Source of the DNA: Solirubrobacterales bacterium
Lineage (GTDB): Bacteria > Actinomycetota > Thermoleophilia > Solirubrobacterales > Solirubrobacteraceae
Direction: 5' to 3'
Length of the DNA stretch: 41,804 nucleotides
Assembly: GCA_025963935.1 (NCBI GenBank)
Contig: JAOPZV010000135.1
Location: forward strand, 1 to 41,804
Program-made: the position numbers and the translations under genes
In this document: positions 1 to 41,804 of the stretch, in pieces
Layout: each line of letters starts with the position of its first letter
How positions within the stretch are numbered: position 1 is the first letter of the stretch
The notes under the pieces: generated by a model
Databases searched by the model: none
Told to the model about the DNA's origin: nothing
The model's input: the letters and a program-made list of their open reading frames with translations, nothing else

Positions 1-1
1 G

Positions 2-502
2 GAGGATGCCGTGCCGTCGGTCACCTCGACTCCCGCGTGGATCCGCGGCATGGCCTACTACGGCGAGGCCGACAACGCGCCCAACCGCTTCATGCTCCAG
101 TCGGTGCCGCTGCAGCTCGCCGCGCAGCGTGTCTACAAGCGCGCCGGGATCGTCAACCCGCGGCGGCAGTTCGACGTGGCGGAGCTGCAGGAGCCCTACA
201 CCAACTTCGAGCTGAGCTACTACGAGGGCCTCGGCCTGTGCCGTCCCGGGGAAGCCGCGGAGCTCATCGCCTCGGGCGCCACCGAGATGGAGGGTGACAT
301 CCCGTGCAACCCGTCCGGCGGGTGCATGGGCGCCAATCCGATCGGCGCGACGGCCCTGATACGCCTTGCCGAGGCGGCCCTGCAGGTGACCGACAAGGCC
401 GGAGAACGGCAGGTTCCCGGAGCCCGCACCGCGTTGGTCCAGGCGGGAGGCGGCTGGGCCAACCTGCGGGGCGTCGCGGTCGTCGGAGCGGACCGCAACT
501 AG
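2..502 (+). CDS. Thiolase-superfamily protein, C-terminal part (gene enters from left)
   Basis: This is the last 166 residues of a thiolase-fold protein; the frame is open at the left edge, so the start lies outside. The C-terminal thiolase signature NPSGG...GANPIGATALIR is clear, followed by the family ending GGGWANLRGVAVV. In classical thiolases and SCP-x thiolases the signature reads GHP(L/V)GATG; here the catalytic His position carries Asn (GANPIG), as in the lipid-transfer-protein-like thiolases that pair with DUF35 proteins. The next gene is exactly such a DUF35 protein, its SD (AGGAGG, 501-506) overlapping this stop codon, so the two probably form a complex like Ltp2-ChsH2, where the thiolase-fold subunit is a retro-aldolase on a CoA thioester. 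Aldolase rather than thiolase activity is inference. Confidence 0.85.
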   Translation, partial: EDAVPSVTSTPAWIRGMAYYGEADNAPNRFMLQSVPLQLAAQRVYKRAGIVNPRRQFDVAELQEPYTNFELSYYEGLGLCRPGEAAELIASGATEMEGDIPCNPSGGCMGANPIGATALIRLAEAALQVTDKAGERQVPGARTALVQAGGGWANLRGVAVVGADRN

Positions 503-507
503 GAGGC

Positions 508-1485
508 ATGAGCGTGGATACGACTGCAGGCACCGAGATGAAGATGCGAAGCGAGGGGCTCGGCACGACGCCCAGCGAGAACCCGGCGTTCGCCGGACGC
601 ATCGAGCTTCCCTACAAGCTCACGACAGGCCGAGCGGCCTCCGTCTTCCTTGCCGAGCTCGCGAATCGTCGGATCGTCGGCTCGCGCTGCGCGAGCTGCG
701 AGCGGGTGCTCGTGCCGGCGCAGGACTTCTGCGCGGCATGCGGCACGGCCGCCGAGGAGCTCCTCGAGGTGGGCTCGACGGGCAGCCTGACCGGCTTCAC
801 GGAGACGGCGGCGGGCGTCCTCGGCCTGATCCGGCTCGACGGCGCGACGACCGACATGGTCCACCGGATCCTCGACGCCGAGTTGAGCGACCTGGAGGTC
901 GGCCAGCGTATGGCGGCCCGCTGGGCCGAGGACGCGGAGGGCAGCGTCCTGGACATCGTCGGCTTCGCGGCGGACGACTCCGCCGCGACCGCGCAGGAGC
1001 CGCGCCCACTGAGCGATCCGGCGGAACCCGTGATCGAACAGCCCTACAAGCTGCGGCTCGACTACCAGCATGCATACGGCCCCTACTACGGCCGGCTGTT
1101 CGACGAGATCGCGACGAGCCGCAGGATCCAGGGCGTGCGCTGCCCCCGGTGCGAGTGCGTGCTCGTCCCGCCGCGCGAGTACTGCGACACGTGCTTCGTG
1201 CGCACGGCCGAGTGGGTGGACGTCGCCGACACGGGCACGATCAAGGCGTTCTCCATCATCCACCTCGAGTTCGTCGGCCAGGTCAGGGAGCCCCCCTACA
1301 TCTATGCCGAGATCGTGCTCGACGGCGCGGCCACTCGGCTGATCCACACGGTGGGCGGCATCGAGGTGGAGGAGGCCATGGAGCGCCTGCACCCCGGTAC
1401 GGCGGTGCGCGCCGTTTGGAAGGACGGCGAGCCCGTCGGCACGCTCGAGGACATCCTCTACTTCGAACCGGTCTTCGAGGACTGA
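508..1485 (+). CDS. Tandem DUF35 / Zn-ribbon OB-fold acyl-CoA-binding protein
   Basis: A 325-residue protein made of two copies of the rubredoxin-like zinc ribbon plus OB-fold unit (DUF35). Copy 1 has Cys61, Cys64, Cys75 and Cys78; copy 2 has Cys211, Cys214, Cys225 and Cys228, each pattern CxxC-x10-CxxC. Each ribbon is preceded by a helical stretch starting with PYKL, so the whole unit was duplicated. Single-copy relatives (such as ChsH2) are usually about half to two-thirds this length and bind acyl-CoA next to a thiolase-like aldolase or a MaoC protein. The ATG at 508 is chosen because AGGAGG (501-506) lies just upstream and because the longer frame would run deep into the thiolase gene. 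The SD to ATG gap is only one base, unusually short, so the start may be imperfect. The next gene overlaps by one base (TGATG). Confidence 0.87.
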   Translation: MSVDTTAGTEMKMRSEGLGTTPSENPAFAGRIELPYKLTTGRAASVFLAELANRRIVGSRCASCERVLVPAQDFCAACGTAAEELLEVGSTGSLTGFTETAAGVLGLIRLDGATTDMVHRILDAELSDLEVGQRMAARWAEDAEGSVLDIVGFAADDSAATAQEPRPLSDPAEPVIEQPYKLRLDYQHAYGPYYGRLFDEIATSRRIQGVRCPRCECVLVPPREYCDTCFVRTAEWVDVADTGTIKAFSIIHLEFVGQVREPPYIYAEIVLDGAATRLIHTVGGIEVEEAMERLHPGTAVRAVWKDGEPVGTLEDILYFEPVFED

Positions 1486-2285
1486 TGAGCGCGCCGACGG
1501 TGGACTACGAGACGGTCGGGCTGACCGTTGAGGACGGCGTCGCGAGCGTCGTGATGAACAGGCCCGAGGCACTCAACGCCCTGAACATGCAGCTCAAGGA
1601 AGAGCTCGCCGACGTATGGCGGATGCTCGTGGATCGCAGCGACGTCCGCGCGGTTCTGCTGACCGGCGCCGGGCGCGCCTTTTCCACCGGCGGGGACATC
1701 AAGCAGATGGACCCGGATCGTGGCCCGGAGGTCACGCGACAGCGGATGGCCAAGCTGCTGCGCGACACGGTCATCCCGCTCGCTCGCCTCGAGAAGCCGG
1801 TCGTGGCGGCGGTCAACGGCCATGCGCACGGACTGGGGCTCAGCCTGGCGCTCGCCTGCGACATCGTCTACGCCGGCGAGAGCGCGATCCTGTCCATGGC
1901 GTTCACGCGCGTGGGCCTTGCGCCCGACGGTGGGGCGTCCTACTTCCTCCCGCGGCTGGTGGGATTGAATCGAGCCAAGGAGCTGATGTTCACCGGCAGG
2001 CGTCTGAGCGCCGCGGAGGCTCTCGAGCTCGGTCTCGTGAGCCGCGTGCTCGCGGACGAGGAGTTGCTGCCGGCGGCGCTCGAGCTGGCGAAGGAGCTCG
2101 CCTCCGGCGCGACCGTGGCGCTCGGGGCAGCAAAGCGGCTGCTCAACGAGTCATCCATGCACACGATCGAGGAGATGGCGGAGCTCGAGGCTTTCGGGCA
2201 GGCCGTCGCGATGTCCAGCGAGGACCATCGCGAGGGCATCGCGGCGTTCGCCGAGCGGCGCAAGCCCCTTTTCAGAGGTCGCTGA
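1485..2285 (+). CDS. Enoyl-CoA hydratase/isomerase family protein (crotonase fold)
   Basis: A 266-residue crotonase-superfamily enzyme acting on acyl-CoA. The oxyanion-hole regions are intact (GRAFSTGGDI near 63-72 and NGHAHGLG at 111-118), and the C-terminus HREGIAAFAERRKPLF is typical. The two catalytic glutamates of classic hydratases (Glu144 and Glu164 of the rat enzyme) align with Ser120 and Phe140. Instead there is an Asp in APDGG (Asp148), like the PaaG/isomerase branch (GLVPDxGG). Isomerase or another crotonase reaction is therefore more likely than plain hydration. The start overlaps the DUF35 stop by one base and the stop overlaps the TetR start, so it is translationally coupled in the 508-3753 unit. 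Confidence 0.88.
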   Translation: MSAPTVDYETVGLTVEDGVASVVMNRPEALNALNMQLKEELADVWRMLVDRSDVRAVLLTGAGRAFSTGGDIKQMDPDRGPEVTRQRMAKLLRDTVIPLARLEKPVVAAVNGHAHGLGLSLALACDIVYAGESAILSMAFTRVGLAPDGGASYFLPRLVGLNRAKELMFTGRRLSAAEALELGLVSRVLADEELLPAALELAKELASGATVALGAAKRLLNESSMHTIEEMAELEAFGQAVAMSSEDHREGIAAFAERRKPLFRGR

Positions 2286-2944
2286 TGGCCCCCAGAAAGG
2301 CGCATCCCGGAGCGCCCCGTGTGAGGCGCAACCGCGAGGACGAGGTGCTACTGGCAGCGATCGACATCTTCCACCGCAAGGGCTACGCGACCGCCTCGAT
2401 CCAGGACGTAGCCGACAGCGTCGGGGTGCTCAAGGGCAGCCTCTACCACTACATCGACACCAAGGAAGATCTGCTCGCCCGTATCTTCGCCGAGTCCGAC
2501 GACCAGTCTCACGCGATCATGCAGGAGATCGCGGCGCTCGATATCAACGCCGTCGAGCGGCTGCGGATCTTCGCACGGACCTGGTCGCTCTGGTACCTGG
2601 AGAACTTGGAGCGCTCGAGCCTCTACTTCAACGAGTGGAGGCACCTCACAGGCGAGCGGCTGACGCGCATCACGGCCCAGCGCCACCGTTACGAGCTGTA
2701 CGTCACCGATCTAATCGACGCGGTGGTGCGCGAGGGCAAGGCCGACCCCGATCTGAACACCCGCTATGCGGCCTTCTTCGTGCTCTCTGCGATCAACGTG
2801 CTGCCCAGCTGGTACAAACGCGGAGGTCCGGACTCGCCCGAGCACATCGCCGAGGTGTGGAGCGACCTGATCCTCGGCATGGTCTGTCACAGCCAGGGTC
2901 GCCGCAGGCCGCGGAGCTCCGCAAGAGTTCGCCGCGCGGCATGA
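2285..2944 (+). CDS. TetR/AcrR-family transcriptional regulator
   Basis: A 219-residue DNA-binding regulator. After a basic N-terminus the helix-turn-helix is seen at about residues 18-64, with the recognition helix in the usual VLKGSLYHYIDTKEDLL form. The ligand domain resembles the TetR_C group found in KstR2-like regulators of acyl-CoA catabolism (aromatic-rich WSLWYLENLERSSLYFNEW). It sits inside a catabolic operon between two crotonase genes, with TGATG overlap upstream and ATGA overlap downstream. It is the only regulator in the window, so it is the best candidate to bind the shared ACCAAAC-type operator found before eight transcription starts. Such regulators are usually repressors released by an acyl-CoA. 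Ligand and target assignment are inference. Confidence 0.9.
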   Translation: MAPRKAHPGAPRVRRNREDEVLLAAIDIFHRKGYATASIQDVADSVGVLKGSLYHYIDTKEDLLARIFAESDDQSHAIMQEIAALDINAVERLRIFARTWSLWYLENLERSSLYFNEWRHLTGERLTRITAQRHRYELYVTDLIDAVVREGKADPDLNTRYAAFFVLSAINVLPSWYKRGGPDSPEHIAEVWSDLILGMVCHSQGRRRPRSSARVRRAA

Positions 2945-3753
2945 GCGCCTACCAGGACATCGAGGTGGCCAGCGAGGGCCGCGTCACCTGGATCACCTTC
3001 AACCGGCCCCATCGCCTGAACGCCTTCAGCGACCGCCTGCTCGAGGAGCTTGACGAGGCTCTCGAGGCCGAGCGCTCCTCGGCGTCGCGCGTGCTCGTGA
3101 TCCGCGGCGCCGGACGGGCGTTCTCGTCCGGGTTCGACGTCTCGAGCGACGCCGAAGAGATCGCCCCCGGCTTCGACGCGGTCGAGCTGCGCGACCGGCA
3201 GGCCGAGCACGCCGAACGCTGGCTGCGCATCTGGGATCACCCCAAGCCCGTGATCGCAGCCGTGCACGGCTACTGCATGGCGGGCGCCACGCAGATGTGC
3301 GTCTTCTGCGATCTGACGGTCGTCGCCGAGGACGCCGTGATCGCCGCCTCCCCGGCGCTCCCGCTGGGAGGAGGGTTCATCTCGCCCATGTGGGCGTTCC
3401 TCGTCGGGCCCAAGCGCGCCAAGCAGATGTCGTTCGTCGCAGGCGAGCGGATCTCGGGCGCCACCGCGGTCGACTGGGGCTGGGCCAACTACGCCGTGCC
3501 GGCAGAGACGCTGCAGGAGTCGGTCGCCGAGCTGGCCACGCGCATCGCCATGACGCCCTCGAGCATGCTGCGGATGAAGAAGATCTCCAACAACCGGGCG
3601 ATGGAGCTCCAAGGTTTCCGCACGATGGCGATGATGGGCGCAGAGACAAACACGGTGGTCCACGAGACCGACGCCGTGCGGGGCTTTCAGGCGCTCGTGC
3701 GAGACAACGGCCTCAAGGAGGCGATCCGGCGCTTCCAGGCCGGGGAGGCCTAG
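2941..3753 (+). CDS. Enoyl-CoA hydratase/isomerase family protein, divergent
   Basis: A 270-residue crotonase-fold protein. It carries the family N-terminus (VTWITFNRPHRLNAF), the first oxyanion segment GAGRAFSSGFDV, and HGYCMAGATQM as the second. The hydratase glutamates align with Gln118 and Pro138, so neither is present. A glycine-rich PLGGGFISPMWAFLVGPKRA segment replaces the usual PGAGG/PDGG region. Crotonases without both glutamates include ring-opening hydrolases, dehalogenases and isomerases, so the reaction should be left open. The start shares ATGA with the TetR stop. This is the last gene of the leftmost operon; the convergent cupin gene stops 26 bases downstream. Confidence 0.86.
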   Translation: MSAYQDIEVASEGRVTWITFNRPHRLNAFSDRLLEELDEALEAERSSASRVLVIRGAGRAFSSGFDVSSDAEEIAPGFDAVELRDRQAEHAERWLRIWDHPKPVIAAVHGYCMAGATQMCVFCDLTVVAEDAVIAASPALPLGGGFISPMWAFLVGPKRAKQMSFVAGERISGATAVDWGWANYAVPAETLQESVAELATRIAMTPSSMLRMKKISNNRAMELQGFRTMAMMGAETNTVVHETDAVRGFQALVRDNGLKEAIRRFQAGEA

Positions 3754-3779
3754 GCGTTCAGACGCGGGCGGATCGGCCT

Positions 3780-4307
3780 CTAGCGGATCAGCTGCTTGAC
3801 ATAGTCGGCGCCGAGCCCGACCCGTTCGAAGTGCCGCCTTGCCTCCTCGATCCGCGTGAAGACATCGGCGTAGCCGAGCTGGCGCCCCTCGTCGTCCACG
3901 TTGACCATGGCGCCCGAGATCCAGAACAGGGTGTGGCTGACGGAGGGATCGTCGATCACGAGCGTGTGCGTGTCGCCGGCGGGCTCGAAGACGTAAGAGC
4001 CCGGCTCGGCTACCCAGTCGTGCTCCAGGTAGTGCCAGCGCCCGTCGATGACATAGCCGTGAACCGGTGAAGGGTGCCGGTGACGGGAGATCACGCCGGA
4101 GGTCGCGGTTCGCAGGACGTTCACCCACGCTCCGTTGACGGTGTCGAACATCAGCGGGCGGACCCAGAACGCGTCGCCCATCGGGACCCACAGCCGCTCA
4201 TCTGAGGTGACCGCCTCGGCGACGATGTCCGGAGGACTCCAGGGCGAGCTTCGCGCAAGCTCCTCGTTGGCGGCCGGTGGTAAGGGGGCCTTGGCTGCGT
4301 CGGGCAT
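3780..4307 (-). CDS. Cupin, 2,4'-dihydroxyacetophenone dioxygenase family
   Basis: A single-domain cupin of 175 residues. Cupin motif 1 is seen as RHRHPSPVHGYVIDG (His76, His78, with His84 where many cupins have Glu). Motif 2 is GSYVFEPAGDTHTL (His114). The overall pattern and length match proteins labelled 2,4'-dihydroxyacetophenone dioxygenase or ChrR-like cupins, iron enzymes that cleave a C-C bond next to a keto group; the exact substrate here is unknown. I use the ATG at 4307, because GAGGAG lies 5 bases upstream on the minus strand; an in-frame GTG at 4313 would leave no spacing. Divergent from the SnoaL-like gene at 4425, with a shared operator copy at 4323-4336 between them. Confidence 0.8.
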   Translation of the reverse strand: MPDAAKAPLPPAANEELARSSPWSPPDIVAEAVTSDERLWVPMGDAFWVRPLMFDTVNGAWVNVLRTATSGVISRHRHPSPVHGYVIDGRWHYLEHDWVAEPGSYVFEPAGDTHTLVIDDPSVSHTLFWISGAMVNVDDEGRQLGYADVFTRIEEARRHFERVGLGADYVKQLIR

Positions 4308-4322
4308 CCGCACTCCTCATAG

Positions 4323-4336
4323 AACAAACGATTGGT
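4323..4336 (+). promoter_or_regulatory. Operator copy 1 of the shared ACCAAAC-type element
   Basis: AACAAACGATTGGT, followed by AGA. It lies in the 117-base divergent region between the cupin (-) and SnoaL-like (+) starts. A TAGACT box at 4346-4351 could be the -10 element for the + gene. It matches the other seven copies at most positions and has A instead of C at the second base. Confidence 0.65.
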
Positions 4337-4424
4337 AGATGGGGCTAGACTAGATCCGCTCACGTTGGCTGTCAACGACCGCGCAGAAGGGCAGGCGCGA
4401 TCTTCAGGAAAAGGAGGCACGCGA

Positions 4425-4958
4425 ATGGGTGATCTCGAGACCGACGTACCCGTCCCCGGGTGGGGCCACAGCACGGGCCACCTCGACATGCGGCTGCCAA
4501 CGCGTCCCGCCGAGGAGTCGATCGCCATCGAGCGCTCGCTCATCACCGAACGGGTCTCCCGCTACGGCTGGAGCTTCGACGAGCGTCGTGCCGATCTGTT
4601 GAGCGACTGCTTCACCGAGGACGGCGTCTGGGAGGGAAGCATCATGGGCGGCGAGGCACTGGGACCCTTCGTCGGTCGCGAGGCGATCGTCGAGTGGATG
4701 TCCGAGTTCTGGACGACCCAGCGCGACCAGCGCCGCCACATGATCGTCAACACGGTGATCGAGGACCAGACCGACACGACGGCGTTGGCCCAGGCCTACC
4801 AGGTCCTGACCGCCGCAAGACGCGGGCAGGTGGCGCTCGAGACCACCGGCTTCTACCGCTTCAACCTGGAGCGATCGGGCGGGATCTGGCGGATCGCCCA
4901 CCTCTTCTCGGGCTATGACGCGCCGTTCGTGCCCGGCAAGCTCGACCACCTCGGCTGA
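4425..4958 (+). CDS. SnoaL-like / NTF2-fold protein
   Basis: A 177-residue protein of the nuclear-transport-factor-2-like superfamily. The helix with RADLLSDCFTEDGVWEG, then FVGREAIVEWM, the strand RRHMIVNTVIED and the closing FYRFNLERSGGIWRI...LF strands are the usual cone-fold landmarks. Members serve as small hydratases, isomerases, cyclases or hydroxylase small subunits on cyclic compounds; no catalytic residues can be named here. The start is fixed by a strong SD, AAGGAGG at 4411-4417, 7 bases before the ATG. It is monocistronic, divergent from the cupin under a shared operator and convergent with the cyclase gene at 4992. Two further SnoaL-like genes lie at 33575 and 34910. Confidence 0.82.
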   Translation: MGDLETDVPVPGWGHSTGHLDMRLPTRPAEESIAIERSLITERVSRYGWSFDERRADLLSDCFTEDGVWEGSIMGGEALGPFVGREAIVEWMSEFWTTQRDQRRHMIVNTVIEDQTDTTALAQAYQVLTAARRGQVALETTGFYRFNLERSGGIWRIAHLFSGYDAPFVPGKLDHLG

Positions 4959-4968
4959 ACACCCCGCC

Positions 4969-4988
4969 GCGTCGGCCAGAGGCCGCGC
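4969..4988. terminator. Possible bidirectional terminator hairpin
   Basis: GCG-T-CGGCC-AGA-GGCCG-CGC forms an 8-bp G+C stem with one bulged T and a 3-base loop. It sits in the 33-base gap between two convergent genes (SnoaL-like + and cyclase -). There is no T-run, so intrinsic termination is uncertain. Confidence 0.4.
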
Positions 4989-4991
4989 CGG

Positions 4992-5828
4992 CTAGGCGCC
5001 GGCCCGGTCGATGACGGCGAGCGGGCGCAGCGGCGAGCCCGTGCCGCCCCTGATCCGCAGTGGCGTGGCGAAGAAGGTGAAGTCGGTGACGCCATCTGCA
5101 GCCAGGACCTCGAGGTTCATCGACTCCATGATGTAGATGCCCCTCTCGAACAGGAAGTGGACGTGGACCTGCAGCGAGACCACGCCGGCCGGTTTGTGCT
5201 CGAGGTTCATGGTGTCGCTGCCGGCGGCCACGATCCCTCGCTCGCTGAGCCACTCCGCGCCGTCGCGCGTGAGCCCCGGGAGGCCCGTCTCCAGGCCGAT
5301 GTAGCTGTTTACGTCATCCCAGAAGCGCATCCAGCCGGTGCGGATCAGCACGGTGGACCCGGGCCCGGGCTCGCGGTGCTCGGAGAACCACGCGGAGAGC
5401 TCATCGGGTCCGATCCCGTCTGCAGGCGTCAGCTCGCGGCCGAACAGCGCAACCGCGTCGAGGAGGTGGCCGGGACCGAGCAGCGGCGGGATCTCCTCCG
5501 TCGAGCCGATCTCGAGGCCACCGGTGTGGGTATGGGCCCCGTCAATCGCGTGCCCCCCGTGAATCTCCCCGCAGTACGCGATGTGCCCGAGTGCATCGAT
5601 GTGGGTGCCGACGTGCGCGCCCATACTGATCAGCTCCGAGATCGCGCTGATCCCTCCCGGATAGGGGTGATCCCCGTGACGCTTGGTGAGCACGAAGGAG
5701 TAGGGCGGATGCGCCGGGTGGCGCGACATGCCCGGCACCAGCGGTACCGCGAGATCGTAGGCGCGCATCCTCCCGACTGCCGGGATGGAGCTGCTCAGAT
5801 CATGGAAGCGTCCGGCCCAGTCGTTCAT
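4992..5828 (-). CDS. Cyclase-family metal-dependent hydrolase (kynurenine formamidase-like)
   Basis: A 278-residue member of the cyclase/kynurenine-formamidase family (PF04199). The metal-binding signature HxGTHxDxxxH is intact as HVGTHIDALGH (His72, His76, Asp78, His82), and later conserved segments are visible (STVLIRTGW and VAAGSDTMNLEH). These enzymes hydrolyse amides, lactones or cyclic 1,3-diketone-type rings using one or two divalent metals. The minus-strand ATG is preceded by AAAGGAGCG, which fixes the start. It is divergent from the biotin carrier gene, with operator copy 2 between them. A TTGACA hexamer occurs on the minus strand at 5881-5876, but I do not see a convincing -10 partner. 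Ring opening of a pathway intermediate is the likely role; the substrate is unknown. Confidence 0.85.
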   Translation of the reverse strand: MNDWAGRFHDLSSSIPAVGRMRAYDLAVPLVPGMSRHPAHPPYSFVLTKRHGDHPYPGGISAISELISMGAHVGTHIDALGHIAYCGEIHGGHAIDGAHTHTGGLEIGSTEEIPPLLGPGHLLDAVALFGRELTPADGIGPDELSAWFSEHREPGPGSTVLIRTGWMRFWDDVNSYIGLETGLPGLTRDGAEWLSERGIVAAGSDTMNLEHKPAGVVSLQVHVHFLFERGIYIMESMNLEVLAADGVTDFTFFATPLRIRGGTGSPLRPLAVIDRAGA

Positions 5829-5903
5829 CTCGCTCCTTTGGTTCGGGGCTTTCCGATGGCTTACTCATCTGTCACTGTCAACGCCGGAAAGGAAGGGGTA
5901 ACA

Positions 5904-5917
5904 ACCAAACGATAGGT
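5904..5917 (+). promoter_or_regulatory. Operator copy 2 of the shared element
   Basis: ACCAAACGATAGGT, running directly into AGAGTATATTT. The overlapping TAGAGT (5917-5922) and TATATT (5922-5927) are -10 candidates for the biotin carrier/carboxylase operon. The flanking bases closely resemble copy 5 (27964), which also continues into GAGTATA, suggesting the two carboxylase promoters share architecture. Confidence 0.72.
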
Positions 5918-5957
5918 AGAGTATATTTCTCGCCAGGCAACCGTGGAGCGCACAGCC

Positions 5958-6440
5958 ATGTCCCTGAGCAGCAAAGAGATCAAGGAGATTCTGGCCATCC
6001 TCGAGGACTCGGGCTGGGATGAGGCCGAGGTGAGCGTCGGCGACGTCACGCTCTCGGTGTCCAAGGGCGCAGTCGATCGGCCCGCCCGCGGCGACACTCC
6101 AGCACCGCCACCGTCCGAGGCGTCACCGGCTCCACAGGCCGCGGCCGCCGCCGTCCCGCAGGCCGCCGCGCCGGCGCCGGACCCGCGGGCCAACGGCCAC
6201 CTCATCAGCTCTCCCAGTGTGGGGGTCTTCTGGAGAGCGCCCGAACCGGGCGCACCGCCGTTCGTCGAGGAGGGCGCCGAGGTTCAGGCGGGCCAGGCGC
6301 TTTGCATTGTCGAGATCATGAAGCTGATGCAGCAGATCACGGCCGACGTTGCCGGCATCGTCACCGCGATCCACACCGAGAACGGCGGACAGGTCGAGTT
6401 CGGCACGCCCCTGTTCAGCATCGCTCCGACATCAGCCTGA
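5958..6440 (+). CDS. accB: Biotin carboxyl carrier protein
   Basis: A 160-residue carrier protein. An N-terminal helical region (1-40) is followed by an Ala/Pro-rich flexible linker (about 46-78) and a biotinyl domain (about 80-156). The biotin-attachment motif is EIMKLM with Lys122, a normal variant of EAMKM. It carries carboxybiotin from the carboxylase to a carboxyltransferase. I take the ATG at 5958, with GGAG 9 bases upstream; an in-frame GTG at 5943 would add five residues. The biotin carboxylase follows within 5 bases. No acyl-CoA-carboxylase-type transferase (AccD/PccB) is nearby; the only transferase candidate is the PYC/OADA-type gene at 26453-27925. The symbol reflects family only, not a role in fatty-acid synthesis. 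Confidence 0.9.
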   Translation: MSLSSKEIKEILAILEDSGWDEAEVSVGDVTLSVSKGAVDRPARGDTPAPPPSEASPAPQAAAAAVPQAAAPAPDPRANGHLISSPSVGVFWRAPEPGAPPFVEEGAEVQAGQALCIVEIMKLMQQITADVAGIVTAIHTENGGQVEFGTPLFSIAPTSA

Positions 6441-6444
6441 GCCT

Positions 6445-7806
6445 GTGCGCCGCGTGCTGATCGCGAACCGCGGAGAGATCGCCGTGCGGATCGTCCGTGC
6501 CTGCTTCGACGAGTGCCTCGAGAGCGTCGTGGCGGTCTCGGCGGCGGACCGCGATTCGCTCGCCGCGGCGGCGGCCGACAAGTTCGTCGTGGTCGGTCCT
6601 GCTGCGGCGGCCGAGAGCTACCTGTCGGTCGACCGCATGCTCGCCGCCGCCAAGGCCAGCGAATGCGACGCCCTGCACCCCGGCTACGGGTTCCTCTCCG
6701 AGCGCCCCGAGCTCGCGGAGGGCTGCGAGCAGGAGGGCATCGCCTTCGTCGGGCCCCCGGCCTCGGTCATGCGCCGTTCGGGCGACAAGATGGGTGCGCG
6801 CGAGGTCGCCGCCGCAGCGGGGATCCCGATCGGCAGGGGTTCCCCCCAGGTCGAGGATCCAGACGCCGCACTGGTTGCCGCCGAGGAGATCGGGTACCCG
6901 CTGATGCTCAAGGCATCGGCCGGGGGCGGCGGTCGCGGCATGGCCGTTCTCGCGACTCCCGAGCAGCTCTCCAAGCGCTTCGAGACCGCCCGGGCGGAGG
7001 CGCTGCAGGCCTTCGGCGACGGACGCCTCTATCTGGAGCGCTACCTCGCGCGAGCACGCCATGTCGAGGTGCAGATCCTCGCCGACTCGCTGGGAAACGT
7101 CGTTCACCTGGGCGAGCGCGACTGCTCCTGTCAGCGCCGCTACCAGAAGCTCATCGAGGAGGCTCCGGCGGTGGGCCTTGACCCGGCGACCGTGCGCGAC
7201 ATTCGCGATGCCGCCGTGGTGCTGGCGCGCGAGCTCAACTACGTCGGTGCCGGCACGGTCGAGTTCCTCGTCGACCTCGAGCGCGGCGACTTCGTGTTCC
7301 TCGAGGTCAACGCGCGCGTGCAGGTCGAGCACCCGGTGACCGAGATGGTCACGGGACTGGACATCGTGCGCGAACAGCTTCGAATCGCCGCCGGCCAGCC
7401 GCTCTCGGTCACCCAGGCCGACATCGCGCTCAACGGCCACGCCGTCGAGTGCCGGGTCAACGCGGAGGACGCACGCAACGGCTTTCTGCCGTCGCCGGGC
7501 ACGCTCTCGCGCTGGGTCCCACCGGTGGCGTCGAACATCCGCGTCGACACCCACTGCCGCCCCGGCGAGGTCATCACGCCCTACTACGACTCGCTCCTGG
7601 CCAAGGTGATCGCCTGGGCACCGGACCGGCCGGCCGCGCTCGAGCTCATGCGCCGCGGCCTGGATCGCTTCCGGATCGAGGGTGTCCACAGCACGGTCCC
7701 GCTGCTCCGTGACGTTGTCGCGGAGCCGGCGTTCGCCCGTGAGCCGGTCACCACACGCTGGCTCGAGGACGAGTTCCTTGGCTCCTGGATGGACGGCGGC
7801 GGCTAG
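6445..7806 (+). CDS. accC: Biotin carboxylase
   Basis: A 453-residue ATP-grasp biotin carboxylase that forms carboxybiotin from ATP and bicarbonate. The N-terminal domain starts RRVLIANRGEIAVRIVRAC; the HPGYGFLSE motif is at about 78-86. The ATP lid glycine loop is KASAGGGGRGM (from Lys156), followed by HVEVQILAD and GERDCSCQRRYQKLIEE. The metal/catalytic segment EVNARVQVEHPVTE differs from the common MNTRLQVEHPVTE but keeps the catalytic Arg and Glu. The length equals stand-alone AccC, so no BCCP is fused. GTG at 6445 is used because translation from it gives the standard N-terminus; no clear SD is seen and the gene is probably coupled to the carrier gene 5 bases upstream. Confidence 0.93.
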   Translation: MRRVLIANRGEIAVRIVRACFDECLESVVAVSAADRDSLAAAAADKFVVVGPAAAAESYLSVDRMLAAAKASECDALHPGYGFLSERPELAEGCEQEGIAFVGPPASVMRRSGDKMGAREVAAAAGIPIGRGSPQVEDPDAALVAAEEIGYPLMLKASAGGGGRGMAVLATPEQLSKRFETARAEALQAFGDGRLYLERYLARARHVEVQILADSLGNVVHLGERDCSCQRRYQKLIEEAPAVGLDPATVRDIRDAAVVLARELNYVGAGTVEFLVDLERGDFVFLEVNARVQVEHPVTEMVTGLDIVREQLRIAAGQPLSVTQADIALNGHAVECRVNAEDARNGFLPSPGTLSRWVPPVASNIRVDTHCRPGEVITPYYDSLLAKVIAWAPDRPAALELMRRGLDRFRIEGVHSTVPLLRDVVAEPAFAREPVTTRWLEDEFLGSWMDGGG

Positions 7807-7819
7807 ACGGCAAGGGCCA

Positions 7820-7849
7820 TTGACACGCGGGCCTTCCGCCTTGTAGTCT
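7820..7849 (+). promoter_or_regulatory. Promoter of the hyuA-ligase-dehydrogenase operon
   Basis: TTGACA at 7820-7825 and TAGTCT at 7844-7849 are separated by 18 bases. This is the best sigma-70-type promoter in the window. Operator copy 3 starts 5 bases after the -10 box, so a bound repressor would block initiation. Confidence 0.65.
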
Positions 7850-7853
7850 ACCT

Positions 7854-7867
7854 ACCGTCTGTTTGAT
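7854..7867 (-). promoter_or_regulatory. Operator copy 3 of the shared element
   Basis: On the minus strand it reads ATCAAACAGACGGT followed by AGGTAGACT, almost the same as copy 7 (ACCAACCAGACGGT followed by CGGTAGACT). It lies between the -10 box and the hyuA start. Confidence 0.72.
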
Positions 7868-7899
7868 AAGACCGGGCCCGAAAGAGAGAGTTGGGAGCT

Positions 7900-9996
7900 A
7901 TGCAAGCAGCTGACGCGTCCGCGGCCAACGGGTTCGCGCTCGGGGTCGATGTCGGAGGCACCCACACGGACCTCATCCTGGCCAGTCCCGACGGCCTCGT
8001 CAAAAGCAAGGCCTTCACCACCCACGGCAACTACAGCGAGGGCATCTTCAACGCCCTCGAGATCGCCGCGTCGGAGCTGGGCCTCGGGGTCTCCGATGTA
8101 CTTCCCGGGTGCCGGGCGTTCGTCAACGGCTCGACGATCGTCACGAACGCGATCACCGAGCTACGCGGAGCGAAGGTGGGCGTGCTGATCACCCGCGGCT
8201 TCAAGGACACCTTCCGCCTCGCCGGCGGAGCGCGCCGGGTGGAGTACGACGACCACCTGCAGGTGCCGCCTCCAGACGTGGTCGAGCGCGACTGCATCGA
8301 GGAGATCACCGAGCGCGTGACCAGCGACGGCGAGAGCGTGGTCCCGCTCGACGAGCAAGAGGTCCAGGACGCCGTTCGCCGGCTGCTCGCAAAGGGCGTG
8401 GAGGCGATCGCGGTCTGTTACCTCTGGTCCTTCAGCGACCCCTCTCACGAGCGTCGTACGCGCGAGATCATCGCCGAGGAGGCGCCTGAGCTGTTCGTCA
8501 CGCTCTCCTCCGACGCGCATCCGGTCATTCGCGAGTTCCCGCGCTTCATGACGGCGGTGTTCAACTGCCTCTCCCACCGCGCGACCACGCGCTACGTGGA
8601 CGGGCTGGAGAAGCAGCTCAGCGAAGCCGGGTTCGCCGGCGCGCTGACCTTCTTCCAGGGCATCGGCGGCTCGGTCGGGGCCGAGGCGGTGCGCACGATG
8701 CCGATCAGCCTGATGGCCTCAGGGCCCGCCGGCGGCGTGATGGGAGCCCGCTACGTCGCGGAACAGCTCGGCCTCAAGAACGTGCTCGTCGGCGACATGG
8801 GCGGGACGAGCTTCGACACGGCGGTTCTCCCCAACCTCGAGCCCACGGTGGCCAAGCAGGCGACGTTCGGGCCGTTCCACACCGGCATCAACATCCTCGA
8901 CATCGTCTCTGTCGGCGCCGGCGGCGGCAGCATCGCCTGGATCGACTCGCGCGGCGTGCCCCAGGTCGGCCCCCGGAGCGCCGGATCGGAACCGGGGCCG
9001 GCGTGCTACGGCCGCGGCGGTGAGGAGCCGACCGTCACCGACGCGAACGTGATCCTGGGCCTGATCGATCCCGACAACTACCTCAAAGGCCGCTATACGC
9101 TGGACCGCGAGGCGGCGGTCAAAGCCGTGCAGACGCGCATCGGTGACCCGCTGGGATGGACGGCCGAGCACTCAGCAGCGGCCATCTACGACCTCGCTGT
9201 CATCGAGATGGCCAACGCGCTGCGGATGGTGAGCATCGAGCGCGGGCACCATCCCCGCGACTTCACGTTCTTCTCATACGGGGGCGGCCTCGGGCTGTTC
9301 GGCGTCGAGATCGCCCGTAGGCTCGGGTGCCCGCGGATCGTCGTCCCTGACAACTCCTCGGCGTTCTCGGCCTACGGCGTGCTGATCGCCGACTACGTCC
9401 GCCAGTACAACCGCACCGTCGGCTGGGTTCTCAGCGACCCGTCGCAGGCCACCCACGTCAACGCCGTCGCCGCCGAGATGATCAGCCAGGCGATCGCCGA
9501 CGCACGCGAGGAGGGAATCGAGGAGGCCGACCTGCAAATCGAGCGAAGCGGTGACTTCCGCTTCCTCGGCCAGGTCTACGAGGTCAACGTGCCGCTCCCC
9601 GGGCGTGAGCTCACGCCTGAGGACGCCCCCGCGCTGGCCGAGGACTTCCCGCGAATCTACGAGCGCAGCTACGGCGAGGGGACGGCGTGGGAGGGCTCGC
9701 CGGTGGTGATGATGAACCTGTCGATCAAGGCGACCAACCGCCGTGCAAAGCCCGCCGGGCGTCGCGCCGAGCTCACCGGCGAGAAGACGGCCCCAGAGCC
9801 AGGCTCCTACCGGGAGATCTTCCTGCCGATCGAGCGCCGCCAGGCATCGGTGCCCGTGTACGCCGAGAGCAGCCTCATTCCCGGCACCTCGATGAGCGGC
9901 CCCGCGATCCTCGATCTCGGGGACACCACGGTCTACGTCCCGGAGGGCGCCACCGCCACCCGCGATGAGCACTTCAACTTTCTGCTGAGCGTGTGA
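7900..9996 (+). CDS. hyuA: Hydantoinase A / 5-oxoprolinase N-like ATPase subunit (HyuA 1)
   Basis: A 698-residue HyuA-family protein, related to N-methylhydantoinase A, 5-oxoprolinase and the ATP-using subunits of acetone and acetophenone carboxylases. The ASKHA-type phosphate loop is DVGGTHTD (17-24); GDMGGTSFDTAV and GAGGGSIAWID come later, then GSEPGPACYGRGG and VTDANVILG. In the known carboxylases this subunit phosphorylates the ketone or bicarbonate. ATG at 7900 is preferred: a purine-rich AAAGAGAGAG (7881-7890) lies about 9 bases upstream; an in-frame TTG at 7891 is less likely. No HyuB partner is adjacent; the only one is at 28078. It is separated from accC by 93 bases holding a promoter and an operator, and from the CoA ligase by 88 bases without an evident promoter. 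Confidence 0.9.
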   Translation: MQAADASAANGFALGVDVGGTHTDLILASPDGLVKSKAFTTHGNYSEGIFNALEIAASELGLGVSDVLPGCRAFVNGSTIVTNAITELRGAKVGVLITRGFKDTFRLAGGARRVEYDDHLQVPPPDVVERDCIEEITERVTSDGESVVPLDEQEVQDAVRRLLAKGVEAIAVCYLWSFSDPSHERRTREIIAEEAPELFVTLSSDAHPVIREFPRFMTAVFNCLSHRATTRYVDGLEKQLSEAGFAGALTFFQGIGGSVGAEAVRTMPISLMASGPAGGVMGARYVAEQLGLKNVLVGDMGGTSFDTAVLPNLEPTVAKQATFGPFHTGINILDIVSVGAGGGSIAWIDSRGVPQVGPRSAGSEPGPACYGRGGEEPTVTDANVILGLIDPDNYLKGRYTLDREAAVKAVQTRIGDPLGWTAEHSAAAIYDLAVIEMANALRMVSIERGHHPRDFTFFSYGGGLGLFGVEIARRLGCPRIVVPDNSSAFSAYGVLIADYVRQYNRTVGWVLSDPSQATHVNAVAAEMISQAIADAREEGIEEADLQIERSGDFRFLGQVYEVNVPLPGRELTPEDAPALAEDFPRIYERSYGEGTAWEGSPVVMMNLSIKATNRRAKPAGRRAELTGEKTAPEPGSYREIFLPIERRQASVPVYAESSLIPGTSMSGPAILDLGDTTVYVPEGATATRDEHFNFLLSV

Positions 9997-10084
9997 GGGG
10001 CGCTGCGATGGGGATCGGCCTCAGCGCTGCCACGGCCGGCCCCGGGGTCCTCGCTTCACGCGCTCACCGTCACAGGTGGGGTTC

Positions 10085-11665
10085 GTGACCCCCTACACCC
10101 CGTTCGCGACCGTTCCCGCTCTGATCGGTGCCCGGGCCGAGGCGCTGGGCGACGCCGTGGCCGTCACCTTCGAGGGCAGCCCGTGCACGTTCGCCGACCT
10201 CGAGGACCGCGCGACGCGCGTGCACGCCTGGCTGTCGGAGATGGGCGTGCGCAAGGGCGACCGCATCGCCGTCCTGATGCGCAACTCCCTGGAGTTCCTC
10301 CATGCGTGGCTCGGCATTGCCCGCGCCGGCGCGGTGTCGGTTCCGATCAACACCGCGATGGTCGGCGACGCGCTGACTCACACGCTCGCCCACTCGGAAG
10401 CCGTCGGGATAGTCGCCGACGCCGACCTGCTCGCCGCGGTGGATGCCGCGGGCACCTTTCCCGACCTGCGCTGGCGCCTGGCGACGGGCCAGCCGACGGC
10501 GGAGGGTGTCGTGCCGTTCTCGGCCGCGGTGGCCGATGCCGCCCCCGAGCTGCCGCCCGCATCCCTGGATGCTGGGACGCCGATGTCGATCGTCTACACC
10601 TCCGGCACGACCGGGATGCCGAAGGGCGTCGTGCTGCCGCACCAGAGCTTCACCAACACCGGCGCCTACTTCGCCCACCACCTCCGCCTCGGCGCCGAGG
10701 ACCGCGTACACACGTGCCTGCCTCTGTTCCATTGCAACGCGCAGCAATGCGGCTTCATGGTCGCCATGCACCTCGGCGTGCCGATGGCGATCAACGCGAA
10801 GTTCTCGGTGAGCCGCTACTGGTCGTGGATCGCGGACTCCCAGTCGACCATCTCGAACCTGATGGGAGCCATGCTCACGCTCCTCTACAAGGTCCCCGCA
10901 AAGGACGGCGACGCCGAGAACCCCCTGCGCAAGATCGCCGGCGCGCCGATTCCCGAGCAACTCCACCGGCCGTTCGAGGCGCGCTTCGGAGTCCAGTTGA
11001 TCGAGGGCTACGGACTCACGGAGACGGGCACGATGGCGATCCTCAATCCAATCGACGACGTGAGGCCCGGCACGATCGGCGTGGCGCTCGAGCACAACGA
11101 GGTGCGCATCGTGGACGAGCGGGACGAGGACGTGCCCGCTGAGACCCCGGGGCAGATCCTCGTGCGCGGCCACATTCCCCACGCGCAGATGACCGAGTAC
11201 TTCAAGGAGCCGGAGAAGACCGCCGAGGCGATGAGCCGCGGCTGGTTCCACACCGGGGACATGGGCAAGCGCCGCGAGGATGGCTACTTCGTGTTCCTGG
11301 ACCGCATGAAGGACACCATCCGACGGCGCGGCGAGAACATCTCGTCGTTTTTGATCGAGAAGGTCGTCCTCGACCACCCGGCCGTGTTGGAATGCGCCGT
11401 ATTCGGCGTCCCCTCCGAGCTGAGCGAGGAGGACGTGAAGGTCATCGCCGTCCTGCGTCAGAACGTGACGCTCGACCCGCCGGAGCTCGTCGAGTGGTGC
11501 GCAACCCGCATGGCGGACTTCATGGTCCCGCGCTACGTCGAGTATCGCCCCAGCCTGCCGTTGACCGAGACCGGGCGCGTCCACAAGTTCCTCCTCCGTG
11601 CCGAAGGTGCGGCCAACGCCTGGGATCGAGAGCACGATCGCGACCTGGCCCGAGCACGGGGCTGA
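10085..11665 (+). CDS. AMP-dependent acyl-CoA ligase 1
   Basis: A 526-residue class I adenylate-forming enzyme, similar in layout to CaiC/FadD-like ligases, making an acyl-CoA from acid, ATP and CoA. The P-loop is YTSGTTGMPKGVVLPH (A3); GYGLTETGTM is A5, WFHTGDMG A7, and RMKDTIRRRGENIS the hinge A8. The catalytic Lys of A10 is in the TGRVHKFLL segment. The gate segment PLFHCNAQQCG resembles short/medium-chain carnitine-like ligases, but substrate choice cannot be read. I prefer the GTG at 10085, with AGGTGGGG just upstream; an in-frame GTG at 10076 is the alternative. The gene is followed by a GTG start 2 bases after its stop. Confidence 0.88.
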   Translation: MTPYTPFATVPALIGARAEALGDAVAVTFEGSPCTFADLEDRATRVHAWLSEMGVRKGDRIAVLMRNSLEFLHAWLGIARAGAVSVPINTAMVGDALTHTLAHSEAVGIVADADLLAAVDAAGTFPDLRWRLATGQPTAEGVVPFSAAVADAAPELPPASLDAGTPMSIVYTSGTTGMPKGVVLPHQSFTNTGAYFAHHLRLGAEDRVHTCLPLFHCNAQQCGFMVAMHLGVPMAINAKFSVSRYWSWIADSQSTISNLMGAMLTLLYKVPAKDGDAENPLRKIAGAPIPEQLHRPFEARFGVQLIEGYGLTETGTMAILNPIDDVRPGTIGVALEHNEVRIVDERDEDVPAETPGQILVRGHIPHAQMTEYFKEPEKTAEAMSRGWFHTGDMGKRREDGYFVFLDRMKDTIRRRGENISSFLIEKVVLDHPAVLECAVFGVPSELSEEDVKVIAVLRQNVTLDPPELVEWCATRMADFMVPRYVEYRPSLPLTETGRVHKFLLRAEGAANAWDREHDRDLARARG

Positions 11666-11667
11666 GC

Positions 11668-12627
11668 GTGGCCAGCAAGACCAACAGCGGGGTGAGAGTG
11701 GATCCGGGCTTCGACGAGCTGCCGGCGATCGAGAAGCTCGGGCTGCGCCATTCGTGGACGGTGCTCGACCGCGACCTGGGCACGCTCGATCGGTCGACTC
11801 CCGAGCAGGTGGTCGACGCCGCCGGCCTCGTCCGCGACGGCACAGTCCTGCCTCTCAACCTGTCTCTGACCGAGCTCGCGCCCCCGCTGTTCGGTCGCGA
11901 GCAGGCCAGGCACGAGATCTTCGCGACGGACCGCAACACCCTCGACGACCGGATCGACGGGTTCTATCCCCAGGGCTCATCGCAGTGGGACGGCCTGCGC
12001 CACGTGCGCGCCCGCGAGTTCGGCTTCTTCGGGGGCATCGATGAGGACTTCGCCGCCGGCGTAGACGGCATCCTCGGGATAGAGCACTGGGCCAGGCGTG
12101 GGATCGTGGGCCGCGGGGTCCTGCTCGACCTGGTGGCTCACCGCGAACAGCTCGGCCGCAGCTACGACCCGCTCGGAGCCGAGGCGATCGAGGCCGACGA
12201 GCTGCGAGAGATCGTTGACGCTCAGCGCCTGCAGCTACGCATGGGGGACGTCATCTGTGTCCGTACCGGCTGGATCGACGCCTACCGCGAGCTCGACGCG
12301 GGCGCGCGGGCGGCGCTCGCCGAGGATGCCCGCGCGAGCGGCCTCGCGGGCTCCGAGGACATGGCTCGCTTCCTCTGGGACAGCGGCGCGATCGCCGTGG
12401 CCGCCGACAATCCCACGCTCGAGGTCGCCCCCGGAGACCCGGCCGTCGGCTCGCTGCACAGACGTCTGATCCCGATGCTCGGCTTCGTGGTCGGCGAGCT
12501 CCTCGACCTCGGAGCACTGGCTTCCCTGTGCGCGAGCGACTCGCGCTGGGAGTTCATGTTCGTTGCAGTTCCCCTCAACCTACCCGGCGGCGTGGGCTCG
12601 CCGGCAAACGCGGTGGCAATCAGATGA
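11668..12627 (+). CDS. Cyclase-family protein 2 (PF04199-like, variant metal motif)
   Basis: A 319-residue protein of the same broad cyclase family as 4992-5828, but from the longer branch in which the HxGTHxD signature is replaced. Here the corresponding segment is SSQWDGLRHV, with Gln106, Asp108 and His112 as likely metal-site residues. Conserved later parts are IVGRGVLLDL, LQLRMGDVICVRTGW and GAIAVAADNPTLE. The branch is usually annotated only as cyclase family protein and is presumed to hydrolyse a ring or lactone. GTG at 11668 directly follows the ligase stop; no strong SD is visible, suggesting coupling, and GTG at 11692 is an alternative. The stop overlaps the following acyl-CoA dehydrogenase start (ATGA). 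Confidence 0.82.
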   Translation: MASKTNSGVRVDPGFDELPAIEKLGLRHSWTVLDRDLGTLDRSTPEQVVDAAGLVRDGTVLPLNLSLTELAPPLFGREQARHEIFATDRNTLDDRIDGFYPQGSSQWDGLRHVRAREFGFFGGIDEDFAAGVDGILGIEHWARRGIVGRGVLLDLVAHREQLGRSYDPLGAEAIEADELREIVDAQRLQLRMGDVICVRTGWIDAYRELDAGARAALAEDARASGLAGSEDMARFLWDSGAIAVAADNPTLEVAPGDPAVGSLHRRLIPMLGFVVGELLDLGALASLCASDSRWEFMFVAVPLNLPGGVGSPANAVAIR

Positions 12628-13811
12628 CGACCTCGATATCGACCCTCAGCAGCAGCATCCTCGGCCCGGAGATCTCGCTGGCGCCGGAGAACCATCCATT
12701 TCGCCAGGAATTCCGCAGCTGGCTGGCCGCCAACGCTCCCGGCGTACCGGAGCCGCTCGACCAGGACAAGCGGTTCGAGATGCGGCGAGCCTGGCAGCGA
12801 ACGCTGTTCGACGGCGGCTGGGCGGGCCCCGCCTGGCCCGAGGACGTCGGCGGGCGGGGCGCCGGCCCGCTGCACCAGTTCATGTACTACGAGGAGCTGG
12901 CGCTCGCCCGCGCACCGTACGCCGCGAATACGCCGGGCATCGCGCTGCTCGGCCCGACGCTGATGGTGGTGGGCTCCGACGAGCTGAAGGCCCGCTTCCT
13001 CCCGGCGATCCTCTCCGCGGAGGAGATCTTCTGCCAGGGGTTCTCGGAGCCCAACTCCGGCTCGGACCTCGCGTCGCTGCGAACGCGGGCCCGCCTGGAC
13101 GGCGAGGAGTGGGTCATCGACGGCCAGAAGATCTGGACGACCTGGGCGCAGTACGCGGACTTCTGCTTCGTCCTGTGCCGCACCGACCCCTCCTCCGAGC
13201 GCCACCGGGGGATGACGCTCCTGGTCTGCCCCGTCGACCAGCCCGGTGTGACCGTCCGGCCGATCACCCAGATCAGCGGGGACCCGGAGTTCGCGGAGGT
13301 CTTCTTCGACGGGGCACGCGCGCCGGCCTCCTACGCCGTCGGCGGCGTGGATGACGGGTGGTCGACCGCGATGATCCTCTTCCAGTTCGAGCGCGCCGAC
13401 CAGGGGTTCACGGACCATTCGCGAATGCTGGTCGAGCTACAAGACATCGCCGCCGACCTGCGCGCGAGCGCCAACGTGCTGTCCGCGCAGGCGAGCGCAA
13501 GCACTCGCCGGACCCTTGCCGACATCTGGATCCGTTGCCAGCAGCTGCGGCGCTTCAACCTGCGGACGGCGGTGCGGGGCGAGGCCGGGGAATCGATTGG
13601 CATGGGGGGCTCGATCGTCAACCTCTTCTGGGGCGAGCTCGAGCGCGACATTGCCGAACTTGCATCCACCGTCCACGGTCCGCGGGGCCTGCTGGCAGGG
13701 ACGGAGCCCTCACATCGCCTGCTCGCCGGCCGGGGCGGGACGATCCACTCCGGGACGAGCGAGATCCAGCGCAACATCATCGCCGAGCGCCTGCTTGGTC
13801 TGCCGCGATGA
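12624..13811 (+). CDS. Acyl-CoA dehydrogenase A (half of a probable heteromer)
   Basis: A 395-residue acyl-CoA dehydrogenase, oxidising an acyl-CoA to the enoyl-CoA with FAD. The N-terminal helical domain (about 24-130) is followed by the beta-domain motif FCQGFSEPNSGSDLASLRTR and IDGQKIWTTWAQYAD. The C-terminal GTSEIQRNIIAERLLGLPR is typical of the subunit providing that part of the flavin/catalytic region. The REQFG motif normally found in the C-terminal helical domain is absent (RRTLADIWIRCQQLRRFN stands there). The second dehydrogenase at 14872 has REQFG but lacks GTSEIQ, so the two look complementary, like the alpha2-beta2 ChsE-type enzymes of steroid side-chain oxidation. Overlaps both neighbours by ATGA. 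Confidence 0.88.
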   Translation: MTTSISTLSSSILGPEISLAPENHPFRQEFRSWLAANAPGVPEPLDQDKRFEMRRAWQRTLFDGGWAGPAWPEDVGGRGAGPLHQFMYYEELALARAPYAANTPGIALLGPTLMVVGSDELKARFLPAILSAEEIFCQGFSEPNSGSDLASLRTRARLDGEEWVIDGQKIWTTWAQYADFCFVLCRTDPSSERHRGMTLLVCPVDQPGVTVRPITQISGDPEFAEVFFDGARAPASYAVGGVDDGWSTAMILFQFERADQGFTDHSRMLVELQDIAADLRASANVLSAQASASTRRTLADIWIRCQQLRRFNLRTAVRGEAGESIGMGGSIVNLFWGELERDIAELASTVHGPRGLLAGTEPSHRLLAGRGGTIHSGTSEIQRNIIAERLLGLPR

Positions 13812-14875
13812 GCGAGCTCTCGACTGCGACGGGTCCGCTCCGCCGCAGCCTGGTGTTCGCCACCGACGAGCTGGAGCCGCTCGTGCATCTCGCTCTGCGG
13901 GCCGAGGAGGCGGGACTCGATCGCGTGTGGACGACCGAGTACGTTCACCGCGACGCCGTCGCGCGGGCGCTGGCGATCGCGCTCGCGACGAAGCGGATCG
14001 GCGTCGCCACCGGAATCGCCTACGCGTTCACCCGGCTGCCGCTCGCGATGGCGGGCCTGGCGGCCGACGTGCAGCGAATGTCGGGCGGGCGCTTCGCGCT
14101 CGGGATCAGCTCCGGCACGCGCGGCGTGCGCCGCTGGTATGGAGCGGAGTTCGATCCGCCCGCGCCGAGCATCGGCGCCTACGCCGACGCACTGCGCGCT
14201 GCCTGGGCCGAGAACACGGCCCTGGAGATCCAGGCACCGAAGATCTATGCGGCGGCACTCAACCCGATCATGACCCGCACCGTGGCGCGGACGTGCGACG
14301 GCGCGCTACTGCATGCGCTCGCGCTGAGCCGCACGCACCTGCACGAGCGGTTGCTCCCGGCGCTGCGCCAAGGCCTCGACGAACGCTCCCAGGGGGCGCC
14401 GTTCGAGATGGCGGCCTGGTGCATCACGTCGATCGACGAGGACGAGGAGCGGGCACGCGAGCTCGCCCGCCGGCAGCTGGCCTTCTACCTGTCGACGCCG
14501 AGCTACAGCACCGTCACGGCCGGCACGCCTTGGGACAGTGTCGCCGACGACGTTCGCAGCGCCTTCGACGAGTCGGGGCGCAAGGCGAGCTGGGGCGAGC
14601 TCTCGAGTCTGATCCCAGACGCCGTGGTGGACGAGCTGACGATCAGCGGCTCCCCTGCGGTTGCCCGCGAACGGGCGCTCGCCCTCGAACAGGAGCTTCG
14701 CGCGCTGGGCGTGACGGAGCTCGTCTTCCAACTCGCCGGCGCGGACGTCTCGACCACCGAGCTGATCGCCAGCTGTGAGCGGATCGCCGACGAGCTCGCG
14801 CCCGGCGCAGTGTCCGAAAACCAGCAGGCCACCGGCGCTCTCGCCGGCGACACGAACTCAGAGGTGAGCAAATGA
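13808..14875 (+). CDS. LLM-class (luciferase-like) flavin oxidoreductase 1
   Basis: A 355-residue luciferase-like TIM-barrel protein. Visible family features are the N-terminal LVHLALRAEEAGLDRVWTTE strand-helix, the IGVATGI..AFTRLPLAMA strand, and MSGGRFALGISSGTRGVRRW, the usual phosphate-binding region. Actinobacterial LLM proteins mostly use F420, some FMN; reactions include dehydrogenation, reduction and monooxygenation of ketones or secondary alcohols. The C-terminal tail (after about 335) is poorly conserved and low in complexity. It is inserted between two acyl-CoA dehydrogenase genes with ATGA overlaps on both sides, so it is translated with them and probably acts on the same intermediate. 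Cofactor and reaction are inference. Confidence 0.85.
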   Translation: MSELSTATGPLRRSLVFATDELEPLVHLALRAEEAGLDRVWTTEYVHRDAVARALAIALATKRIGVATGIAYAFTRLPLAMAGLAADVQRMSGGRFALGISSGTRGVRRWYGAEFDPPAPSIGAYADALRAAWAENTALEIQAPKIYAAALNPIMTRTVARTCDGALLHALALSRTHLHERLLPALRQGLDERSQGAPFEMAAWCITSIDEDEERARELARRQLAFYLSTPSYSTVTAGTPWDSVADDVRSAFDESGRKASWGELSSLIPDAVVDELTISGSPAVARERALALEQELRALGVTELVFQLAGADVSTTELIASCERIADELAPGAVSENQQATGALAGDTNSEVSK

Positions 14876-15996
14876 CGACGACTGTAAAGCTGAATCCCGA
14901 ACAGGAGGAGATCAGGAGCGTTGCTCGCGGCTTCCTGAACGCGCGCTTCCCGGCGGAGCGCGTGCGCGAGCTGATGCGCACCGGAACGGGCTTCGAGGAG
15001 TCCTCCTGGAAGGAGATCGCCGATCTCGGCTGGACCGGCATCGCCCTGCCCGAAGAGCGCGGGGGCGCCGGATATGGCGTGGTCGAGCGCTGCCTGCTGC
15101 TCGAGGAGATGGGACGCGTCCTGTATGGCGGGCCCTACCTGTCCTCCGCGGTGCTGGCCGCCGACGCTCTGGCGCTCGCTGCCACCGAAGCGGACGGGAC
15201 GGAGCTCCTCGAGGCGATCCTGGATGGCTCCACGCGCGCGACGCTCGTTGCAGCCGGAGACCTGCTCGGCGAGGCCGACCAGGCCGGAGCCGTGCGTGCC
15301 GCACAGGCCGGCGAGGAGTACCGGCTGAGCGGCAGCGGCGGGCTCACGCTCGATGCCGAGACCGCCCAGATCCTGATCGTGCTCGCCGAGCTAGAGGACG
15401 GCCGGAGCGGACTTTTCGCGGTGGATTCCTCGGCCCCCGGCATCGCGCTGGGCCACGGTGCGATGATCGACGAGACGCGCAAGACCGCCTTCGTAGAGTT
15501 CGACGACGTCCCCGCACGGCGACTGGACGACGGCGCGGACACAGCCGCCGCGATGGCCCACGTGCTCGATCGCGGGGCGATCGCGCTCGCGGCCGAGATG
15601 GTGGGAGGCGCGCAGAAGGCGATCGACATGACCGTCGCCTACCTCAAGGAGCGTGAACAGTTCGGAGGCCCGATCGGCCGGTTCCAGGCTCTCAAGCACC
15701 GGCTTGCCGACATCGCGGTCGCGATCGACGCGGCCCGCGAGGGGGTCTACTCCGCGGCAGACGCGGTGGACAGCGGCGAGCTCGATCACGTCCCGCTCGC
15801 CGCGGCCGCGGCGAAGAGCGCGGCGGGAGACGGCTATTGCCTGGCGACCGCCGAAGCGATCCAGCTTCACGGTGGCATCGGCTTCACCGAGGAGCACGAC
15901 ATCGGGCTCTACTACAAGCGGGCGCTGAGCGGACAGCCGATGCTCGGCAGCTCGGTGGATCACCGCGAGCGCATCGCCGTCGGGCTCGATGTCTGA
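14872..15996 (+). CDS. Acyl-CoA dehydrogenase B (half of a probable heteromer)
   Basis: A 374-residue acyl-CoA dehydrogenase homologue. The N-terminal domain (EIRSVARGFLNARFPAERVRE) and the LGWTGIALPEERGGAGYG segment are normal. The middle beta domain is degenerate, lacking the usual TEPxxGSD segment (GDLLGEADQAGAVRAAQAGE stands there). The C-terminal domain has KEREQFGGPIGRFQALKHRL and the IQLHGGIGFTEEHDIGLYYKR nucleotide-binding segment. It ends without the GTxEIQ motif. These losses mirror what subunit A retains, supporting an obligate A-B enzyme. Starts in the ATGA of the LLM gene; the MaoC gene starts 8 bases before its stop. Confidence 0.87.
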   Translation: MTTTVKLNPEQEEIRSVARGFLNARFPAERVRELMRTGTGFEESSWKEIADLGWTGIALPEERGGAGYGVVERCLLLEEMGRVLYGGPYLSSAVLAADALALAATEADGTELLEAILDGSTRATLVAAGDLLGEADQAGAVRAAQAGEEYRLSGSGGLTLDAETAQILIVLAELEDGRSGLFAVDSSAPGIALGHGAMIDETRKTAFVEFDDVPARRLDDGADTAAAMAHVLDRGAIALAAEMVGGAQKAIDMTVAYLKEREQFGGPIGRFQALKHRLADIAVAIDAAREGVYSAADAVDSGELDHVPLAAAAAKSAAGDGYCLATAEAIQLHGGIGFTEEHDIGLYYKRALSGQPMLGSSVDHRERIAVGLDV

Positions 15997-16483
15997 CATC
16001 GAGAGCGGCGCCCCCGAGCCGGACGCGACCGGACGCCTTTACTTCGAGGACATGACGGTGGGATCGCGCTGGGTCTCGCCCCGCCGGACGATCACCGAGG
16101 CCGACGTGAGCAACTTCGCGGGGATCTCAGGCGACTTCAACCCGCTTCACGTCGACAGCGTGTTCGCCGAGAGCGGCCCGTTCGGCCGGCGAGTGGCGCA
16201 CGGCGCGCTCGTGCTCTCGATCGCAACGGGCCTGCGCCAGCAGATGCCGATCTTCCGCGGCTCGCTGCGGGCGCTGCTCGAGCTCCGCACCTGGCGGTTC
16301 CTGGCCCCCGTTCACCTCGGCGACACGGTCGCGGTCATCACCAGCGTGCTCTCGGCGCGCGAGACCTCAAAGCCCGACCAGGGAATCGTCGTCCAGCAGC
16401 TCGACGTGGTCAACCAGCGCGGCGACTCGGTCCAGTCAGGCGAGCTGGTCTCGCTGATGGCGCGCAGGGAGCCCGCGAAATGA
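15989..16483 (+). CDS. MaoC-like (R)-hydratase / hotdog dehydratase 1
   Basis: A 164-residue single-hotdog protein. The hydratase-2 motif is clear: FAGISGDFNPLHVDSVFA followed by FGRRVAHGALVLS; the Asp-x-Asn-x-x-His dyad gives Asp and His as catalytic residues for adding water to an enoyl-CoA. Length is normal for stand-alone MaoC proteins. It overlaps the end of acyl-CoA dehydrogenase B by 8 bases and shares ATGA with the thiolase, so it most likely hydrates the product of the A/B dehydrogenase. Confidence 0.9.
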   Translation: MSDIESGAPEPDATGRLYFEDMTVGSRWVSPRRTITEADVSNFAGISGDFNPLHVDSVFAESGPFGRRVAHGALVLSIATGLRQQMPIFRGSLRALLELRTWRFLAPVHLGDTVAVITSVLSARETSKPDQGIVVQQLDVVNQRGDSVQSGELVSLMARREPAK

Positions 16484-17682
16484 GCCCCTCGGCGGTGATC
16501 GTCGATGCCGTCCGCACACCGATCGGGCGTTTCGGGGGGGCCCTCAGCGCCACCCGGCCGGATGACCTCGCGGCGCTCGTGATCGCCACCGTCATCGAGC
16601 GAACCGGACTGGAGGCAGCTGAGATCGACGACGTCTACATGGGCTGCGGCAACCAGGCGGGAGAGGACAACCGCAACGTCGCGCGGATGGCCTCGCTTCT
16701 CGCCGGGCTGCCCGTCGAGGTTCCCGGCTGCACCGTGAACCGCCTCTGCGGAAGCGGCATGGAGGCGGTTGCCGTTGCCGCACGCGCGATCGAGGCAGGG
16801 GCCGGTGAGCTCTTCCTCGCGGGCGGAGTCGAGTCGATGACCAGGGCGCCGTTCGCGCTGGCGAAGCCGAGCCGCGCCTTTCCCCGCGGCACCGCAGAGC
16901 TCGAGGACACGGCGCTCGGCTGGAGGTTCGTGAACCCGCGAATGCGCGAGCTCGGCCACACCGATTCTCTGGGCGAGACCGCCGAGAACGTGGCGCGCGA
17001 GCGTGGCATAACACGCGAGGAGCAGGATCGCTTCGCGCTGGCGAGCCACCGGCGGGCGCTCGCAGCCGCCGAGGACGGACGTCCCGCAAAGTGGTCGGTG
17101 CCGGTGCAGGCCGAGGGCGGCGAGCTCACGGCCGATGAGGGCCCCCGCCGGGACACCTCGCTCGAGCGGCTGGCCTCCCTGCGACCGGTGTTCGCTCGCG
17201 ACGGGTCTGTGACCGCCGGGAACTCGAGCCCGCTCAGCGACGGCGCGGCGGCGTTGGTCCTGACCTCCGAGGACTGCGCCAGAGCCAACGGACTGCGCCC
17301 GATGGCGCGCGTCATGGGATCGGCCACCGCGGGGGTCGAGCCGCGACTGATGGGCCTAGGCCCCCTTCCCGCCACCGAGAAGCTGACGCGCAGGCTCGGC
17401 ATCTCGATCGAGGACTTCGACACGATCGAGCTGAACGAGGCGTTCGCCTCACAGGCGGTCGCCGTGTGCAAGGAGTGGGGAATCGACCCGGACGACGACC
17501 GCGTCAATCCCGACGGAGGTGCGATCGCGCTTGGACACCCGATCGGCTGCTCGGGCGCCAGGCTGGTGGGGCAGGCGATGCATACGCTCCAGCGGACGGG
17601 CGGCCGTCTCGGCCTGGCCACCATGTGCATCGGGGTGGGTCAGGGTATCGCCGTGGCGCTGGAGCGAATCGATCAGGATTGA
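16480..17682 (+). CDS. Acetyl-CoA acyltransferase (thiolase)
   Basis: A complete 400-residue degradative thiolase of the PcaF/FadA type, cleaving a 3-oxoacyl-CoA to acetyl-CoA and a shortened acyl-CoA. The acyl-accepting cysteine is Cys90 in VNRLCGSGMEA; the second motif ELNEAFASQAVAV, the histidine motif GGAIALGHPIGCSGARL and the C-terminal cysteine motif LATMCIGVGQG are all intact. Unlike the partial gene at the left edge it keeps every catalytic residue, so it is probably the real thiolytic step of the pathway. It follows MaoC with ATGA overlap; the next start (GTG 17686) is 3 bases after its stop. Confidence 0.94.
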   Translation: MSPSAVIVDAVRTPIGRFGGALSATRPDDLAALVIATVIERTGLEAAEIDDVYMGCGNQAGEDNRNVARMASLLAGLPVEVPGCTVNRLCGSGMEAVAVAARAIEAGAGELFLAGGVESMTRAPFALAKPSRAFPRGTAELEDTALGWRFVNPRMRELGHTDSLGETAENVARERGITREEQDRFALASHRRALAAAEDGRPAKWSVPVQAEGGELTADEGPRRDTSLERLASLRPVFARDGSVTAGNSSPLSDGAAALVLTSEDCARANGLRPMARVMGSATAGVEPRLMGLGPLPATEKLTRRLGISIEDFDTIELNEAFASQAVAVCKEWGIDPDDDRVNPDGGAIALGHPIGCSGARLVGQAMHTLQRTGGRLGLATMCIGVGQGIAVALERIDQD

Positions 17683-17685
17683 CCC

Positions 17686-18057
17686 GTGAGCGAGCCACTG
17701 GTGATACGTCAGCCGCAACTCGGCGAGGATTACGAGCGGGTGACACAGGAGCTGACCGGTGCCTTCAGCCACATGCGCGCCGCCGTGCTGGAGGAGCGGC
17801 CCGTCGTGGTCGTGCTCGACGACCGTGACCTGTTGGGCCAGGGGGCGGTCGCGGATGCGGCGCTCGCCACCGGCCTGCTGGGCCTCGTGAGGGCGTTCGC
17901 GCTCGAGGGCGCCCGCGCAGGTTGGCGTGTCAATGCGCTGACCCACCGCGGCGAGGAGACCGACCTCGCGCAGTGTCTCGAGCACCTCGCCGACGGTGGC
18001 CTGAGCGGACAGCTGATCAGGGTCGGCACCGAGCACCTCGGGCGGGTGTGGCCGTGA
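17686..18057 (+). CDS. Short SDR-like protein, lacks the nucleotide-binding half
   Basis: A 123-residue protein I cannot name. Residues about 63-86 (GLLGLVRAFALEGARAGWRV and the following NAL) look like the alpha-F/beta-F region of short-chain dehydrogenases (usually GLTRALALEGARxGIRVNAV). The N-terminal TGxxxGIG loop, the NNAG motif and the YxxxK catalytic pair are missing. The frame is clean, in phase and translationally linked: GTG start 3 bases after the thiolase stop, and GTGA overlap with the intact SDR at 18054. It could be a decayed SDR, or a partner subunit of the next SDR, as in heteromeric oxoacyl-ACP/CoA reductases where one subunit is inactive. Confidence 0.6.
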   Translation: MSEPLVIRQPQLGEDYERVTQELTGAFSHMRAAVLEERPVVVVLDDRDLLGQGAVADAALATGLLGLVRAFALEGARAGWRVNALTHRGEETDLAQCLEHLADGGLSGQLIRVGTEHLGRVWP

Positions 18058-18794
18058 GCACAGCCTCTCAGCGCGGGCTTGCGGTCATCACCGGCGCGGC
18101 CGGAGTGCTGGGCACGCGGATCGCCGAACGGCTCGCCGCGGACGGCCACGACCTGCTGCTCGTGGACCTCGATCGGGCCGTCGCGCTGACGGCCGAGAGG
18201 ATCGCGGCAGCGTCCTCGCGCAGAGCCGTGGCGTGCGTCGCGGACCTCACGAGCGCGGAGGGCGCCGAGGCCGTCGCTCGCAGCGCCGGGGAGGAGGGTG
18301 GAAACGTCGCGCTGCTGGTCAACAACGCGGGAATCACGCGCGACGGCAGGATCGGCGATATGCAGGAGCGCGACTTCGCCGCCGTGATCGACGTCAACCT
18401 GACCGCGGCGATGCGCCTGACGTTTGCACTCGAGCGCCTGCTGGCTGACGGATCGGTCGTCCTGAACATGAGCTCCCGCGCATCGCTCGGCAACTTCGGG
18501 CAGGCCAACTACGTCGCCTCCAAGTCCGGGCTCGTCGGCCTCACCCGGGCGCTCGCGCTGCGCTGGGCTCCCCGCGTGCGCGTCAACGCGGTGGCACCGA
18601 GCCTGATCGACACGCCGATGGCCCACTCGATGCCCGAGCACGTGCTCGAGAAGGTCGTTTCCCGCATACCCGCGGGGCGCATCGGCATGCCCGACGACGT
18701 CGCCTCGATCGTCGCCTTCCTGGCCTCGCCCGAGGCCGGCTACATCACCGGCCAGGTGCTCGTCGCATGCGGTGGACGGAGCATCGCCGCGTGA
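18054..18794 (+). CDS. Short-chain dehydrogenase/reductase 1 (FabG-like)
   Basis: A 246-residue classical SDR. The cofactor loop is TGAAGVLG (about 13-20), with Asp at the end of beta-2 (LLLVDLDR), which points to NAD(H). NNAG is present (VNNAGITRDG), the catalytic Ser is in NMSSRAS and the Tyr-Lys pair in ANYVASKSG; VRVNAVAPSLIDTPM and the GYITGQVLVACGG C-terminus complete the family pattern. It probably oxidises the 3-hydroxyacyl-CoA made by the MaoC hydratase upstream, giving the thiolase substrate. GTG start inside the GTGA shared with the short SDR-like gene; the following CoA ligase begins in another GTGA overlap. Confidence 0.9.
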   Translation: MSTASQRGLAVITGAAGVLGTRIAERLAADGHDLLLVDLDRAVALTAERIAAASSRRAVACVADLTSAEGAEAVARSAGEEGGNVALLVNNAGITRDGRIGDMQERDFAAVIDVNLTAAMRLTFALERLLADGSVVLNMSSRASLGNFGQANYVASKSGLVGLTRALALRWAPRVRVNAVAPSLIDTPMAHSMPEHVLEKVVSRIPAGRIGMPDDVASIVAFLASPEAGYITGQVLVACGGRSIAA

Positions 18795-20365
18795 GCCCGA
18801 ACTCCCTGACCGTCGGCACGCTCGTGCAGCTGGGTGCGGCCCGCTCGCCGACGAGGGCAGCCGTCATGACCCCGCGGGGAGACGTACGTACCTACGCTCA
18901 GCTCGACGCGCGCACCGACCGCCTAGCAAACGCCCTGCTTGCCAACGGCCTCGTTCCCGGAGATCGCGTTGCCGCCTGGATGGAGGACTGCGTCGAGTAC
19001 ATCGAGCTCTACCTGGCCGTGGCCAAGGCGGGCCTGGTGATGGTCCCTATCAACGCCCGGCTGCGCTCAGCCGAGGCCGCATTCCCGTTACGGGACTCGG
19101 GCGCCCGCGCACTCGTGTGGACAAGCGGCCTGAACGAGGGCGTCGGCGAGCTCGAGGAACTCGACGATCTGCTCCGCGTCTCGCTCGACGCGGATGCCGA
19201 GCGCGACTCGCACTCCTTCGAGGATCTGGTCTCGCGCGGGCGCGAGGGTGCCCCGCCGGCGCCGGAGCCCGACTCGATCTACATCATCGGCTACACCAGC
19301 GGAACGACGGGGCGGCCCAAGGGCGCAATCCTCACCCACGCGAGCGTGCTCGCGCTCGCGCGCTTGAACGCCCTCTCCTACCGGCTTCCGCTGTTCAGCG
19401 TGGCGGCGCTGACCGGGTCGATGTCGTTTGTGGCCACGGTGCCCGCACACATCATCAGCCACCTGTATGTCGGCGGCACGCTGATCGTCATGGGCCGCTG
19501 GGACGTGGAGTCGCTGCTGGCGACCGTGCAGGCCCAGCGCGCGACGTTCACCTACATCCCCTCCCCGACGCTCGCGGAATTCACCGAGGCGGCCGCGGCC
19601 GACACGACGCCGTGGTCCTCGCTCGAGTCGATTCTGCATTCCGGCTCGCGCGCGAGCCCCGACAAGCTGCGCGGGCTGTGCGAGGTGATCGGCGGTCGGT
19701 TCGTCGAGGGCCTCGGCATGACCGAGAACTCGGGCGGCCTGATCACCGCCACGACCCGCGAGGACATCGAGGGCGTCTCCGAGGCCCATGAAATCTTCGC
19801 CTCGGTGGGGCGCGCGGTGGCCGAATCGGCAGTCGACGTGCTGGATCCGGACGGTGTCCCCGTCGAGCGCGACGGCTCGAGCATCGGCGAACTGGCGATC
19901 AGCTCGCCGGCCCTGATGACGGGCTACTGGAACCTGCCGGAGGCGACGGCGCAGGCGCTGAAGGACGGCTGGTACATGACCGGCGATCTGGCCTCGATCG
20001 ACCCCGCCGGCTACGTCTACATCGCTGAGCGGCGCACGGACCTGATCATCTCGGGGGGAATGAACGTCTACCCGACCGAGGTCGAGGAGCACCTCGCGAC
20101 GATGCCCGGGGTGCTGGAGTGCGCGGTCGTCGGACTGCCACACGAGCGTTGGGGCCAGACGGTGGTCGCTGCCGTCGTGCGCGACTCCTCCGCGGCGATC
20201 TCGGAGCCGGAGGTGATCGAGCACTGCCGCCAGGGCCTGGCGAGCTACAAGAAGCCGACGACCGTGGTGTTCGTCGATGAGCTGCCGCGCACGACGAGCC
20301 TCAAGGTCAAGCGCTCCGCCATACGCGATCTGCTCGGCTCGCAGCTCGCCGAGCGGGGGAGTTGA
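18791..20365 (+). CDS. AMP-dependent acyl-CoA ligase 2
   Basis: A 524-residue adenylate-forming CoA ligase. Core motifs are YTSGTTGRPKGAILTH (A3), EGLGMTENSGG (A5), WYMTGDLASID (A7), RRTDLIISGGMNVYPTEVEE (A8) and the catalytic Lys in TTSLKVKR (A10). The A5 motif has Met-Thr-Glu-Asn-Ser where many fatty-acid ligases have TET. The order fits activation of an acid before beta-oxidation, but with three ligases in the window each may act on a different intermediate. It starts in the GTGA overlap of the SDR gene, so the unit from 10085 to here is continuously coupled. A 25-base gap separates it from the last gene of the unit. Confidence 0.88.
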   Translation: MSPNSLTVGTLVQLGAARSPTRAAVMTPRGDVRTYAQLDARTDRLANALLANGLVPGDRVAAWMEDCVEYIELYLAVAKAGLVMVPINARLRSAEAAFPLRDSGARALVWTSGLNEGVGELEELDDLLRVSLDADAERDSHSFEDLVSRGREGAPPAPEPDSIYIIGYTSGTTGRPKGAILTHASVLALARLNALSYRLPLFSVAALTGSMSFVATVPAHIISHLYVGGTLIVMGRWDVESLLATVQAQRATFTYIPSPTLAEFTEAAAADTTPWSSLESILHSGSRASPDKLRGLCEVIGGRFVEGLGMTENSGGLITATTREDIEGVSEAHEIFASVGRAVAESAVDVLDPDGVPVERDGSSIGELAISSPALMTGYWNLPEATAQALKDGWYMTGDLASIDPAGYVYIAERRTDLIISGGMNVYPTEVEEHLATMPGVLECAVVGLPHERWGQTVVAAVVRDSSAAISEPEVIEHCRQGLASYKKPTTVVFVDELPRTTSLKVKRSAIRDLLGSQLAERGS

Positions 20366-20390
20366 GCGCCCGGCTCGGGAGCTGACGAGC

Positions 20391-21386
20391 GTGACCATGC
20401 AGGAGGACGAGAAGAGGGACCCGGTCGCCGGCAAGGAGCACCGCTTCGAGCTCGTCGATGTTCCCGAGGACTTTGGCTCGCGCGAGCTTGTCGTTGACGA
20501 GCCGCGCGTCAAGGCCTTCGCCTTCGCACAGGACGACTACGCCCCCTGGCACTTCTCGCCGTCTCCCTTCGGCGGCCCAATCGGGCATGCCTCGCTGCTC
20601 GCCAACGAGCTGATGCAGATCTACTTCGAGCGCTACCGGATCGACGTCCACGACGACAAGGGTGGCGCCTGGCTCGAAGAGGCCCATGTCGAGGAGACCC
20701 TGTGGTTCGAGAGCCCTGCGTTCGTCGGCGAGACCGTGGTCCTGAGCGGACGGTTCGTCGACAAGTACGTCACAGGCGGTCGCGGTGCGGTCGTGCTCGA
20801 GGGCGAGGCGCGCGCCGCGGACGGCCGTCTGATCATGGGCCACCGTGCGGTCGAGTACTTCGCCATGGACGGTCCAGCCGCGGACACTGTGCCCGGACGA
20901 GCTCAGCCGGCGATGCGCCGTGTGCGGCCGCAGACCGCGGCCGCCGTGGCGCCGGCAGCTTGCACCCCTGCCGGGATGGCCCCCGGGACACCGATAGCGC
21001 CGCTGGAGAAGACGATCTCCTTCCCGCAGCAGCTCGTGTTCTCGACGCTCGAGCATCCGACGGCACAGCGGAGCGTGCACACCGACCTCGCGATCGCGCG
21101 CCGGGCAGGTCTGCAGGCGCCGCTGGTCCAGGGCCAGCAGCTCGCCTGCCACGTCTCGGAGTCGATGACGCGATTCTTCGGCGCCGCCTGGTACACGGGC
21201 GGCTGGGTCCGCATGAAGTTCCTCGGCGCGGTCTGCGCCGGCGAGACGATCCGGGTCTGCGGCGCGGTCGCCGGCAGCGCGCGACGCGGGGGCTCCGACG
21301 TACTCGAGCTCGACGTCTGGGTGCAGAACGGGGCCGGCACGATCGTCGCAGTGGCCAACGCCTGCGCACCTCCGCCAGGCCCGTAG
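20391..21386 (+). CDS. Double-hotdog MaoC-type protein (probable hydratase/dehydratase)
   Basis: A 331-residue protein with two hotdog repeats. The first half (about 20-175) has FAFAQDDYAPWHFSPSPFGG in the position of the hydratase motif and PIGHASLLANELM as the following helix. The second half (about 200-325) has ERSVHTD-like QRSVHTDLAIARRAGL and APLVQGQQLACHVSE with the usual VRMKFLGAV strand. An Ala/Pro-rich linker lies between. Two-hotdog proteins of this kind act as enoyl-CoA hydratases or as MaoC-like CoA-binding proteins; neither half shows the full D-x-N-x-x-H dyad, so activity is uncertain. GTG at 20391 is preferred because GGGAG lies 9 bases upstream; ATG at 20397 is possible. Last gene of the 7900-21386 unit. 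Confidence 0.75.
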   Translation: MTMQEDEKRDPVAGKEHRFELVDVPEDFGSRELVVDEPRVKAFAFAQDDYAPWHFSPSPFGGPIGHASLLANELMQIYFERYRIDVHDDKGGAWLEEAHVEETLWFESPAFVGETVVLSGRFVDKYVTGGRGAVVLEGEARAADGRLIMGHRAVEYFAMDGPAADTVPGRAQPAMRRVRPQTAAAVAPAACTPAGMAPGTPIAPLEKTISFPQQLVFSTLEHPTAQRSVHTDLAIARRAGLQAPLVQGQQLACHVSESMTRFFGAAWYTGGWVRMKFLGAVCAGETIRVCGAVAGSARRGGSDVLELDVWVQNGAGTIVAVANACAPPPGP

Positions 21387-21416
21387 AGGCCGCAAAAGCC
21401 GGTCGATCGCTGCGGG

Positions 21417-21446
21417 TTGACTTATCTACCAACCGACTGGTAGAGT
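21417..21446 (+). promoter_or_regulatory. Promoter of the ABC transporter operon
   Basis: TTGACT (21417-21422) and TAGAGT (21441-21446) with an 18-base spacer. Operator copy 4 fills the spacer almost exactly, an arrangement expected for tight repression. The leader to the ATG at 21546 is about 90 bases. Confidence 0.68.
21428..21441 (+). promoter_or_regulatory. Operator copy 4 of the shared element
   Basis: ACCAACCGACTGGT, within the perfect inverted repeat TCTACCA-N6-TGGTAGA at 21425-21444 (7-bp arms). It is the most symmetrical of the short copies and lies between the -35 and -10 boxes. Confidence 0.78.
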
Positions 21447-21545
21447 CACGCAACAACTGGCACTTACCGAGTGTTGGCTTGGGCTTGGAGAGGTCCGGGA
21501 GCAAGCAATGCGCGGGCGGCCTGGAACAAAACAGAGGAGAAATTG

Positions 21546-22916
21546 ATGCTCAAGCGTAAGCGCGTCGCACCTCAGGTGGTGCGCGATGAGGGCGGACGTC
21601 GATCGCCCGGGGGCACGCGGTTAAGGCCGTCGACCCGCTCCATCCGTCTGATCGTTGTTGCGGCCGCAGTCCTGGCCGCGGTCGTGTTGGCAGCGTGCGG
21701 GAGCAGCAAAAGCAGCTCGTCCTCGTCCTCGTCCTCGTACTCGGCGACTCCTGCCTCTGAATCGTCAGGCACGAAACCGACCGGCTCGCCGATCAAGACG
21801 TTCACGATCACGTCGATCCAGGCGCAGGCCGTGCCGACCTACCCGAACATCAAGGAAACGGCGGTCGCGTACGAAAAGTGGATCAACGGCAAAGGTGGGA
21901 TCAAAGGCCACCCGCTGCAGATCACGATCTGCGACGATCGCGGCGAACCGACCCAGGCGACGAAGTGCGCGCGTGAAGGGGTCGAAAACGGGGCCGTGGC
22001 GGGGGTTGGATCCTTCAGCTTCTTCGGCGCGAACATAGTTCCAGTGCTCGAAAAGTCGAAGACCGCCTGGTTCGGCATCTGCTGCGCGCAGTCGGCGCAG
22101 GAGCTCTCGAGCAAAACCGTCTTCCCCACCGGCAGCCAGCCGGCATATGGGGCGGCGACCGTCGCCAAGGCGTATGAAGAAGGGTGCAAACACCTGAACG
22201 CGGTGATCGTCGAAGGCGCGCAGGGAGTGTTCGAACCGGTCATGAAGAACGCCGCCAAGGCCTACAACCACCCGATCGGCAAGTTCATCAACCTGCCGAC
22301 GACCGTCAAGGACTACAGTCCGCAGGTCGCCGAAGCATTGAGCGGAAATGCGGACTGCGTGGCTGTCATCTTCGGAGAATCGTTGTTCAAAGCATGGATG
22401 CCCGCATGGCAGCAGTCGGGGACCAAAGCGCGCATGTACGGCGCCCAGGGCAACCTCAACGCACAGGCCACCAAGGGCTTCGAAAGTGCTGCCGAGGGCA
22501 GCAAAATCGTGGGGGTCTACCCGGACCTCGCGACGAAGCCATGGGCCGAAATGCGCGAAGCGCTGAAAGCAGCCAACGTCAACCAGTCGCTGGACTACGA
22601 CGCGCTCGCATCGCTCGGCGACTGGAACGGCTATGTCGCGTTCACGAAGATCGCCGAAAAAATGACAGGCACCATCGACCACAACACGTTCATAGAAGCG
22701 GCGTCGAAGACATCCGGTCTGGAAACGAACGGACAGGTCCCGACGCTCGACTTCACCAAAGAATGGACGGAAGGCCCGAAGGGCTTCAACCGGCTGTTCC
22801 AGCGCAGTTCGGCCTTCTCGAAGATCGAACACGGCAAGGTCGTTCCTGACACCGAAAAGCTGTACGACGGAACGAAGTTGATGTTGGGCACCGGCAAGCT
22901 GGGGCCGGGGGTCTAG
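21546..22916 (+). CDS. ABC transporter substrate-binding lipoprotein (branched-chain amino acid type)
   Basis: A 456-residue periplasmic-binding-fold protein (Peripla_BP_6 type). The N-terminus is basic, a hydrophobic stretch (about 34-50) ends in the lipobox LAAC with Cys51, and a run of serines (52-64) gives a flexible tether, so it is an exported lipoprotein. The mature part has YPNIKETAVAYEKWINGKGG and GHPLQITICDDRG, the hallmark start of the LivJ-like fold. AGAGGAGA at 21532-21539 fixes the ATG at 21546. Codon use is odd: Glu is encoded by GAA 23 times and GAG 3 times, while the neighbouring ATPase uses GAG almost always. In this context it more likely binds the pathway's substrate than an amino acid. 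Confidence 0.9.
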   Translation: MLKRKRVAPQVVRDEGGRRSPGGTRLRPSTRSIRLIVVAAAVLAAVVLAACGSSKSSSSSSSSSYSATPASESSGTKPTGSPIKTFTITSIQAQAVPTYPNIKETAVAYEKWINGKGGIKGHPLQITICDDRGEPTQATKCAREGVENGAVAGVGSFSFFGANIVPVLEKSKTAWFGICCAQSAQELSSKTVFPTGSQPAYGAATVAKAYEEGCKHLNAVIVEGAQGVFEPVMKNAAKAYNHPIGKFINLPTTVKDYSPQVAEALSGNADCVAVIFGESLFKAWMPAWQQSGTKARMYGAQGNLNAQATKGFESAAEGSKIVGVYPDLATKPWAEMREALKAANVNQSLDYDALASLGDWNGYVAFTKIAEKMTGTIDHNTFIEAASKTSGLETNGQVPTLDFTKEWTEGPKGFNRLFQRSSAFSKIEHGKVVPDTEKLYDGTKLMLGTGKLGPGV

Positions 22917-22934
22917 TCTCAGCGAGCTAGGCCA

Positions 22935-22970
22935 GGCGCCGGGCCGGGAGATCATCTCCGGTCCGGCGCC
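22935..22970 (+). promoter_or_regulatory. Long stable hairpin between binding-protein and permease genes
   Basis: GGCGCCGG...CCGGCGCC flanks a nearly complete stem: arm 22935-22952 pairs with 22954-22970, with one bulge and one G-T wobble. No T-run follows. Such hairpins after binding-protein genes commonly protect the upstream mRNA or attenuate readthrough, so that binding protein exceeds permease; this role is inferred. Confidence 0.55.
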
Positions 22971-23005
22971 GAAGCCGGTGGCCGCCGATCAGCCAAGGGG
23001 AGCTC

Positions 23006-25750
23006 ATGCAAGAAGTCATTCGTTTCGCACTTCTAGGCCTCGGCGTCGGAGCGCTCTACTCCCTCGCCTCCCAGGGCTTGATCGTCATATACCGCGGCTC
23101 GGGGGTGCTGAACTTCGCCCTCGGCGCCATGGGAATGGTCGGCGTCTATGTCGAGTGGGAACTACACGTCGAACAGGGCTGGCCCTTCATTCCAGCGATG
23201 CTCGCCGGCGTTGCCTTCTCGGCGCTCGTCGGTGCGCTCACATACCTGCTGATCATGCGACCGCTGCGCCGGGTCTCGGCCCTGGTGCGCGTGATCGCGA
23301 CGCTCGGCGTCCTGACGACGCTGCAGGCGCTCGCCGTGCTCCGCTACGGGACGATTCCCAAGTTCGTGCCCAGCGAGCTGCCCACGAACGTATGGAAAAT
23401 CTCGGGCAACATCGTGATCTCGGCGGACCGCGTGATCCTGCTCGGGATCGCCGCCGTGCTGACCGCAGGCCTGTGGCTCCTGTACCGCTACACCCGATTC
23501 GGGATCGCGACGAGCGCGGTTGCGGAGAACGAGCGAGTGGCCTCGACCCTCGGCTGGTCTCCTGACCGCGTCGCCACGATCAACTGGGCGCTCGGCTCGG
23601 CGATCGCGGGCTTCGCCGCGATCCTGATCGCGCCAATCGTGACGCTCCAGGTGACGGTGATGACGAGCCTGATCCTGGCCGCCACCGCCGCCGCGCTGGT
23701 CGCCGGCTTCCGCTCCTTTCCCCTGGCCCTGGCCGCGGGGGTCGGGATCGGGATCGCGCAGACCGAGCTCAATCGCTACGTCGCCCAGCCCGGATTCGGC
23801 GAATCTGTCCCGTTCATCGTGATCGTCGCCGTGTTGGTGCTGCGCGGCCAGGCGATCCCGCTGCGCGACCACCTGCTCCAACGACTCCCGTCGGTGGGCA
23901 CCGGCAACCTCCGGCTCCGCACCCTGATCCCCGTGGTGATCATCGGGGCGCTGATCATCTCTCGGCTGGACCCGAGCTGGACCGAAGCGGTGACGATCAC
24001 CATCTCCTACGCGATCGTGCTGCTCTCGGTGGTCGTGCTCACCGGCTATGCCGGGCAGCTCTCGCTCGCTCAGTTCGCGATTGCCGGCTTCGGCGCCTTC
24101 GTTGCCGGGCGGCTGGTCGCGACGACAGGCATGTCATTCCTGCCCGCGCTGCTGATCGGCGTGGCCGCGGCGGTCCCGCTCGGAGCGCTGTTCGCGCTGC
24201 CCGCCGTACGCACGCGAGGCATCAACCTCGCGATCGTGACGCTCGGCCTCGGGGTGGCGATCGAACTGATGATCTTCAGGAATCCCGCCTACACGGGCAA
24301 CTTCAAGGGAACGCAGATCGGCGAACCAAAGCTGTTCGGCTGGAACATCCAGTCCTTCTCGCATCCGGCGCGCTATGCCTTCGTGACGCTCGCGCTGTTC
24401 ATCCTGTGCGTGGTGGTGGTGTCGAACGTCCGGCGAGGAGCCAGCGGGCGACGCCTGATCGCCGTCCGCACGAACGAGCGGGCCGCAGCAGCGCTCGGGA
24501 TCGGCGTCCCCGTGGCGAAGCTGTACGCATTCGCCCTCTCGGCCGCCATCGCCGCCGTCGGCGGGATCGTGCTCGCGTTTCGCCTCGAAACCGTCGACTA
24601 CACGACGTTCACGAGCTTCACGTCGATCCTGCTCGTCGGCCTGGCACTGATCGGAGGCCTCGGCTACCTCGCCGGCGCCCTGATCGGCGCGACCCTCGCC
24701 GCCGGTGCCTTCGGGCAGCAGATCCTCGACGAAGCGTTCGGCTCGAGCGTCGGCAAGTACATCGGCCTGATCGGCGGGCTCAGCATCATCGCGCTCGTCC
24801 TGATGAACCCCGACGGCGCTGCAAGAGCTCAGATCGACCAGTTCGCCTGGGTGCGCGACAAGCTCGCGGCGCGCTTTCCGCGCCTGCGCCGCAAGGCGCG
24901 CCCCCGTCCCCCGCTGCCCGCGGCCGGCCCCGTCGCCGTACCTCCCCTCACGCTCGAGGTGAAGAACATGAGCGTCTCCTACGGGCGCAATATCGCGGTC
25001 GACTCGATTTCGCTGACGCTGCGCCCGGGTCGTATCACCGGCCTGATCGGACCAAACGGAGCCGGCAAGACCACTCTGATCGACGCCGTCACCGGGTTCA
25101 CCAGGATGCGCGAGGGGACGATCCTGCTGGATGGCAAGCCCGTCACCGGCTGGTCGGTGGCCCGGCGCGCTCGCGCCGGGGTCGGGCGCTCGTTCCAGTC
25201 GCTCGAGCTGTTCGAGGACTCGACCGTCCTTGACAACCTGCGCGTCGCCTCCGACCCGCAGGGCCTGTTCGTCTACCTGCGCGACCTGGTGCGCCCGAAG
25301 ACGCCCTCCCTCTCGGGCATCGTCGTCAGCGCGATCAAGGAGTTCGGGCTCGACGAGGATCTCGACCGCAAGGTCTCCGACCTTCCGTACGGCAAGCGGC
25401 GCCTGCTCGCGATCGCCCGCGCAGTGGCGATGCGCCCGCAGGTGCTCCTGCTCGACGAGCCGGCCGCCGGCCTGGGCGGCCTCGAATCCGGCGAGCTAGC
25501 CAACCTCGTCAAACGCCTCGCATCGGACTGGGGGATGGCGATCCTGCTCGTCGAGCACGACGTCAACTTCGTGATGTCGGTCTGCGACGACATCGTCGTT
25601 CTGGACTTCGGCCGCGAGATCAGCCGCGGCGAGCCCAGCAGCGTTCGTAACGACCCCGCGGTCATCGCCTCCTACCTCGGCGAGGACACAGAGGCGACCT
25701 CCGAGCCTGAACAGATACCCGCGAGTGCCGCCGGAGGTGCGCCGTCATGA
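23006..25750 (+). CDS. Fused LivH-LivM-LivG: two permease domains and an ATPase in one chain
   Basis: A 914-residue protein fusing three normally separate subunits of a branched-chain-type (HAAT) ABC importer. Residues 1 to about 290 are a LivH-like permease (starting FALLGLGVGALYSLASQGL), about 305-600 a LivM-like permease (LTGYAGQLSLAQFAIAGFGA; LVGLALIGGLGYLAGALIG), and about 645-895 a LivG-like ATPase. The ATPase has Walker A GPNGAGKTT (about 682), the LivG-type signature LPYGKRRLLAIARA (about 791), Walker B VLLLDEPAAGL and the switch His in VEHDVNF. A Pro-rich linker (RPRPPLPAAGPVAVPP) joins permease and ATPase. Start ATG with GGGGAGC upstream. LivF starts in its ATGA overlap. The reading frame is unbroken, so this is a genuine fusion. 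Confidence 0.92.
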   Translation: MQEVIRFALLGLGVGALYSLASQGLIVIYRGSGVLNFALGAMGMVGVYVEWELHVEQGWPFIPAMLAGVAFSALVGALTYLLIMRPLRRVSALVRVIATLGVLTTLQALAVLRYGTIPKFVPSELPTNVWKISGNIVISADRVILLGIAAVLTAGLWLLYRYTRFGIATSAVAENERVASTLGWSPDRVATINWALGSAIAGFAAILIAPIVTLQVTVMTSLILAATAAALVAGFRSFPLALAAGVGIGIAQTELNRYVAQPGFGESVPFIVIVAVLVLRGQAIPLRDHLLQRLPSVGTGNLRLRTLIPVVIIGALIISRLDPSWTEAVTITISYAIVLLSVVVLTGYAGQLSLAQFAIAGFGAFVAGRLVATTGMSFLPALLIGVAAAVPLGALFALPAVRTRGINLAIVTLGLGVAIELMIFRNPAYTGNFKGTQIGEPKLFGWNIQSFSHPARYAFVTLALFILCVVVVSNVRRGASGRRLIAVRTNERAAAALGIGVPVAKLYAFALSAAIAAVGGIVLAFRLETVDYTTFTSFTSILLVGLALIGGLGYLAGALIGATLAAGAFGQQILDEAFGSSVGKYIGLIGGLSIIALVLMNPDGAARAQIDQFAWVRDKLAARFPRLRRKARPRPPLPAAGPVAVPPLTLEVKNMSVSYGRNIAVDSISLTLRPGRITGLIGPNGAGKTTLIDAVTGFTRMREGTILLDGKPVTGWSVARRARAGVGRSFQSLELFEDSTVLDNLRVASDPQGLFVYLRDLVRPKTPSLSGIVVSAIKEFGLDEDLDRKVSDLPYGKRRLLAIARAVAMRPQVLLLDEPAAGLGGLESGELANLVKRLASDWGMAILLVEHDVNFVMSVCDDIVVLDFGREISRGEPSSVRNDPAVIASYLGEDTEATSEPEQIPASAAGGAPS

Positions 25751-26481
25751 CCACGCTGCTACAGACCCGCGGACTGTCGGCCGGATACGGCGGCCAGCCG
25801 GTGGTGCACGAGATCGAGATCGAGGTACGCGAGGGCGAGATCGTCGCGCTGCTGGGGGCCAACGGCGCGGGCAAGACGACAACGCTGCTGACGATGGCCG
25901 GAGAGCTTCCGGTGATCGCAGGCGAGGTCCTGTTCGACGGAACGGTCACCAAGGCGCCGCTGCACCGCAGGGCACGCAAAGGCCTCGGCTACATCACCGA
26001 GGAGCGCTCCGTCTTCATGGGTCTGAGCGCCCGCGACAACCTGCGCTGCGGCGGAGTGAGCCCGGCGCAGGCGCTGGAGCTCTTCCCTGAGCTTGACCGC
26101 TGCATGGACACCCGCGGCGGCCTGCTCTCCGGCGGCGAGCAGCAGATGCTCACGCTGGCCCGCGCGATCGCCCGCAAGCCACGTCTGCTGCTCGCCGACG
26201 AGCTCTCGATGGGGCTGGCGCCGCTGATCGTCGACCGGCTCCTGAAGGCCGTCCGCGCCGCGGCCGACTCGGGCACGGCGGTCTTGATCGTCGAGCAGTA
26301 CGCCCGCAAGGCCCTCAACTACGCCGACCGCGTCTACGTGATGCGCGGCGGCCGCATCGAGATGGACCTCACGGCGGCAGAGGCGCGCGGCCGCCTTGCC
26401 GACATCGAGGCCGCTTATCTTTCGACGGCGGCGCGCACGGACAACGGGAACCTCACGCCGGCGCCCGGCGGCGCAGCTTGA
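25747..26481 (+). CDS. livF: LivF-type ABC transporter ATPase
   Basis: A 244-residue ATP-binding subunit, the second ATPase of the branched-chain-type importer. Walker A is GANGAGKTT (about 38-46), the signature LSGGEQQMLTLARAIA, Walker B LLLADELSMGLAP (Ala-Asp-Glu is usual for LivF), and the switch region IVEQYARKAL has Gln in place of the His seen in LivG, also usual for LivF. It pairs with the LivG domain fused to the permeases. ATGA overlap with the upstream gene. The last 29 bases overlap the 3' end of the convergent carboxyltransferase gene. Confidence 0.92.
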   Translation: MTTLLQTRGLSAGYGGQPVVHEIEIEVREGEIVALLGANGAGKTTTLLTMAGELPVIAGEVLFDGTVTKAPLHRRARKGLGYITEERSVFMGLSARDNLRCGGVSPAQALELFPELDRCMDTRGGLLSGGEQQMLTLARAIARKPRLLLADELSMGLAPLIVDRLLKAVRAAADSGTAVLIVEQYARKALNYADRVYVMRGGRIEMDLTAAEARGRLADIEAAYLSTAARTDNGNLTPAPGGAA

Positions 26482-27925
26482 TCGAAAGGCCCGGCTGAGA
26501 CAGCGACAGGGAGCGCGCATTCTGGGCCTCGGCGACCAGCTCGCGCACGTTCTCGACGATCAGTGAGGCCGACGTCCGGGGATCGGTGCGGATCGGCCCG
26601 GAGGCCAGCATCGCGTCGACCTCATCGGCCGCGAACAGGATCCGCAGCAGCAGCTCCTCGTCAGAGATCCCGCGACCGAAGCGCGAGCGAAGCTCACCGA
26701 TCGTCGGCTGCGGCGGCTCCCAGGCTTCGAAGTGCGGCGCACGCGCGGCGGCCAGGATCCTGTCCTTGACGTCCGGCTGCACCGGGCGCATCAGCGGCCC
26801 GTACTGCCCGAGGGTGTACTGGATGACCTCGTCCGGCACGAGCTTGTAGCGCTCGCCGCTGACGATGTTCAGGAGTGCCTGAATGCCGACGAACTGTGAG
26901 AAGGGAGTCGCCATGATCGGCTGTCCGAGCTCCTCGCGCACCCGCGGGATCTCCTCGAGCACCTCCTGCAGGCGGTCCTCCATGCCGTGCTGGGCGAGCT
27001 GGCTCTTGAGGCTGCCGGTCATTCCGCCGGGCAGCTGGTGCTCGTAGGGGCGCAGGCTGAACTCGCTCGGCACGCCCGTCTCGTAGCCCGCCTCGGCGGC
27101 GATCCGTGCGAAATGCTCGGCGACAGCCGGTAGCTCGCTGACGTCCAGGCTGTGATCGTGCCCCAGCACGGCGAGGTTGTCGACCATCGCCTCGGTTGAC
27201 GGCAGCGATGGTCCGTTGGCCATCGGCAGCGAGCAGGTGTGGAGGATGTCGATCCCGTGGCGCAGGCCCTCGAGGTAGACGCGAGTGGCCTCCCCCGTGG
27301 TGTTGTGCGAGTGCAGCTCGAGCGGCGTGTCGCCGACCGCCGCCTTGACCGCAGGGAGCAGCGTCTTCGCGCGCTCCACCGTCAGCACTCCCGGCGCGTC
27401 CTCGAGCTCGACGCTCGGGACCCCCCAGCTCGCCATTTCCCTCGCCCGATCGGCGAAGAACTCATCCGTGTGCACGTCGGTCAACCCGTACATCACGGTC
27501 GGCGCCGGCTCCGCTCCCGCTTCCTTGATGACATCCACGACCCGCTTCACGCGCGGCATGTCGTACAGGCAGTCGAACAGCCAGAAGCTGCCGATTCCGT
27601 GCCGGCTCGCGGTGTTGATCCACAGATCGACGACGGAGTCCGGCGAGAAGCCCATGATGCCCACGGAATTGGTCCTGGTCGCCGTCCGCAGCTTGTTGTT
27701 CGGCAGCCCGGCCGCGAGGAAGTCGGTGGCCGCCCACGGGTCTTCTTTGAAGGTGCGCAGCAGGACGGTGAACATGCCCGGGCCGGTGAGGTCGATCGTG
27801 CGAAAGCCCGTCTGGTCGAGGTGGGGAAGCGCCTCGGCGGCCTGGAAGGGACGCATCCGCAGTCCCCACAGGCTCTGCTGGCCGTCGCGAAGCGTCTGGT
27901 CGATGAAGTCAACGTGCACTCCCAC
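26453..27925 (-). CDS. PYC/OADA-type biotin carboxyltransferase-like protein
   Basis: A 490-residue protein with the DRE-TIM (HMGL-like) barrel plus the PYC_OADA C-terminal domain of pyruvate carboxylase, oxaloacetate decarboxylase alpha and transcarboxylase 5S. The N-terminus has DQTLRDGQQSLWGLRM (Asp9, Arg13, Asp14), then EDPWAATDFL and a metal pair in LELHSHNTTG (His205, His207). The C-terminal YEHQLPGGMTGSLKSQ and IMATPFSQFVGIQALL match PGGQxTNL and VTPSSKVVG. The carbamylated-Lys segment, usually IKDMAG, reads LEDAPG, with Glu175 for Lys. No biotinyl domain is fused, so a separate carrier (5958-6440) would be needed. Divergent from hyuB with operator copy 5 between. Its acceptor is probably not pyruvate, given the altered active site. 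Confidence 0.8.
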   Translation of the reverse strand: MGVHVDFIDQTLRDGQQSLWGLRMRPFQAAEALPHLDQTGFRTIDLTGPGMFTVLLRTFKEDPWAATDFLAAGLPNNKLRTATRTNSVGIMGFSPDSVVDLWINTASRHGIGSFWLFDCLYDMPRVKRVVDVIKEAGAEPAPTVMYGLTDVHTDEFFADRAREMASWGVPSVELEDAPGVLTVERAKTLLPAVKAAVGDTPLELHSHNTTGEATRVYLEGLRHGIDILHTCSLPMANGPSLPSTEAMVDNLAVLGHDHSLDVSELPAVAEHFARIAAEAGYETGVPSEFSLRPYEHQLPGGMTGSLKSQLAQHGMEDRLQEVLEEIPRVREELGQPIMATPFSQFVGIQALLNIVSGERYKLVPDEVIQYTLGQYGPLMRPVQPDVKDRILAAARAPHFEAWEPPQPTIGELRSRFGRGISDEELLLRILFAADEVDAMLASGPIRTDPRTSASLIVENVRELVAEAQNARSLSLSQPGLSIKLRRRAPA

Positions 27926-27963
27926 TCCCTTCTCCTGGACTCCCTTAGTCTAACGCGTACCCA

Positions 27964-27977
27964 ACCAAACGGATGGT
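27964..27977 (+). promoter_or_regulatory. Operator copy 5 of the shared element
   Basis: ACCAAACGGATGGT, continuing into CGAGTATAGTT; TATAGT at 27982-27987 is a -10 candidate for hyuB (+). On the minus strand TAGACT (27952-27947) is a -10 candidate for the carboxyltransferase. One site could thus control both divergent units. Confidence 0.72.
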
Positions 27978-28077
27978 CGAGTATAGTTCGCGCGCGAGGA
28001 GCAGTTGAGAGACAGGCACAAGTCCGGCAAGGCCGCCACGCCGGCGGCTCTGCCCGCTCGATCTAGGAGGGCGCGCG

Positions 28078-30402
28078 ATGAGTCAAGCGGTTGAGGAGCT
28101 TCAAAGCCCGAGGACGGAGATCGCGTGGGACGGTCGACTCCACAGCTACCGCTCGGCGCCCGACTGGATGGATCGCGTGTCCGAGGACCTGCTCCTCTAC
28201 GAGGAGATCGACGAGCAGCTGGATCCCGTGACCTTCGAGGTGATTCGCAACCGCCTCTGGACAATCAACATCGCGCATGGCGAGGCGATGACGCGGATCT
28301 CTGGCTCGCCGACATTCCAGGCGCTGGACTTCAACATGTGCATCATGACGGAGGCCGGCGAGATCGCCATGAACGCCCCATTCCTGCAGTACCTCGCGTC
28401 GGGCTCGCCGATGGCGATCCGCTACGTGATGGAGAACTTCAGCGGCGATCCCGGCATCCACGAGGGAGACGTCTTCATCGGCAACGATCCCTGGGTCGGC
28501 GCCGCGCACCAGATGGACGTGCTCGTCGCCCAGCCCGTGTTCGTCGACGGCAAGCTCTTCGCGTGGGTGTCCAACGCCGGCCACCAATACGACCTCGGCG
28601 GGATCGTGCCCGGCGGCTGGCCGCAGAACGCGGTCGACGTCTACAGCGACCCCACGCTGTTCAGCCCGTTCAAGCTGGTGGAGCGCGGCGTCATGCGCCG
28701 CGACCTCGAGCAGATGTACCGCCGACAGTCGCGCATGCCGGACCTCGTTGCCCTTGACCTGCGCGCGCAGCTCGCCGGCTGCCGCTTCGCGACCGAGCAG
28801 TTGCAGGAGGCCTGCCGCCAGTTCGGGGCGCCCACGGTCAAGGCGGCGATGAAGCAGATCCTCGACAACGCGCAGCGCGCGTTCGCGGAGAAGCTGCAGC
28901 GCATCCCGGACGGCACCTGGAGCGAGGTGCGCTGGTTCGATGAGCAACTGCCGGGCGACCGCGGTACCCATCGGATGCAGGTCAACGTCACGAAGGAGGC
29001 CGACCGCCTCCGTATTGACAACGTTGGCACCGACGAGCAGGCGGAGGGTCCCAACGGGTTCGTCTTCACGGGCTTCGCCGGCTCGCTGATGGGCGTCATC
29101 TCGGTCTCGATGCTGGCGGATCAGATGTTCTCGATCGGCGGCGCCGAGCGACAGATCGACTTCGACCCCACGCCCGGACTGCTCACCTGTTGTGACTATC
29201 CCGCCGCCGTCAGCGGCGGCGTCATGAACATCCTCACCCACATGAACGCGCTGATGGTCATCTTCAGCCGGATGCTCGCATGCGATCCCGAGGTCAAGGG
29301 CGATCTGATCGGCGCTGGACCGGAGTGGCCACTGCTCGTGCTCGCCGGGACCGACGACCGCGACAGCTTCTTCGGCACGGCGCTGATGGACGCCTCCGCG
29401 ATGGGCTCGGGCGCACGCGCGTTCAAGGACGGCGTCGACACGAGCGGTCCGGCGTGGAGCCCGCTGATCCGCCTGCTCAACATCGAGGCCAGCGAGCAGT
29501 GGTACCCGATCGTCTACCTGTACCGCCGCGAGCTCACCGACGGGGGCGGCGCCGGGCGCTGGCGTGGCGGCACCGGCATGGAGGAGGCCGTCACCCCCTA
29601 CCGCGCGAAGGCTATCGAGGCGATCACCAACACCGGCGGCTCCGGTGTCTCGACGCACGGCTGCATGGGCGTCTTCGGCGGCATGCCATCGCCGACCGCG
29701 CGCTACCTGCTGGCGAAGGGCACGAACGTCGAGCGCCTCTTCGCCGAGCGGATCGTGCCCCAGGACATCGACACGATCGAGGCCGAGTCGCGCGAGCTGC
29801 TGCGCGCGAAGTCAAACGGCGCGCCGTTCGTCGCCGGCGACATGCTGGAGGCTGTCTTCACCGGCGGGGGCGGCTACGGGGACCCGCTCGAGCGCGAGCC
29901 CGAGCGTGTCGCGGGCGATGTCGCGCTCGGCTACGTCTCGGCCGGGGTCGCCGCCGATCTCCACGGCGTCGTGATCGACACGGAAGGCGCGGCCGACGCC
30001 GCGCGGACGGAGGAGCTGCGCGAGCGCAAGCGCTCCGAGCGTGGCGAGTGGAAGCCCTCCTCCGGGAGGTTCGGAGAGCCGCCCGCACCGGCCTCGCCCG
30101 CCACGGGCGAGCCGCCGCGCTCCGTCCATGAGTACCTCGAGGCACGCGACGTCGAGGGCCATCGTGTGCTCGCGTGCAGCCGCTGTGACACCGTGATCGC
30201 CGACTACCGCGGTAACTACAAGCTCGGCCTACTGATGGACGAGGGCCCCCTGACGCTCGTGCCCCTCGTGATCGACCCGGCGCACTTCCTCGACGACGAG
30301 ATGGTGCTGCGCCGCTTCTGCTGCCCGGGCTGCAGGACCCAGATGGCAACCGAGCTCGTCAGGTCCGACGAGCCGCTCGTCACCGAGTTCCGCTTCGCAT
30401 GA
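28078..30402 (+). CDS. hyuB: HyuB fused to an acetone-carboxylase gamma-like zinc domain
   Basis: A 774-residue protein. Residues about 45-640 are the hydantoinase B/oxoprolinase-C family: DPVTFEVIRNRLWTINIAHG, then GDVFIGNDPWVGAAHQMD, NAGHQYDLGG, the GRWRGGTGMEEAV segment and the closing GGGGYGDPLEREPE. After an Arg/Pro-rich linker (about 650-680) comes a domain not present in hydantoinases: VLACSRCDTVIADYRGNYK (Cys700, Cys703) and FCCPGCRTQMATEL (Cys748, Cys749, Cys752), ending at 774. This resembles the small zinc-binding gamma subunit of acetone/acetophenone carboxylases. AGGAGG at 28064-28069 supports the ATG. Followed by hyuA after 42 bases. Together they suggest an ATP-dependent ketone carboxylase; the substrate is unknown. 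Confidence 0.85.
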   Translation: MSQAVEELQSPRTEIAWDGRLHSYRSAPDWMDRVSEDLLLYEEIDEQLDPVTFEVIRNRLWTINIAHGEAMTRISGSPTFQALDFNMCIMTEAGEIAMNAPFLQYLASGSPMAIRYVMENFSGDPGIHEGDVFIGNDPWVGAAHQMDVLVAQPVFVDGKLFAWVSNAGHQYDLGGIVPGGWPQNAVDVYSDPTLFSPFKLVERGVMRRDLEQMYRRQSRMPDLVALDLRAQLAGCRFATEQLQEACRQFGAPTVKAAMKQILDNAQRAFAEKLQRIPDGTWSEVRWFDEQLPGDRGTHRMQVNVTKEADRLRIDNVGTDEQAEGPNGFVFTGFAGSLMGVISVSMLADQMFSIGGAERQIDFDPTPGLLTCCDYPAAVSGGVMNILTHMNALMVIFSRMLACDPEVKGDLIGAGPEWPLLVLAGTDDRDSFFGTALMDASAMGSGARAFKDGVDTSGPAWSPLIRLLNIEASEQWYPIVYLYRRELTDGGGAGRWRGGTGMEEAVTPYRAKAIEAITNTGGSGVSTHGCMGVFGGMPSPTARYLLAKGTNVERLFAERIVPQDIDTIEAESRELLRAKSNGAPFVAGDMLEAVFTGGGGYGDPLEREPERVAGDVALGYVSAGVAADLHGVVIDTEGAADAARTEELRERKRSERGEWKPSSGRFGEPPAPASPATGEPPRSVHEYLEARDVEGHRVLACSRCDTVIADYRGNYKLGLLMDEGPLTLVPLVIDPAHFLDDEMVLRRFCCPGCRTQMATELVRSDEPLVTEFRFA

Positions 30403-30444
30403 TCGAGCTGCCGCTCGCCGAAACGCCGAGAGGAGGATGAGACG

Positions 30445-32553
30445 ATGGGCTACATAGTCGGGATCGACATCGGTGGCACGTTCACGGACTGCATCGCGAT
30501 CGACGAAACGGGGACGGTCACGATCGGCAAGGCGCCATCCACGCCGCCGGACTTCCAGACCGGGTTCGTGGACTCGATCCGCGCCACGGCCGGCAGGCTA
30601 GACATCTCGCTCGAGGAGCTCCTGAGCGATGCGAAGATCTACCACGGCTGCACGGTCGGCACGAACGCGCTCGTCGAGCGCCGCACCGCGAAAGTCGGGC
30701 TGCTCGCCACGAGCGGCCATGGCGACGCGATCATCGTGATGCAGGCCGGCGGGCGCCTCACGGGCATGGCGCCCGAGTACATCGCGCACGTGGCCTCGCA
30801 GACGAAGGATGAGCCACTCGTGCCCAAAGCCATGATCGAGGAGCTTCACGAGCGGATCACCTTCGACGGCGAGGTCCTCGTCGAGCTCAACGAGGACCGC
30901 TGCCGGGCCTCGATCCAGCGGCTGATCGACGCCGGCGCCGAGGCCTTCGCCGTTTCGCTGCTGTGGTCGATTGTCAACCCCTCCCACGAGCAGCGGGTTC
31001 AGGAGCTGATCGGCGAGCTTGCGCCTGAGGCGTTCGTCTCGATCTCCTCACGGGTGATCCCGCGCAACGGCGAGTACGAGCGCACGGTCGCCACGGTCGT
31101 CAACTCCTTGATCGGACCGGCGATGAACAGCTATCTGCGCGACCTCGAGCGCGATCTCGCGAAGCTTGGCTACAACGACACGATCCACGTGATGAGCTGC
31201 TCCGGCGGACTCATCGACGCCGCATACGCGCGCGAGCTGCCAATGCTCACGATCGGCTCGGGGCCCGTCGCCGGCCTGATCGGCGCGGGCGCGCTGACGC
31301 GCGCTGAGAGCGCCGGGCACGACGACGTGATCACCACGGACATGGGCGGGACGACCTTCGACGTCGGCGTGATCCGCGGTAGTCAGCCGCTCAGCCGCCC
31401 GACGACGCGCTACGGGCAGTACGAGTACTTCGTCCCCACGCTGGACGTGCGCTCGGTGGGAGCGGGCGGCGGCAGCATTGTGCGCTTCGACGCCGACACG
31501 GCGACGCTGCGCGTAGGCCCCCAGAGCGCAGGCTCACGCCCGGGACCGGCCGCCTACCTGCGCGGTGGGACCGCGGCGACGGTCACCGACGCCGACCTCG
31601 TGCTCGGGCATCTGAACTCCGACTACTTCCTCGGCGGCGACATCGCACTCGGGATCGATGCGGCGCGTGATGCGCTGAGCACCGCCGGCGAGCCCCTCGG
31701 CTTCGGCGCCGCGGAGACCGCGGCTGCGGCTGCCCGCATCGTCGACAGCCAGATGGCGGACGCGATACGGCTCGCCAGCGTGCAGCAGGGCTACGATCCG
31801 CGCAGCTACGTGATGTATGCCTACGGCGGGGCGGGCCCTGTCCATGCGACCGCGCTCGCCCGCGAGCTGGGCATCCGGCGCGTGGTCGTCCCGCTCAGCG
31901 ACCTCGCCTCCGGCTGGTCGGCCTTCGGCGTCGCGTCCTCAGAGGCGGTGGTCGTCGAGGAGGTGGCCAAGGCGCTCACACACCCGTTCGACCCCGATGA
32001 GATGAACGAGGGCTGGATCAGGTTGGAGGACAAGGTGCGCGCCGCGATGGCCAGCCAGGGGATCGGCGCCGAGACGCTCGAGTGGGAGCGGCTCGCCGAC
32101 ATCCGCTACAGCCAGCAGATCAACCAGGTCGCCGTGGTCGCGCCAGATGGCGACTACACGGCCGCGGTCGCGCAGGCGCTGATCGACTCCTTCGAGCAGG
32201 AGTATGAGCGGCTGTTCGGGGCCGGCAGCGGATATGCGGCGGCCGGATTCGCGCTGACGGCGATGCGCGTGCGGGCGCGCGCCACCGTGAGCGACTTCCG
32301 CATCGCTCGTCGAGACGCCACCAACGGCGCGGTCGATCATCCCCTCGCGCCCAAGGGCACGCGAGAGGTGATCTGGTACGAACGCTCGCTCACGCCGGAG
32401 CCCACGGCGATCTACGACGGCGCCGCGTTTGCGCACGGACTTCGCGTGACGGGCCCCGGGATCGTCGAGTTCCAGGACACGACGCTCGTGCTCCGCCACG
32501 GCGATCACGCCACCGTCGACGCCTTCGGAAGCGTCATCGTCGACGTCGGCTGA
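30445..32553 (+). CDS. hyuA: Hydantoinase A / acetone-carboxylase-like ATPase subunit (HyuA 2)
   Basis: A 702-residue HyuA-family protein. The phosphate loop DIGGTFTD (8-15), STVG-equivalent GCTVGTNALVERR, CSGGLIDA, TDMGGTTFDVGV, GAGGGSIVRFD and GSRPGPAAYLRGG are all present, followed by the C-terminal beta domain. It is the natural partner of the HyuB-gamma fusion 42 bases upstream, supplying the ATP-dependent activation step. GAGGAGG (30431-30437) lies 7 bases before the ATG. The family pattern agrees with HyuA 1 (7900), but sequences differ clearly (loop His versus Phe), so they are not a recent duplication. Convergent with the LLM gene at 32574; the 20-base gap has no obvious terminator. 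Confidence 0.91.
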   Translation: MGYIVGIDIGGTFTDCIAIDETGTVTIGKAPSTPPDFQTGFVDSIRATAGRLDISLEELLSDAKIYHGCTVGTNALVERRTAKVGLLATSGHGDAIIVMQAGGRLTGMAPEYIAHVASQTKDEPLVPKAMIEELHERITFDGEVLVELNEDRCRASIQRLIDAGAEAFAVSLLWSIVNPSHEQRVQELIGELAPEAFVSISSRVIPRNGEYERTVATVVNSLIGPAMNSYLRDLERDLAKLGYNDTIHVMSCSGGLIDAAYARELPMLTIGSGPVAGLIGAGALTRAESAGHDDVITTDMGGTTFDVGVIRGSQPLSRPTTRYGQYEYFVPTLDVRSVGAGGGSIVRFDADTATLRVGPQSAGSRPGPAAYLRGGTAATVTDADLVLGHLNSDYFLGGDIALGIDAARDALSTAGEPLGFGAAETAAAAARIVDSQMADAIRLASVQQGYDPRSYVMYAYGGAGPVHATALARELGIRRVVVPLSDLASGWSAFGVASSEAVVVEEVAKALTHPFDPDEMNEGWIRLEDKVRAAMASQGIGAETLEWERLADIRYSQQINQVAVVAPDGDYTAAVAQALIDSFEQEYERLFGAGSGYAAAGFALTAMRVRARATVSDFRIARRDATNGAVDHPLAPKGTREVIWYERSLTPEPTAIYDGAAFAHGLRVTGPGIVEFQDTTLVLRHGDHATVDAFGSVIVDVG

Positions 32554-32573
32554 TCACGGCGCCCTGACGCTTC

Positions 32574-33506
32574 CTACCCGCGGCCCTCGGCGATCGCAGG
32601 CGCGGCTGCGCTGCGCAGCGTCGCGACATGCTCCTCGACGCCATCGAGCCCACGGCGCATCGTGTCCAGCGCCACGTGCGTGGCTCCGAGATCGCGCCAC
32701 GCTTCGAGCTCGCCCGACAGCGCATCGCGGTCATCCGTCACGGCTGTGCGACCCTGGAGGCCGAGCATCGCCGGATCGCGTCCCGCTGCGACGGCCGCCG
32801 CTCGGATCCTCTCGAGCTGATCGTGCAGCCGGCGGGGATCGGTTCCCACCGGCAACCACCCGTCGCCGAGGCGCCCGACCCGCTCGAGCGCGCGCGCGTT
32901 GGTGCCTGCCGCGACCCAGATCGGGATTGGCCGCTGCACCGGGAGCGGTGCGATGCCGACGCCGTCGGCCCAGTCCCAACGCCCCTCGAACCGCACCGTC
33001 GGCTCGGTCCAGTAGCGCCTCAGCAGCGCGATCTGCTCCTCGATCCGCGCGCCGCGCTGACGGAAGTCCGATCCGAGCGAGCGCTGCTCGAGCGAGTTCC
33101 ACCCGACGCCGACGCCAAGCCTCAGCCGGCCTTCGCTGAGCAGGTCGATCTCGGCTGCCTGCTTGGCGACCAGCGCCGTCTGGCGCTGCGGCAGCACGAG
33201 CACGCCGCTGAGAAGCTCGAGCGATGGCGCGACGCCGGCGAGGAAGCCGAGCAGCACCATCAGCTCGTGGAAGCGGTCGGCGACGTCGTAGGGCTTCGCG
33301 GACGTGGCTCCGGCGGCGCGCGCGCTCGCCCCGTGATCGGCATGAACTACAGGGTCGACGCCCGTCACGTGGTCGTAGACCAGCGCGTGATCGAAGCCCA
33401 GCTCAGCCACCGCGGTCGCCCAGGCGCGGATCGCTCCCGGCTCGGGCTCGATCTCCGTGTGCGGGAACACGACGCCGAGACGCAAGCAGCCAGTGTATTC
33501 GACCAT
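32574..33506 (-). CDS. LLM-class F420-dependent oxidoreductase 2 (Rv2161c-like family)
   Basis: A luciferase-like TIM-barrel enzyme of about 310 residues. The N-terminus CLRLGVVFPHTEIEPEPGAIRAWATAVAEL, followed by DHALVYDHVTGVDP, is the pattern of the probable F420-dependent Rv2161c-type subfamily. Also present are RQTALVAKQAAEIDLLSEGR and LRLGVGVGWN (cofactor phosphate region) and IPIWVAAGTNARALERVGRLGDGWLP. It likely transfers hydride or oxygen to or from a ketone/alcohol. The start is uncertain: ATG at 33506 is used, but a TTG at 33485 would give the usual MRLGVVFP beginning; neither has a clear SD. It is the last gene of the minus-strand SDR-SnoaL-LLM unit, 68 bases after the SnoaL-like gene. 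Confidence 0.85.
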   Translation of the reverse strand: MVEYTGCLRLGVVFPHTEIEPEPGAIRAWATAVAELGFDHALVYDHVTGVDPVVHADHGASARAAGATSAKPYDVADRFHELMVLLGFLAGVAPSLELLSGVLVLPQRQTALVAKQAAEIDLLSEGRLRLGVGVGWNSLEQRSLGSDFRQRGARIEEQIALLRRYWTEPTVRFEGRWDWADGVGIAPLPVQRPIPIWVAAGTNARALERVGRLGDGWLPVGTDPRRLHDQLERIRAAAVAAGRDPAMLGLQGRTAVTDDRDALSGELEAWRDLGATHVALDTMRRGLDGVEEHVATLRSAAAPAIAEGRG

Positions 33507-33574
33507 CCCAGGGCAGCTGGCTCGGCGGAGCGGGCGCCGAAAGCGTCCCCGCCGCATCGCGAGCTCGGCGCAGC

Positions 33575-34012
33575 TCAGTCCAGCGGAGTCGCCTTCGCGC
33601 GGTCCTGGGCGGCGTAACCCTCAGAGGTCCACTCGAATTGAACCCGGCGCTCGCGCCAACGCCAGCGGCCGTCCTCGCACCGCACCGGCCTGTCTTGGTA
33701 GCTGCCGAAGGCGACGTTCTCGCCACTGAGCACATCGACAAGCAGGAAGTAGGCCCGGCAACGCGCGGTGTCGCCATCGACCTCCTGGATGTGGAGGTTG
33801 ACCGTGTAGTGGCGGGGACGCCCGGCCGCGGTGTCGCGCACGAGCCCGCGGATCTGCTCACGCCCCTCGAACCGGCCCTGGCCGCTGATCAGGAACACTC
33901 CGTCCTCCGTGAAGCAATCAGCGAGCGCGGCCTCGTTGTCGGCGTCCATCTCGAACGGATAGCGGGCGTACAGCTCCTGAATCCCCTCACGGGGTGACAT
34001 CGTCTCGCTCAT
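33575..34012 (-). CDS. SnoaL-like / NTF2-fold protein 2
   Basis: A 145-residue NTF2-like protein. IQELYARYPFEMDADNEAALADCFTEDGVF and the FEGREQIRGLVRD helix, then PRHYTVNLHIQEVDGDTARCRAYF and the final WRWRERRVQFEW strands, give the complete cone fold. The reaction cannot be named; members include small dehydratases, isomerases and non-catalytic ligand binders. GAGGAGAG lies just before the minus-strand ATG. It is separated by 22 bases from the SDR stop and belongs to the same unit. Confidence 0.83.
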   Translation of the reverse strand: MSETMSPREGIQELYARYPFEMDADNEAALADCFTEDGVFLISGQGRFEGREQIRGLVRDTAAGRPRHYTVNLHIQEVDGDTARCRAYFLLVDVLSGENVAFGSYQDRPVRCEDGRWRWRERRVQFEWTSEGYAAQDRAKATPLD

Positions 34013-34034
34013 CTCACTCTCCTCGTCGGGTCGG

Positions 34035-34781
34035 TCACAGCAGGGACAGACCGCCGTCGACGGTCATCACGGTCCCGGTTGCATAGGGCGTCTTGCTCAA
34101 CAGCAGGCAGGCATGGGCTATGTCCTCCGGCGCACCGCTGCGCCTAAGCGCCGCCTCGCGCCGGACGTACTCGTGAGCCTCGCCCCAGTCGGCGCTCCAG
34201 GGCGTTTCGATCAGGCCGGGGGCGATCGCGTTGACCCGCACCTCCGGGCCCAGCGCCTTCGCCAGCAGTGCCGTGAGGTGGTTGAGGGCCGCCTTGCTGA
34301 CGGCGTACGGGATCGAGCTGCCGGTCGGTCGCGTGGCAGACGTCGATGTGATCGTGATGACCTGTCCGGCCCCCGAGCGCCGCAGGTGCGGCACCGCCGC
34401 ACGGGTGACCTGCCAGGTGCCGATCACGTTGACATCGAGGATTCGGCGCCAGACCTCCGCGTCGGCGGCGTCGAGATCGTCGTGCGGAATGACCGCGGTC
34501 GTGGCGGCGTTGTTGATCAGCACGTCGAGCCCGCCCAGCTGCTCCACGGCGCGCTCCACAAGATCGCTCGCCGCGGCCGGATCACCTAGGTCCGCCTCGA
34601 GGTAGACCCCGCCCACCTCTCGCGCGAGCGCCTCGCCGGCGGCATGGGAGCGCGCCGTCGAGGTGACCGCCACATACGCGCCCTCGGCGGCGAACGCGCG
34701 CACGATCGCAGCGCCGATGCCGCTTGAAGAGCCGGTCACGAGGACGGCCTGTCGCTCGGTTCCCATCGGCCGATGCAGCAT
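34035..34781 (-). CDS. Short-chain dehydrogenase/reductase 2
   Basis: A 248-residue classical SDR. Cofactor loop VTGSSSGIGAAIVRAF, NNAATTAV in place of NNAG, catalytic Ser in ITSTSATRPTGSS and the Tyr-Lys pair in IPYAVSKAALNHL; VRVNAIAPGLIETPW and YATGTVMTVDGG at the C-terminus. It probably oxidises an alcohol or reduces a ketone intermediate with NAD(P)H. Start: ATG at 34781 is used, because GGGATGGGAC precedes it on the minus strand; ATG at 34766 (MGTERQAVLVTG) is equally plausible from protein length. First gene of the SDR-SnoaL-LLM unit. Operator copy 6 lies between it and the divergent SnoaL-like gene at 34910. Confidence 0.88.
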   Translation of the reverse strand: MLHRPMGTERQAVLVTGSSSGIGAAIVRAFAAEGAYVAVTSTARSHAAGEALAREVGGVYLEADLGDPAAASDLVERAVEQLGGLDVLINNAATTAVIPHDDLDAADAEVWRRILDVNVIGTWQVTRAAVPHLRRSGAGQVITITSTSATRPTGSSIPYAVSKAALNHLTALLAKALGPEVRVNAIAPGLIETPWSADWGEAHEYVRREAALRRSGAPEDIAHACLLLSKTPYATGTVMTVDGGLSLL

Positions 34782-34813
34782 AGTCCCATCCCAAAATCCA
34801 TGATGTAGAGTCA

Positions 34814-34827
34814 ACCAAATGGACGGT
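34814..34827 (+). promoter_or_regulatory. Operator copy 6 of the shared element
   Basis: ACCAAATGGACGGT, extended to an inverted repeat ACCAA-N8-TTGGT (34814-34831). TAGAGT at 34806-34811 could be a + strand -10 box; no convincing -35 is seen. The site sits between the divergent SDR (-) and SnoaL-like (+) genes. Confidence 0.7.
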
Positions 34828-34909
34828 TGGTGCCGATGATCCGCACACCAGCCCCGCGACGCGCGGCTCAGCGACGTTGCGGCTGAGACACCCGAGCGAA
34901 GGAGGAGCC

Positions 34910-35446
34910 ATGTCGCTGGAGGAGACCATCCGCCGGCTTGCCGACAAGCAGGCGATCGTCGATCTGAACCACCGGTTGTGCCACCTGCTCGATTCGTTCG
35001 AGCTCGATCGCATGGTGCGGGAGGTCTTCGCAGAGGACGCGTCCGATGACCACGGCGAGGGACCGGTCTTCGGGCGCGCGGCGATTCTCGCCTGGTACGA
35101 GGACTCGACGGCGAACGTGGCATCGGTCTCGCACAACATCTGCAACGCGATCGTGGAGGTGGACGGCGACCACGCGACCATGCGCTCGAACGTCATCACC
35201 TGGGCGTGGATGCGAAGCAGCGCCGAGCGTGGCCCGCTGCGGCCCGCCGACTACGGTCTCTCGCTGCGGTACGTGGATCAGCTGACGCGCTATCCGCAGG
35301 GTTGGCTGATCGACAGTCGCGTTCTGATGTCCAACGTCTCGAAGATGGGCACCGCGAGCATCATCGCGGTTGGCGAGCTGCCGCAGACGCAGAAAGGAAT
35401 CCATGCGCTCGCCCGCAAGCAGCCACCGGCCGTCAGCGCTCGCTGA
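34910..35446 (+). CDS. SnoaL-like / NTF2-fold protein 3
   Basis: A 178-residue NTF2-like protein of the SnoaL_4 type. EETIRRLADKQAIVDLNHRLCHLLDSFELDRM is the long first helix, followed by VFAEDASDDHGEG, VFGRAAILAWYEDS, the strand SHNICNAIVEVDGDHATM and QGWLIDSRVLMSN. GGAGGAG directly before the ATG sets the start. It is divergent from SDR 2 with operator copy 6 between. Its last 14 bases overlap the 3' end of the convergent MaoC gene. Function unknown beyond family. Confidence 0.82.
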   Translation: MSLEETIRRLADKQAIVDLNHRLCHLLDSFELDRMVREVFAEDASDDHGEGPVFGRAAILAWYEDSTANVASVSHNICNAIVEVDGDHATMRSNVITWAWMRSSAERGPLRPADYGLSLRYVDQLTRYPQGWLIDSRVLMSNVSKMGTASIIAVGELPQTQKGIHALARKQPPAVSAR

Positions 35447-35891
35447 GGATCCGGATCAGGATTTCGGCGACGCACACCGGCTTCTCGAGCCCATCGCGCT
35501 CGAACGCCTGCTCGATGGCGATCTGCACACCACCAGGCACGTCCTCCACGGCGGCCAGGCGGGCGCGCATGCGTACGCGCGAGCCGACCGGGAGCGGCGC
35601 CGGGAAGCGCACGCGCCCGTAGCCGTAGTTGAGACCGAAGTCGATGTTCACGATCTCGTAGATCTGCTGCGCGAAACGCGGTCCAAGGCTGAGCGTCAGC
35701 AGGCCGTGAGCGATGGTCGAGCCGAACGGGCTCGATGCCGCCCGATCGGGGTCGACGTGGATCCACTGATAGTCGCCGGTCACCGCGGCAAAGGCATCGA
35801 TCTCCTCCTGCGTGATCTCATGCCACGGGGAGACGCCGAGTTCCTCGCCGGCGAGCTCACGCAGACCAGCGATGCCGTCGATCGTGACCAT
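35433..35891 (-). CDS. MaoC-like hydratase 2 (NodN-type hotdog protein)
   Basis: A 152-residue single-hotdog protein. ITQEEIDAFAAVTGDYQWIHVDPDRA followed by FGSTIAHGLLTLSL is the hydratase motif; the dyad is Asp and His, with Gln at the position that is Asn in most MaoC hydratases, as in the NodN-like group. YGYGRVRFPAPLPVGSRVR is the next conserved strand. It should hydrate an enoyl-CoA or a related conjugated thioester. No strong SD precedes the ATG at 35891. It is divergent from the amidohydrolase (74-base gap), where I find no copy of the shared operator. Confidence 0.87.
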   Translation of the reverse strand: MVTIDGIAGLRELAGEELGVSPWHEITQEEIDAFAAVTGDYQWIHVDPDRAASSPFGSTIAHGLLTLSLGPRFAQQIYEIVNIDFGLNYGYGRVRFPAPLPVGSRVRMRARLAAVEDVPGGVQIAIEQAFERDGLEKPVCVAEILIRILSER

Positions 35892-35965
35892 GCGCGGAGC
35901 TTATCCGGGCCTGTCAGTGTGCAATGGGACCGCCTCTCCGGGGCGCTCAGACCGGTTGCGGCGAG

Positions 35966-37681
35966 ATGACGACGAGGCCGGCGGCCGGCGGAGTCAACGG
36001 CCCGCTTGACGAGACCGGCCCGGAGATCGGGCGCCGGACGCAGACGGCCTGGGGCCACAGGCCTCCCGACATGTGCCTGCGCGGCGCTCGCGTCCTGCTC
36101 GCCTCGGGCGAGCTTGCAGAGCGTGACGTCGCGATCGTGGGCGCTCGCATTGCTGCGGTCGCCGAGGACCTGCTCCTTCCCGGAGAGCTCTCGATCGATC
36201 TGAGCGGCAAGACGATCGTGCCCGGGTACGTCGAGCCCCACAGCCACACGCTGGGCCCGCTGTCGGTCGGCAGCTACTGCGGGCAGGCGCTCGTACACGG
36301 CACGGCCTGCGTCGTCTCCGACGACTCGTTCGTCTATGGGTTCACAGCGGCGCGGCGGTACCCGGAGATGCTGGACGTGTCGCTGCGCCTGCCGTTGGTG
36401 CTGCGCTGGTCGCTGCGCCTGGACACCCCGCGCAGCGTGCCGATCAGCATGGTTGCGCGCCTGATCGAACGCCCGGACGTGGCCCAGCTCGGCGAGCTCA
36501 TGACTCGTCCCCTGCTGGATGAGCTGCCCCCGGAGGTCGCGGAGCTGATGGCGGACGCGCGCCGCCGTGGACTGCGCATCGAGGGTCACAGCCCCGGCGC
36601 CTCTGCGCGTACGCTGGGGGCCGCTGCGGCAGCGGGGGTCACCGCGGACCACGAGTCGCGACGAGGAGATGAGCTGATCGAGCGCCTGCGGGCCGGGCTG
36701 TGGGCGTTCATCCGCTACACCGACCTGCTGCGCGATGCCCCAGCGATCGTGGGGGAGGTCCAGGAGCGCGGTGTCTCCCTGGAGCGGGCTGGGTTCACCG
36801 CCGACTGGAGCCTGCCGCCGTGGATCGAGCGCCACGGGATCATCGATGCTGCGATTCGCGCTGCGCTGGAGGCGGGCATGGCGCCCGAGCAGGCGTATGC
36901 CTGTGCGAGCTGGCGCCCGGCGAGCTACCTGTCCCTCGACGCCCACCTGGGCGTCGTCGCACCCGGCCGGCTCGCCAGCCTGAACGTGCTGGACGACCTC
37001 ATGGAGCCGTTCCCTCGGCGCGTGTTCAGCCTGGGGCGAGAGGTCGCTCGCGACGGGAGGCTGCTGATCGCTGTGCCTGATGTGGACTGGCGAGCGCTGG
37101 GCACGCCCCGGTGGAGCGAGTCTCGCCGCGGACCGGCCGTCGAGACCTACCGTCCAGGCGCCACAGACCCGGTCGTCTCGCTGGAGTCTCCGAGCATGCT
37201 GGCGCCGGGAGCCGGCTCGCACGGGGACGAGCCGATCATCTGCATCGCGCTGGATCCGGCTATGCAGAGCTTCAGCCGCGCCGCGATCCACGGCCTGCCG
37301 GGTCGCCTCGAGGGGATCGCCTCGACGCTGACGCCACAGCGGCTGCTGGTCGGGCTCGGATCGGATCCCACAGCGATCGCGCGCTGCGTGGACACGGTGA
37401 CCGAGCTCGGAGGCGGGATCGCCTATCAACAGAACGGCGTGATCGAGTGTCTGGCGCTCCCCGTCGGCGGCGTGATCACGGACGCGCCCTTCGCCGACGT
37501 GGTGAGCTTCTGGGAAGCCGCGGCCAGCCTGTTCGCGGCTCTCGGACACCAGTTGCCAGATCCCCTCTCAACGTTGCTCTACATCGGCTCGAGCAGCCTT
37601 CCGGGAGCGCGCTTCACGGCTCGAGGGCTCGTCGACACCCGGCGAGGGACGTTGATCGAGCCGGCTCGCCCGCTCGCTTGA
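35966..37681 (+). CDS. Adenine-deaminase-like amidohydrolase, divergent active site
   Basis: A 571-residue amidohydrolase-superfamily protein with the architecture of adenine deaminase (Ade): HRPPDMCLRGARVLLASGE N-terminus, TIVPGYVEPHSHTLG (His92, His94), IEGHSPGASARTL (His208), GVTADHES (His229, Glu230) and the C-terminal GGGIAYQQNGVIECLALPVGG domain. Two Ade motifs are changed. The DPHE segment with the metal-bridging Glu reads SDDSF (about 118-122), and the TDD segment reads TADW (278-281). It may therefore hydrolyse another cyclic amide or enol rather than adenine. The start is uncertain: ATG at 35966 is chosen from alignment of the N-terminus; GTG at 35924 or ATG at 36071 are alternatives. 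Monocistronic, convergent with the acyl-CoA dehydrogenase. Confidence 0.75.
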   Translation: MTTRPAAGGVNGPLDETGPEIGRRTQTAWGHRPPDMCLRGARVLLASGELAERDVAIVGARIAAVAEDLLLPGELSIDLSGKTIVPGYVEPHSHTLGPLSVGSYCGQALVHGTACVVSDDSFVYGFTAARRYPEMLDVSLRLPLVLRWSLRLDTPRSVPISMVARLIERPDVAQLGELMTRPLLDELPPEVAELMADARRRGLRIEGHSPGASARTLGAAAAAGVTADHESRRGDELIERLRAGLWAFIRYTDLLRDAPAIVGEVQERGVSLERAGFTADWSLPPWIERHGIIDAAIRAALEAGMAPEQAYACASWRPASYLSLDAHLGVVAPGRLASLNVLDDLMEPFPRRVFSLGREVARDGRLLIAVPDVDWRALGTPRWSESRRGPAVETYRPGATDPVVSLESPSMLAPGAGSHGDEPIICIALDPAMQSFSRAAIHGLPGRLEGIASTLTPQRLLVGLGSDPTAIARCVDTVTELGGGIAYQQNGVIECLALPVGGVITDAPFADVVSFWEAAASLFAALGHQLPDPLSTLLYIGSSSLPGARFTARGLVDTRRGTLIEPARPLA

Positions 37682-37683
37682 CG

Positions 37684-37701
37684 CGCCGGTCAAGGCCGGC
37701 G
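37684..37701. terminator. Possible bidirectional terminator hairpin
   Basis: CGCCGG-TCAAGG-CCGGCG, a 6-bp stem in the 27-base gap between the convergent amidohydrolase (+) and acyl-CoA dehydrogenase (-) genes. There is no T-run, so the call is tentative. Confidence 0.38.
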
Positions 37702-37708
37702 GGGAGAG

Positions 37709-38872
37709 CTAGAAGGAGCGGGGCAGGCCGAGGCGCTCGGCGACGAGATTGCGCGCCATCTCGTTGGTGACCGGGCTCATCCGGTAGAGCCTCGCGTCCC
37801 GCCAATAGCGCTGGAGGTGCGTTTCTGCCGAGTAGCCGCTGCCGCCGAGGATCTGTATGCCCAGGTCTGCGGCACGGGAGGTGTGCTCGGTTGCGATCAC
37901 CTTGGCCATCGTCAGCTCGAGAAACGCCTCCCGCCCGATCATGTCGAGCCACGCGCAGTGGTAGGCGACGAGCTCGGTCTGACGGCGGGCCATCGCGATG
38001 TCGGCGATGTAGTGCTGCAGAATCTGAAACTCGCCGATGGAGCGGCCGAAGGCCTCGCGCTGCTGGGCGAACGCGAGAACCTCCTCGAGGATCCCGTCGA
38101 GGATCCCGCAGCACAGGCCGAGCAGCATCAGCCTCTCGTAGTTGAGCGTCGGAAGGAGCATGTACCAGGCCTGGTTGGGCTCGCCGAGGAGCAGGTCGTC
38201 AGCTACGAAGACATCCTCTAGGAGCAGGTCGAAGGCGCCCAGGCTCCGCTGTCCGAGAGATGGAATCGGGGACATCGTCAGCCCTTCGGCGTTTCCGGGA
38301 ACCAAGAACAGCGAGACGCCCTGGTGGCGCCGCTCGGCCTGAAGGTCGGTTCGCGCGATCAGCAGGATGTAGTCTGAGACGTGCGCGGAGGTGCACCAGG
38401 TCTTGCCGCCGTTGACCAGCCAGCCGCCGTCGACCTTGCGCGCCTCGGTGCGCATGCCGCCGAGCAGGTCGGTCCCGCCGCCGCGCTCGGTGAAGCCGAT
38501 CGTGAATCGCATCTCGCCACGCGCAATCGCGGGCAGGAAGCGCTTCTTCTGCTCGTCGCTGCCGTAGAGCCCCACGGAGTTGGCGCCGGCGAACGAGGTT
38601 GATCCCCAGGTCCACGTCAGGCCCGCAAGCGAGCGGCCGAGGCCGCGCGCGAGCAGCATCTGCGTCACGTTGTCGCCACCCTGGCCGCCGTAGTCCGCGG
38701 ATACGCTGACGGCGTGGTAACCGCCCTCTGCGAGCTTGTCCCAGAGCTCGTACGGGTAGGACGACTCCCGCCGCTCCAGATCGCGCGCCCAGTCCTTGGG
38801 GACCTCGCGCTCGACCCACTCGTGAAGCTCGTCGCGAAAGCGCTGCTGCTCGCTCGTCAGCTCGAAATCCAT
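37709..38872 (-). CDS. Acyl-CoA dehydrogenase C
   Basis: A 387-residue complete acyl-CoA dehydrogenase. It keeps all sections: FELTSEQQRFRDELHEWVEREVP, GYHAVSVSADYGGQGG, IGFTERGGGTDLLGGMRT (the TExxxGSD region, with Gly-Thr-Asp), VNGGKTWCTSAHVSD, QREAFGRSIGEFQILQHYIADIAM and IQILGGSGYSAETHLQRYWRDAR. The C-terminal SPVTNEMARNLVAERLGLPRSF has Asn-Glu-Met where others have GTxEI. Unlike the A/B pair it should work as a homotetramer. Its ATG shares one base with the stop of the MDR gene (TGATG on the minus strand). Last gene of the ligase-MDR-dehydrogenase operon. Confidence 0.92.
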   Translation of the reverse strand: MDFELTSEQQRFRDELHEWVEREVPKDWARDLERRESSYPYELWDKLAEGGYHAVSVSADYGGQGGDNVTQMLLARGLGRSLAGLTWTWGSTSFAGANSVGLYGSDEQKKRFLPAIARGEMRFTIGFTERGGGTDLLGGMRTEARKVDGGWLVNGGKTWCTSAHVSDYILLIARTDLQAERRHQGVSLFLVPGNAEGLTMSPIPSLGQRSLGAFDLLLEDVFVADDLLLGEPNQAWYMLLPTLNYERLMLLGLCCGILDGILEEVLAFAQQREAFGRSIGEFQILQHYIADIAMARRQTELVAYHCAWLDMIGREAFLELTMAKVIATEHTSRAADLGIQILGGSGYSAETHLQRYWRDARLYRMSPVTNEMARNLVAERLGLPRSF

Positions 38873-39882
38873 CAGACTCCTCCGTCCGCATAAGCGGCTG
38901 CAAGCACTAGCTTCCCGGTGAGCTCACGCGCTTCGATGCGGCGGTGGGCCTCCGCCGCCTGCTCGAGCGCGAGCACCTCGTAGCGGGGGCGAAGTCGCGA
39001 GCTGCCGATGAGCTCGCAGAGCCTCTGCAGAGCGCGGCTCGGCTCGGCCGGGTCCTGCTCGGTGATCCGGGCGAGGATGAAACCGGCGATCGTCTGGCCT
39101 CGCACGAGCAGCCGCCGTGCGTCGAGGGCCGACGGCCGCTGGCTCGCTGCTCCGACGATCACGTAGCGGCCGCCGAACGCAAGAGCCCGTAGCGACGGCT
39201 CGAACAACGGGCCCCCGACGCCGTCGATGATCACATCGCATCCGCGCCCATCGCAGGCGTCGAGCAGCCGATCGGCCAGCGTGTCATGCGCGCCGCCGTC
39301 GATCAGGACATCGGCGCCGTTCTCCCGGGCGACACTGAGCTTGGCAGGGGTGGAGGCGGTCGCGACGACGCGTGCCCCGGCGATCTTCCCGAGCTGGACG
39401 GCAAGCCCGCCTACCCCGCCGGCCGCAGCATGGACGAGCACGACCTCACCCGCCCGCACGTGCCCGAAGCGATGTAGGGCGTAGTCAGCGGTGGTCCCCT
39501 GAAGGAAGACCGCTGCGATCGCGCCCGCAGGCAGCTCCTCCGGAACGGGGTAGACGCGATGCTCGGGCACGATCACATGGTCTGCGTAGGCGCCCCCGGC
39601 CTCGACCCACGCTGCGACTCGCGTTCCCGCTCCGATCCCGACGCCGTCGCCGACGTCGACCACGCGACCGACGACCTCCGAGCCGGGAGCCATCGACAGC
39701 TGCTGATCGCGCAGGTACTCCCCGCGGCGGATCAGGGTGTCGGCGAAGTTGACGCCGCACACCTCTGCGCCCACGAGGATCTCACCGGGCCCGGGAGTCG
39801 GCACAGGACGCTCGCCAAGCCGCATCACCTCCGGAGGCCCAAACCGGTCCAGCACGAACGCTCGCGAGCCGACGTCGCTCAA
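38872..39882 (-). CDS. Quinone oxidoreductase-like MDR protein
   Basis: A 336-residue medium-chain dehydrogenase/reductase of the zeta-crystallin/quinone oxidoreductase branch. AFVLDRFGPPEVMRLGE at the N-terminus, EVCGVNFADTLIRRGEY, PGSEVVGRVVDVG, the Rossmann loop HAAAGGVGGLAVQLGK and ENGADVLIDGG are visible; structural zinc cysteines are absent. It probably reduces an enone or enoyl-CoA with NADPH. TTG at 39882 is chosen: it overlaps the ligase stop as TTGA and gives the expected N-terminus, whereas the longer open frame upstream lies inside the ligase coding region. The start codon is inference. Confidence 0.85.
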   Translation of the reverse strand: MSDVGSRAFVLDRFGPPEVMRLGERPVPTPGPGEILVGAEVCGVNFADTLIRRGEYLRDQQLSMAPGSEVVGRVVDVGDGVGIGAGTRVAAWVEAGGAYADHVIVPEHRVYPVPEELPAGAIAAVFLQGTTADYALHRFGHVRAGEVVLVHAAAGGVGGLAVQLGKIAGARVVATASTPAKLSVARENGADVLIDGGAHDTLADRLLDACDGRGCDVIIDGVGGPLFEPSLRALAFGGRYVIVGAASQRPSALDARRLLVRGQTIAGFILARITEQDPAEPSRALQRLCELIGSSRLRPRYEVLALEQAAEAHRRIEARELTGKLVLAAAYADGGV

Positions 39883-41483
39883 CTCGAGCTCCGGGTGGCG
39901 CTCGACTGCAGGCTCGGCGCCTGCTCGATGCCGGACCGAGCGAGCTCCTCGGCGATCCTCTCGCGCAGGACGACCTTCTTGACCTTGGTGCCGGACATCG
40001 GCCACGCGTCGACCGTGCGCATGTAGCGGGGCACCTTGAACGTCGCGATCCTGTCCAGGCAGAAGTCGATCAACTCCTGCTCGGTCAGGTCGGCTCCCGG
40101 GCTCAGCTGGACGAAGGCTGCCGGGACCTCGCCGTAACGCGCGTCAGGGGCCGCTACGACATGGACCATGTGGATCGCCGGATGACTGAGGAGATAGTCC
40201 TCGATCTCAGCCGAGGCGACGTTCTCCCCGCCGACCTTCAGCATGTCCTTGATGCGGCTGACATACACCAGCCTTCCCTCCTGGTCGCGCCGCAGCAGAT
40301 CGCCGGAGTGAAACCAGCCCTCGGCATCGATCACATCGGCGGTGCCACCGGGGTCGCCGTAATACTCGCGCAGCCGCCACTCACCCCGGAACAACAGCTC
40401 CCCGGCATCGCCGTCGGGCACGTCCTCCCCCGTCTGCGGATCGACGATGCGCACCTCCATGCCGGTCAGCTCCCGTCCGGCAGTGCTCGAGCGGACGTCC
40501 AGGGGGTCCGAGGGCGCCCCGATCGCGAGGAAGCCACACGCCTCCGTGGACCCGGTGTTGGACACCTGCGGCACGCCCGGCAGCCGTTCCTGCATGAACC
40601 TCATACGCTCAGGGACGCCGACGTTGATCACCAGCCGGGCTGCGCTGAGGTCACTCGTCGCGAAGCGTGGATGCTCTAGCACGGCCATCCACACCGTCTC
40701 GAATCCGGGGAACAGCACGGTGCACCGCTGCGCCGAGATCTGCTCAACCGCAACCCCCGGCTCGAAGATGCCTGCGTGGTTGAAGCACGCTCCGCGTGCG
40801 TGTGCGGCCAGCATCGTCGACCAGCCGGCGACATGGAACATCGGAAGGGGTGTCCAAAAGCGATCGTCCGCAGTCAACTCCAGGCGCTCCGCAACCGCCC
40901 GGCCCTGTGCCAGCAGCGCCCGGTGCGTGTGGAGGCAACCCTTGGGGTTGGCCGTCGTGCCCGACGTGTACACGATCCGCACCGGGTCATCTGGTCCCAC
41001 GCGCCGTTGCTGCGCTCTGACCTGGTCCGCGCTAACCCGGTCGGCGCCTTCCAGGAAGTCGGCGGCCTGCTCGATCACGACCATGCTGCAGTCCTCGGGC
41101 AAGGAGCCCTCGGAGACCAGTGGGAGGAAGCGCGCCGAGGTGATCATCACGATCGGCCGTGAGTCGCCGGCGAGATGGGCGAGCTCGCGGCTCTTGTACC
41201 TCGCGTTGACCGGAACCACGATCGCGCCGATGCGTGCGGCTCCGAGAGCGCACGACAGATAGTCCGCGTCGACCTGCGCGAGGAGGATCGCGACGCGGTC
41301 CCCGCCACGAACGCCCGCCGCCCACAGGCGGCGTGCGGCGAGCAGTGATGACTCCCCCAGCTCCCCATATCCGATCCGAAGCGCCGGGAGCTCGACGGCA
41401 GGTGCATCCGGTGTGCGCTCGGCGAGCCGGTCGATGACGGAGGTGATATTCGACGGCGCGGCAACGCCCGCGGAGGAGGTCAT
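39879..41483 (-). CDS. AMP-dependent acyl-CoA ligase 3
   Basis: A 534-residue adenylate-forming CoA ligase. YTSGTTANPKGCLHTH (A3, with Ala-Asn instead of Gly-x), STEACGFLAIG (A5), GWFHSGDLLRRD (A7), SRIKDMLKVGGENVASAEIE (A8) and the catalytic Lys in SGTKVKKVVLRE (A10) are present. The A8 form is common in ligases for aromatic, alicyclic or long-chain acids. First gene of a three-gene minus-strand operon with the MDR and acyl-CoA dehydrogenase genes. No clear SD is seen before the ATG at 41483. The upstream 284-base region carries operator copies 7 and 8. Confidence 0.9.
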   Translation of the reverse strand: MTSSAGVAAPSNITSVIDRLAERTPDAPAVELPALRIGYGELGESSLLAARRLWAAGVRGGDRVAILLAQVDADYLSCALGAARIGAIVVPVNARYKSRELAHLAGDSRPIVMITSARFLPLVSEGSLPEDCSMVVIEQAADFLEGADRVSADQVRAQQRRVGPDDPVRIVYTSGTTANPKGCLHTHRALLAQGRAVAERLELTADDRFWTPLPMFHVAGWSTMLAAHARGACFNHAGIFEPGVAVEQISAQRCTVLFPGFETVWMAVLEHPRFATSDLSAARLVINVGVPERMRFMQERLPGVPQVSNTGSTEACGFLAIGAPSDPLDVRSSTAGRELTGMEVRIVDPQTGEDVPDGDAGELLFRGEWRLREYYGDPGGTADVIDAEGWFHSGDLLRRDQEGRLVYVSRIKDMLKVGGENVASAEIEDYLLSHPAIHMVHVVAAPDARYGEVPAAFVQLSPGADLTEQELIDFCLDRIATFKVPRYMRTVDAWPMSGTKVKKVVLRERIAEELARSGIEQAPSLQSSATRSSS

Positions 41484-41598
41484 CGAGTGCAGCTCACGCG
41501 GACTATGCGCCCGGATCTCGGCGTGATCACCTCGTCATCCCCTTGTCGGCCTGCCGTTTCACCTGACACCCGCGCGGACGGCTGCGGTGGACTAGTCT

Positions 41599-41612
41599 AC
41601 CAACCAGACGGT
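41599..41612 (+). promoter_or_regulatory. Operator copy 7 of the shared element
   Basis: ACCAACCAGACGGT inside the larger inverted repeat GTCTACC...GGTAGAC at 41595-41620 (26 bases, 7-bp outer arms). -10-like boxes occur on both strands at its edges: TAGACT at 41616-41621 (+) and at 41599-41594 (-). It can thus control the ligase operon and a rightward promoter together. Confidence 0.78.
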
Positions 41613-41622
41613 CGGTAGACTT

Positions 41623-41642
41623 GCTGCGGGCCGGCCCGCAGC
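41623..41642. repeat. Perfect 20-base palindrome between operator copies 7 and 8
   Basis: GCTGCGGGCC followed by GGCCCGCAGC, perfect over 20 bases, directly after the + strand TAGACT box. It could be an early RNA hairpin or a binding site for another dimeric regulator. No copy is noticed elsewhere in the window. Confidence 0.55.
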
Positions 41643-41694
41643 TCAGCAGCGTTCAGCGAGCGAGCATAACCGAGCGGCGAGAAGGCAGCGGGGC

Positions 41695-41708
41695 ACCAAA
41701 CACACGGA
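41695..41708 (+). promoter_or_regulatory. Operator copy 8 of the shared element
   Basis: ACCAAACACACGGA continuing into TGGTAGACT; TAGACT at 41712-41717 is a -10 candidate for the gene starting at 41768. The last base of the core differs, but a full GGT follows four bases on, as in copies 3 and 7. Confidence 0.68.
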
Positions 41709-41767
41709 TGGTAGACTTCCGCCTCGGCCTTGCGGGTGAAGGCTCTTTTAGAAAGAGGTTGACGCTG

Positions 41768-41804
41768 ATGGCGAGGAGGACAGGCGCGGCCGCCGCGGTG
41801 GGCG
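41768..41804 (+). CDS. Start of an unidentified gene (leaves window on the right)
   Basis: ATG at 41768 is preceded by AAAGAGG (41752-41758) 9 bases upstream, and by an operator and -10 box about 50 bases before. Only 12 codons are visible (basic then Ala-rich: MARRTGAAAAVG). The basic beginning could be the start of a secretion signal or a regulator arm; the product cannot be named. Confidence 0.5.
   Translation, partial: MARRTGAAAAVG

Follow-up and report, generated by a model that had tools for sequence, protein, structure and literature searches.

The locus analysed here is a 41,804-nucleotide stretch of DNA from a soil bacterium of the Solirubrobacterales (hereafter the window). On its reverse strand, at 26453..27925, lies a gene with a GTG start that encodes a 490-aa protein of the carboxyltransferase (CT) kind. 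Pfam assigns an HMGL-like domain, the TIM barrel, to residues 5-270 and a PYC_OADA domain to residues 294-433, both above cut-off, and detects no biotinyl domain in the 490 residues. Predicted partners are encoded 19 kb away on the forward strand: a biotin carboxyl carrier protein (BCCP; 5943..6440) with the biotin motif EIMKLM (Biotin_lipoyl, 1.1e-19), and a biotin carboxylase (BC; 6349..7806) with Biotin_carb_N, CPSase_L_D2 and Biotin_carb_C domains. The bounds of the BC reading frame are mechanical, taken from a TTG at 6349, and the true start probably lies just past the BCCP stop at 6440, at about 6445.

The same cluster holds an AMP-binding acyl-CoA ligase (18767..20365) and a thiolase (16480..17682) on the forward strand and, on the reverse strand, an open reading frame (4992..5828) with 57-58% identity to a product of a Rhodococcus cluster that is annotated as 'cyclase family protein'. 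A substrate-binding protein and a Liv-type ABC importer occupy 21471..26481 (forward), where a single 914-aa frame (23006-25750) encodes two Liv-type permease domains and an ABC ATPase in one chain. Ligases, crotonases, acyl-CoA dehydrogenases, luciferase-like monooxygenases and cyclase-family genes are also present, and none of the 37 window frames scanned with Pfam, a part of the total, matches a dikinase-like kinase or a phosphatase. The CT gene adjoins a gene for a HyuB-like protein (28078-30402), whose C-terminal domain resembles acetone-carboxylase gamma (PF08882), and this gene is followed by a HyuA gene (30445-32553); another HyuA gene (7891-9996) comes directly after BC. We considered HyuA and HyuB as part of the CT system and rejected this, because in the related cluster of genome G408 the BCCP-BC pair directly precedes a ligase with no HyuA; the G408 stretches fetched contained no match to either protein. 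HyuA and HyuB look like accessory or separate genes.

Judged by its sequence and predicted fold, the protein is a CT of the PycB/OadA/5S type. Searches with phmmer against the PDB matched PycB (5ks8), OadA (2nx9) and transcarboxylase 5S (1rqb), and the top named NCBIfam matches were pyruvate carboxylase subunit B (PycB) and OadA. An AlphaFold2 model built from a 34-row input (pLDDT 88.1, pTM 0.85) was superposed by VIA-align on PycB 5ks8_D with Z 46.2 and an rmsd of 2.5 A over 431 residues, and reached Z 43.8 against 2nx9_A and Z 43.0 against 1rqh; across the three enzymes, 431-441 residues were matched at Z 43-46. The window CT shares with them the fold, the RDG and HxH motifs, the catalytic Thr and the PYC_OADA domain, but differs in having Glu for Lys, in an identity of 27-32% and in reaching no named-family cut-off. 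PycB and OadA also carry a fused biotinyl domain, unlike the window CT.

DRE-TIM metallolyases, such as HMG-CoA lyase and aldolases, likewise have a TIM barrel with Asp and HxH, but are not known to have a PYC_OADA domain or biotin partners. A Lys-less barrel of this superfamily occurs outside CTs, since an HMG-CoA-lyase-like homologue (locus L008) reads LGDTIG at the corresponding site, a loop like that of the window protein. The sequence-only reading had left room for the protein being something other than a carboxyl transferase; it would then be an HMGL/DRE-TIM aldolase or lyase that kept its PYC_OADA domain by chance. The model does match the bifunctional aldolase 1nvm_G (Z 31.9), but such matches are weaker (Z about 31-32) than the full-length match to PycB, OadA and 5S. 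Moreover, the catalytic Thr340 (26906..26908, reverse strand), aligned with the substrate/biotin-contacting Thr of pyruvate carboxylase, is Thr in all 60 homologues aligned, and BCCP and BC genes are present both in the window and in the BCCP-BC-CT operons of orthologues. We consider the aldolase or lyase reading improbable.

The departure from known CTs lies at residue 175 (codon GAG, 27401..27403, reverse strand), where the motif ELEDAPG, beginning at residue 173, confirms a Glu. In every phmmer alignment shown (5ks8, 2nx9, 1rqb), Glu175 stands opposite the Lys of IKD or LKD, and hhalign of a Glu-type alignment (7 rows) against 8 rows of the PC/PycB type reproduced this register (probability 100, E 2.3e-67), with a single column at residue 167 as the sole gap nearby. 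The two methods agree on the pairing of Glu175 with the carbamylated Lys, as the sequence-only reading had proposed. The one arrangement it regarded as contrary, a substitute Lys in the ligand place, appears in none of the phmmer, MAFFT or hhalign alignments. A sequencing slip or frameshift is ruled out, as Glu recurs at the site in 16 of the 60 distinct homologues, both in MAGs and on isolate plasmids of three Rhodococcus species.

The remainder of the metal site is retained. Asp14 of LRDG (27884..27886, reverse strand), the first metal ligand position, is Asp in 58 of 60 homologues, the other two rows being gapped, and of the metal pair His205-x-His207 (27305..27313, reverse strand) the first is His in 60 of 60 and the second in 56 of 60. 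Within the Glu rows, Arg13, Asp14 and Gln17 are kept in all 15 that cover them, and His205, His207, Asp176, Thr340 and Ser343 in all 16. In the model, predicted strands 172-176 and 202-206 hold Glu175 and His205, with His207 just past the latter. The HxH pair (H205, H207), the RDG start (R13, D14) and the PYC_OADA domain reported earlier are all present. The earlier wording that the carbamylated Lys bridges the metal needs correction: as described in PMC9581989, these CTs hold a single cation, to which that Lys is a ligand and no bridge. In the Lactococcus pyruvate carboxylase described there, Asp, two His and the carboxylysine bind the cation, Arg606 binds pyruvate, and Thr867 and Ser870 bind the biotin/substrate pair (PMC9581989); these residues are taken to be the aligned counterparts of those in the window CT.

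The counterpart of the pyruvate-binding Arg by alignment is Arg84 (27674..27676, reverse strand), present in 14 of 16 Glu rows, 5/5 Gly rows, 4/4 Tyr rows, 0/1 Ser rows and 10 of 34 Lys rows. Its retention, together with PycB and OadA as the best named matches, would suit an ordinary oxaloacetate decarboxylase or pyruvate carboxylase that takes its Lys from another position. However, all NCBIfam equivalog scores fall far short of their cut-offs, the best being 278.2 bits against 756.5 (oadA); the aligned loop offers no replacement Lys, Asp176 is invariant in the alignment, and the cluster content is catabolic, not anaplerotic. This reading seems to us very improbable.

We drew relatives from a genome scan, from searches of relatives, class and phylum, and from plasmid records, and aligned 60 distinct CTs after duplicate removal, the window CT included. 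The Lys site holds Lys in 34, Glu in 16, Gly in five, Tyr in four and Ser in one, counts that do not represent natural frequencies in this non-random sample weighted to the closest relatives. In the class search, 192 of 399 genomes gave a match, and loci were taken from at most the best 30 of the 192. At E 1e-92 the phylum search matched 3 of 396, the window's own and two others, each with a CT (L051, L052) of the Lys type. In a maximum-likelihood tree computed with the trait columns excluded, all 26 Lys-less rows fall on one side of one branch (bootstrap 97, SH-aLRT 93, 98% of bootstrap trees) and the residue changes number four, the minimum; some long branches were flagged, including that of a Glu row (L124). 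Lys was lost once in this tree, and most parsimoniously Glu was the first replacement, with Gly, Tyr and Ser appearing later. The clade bears out the suggestion of a distinct subfamily, while the idea that Glu might be invariant holds for part of the Lys-less clade and fails in its sister groups, which have Gly, Tyr or Ser.

The Gly-type CTs (L055, L059, L060, L062, L065) read LGDEAG at the Lys site and lie with BCCP-BC-CT; in four of these loci (L055, L060, L062, L065) a Liv-type importer and a substrate-binding protein with 45-71% identity to those beside the window CT follow the operon. The Tyr-type CTs (L058:9355-10692, L061:2480-3817, L022:1501-2949, L045:15001-16449) read FYDTAG or LYDTGG, and they are also the four rows without His207, each with Asn there, so that two of their four metal ligand positions are changed; His205, Asp14 and Thr340 are kept.

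A strict need for a carboxylate at position 175 is disfavoured by the Gly, Tyr and Ser of these sister CTs. The protein might be a working CT in which the metal is no longer used as in pyruvate carboxylase and the site drifts after the loss of Lys (Glu, Gly, Ser, or Tyr with His207 replaced by Asn). Its acceptor would then need little or no help from a metal to enolise, being either sufficiently acidic or sufficiently tightly bound, and Glu175 would not be a true ligand. This is consistent with the single origin of Lys loss, with Gly, Tyr and Ser in 5, 4 and 1 of the 26 Lys-less rows, with the Asn in all four Tyr rows, and with the BCCP-BC-CT order still found around the Gly-type CTs and one Tyr-type CT (L045). 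Against it, the Glu rows preserve a complete non-Lys metal set, Asp14 in 15/15 and both His205 and His207 in 16/16, and we think this reading unlikely, though it deserves more weight than the two readings dismissed above. Replacement of the carbamate by a Glu carboxylate is possible. There is precedent in the amidohydrolase superfamily, some enzymes of which have Glu for a carbamylated Lys, although these are binuclear hydrolases with chemistry unrelated to that of CTs. Counting against Glu as a stand-in for the carbamate is its length, about three atoms shorter than carbamyl-Lys.

Because the window contains BCCP and BC, the Rhodococcus orthologues lie in BCCP-BC-CT operons and the BC tree broadly mirrors the CT tree, the window CT very probably still works as a subunit of a biotin carboxylase. 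The BC tree joins the window BC to that of G408 (SH-aLRT 98), then those of the Rhodococcus loci L043 and L049 (95), then those of Gly-type operons (97). In the window's own assembly (82.5% complete) we found one CT of the PycB/OadA/5S kind, two BC matches and three AccD-type CT matches. Apart from a near-identical MAG, the nearest Glu-type cluster is that of G408 (CT 73%), where BCCP-BC and CT lie about 10 kb apart, at either end of the same gene row. On plasmid pA of R. pyridinivorans P23, the CT orthologue (61%) is third in BCCP-BC-CT order (L043), a second Glu-type copy has the same order (L081), and a third (L082) lies beside a biotin/lipoyl protein. The BCCP-like gene next to this third copy (L082:9465-9956) lacks the usual MK biotin motif in the aligned stretch and has many flanking transposases, possibly a sign of decay. 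In R. oxybenzonivorans (L044), too, a Glu-type CT lies within a BCCP-BC-CT operon.

The window and the clusters L043/L049 have in common BCCP (46%), BC (63-64%), CT (61-62%), a TetR regulator (46%), the acyl-CoA ligase (50-51%), two cyclase-family genes (51-58%), a crotonase (51%) and the thiolase (42%). At the level of titles and abstracts, our literature search returned a PET-esterase paper on strain P23 and no published substrate for the pA cluster. In six Glu-type loci (L012, L013, L014, L015, L016, L054), BC and BCCP were not found in the fetched flanks, some of which are short or contig ends. Genomes G228 and G250 each encode Glu-, Tyr- and Gly-type CTs (L057, L058, L059; L019, L061, L060), and in both the Gly-type operons alone showed BC frames of about 500 aa, the other BC matches lying in frames of 560-762 aa. 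Since just one operon-linked BCCP-BC of this kind was seen in each, several CTs may share one BC-BCCP pair, as far as these incomplete genomes indicate.

The nearest characterised relatives are the phospho-hydroxyacetophenone carboxylases HpeCBA and XccBCA. HpeCBA of Rhodococcus rhodochrous GD02 is a three-subunit biotin enzyme that carboxylates 4-phospho-acetophenone, in a step between kinase and phosphatase, and it has been produced in R. jostii RHA1 (PMC9618137). HpeCBA, XccBCA (Aromatoleum aromaticum EbN1) and the Acv carboxylase (Sphingobium SYK-6) have separate BCCP, BC and CT subunits encoded in catabolic operons, as here, although the window CT is set apart whereas the three genes lie together in the relatives L043, L044, L081 and L045. 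Lookalike operons suggest that the HpeCBA CT is of the PYC_OADA kind; one of them (L084) comprises two PEP-type kinase genes, BCCP, BC, CT, HAD and CoA ligase. Operons that are Hpe/Acv-like by synteny (L084, L047, L048) encode CTs with Lys and without Arg84, as opposed to Glu with Arg84 in the window, and the CTs of L084, L047, L048 and L083, called Hpe-like on synteny or similarity instead of published sequence, belong to the Lys clade whereas the window CT falls in the Lys-less clade. The Glu-type CTs of L044 and L081 lie beside a dikinase-like gene, an annotated phosphatase, and AMP-binding, OB-fold and thiolase genes; their kinase, carboxylase, phosphatase and ligase annotations resemble the proven Hpe route (PMC9618137). 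By this analogy, their gene set follows the Hpe logic, in which a substrate is activated, carboxylated and then cleaved in a CoA-dependent step.

Taken together, we favour, with a probability of roughly 60%, a catabolic three-subunit ketone carboxylase whose CT metal site has been rebuilt. BCCP, BC and the CT would form one biotin-dependent carboxylase within a catabolic cluster. BC would generate carboxybiotin on BCCP from ATP and bicarbonate, and the CT would pass the carboxyl group to the enolised form of a carbonyl compound, which is most likely a ketone. The AMP-binding ligases would then activate the beta-keto acid so formed, and the cluster thiolase or crotonases would cleave it. With the carbamylated Lys lost once in the CT branch and Glu in its place, the Glu-type metal site keeps Asp14, His205 and His207, and Glu175 would lie near the metal, most likely as a stand-in for the carbamate. 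An alicyclic or aliphatic ketone fits as the acceptor, which, judged by gene content, may be a distinct one. Counting against this reading are the 19 kb between the CT and BCCP/BC genes and their opposite strands, the adjoining HyuB/HyuA genes, which could serve another carboxylase or hydrolase, and the six Glu-type loci with neither BC nor BCCP in their fetched flanks. Going further, and at less than even confidence, we suggest that the clade dropped the carbamylated Lys and then dismantled the metal site stepwise (first Glu, later Gly, Ser, or Tyr together with HxN), so that some members would transfer the carboxyl group of biotin by means of a metal ligated by a carboxylate, or metal-free.

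The carbamylated Lys is regarded as a hallmark of the CT family, and a Lys-less CT branch that keeps its partner genes is a natural test of its role. For oxaloacetate decarboxylase, this residue has been proposed as a carboxyl carrier between substrate and biotin (PMC2881705). Our literature search, mainly at title level and with most subscription journals outside it, returned no report of Lys-less CTs. Members of the Lys-less branch very probably work within catabolic three-subunit carboxylases, and if they are active, the carbamylated Lys would be dispensable. If the stepwise loss of the metal site is also true, this enzyme class would not strictly require the carbamate, either to ligate the metal or to relay the carboxyl group. 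Sister CTs with Gly, Tyr and Ser turn the choice between a carbamate role for Glu and a lost metal role into a sharp experimental question, and the clade points to an unexplored set of ketone carboxylases with catabolic roles, encoded by soil actinobacteria and by plasmids of Rhodococcus.

What the first reader, a model, noticed from the sequence alone, without database searches (positions are those of the whole stretch)
28078..32553. HyuB carrying its own acetone-carboxylase gamma-like zinc domain, next to HyuA
Known acetone and acetophenone carboxylases use separate HyuA-like, HyuB-like and small zinc-binding subunits. Here a C-terminal domain with Cys700/703 and Cys748/749/752 follows a full HyuB domain in one chain. 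That makes a two-gene ketone carboxylase more likely than a hydantoinase or oxoprolinase, and the architecture may be undescribed.
Basis: partly seen in the sequence, partly recalled or inferred. Interest (0 to 1): 0.8.

Follow-up and report, generated by a model that had tools for sequence, protein, structure and literature searches.

The report
Two-gene putative ketone carboxylase, fused subunits
A soil actinobacterium carries a two-gene version of an enzyme family that either adds carbon dioxide to ketones or opens amide rings, and the small zinc subunit that known ketone carboxylases make as a separate protein is here built into the end of the catalytic subunit, an arrangement that turns out to be widespread but untested.

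Summary
ORF 28078-30402 is a full HyuB domain (residues 49-603) followed by a C-terminal domain that scores above Pfam's curated cut-off for acetone carboxylase gamma (PF08882). Its closest folds are the gamma subunits of acetone and acetophenone carboxylase (Z about 10; next best 3.5). HyuA follows 42 bp later. Zinc ligands are Cys700, 703, 749 and 752; Cys748 is not one. The HyuB metal site and the HyuA ATP motifs are intact.

The fusion is not unique. Fused homologues occur in Actinomycetota, Alpha- and Betaproteobacteria, Rokubacteria and SAR324. Haloarchaeal relatives carry the same three parts as three adjacent genes. In trees of HyuB and HyuA these proteins lie outside the Acx, Apc and hydantoinase clades. 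Real acetone carboxylases in the same order underwent a separate alpha-gamma fusion.

Function is inferred. I favour ATP-dependent, biotin-independent carboxylation of a ketone-like substrate (about 0.58). For: gamma is known only from carboxylases, and some neighbourhoods (beta-oxidation genes, CoA ligases) fit. Against: active-site residues are a mosaic, the branch sits next to the hydrolases, and some proteobacterial contexts are not ketone-like. I found no description of the architecture in the open papers searched. New variant of a known kind.

The parts
28078..30402 (+). HyuB-gamma fusion protein, 774 aa
   Evidence: Open frame; PF02538 + PF08882; 36 aligned relatives from other loci share the architecture
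28222..29886 (+). HyuB domain (residues 49-603); predicted metal ligands Asp84, His144, Asp147, His169
   Evidence: Pfam 354 bits; alignment with Acx Glu89/His150/Asp153/His175 and Apc Asp65/His123/Asp126/His148; fold matches 5l9w_A, 5m45_A, 6yra_B
30043..30147 (+). variable linker between HyuB and gamma (residues 656-690)
   Evidence: Most replacement changes per codon against the 93% identical L003 (9 silent, 10 replacing in 35 codons)
30163..30393 (+). gamma-type domain (residues 696-772), predicted Zn site Cys700/703/749/752
   Evidence: PF08882; invariant C700, C703, K715, R745, C749, P750, C752 in 37 sequences; fold Z 10 to Apc/Acx small subunits
30445..32553 (+). HyuA, ASKHA-type ATPase subunit, 702 aa
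   Evidence: PF05378, PF01968, PF19278; motifs DIGGTFTD at 8, DMGGT at 299, GSRPGP at 363, HERITFDG at 135
26453..27925 (-). Neighbour: carboxyltransferase domain protein (HMGL-like + PYC_OADA), divergent from HyuB-gamma; also beside it in L003
21471..26481 (+). Neighbour: branched-chain-amino-acid-type ABC transporter (binding protein, permeases, ATPases)
32574..33557 (-). Neighbour: luciferase-like (LLM) monooxygenase; homologues near HyuB-gamma in L003, L004, L049 and L101

Best explanation
HyuA and HyuB-gamma form a two-gene, biotin-independent, ATP-dependent carboxylase that works like acetone carboxylase. HyuA phosphorylates a ketone-type (enolisable carbonyl) substrate and bicarbonate. 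The activated pair passes to the divalent-metal site in the HyuB domain, where the C-C bond forms to give a beta-keto acid for CoA activation and thiolysis. The fused gamma domain is a structural Zn module that clamps HyuB; fusing it fixes 1:1 stoichiometry. Shown: domains, fold, intact ATP and metal motifs, gene pairing, conservation. Inferred: the reaction, the substrate class and the role of gamma.
For: Gamma is reported only in Acx and Apc and absent from every Hyd complex (PMC5214803); here it is intact in sequence and fold. A single HyuA suffices in Acx (ATP to AMP; PMC5543143). HyuA ATP motifs and the interface ERI motif and the metal ligands are present. The protein lies outside the no-gamma/CapB clade, which has 100/99 support in HyuB and 99 in HyuA. 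HyuB's best PDB sequence hit is Apc delta (170 bits against 139 for CapB). Real acetone carboxylases in the same order fused alpha to gamma the same way (L086). Context in the window (CoA ligases, acyl-CoA dehydrogenases, thiolase, MaoC, SDR, LLM), in M. branderi (five P450s, a 2,4'-dihydroxyacetophenone dioxygenase-family gene), R. opacus (SDR, A, B-gamma, SDR, CoA ligase) and haloarchaea fits ketone breakdown.
Against: No carboxylase activity is known to me for any member of this branch. The branch sits next to the hydrolases in the unrooted tree. HyuA's best PDB sequence hits are hydrolases (N-methylhydantoinase 353 bits, caprolactamase 332, Apc 325), and HyuB Gly175 and HyuA Asn220 are hydrolase-type. 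Neighbours in Alpha- and Betaproteobacteria are not ketone-like (class III aminotransferase, polysaccharide deacetylase family, TctC-type binding proteins). A few gamma domains have lost zinc cysteines.
Confidence: 0.58

Rival explanations
1. It is an ATP-dependent ring-opening hydrolase (lactam, imide or hydantoin type) that has kept an ancestral gamma domain as a purely structural part.
For: HyuA is closest by PDB sequence score to N-methylhydantoinase and caprolactamase; both trees put the branch beside the hydrolases; mixed residues; putative cyclase- and amidohydrolase-type genes lie in the window; caprolactamase itself depends on bicarbonate (PMC8453981), so the two chemistries are close.
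Against: Gamma is absent from all eight no-gamma HyuB rows and CapB, which form one clade that excludes this protein; gamma is kept intact across dozens of distant relatives; HyuA Tyr587 and Phe305 and HyuB Ala446 are as in the carboxylases.
Confidence: 0.3
2. A carboxylase of another substrate (lactone, ester, amide or conjugated carbonyl), or an ATP-dependent hydrolase that uses carboxyphosphate, with subclades differing in substrate.
For: Gene neighbourhoods differ strongly between subclades; deep divergence within the branch (end branches up to 1.3).
Against: Nothing directly; no substrate is known.
Confidence: 0.1
3. The tail is a chance or unrelated zinc ribbon, or an assembly artefact.
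For: The Pfam score is modest (27-30 bits).
Against: All 24 tails hit PF08882 and the fold match is specific to gamma subunits; the same fusion in dozens of independent assemblies and in an isolate's plasmid; more silent than replacing changes in the tail (17 against 9 in 84 codons).
Confidence: 0.02

Closest known systems
Acetone carboxylase AcxABC (Xanthobacter autotrophicus; PDB 5m45, 5svb, 5svc)
   Same: HyuB fold with His/Asp/His metal ligands, one HyuA-type ATPase, a gamma module with a Cys4 Zn site
   Different: Gamma is a separate, longer subunit (168 aa); Glu89 where this protein has Asp84; separate clade
Acetophenone carboxylase Apc (Aromatoleum aromaticum; PDB 5l9w)
   Same: Best PDB sequence hit of both HyuB and tail; Asp at the fourth metal ligand; short gamma
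   Different: Apc has a second ATPase (alpha'), a separate gamma gene between the two ATPase genes, and epsilon; separate clade
Caprolactamase CapAB / ATP-dependent hydantoinases (PDB 6yra, 7hk5, 9h03)
   Same: Two-gene HyuA/HyuB layout (fused A-B in N-methylhydantoinase), ATP and metal motifs, neighbouring branch
   Different: They have no gamma; the sampled ones form one clade that excludes this protein
Haloarchaeal HyuA-HyuB-'acetone carboxylase subunit gamma' (Haloterrigena, Haladaptatus, Natronosalvus plasmids)
   Same: Same branch; HyuB 36-42% identical; same three modules adjacent
   Different: Gamma is a separate gene; uncharacterised
Fused acetone carboxylase alpha-gamma of the same order (L086-L090)
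   Same: Gamma joined to the C-terminus of the HyuB-type subunit
   Different: True Acx clade (709 bits to 5m45_A plus 169 bits to 5svb_C in one chain); a separate fusion

Membership tests
Hydantoinase/ketone carboxylase superfamily (HyuA + HyuB) | Complete HyuA (ASKHA) and HyuB domains | tested here: met
Acetone carboxylase gamma family (PF08882) | Score above the curated cut-off, four Zn cysteines, gamma fold | tested here: met
Acetone carboxylase (Acx) | Three genes with separate gamma | tested here: not met
   Gamma is fused; two genes only. Note that true Acx relatives L086-L090 are fused too, so this feature alone does not exclude Acx
Acetone carboxylase (Acx) | Falls in the Acx clade with 5m45_A; Glu89 switch residue | tested here: not met
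   Outside the clade; Asp84 instead of Glu
Acetone carboxylase (Acx) | ATP- and bicarbonate-dependent acetone carboxylation | not testable with these tools
   Needs an enzyme assay
Acetophenone carboxylase (Apc) | Second ATPase subunit alpha' encoded in the same operon | tested here: not met
   Only one HyuA beside HyuB-gamma; the other HyuA of the window lies about 18 kb upstream and does not group with the Apc alpha' rows
Acetophenone carboxylase (Apc) | Falls in the Apc clade with 5l9w_A | tested here: not met
Acetophenone carboxylase (Apc) | Epsilon subunit | not tested
   Published as poorly conserved and not always present
ATP-dependent hydantoinase/lactamase (Hyd) | No gamma module | tested here: not met
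   Gamma present
ATP-dependent hydantoinase/lactamase (Hyd) | Falls in the Hyd clade with CapB | tested here: not met
   Hyd clade 100/99, window protein outside
ATP-dependent hydantoinase/lactamase (Hyd) | Ring-opening amide hydrolysis | not testable with these tools
   Needs an enzyme assay

The most novel reading that the evidence does not exclude
[quoted passage not shown] The gamma-less ATP-dependent hydantoinases and lactamases arose from within it by losing gamma, so gamma marks the switch between C-C bond formation and C-N hydrolysis.
Probability: 0.3. Interest if true: 0.65.

Novelty: new variant of a known kind. Interest (0 to 1): 0.45.

Why it matters
Only two ketone carboxylase types have solved structures that I found, and the role of their gamma subunit is unknown. 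A two-gene version with gamma in the same chain fixes stoichiometry and would be simple to express and to truncate. That makes the question of what gamma does, and whether it separates carboxylases from hydrolases, directly testable. The branch is widespread, yet its members are annotated only as 'hydantoinase B/oxoprolinase family', so its chemistry may be systematically misread.

Tried and rejected
(1) That the tail is an unrelated zinc ribbon: rejected; Yippee/cereblon-type folds come next at Z 3.5 or less. (2) That the fusion is unique or an assembly error: rejected. (3) That it is simply Acx or Apc: rejected by trees, Asp84 and missing alpha'. (4) A conserved neighbour gene beyond HyuA that would name the substrate: none found over all loci. 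(5) Columns that separate carboxylases from hydrolases: sequences of this branch are a mosaic. (6) Gamma contact with HyuB in the model: coordinates and PAE are not available, so not measured; the published structures show gamma wrapped round HyuB but far from the active site. (7) Open papers on the fusion, or on haloarchaeal or Solirubrobacter acetone carboxylases: none found. (8) Direction and number of fusion and fission events: not resolved, because the trees are unrooted. (9) In 398 Pseudomonadota genomes drawn evenly, fused hits appeared only in the centre genome; PF08882 is a weak detector for these tails, so this is a lower bound.

Full report
CHECK OF THE OBSERVATION. Frame 28078-30402 (+) encodes 774 aa and 30445-32553 (+) 702 aa, 42 bp apart. 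The first has PF02538 Hydantoinase_B at 49-603 (354 bits) and PF08882 Acetone_carb_G at 696-772 (27.2 bits, cut-off 21); the second has all three HyuA domains. NCBIfam gives only distant matches: ApcD and CapB for HyuB, ApcB for the tail, CapA and ApcC for HyuA, all far below their cut-offs. PDB sequence searches give Apc delta 170 bits, CapB 139 and Acx alpha 137 for HyuB; N-methylhydantoinase 353, CapA 332, Apc 325 and Acx 281 for HyuA; and the Apc small subunit for the tail (E 1e-4).

THE TAIL IS A GAMMA DOMAIN. An alignment of 72 gamma domains shows the C-x-x-C, N-[YWF]-K, C-P-x-C and Glu positions shared by fused tails, separate Acx and Apc gammas, and haloarchaeal gammas. In 37 fused proteins C700, C703, K715, R745, C749, P750 and C752 are invariant. 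A profile of 24 tails finds 5l9w_C at 1.8e-12 and Acx gamma at about 1e-4, with nothing else below 0.03; all 24 hit PF08882. The tail predicted alone (pLDDT 90) matches Acx and Apc gamma chains at Z 9.4-10.0; the next match, a Yippee domain, is at 3.5. In the full model (mean pLDDT 77, pTM 0.83, tail over 90 for the most part) Foldseek finds Apc, Acx, N-methylhydantoinase and caprolactamase for the body and Acx gamma chains next. Parts of the body around the metal site are of low confidence, so fine active-site geometry should not be read from the model.

CATALYTIC PARTS. Asp84, His144, Asp147 and His169 align with the metal ligands of Acx (Glu89, His150, Asp153, His175) and the Hg/Zn site of Apc (Asp65, His123, Asp126, His148); the fourth ligand is Asp as in Apc and CapB, not Glu as in Acx (ligands). 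HyuA keeps PHOSPHATE 1, PHOSPHATE 2 and ADENOSINE motifs and an ERI interface motif.

HOW WIDESPREAD. A scan of the genome collection gave 50 loci, nearly all fused and about 770 aa long: Solirubrobacterales, Sphingomonas, Alpha-, Beta- and Gammaproteobacteria, Rokubacteria, SAR324, Myxococcota. Of 53 fused genes examined, 36 lie after HyuA and 4 before it, as in the window; 7 have room on both sides but no HyuA within 600 bp (in L014 and L018 a HyuA lies further upstream), and 6 lie near a contig end. The nearest relatives are a Solirubrobacterales MAG (93%), Sphingomonas formosensis (62%) and a Mycobacterium branderi plasmid (60%); these three share the order B-gamma then A with the window. 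In the phylum sample PF08882 occurs in 22 of 396 genomes. There it appears as separate gamma after AcxB, separate gamma between two HyuAs (Apc), an Acx alpha-gamma fusion in the window's own family and a sister family, and the divergent fusion studied here.

SPLIT RELATIVES. Three haloarchaeal plasmids carry HyuA, HyuB and 'acetone carboxylase subunit gamma' as three adjacent genes, and their HyuBs fall in the same branch as the window's. This supports the reading that the tail does what gamma does.

PHYLOGENY. In the careful HyuB tree (46 rows) the Apc clade (with 5l9w_A, 95/90), the Acx clade (with 5m45_A, 100/100) and the no-gamma clade (with CapB, 100/99) are separate. The window protein lies in a fourth branch with haloarchaeal split members (98/96), and deeper fused lines stand between that branch and the no-gamma clade. 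The HyuA tree gives the same picture with the no-gamma partners as one clade (99). So the presence of gamma changes once on the unrooted tree; loss in hydrolases or gain in the others cannot be told apart without a root. Acx-type and window-type fusions are separate, because they sit in different clades. Column analysis shows a mosaic: Tyr587 and Phe305 in HyuA and Ala446 and Trp163 in HyuB are carboxylase-like; Gly175 in HyuB and Asn220 and Glu212 in HyuA are hydrolase-like.

CONTEXT. The window is a catabolic cluster: enoyl-CoA hydratases, MaoC, thiolase, acyl-CoA dehydrogenases, CoA ligases, SDR, LLM monooxygenases, an ABC transporter, and parts of a biotin-dependent carboxylase. M. branderi has five P450 genes, a 2,4'-dihydroxyacetophenone dioxygenase-family gene and an LLM gene near the pair. 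R. opacus has SDR, A, B-gamma, SDR, CoA ligase in a row. Haloarchaeal sites have thiolase, acyl-CoA dehydrogenase, 2,3-butanediol dehydrogenase and CoA ligase. No-gamma controls sit among amidase, aminotransferase and TctC-type genes, among others. Proteobacterial fused loci give no clear ketone context. Context therefore supports but does not prove a ketone substrate, and only for part of the branch.

MECHANISM. By analogy with Acx, HyuA would use ATP to make an enol phosphate and carboxyphosphate in turn, and these would meet at the HyuB metal centre. The authors of both structures consider the Zn site structural or non-catalytic, with the role of gamma unclear. Fusion therefore most likely fixes assembly and stoichiometry.

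JUDGEMENT. The interpretation as a two-gene ketone carboxylase is the best available but rests on family knowledge and context. The architecture seems undescribed in the open literature searched; subscription papers and Pfam/InterPro architecture tables could not be searched. It is a new variant of a known kind.

Noticed in passing
window 5943-11665 (+): Biotin carrier protein (EIMKLM site), biotin carboxylase, a second HyuA (7891-9996) with no HyuB beside it, and a CoA ligase lie in a row; a stand-alone PYC-type carboxyltransferase is at 26453-27925 (-). Biotin-dependent and HyuA-type carboxylation parts in one cluster could mean a hybrid enzyme; the BC-HyuA adjacency was not seen in any other fetched locus.
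   Followed up: partly
window 7891-9996 and L081 2977-5175 (G000 contig 40): The orphan HyuA2 groups with HyuA partners of L109/L110, and the second fused HyuB-gamma of the same genome groups with their HyuBs, so the two may be partners encoded apart, or the draft genome is broken there.
   Followed up: partly
L086-L090 (G218, G261, G365, G165): True acetone carboxylase alpha and gamma fused in one chain of about 940-970 aa; some copies (L087, L090) have lost zinc cysteines.
   Followed up: partly
L105 and L083: Fused relatives whose gamma domain has lost several of the four zinc cysteines while keeping the rest of the domain, which speaks for a structural and dispensable metal.
   Followed up: no
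L004 1237-1812 (+): Sphingomonas formosensis has a stray gamma-like frame with a damaged CPxC motif upstream of its intact HyuB-gamma, perhaps a remnant of a duplicated copy.
   Followed up: no
L005, L006, L012, L042: Alphaproteobacterial HyuB-gamma genes without an adjacent HyuA, in a conserved neighbourhood with a class III aminotransferase and, in L012, a pyridine nucleotide-disulphide oxidoreductase; function unclear.
   Followed up: no
model of the tail (mc6c4f8893b03): After the gamma subunits, the next folds are Yippee/Mis18 and the cereblon imide-binding domain (one bound to hydantoin), at Z 3.0-3.5, a possible but weak distant link of gamma to imide-binding domains.
   Followed up: no
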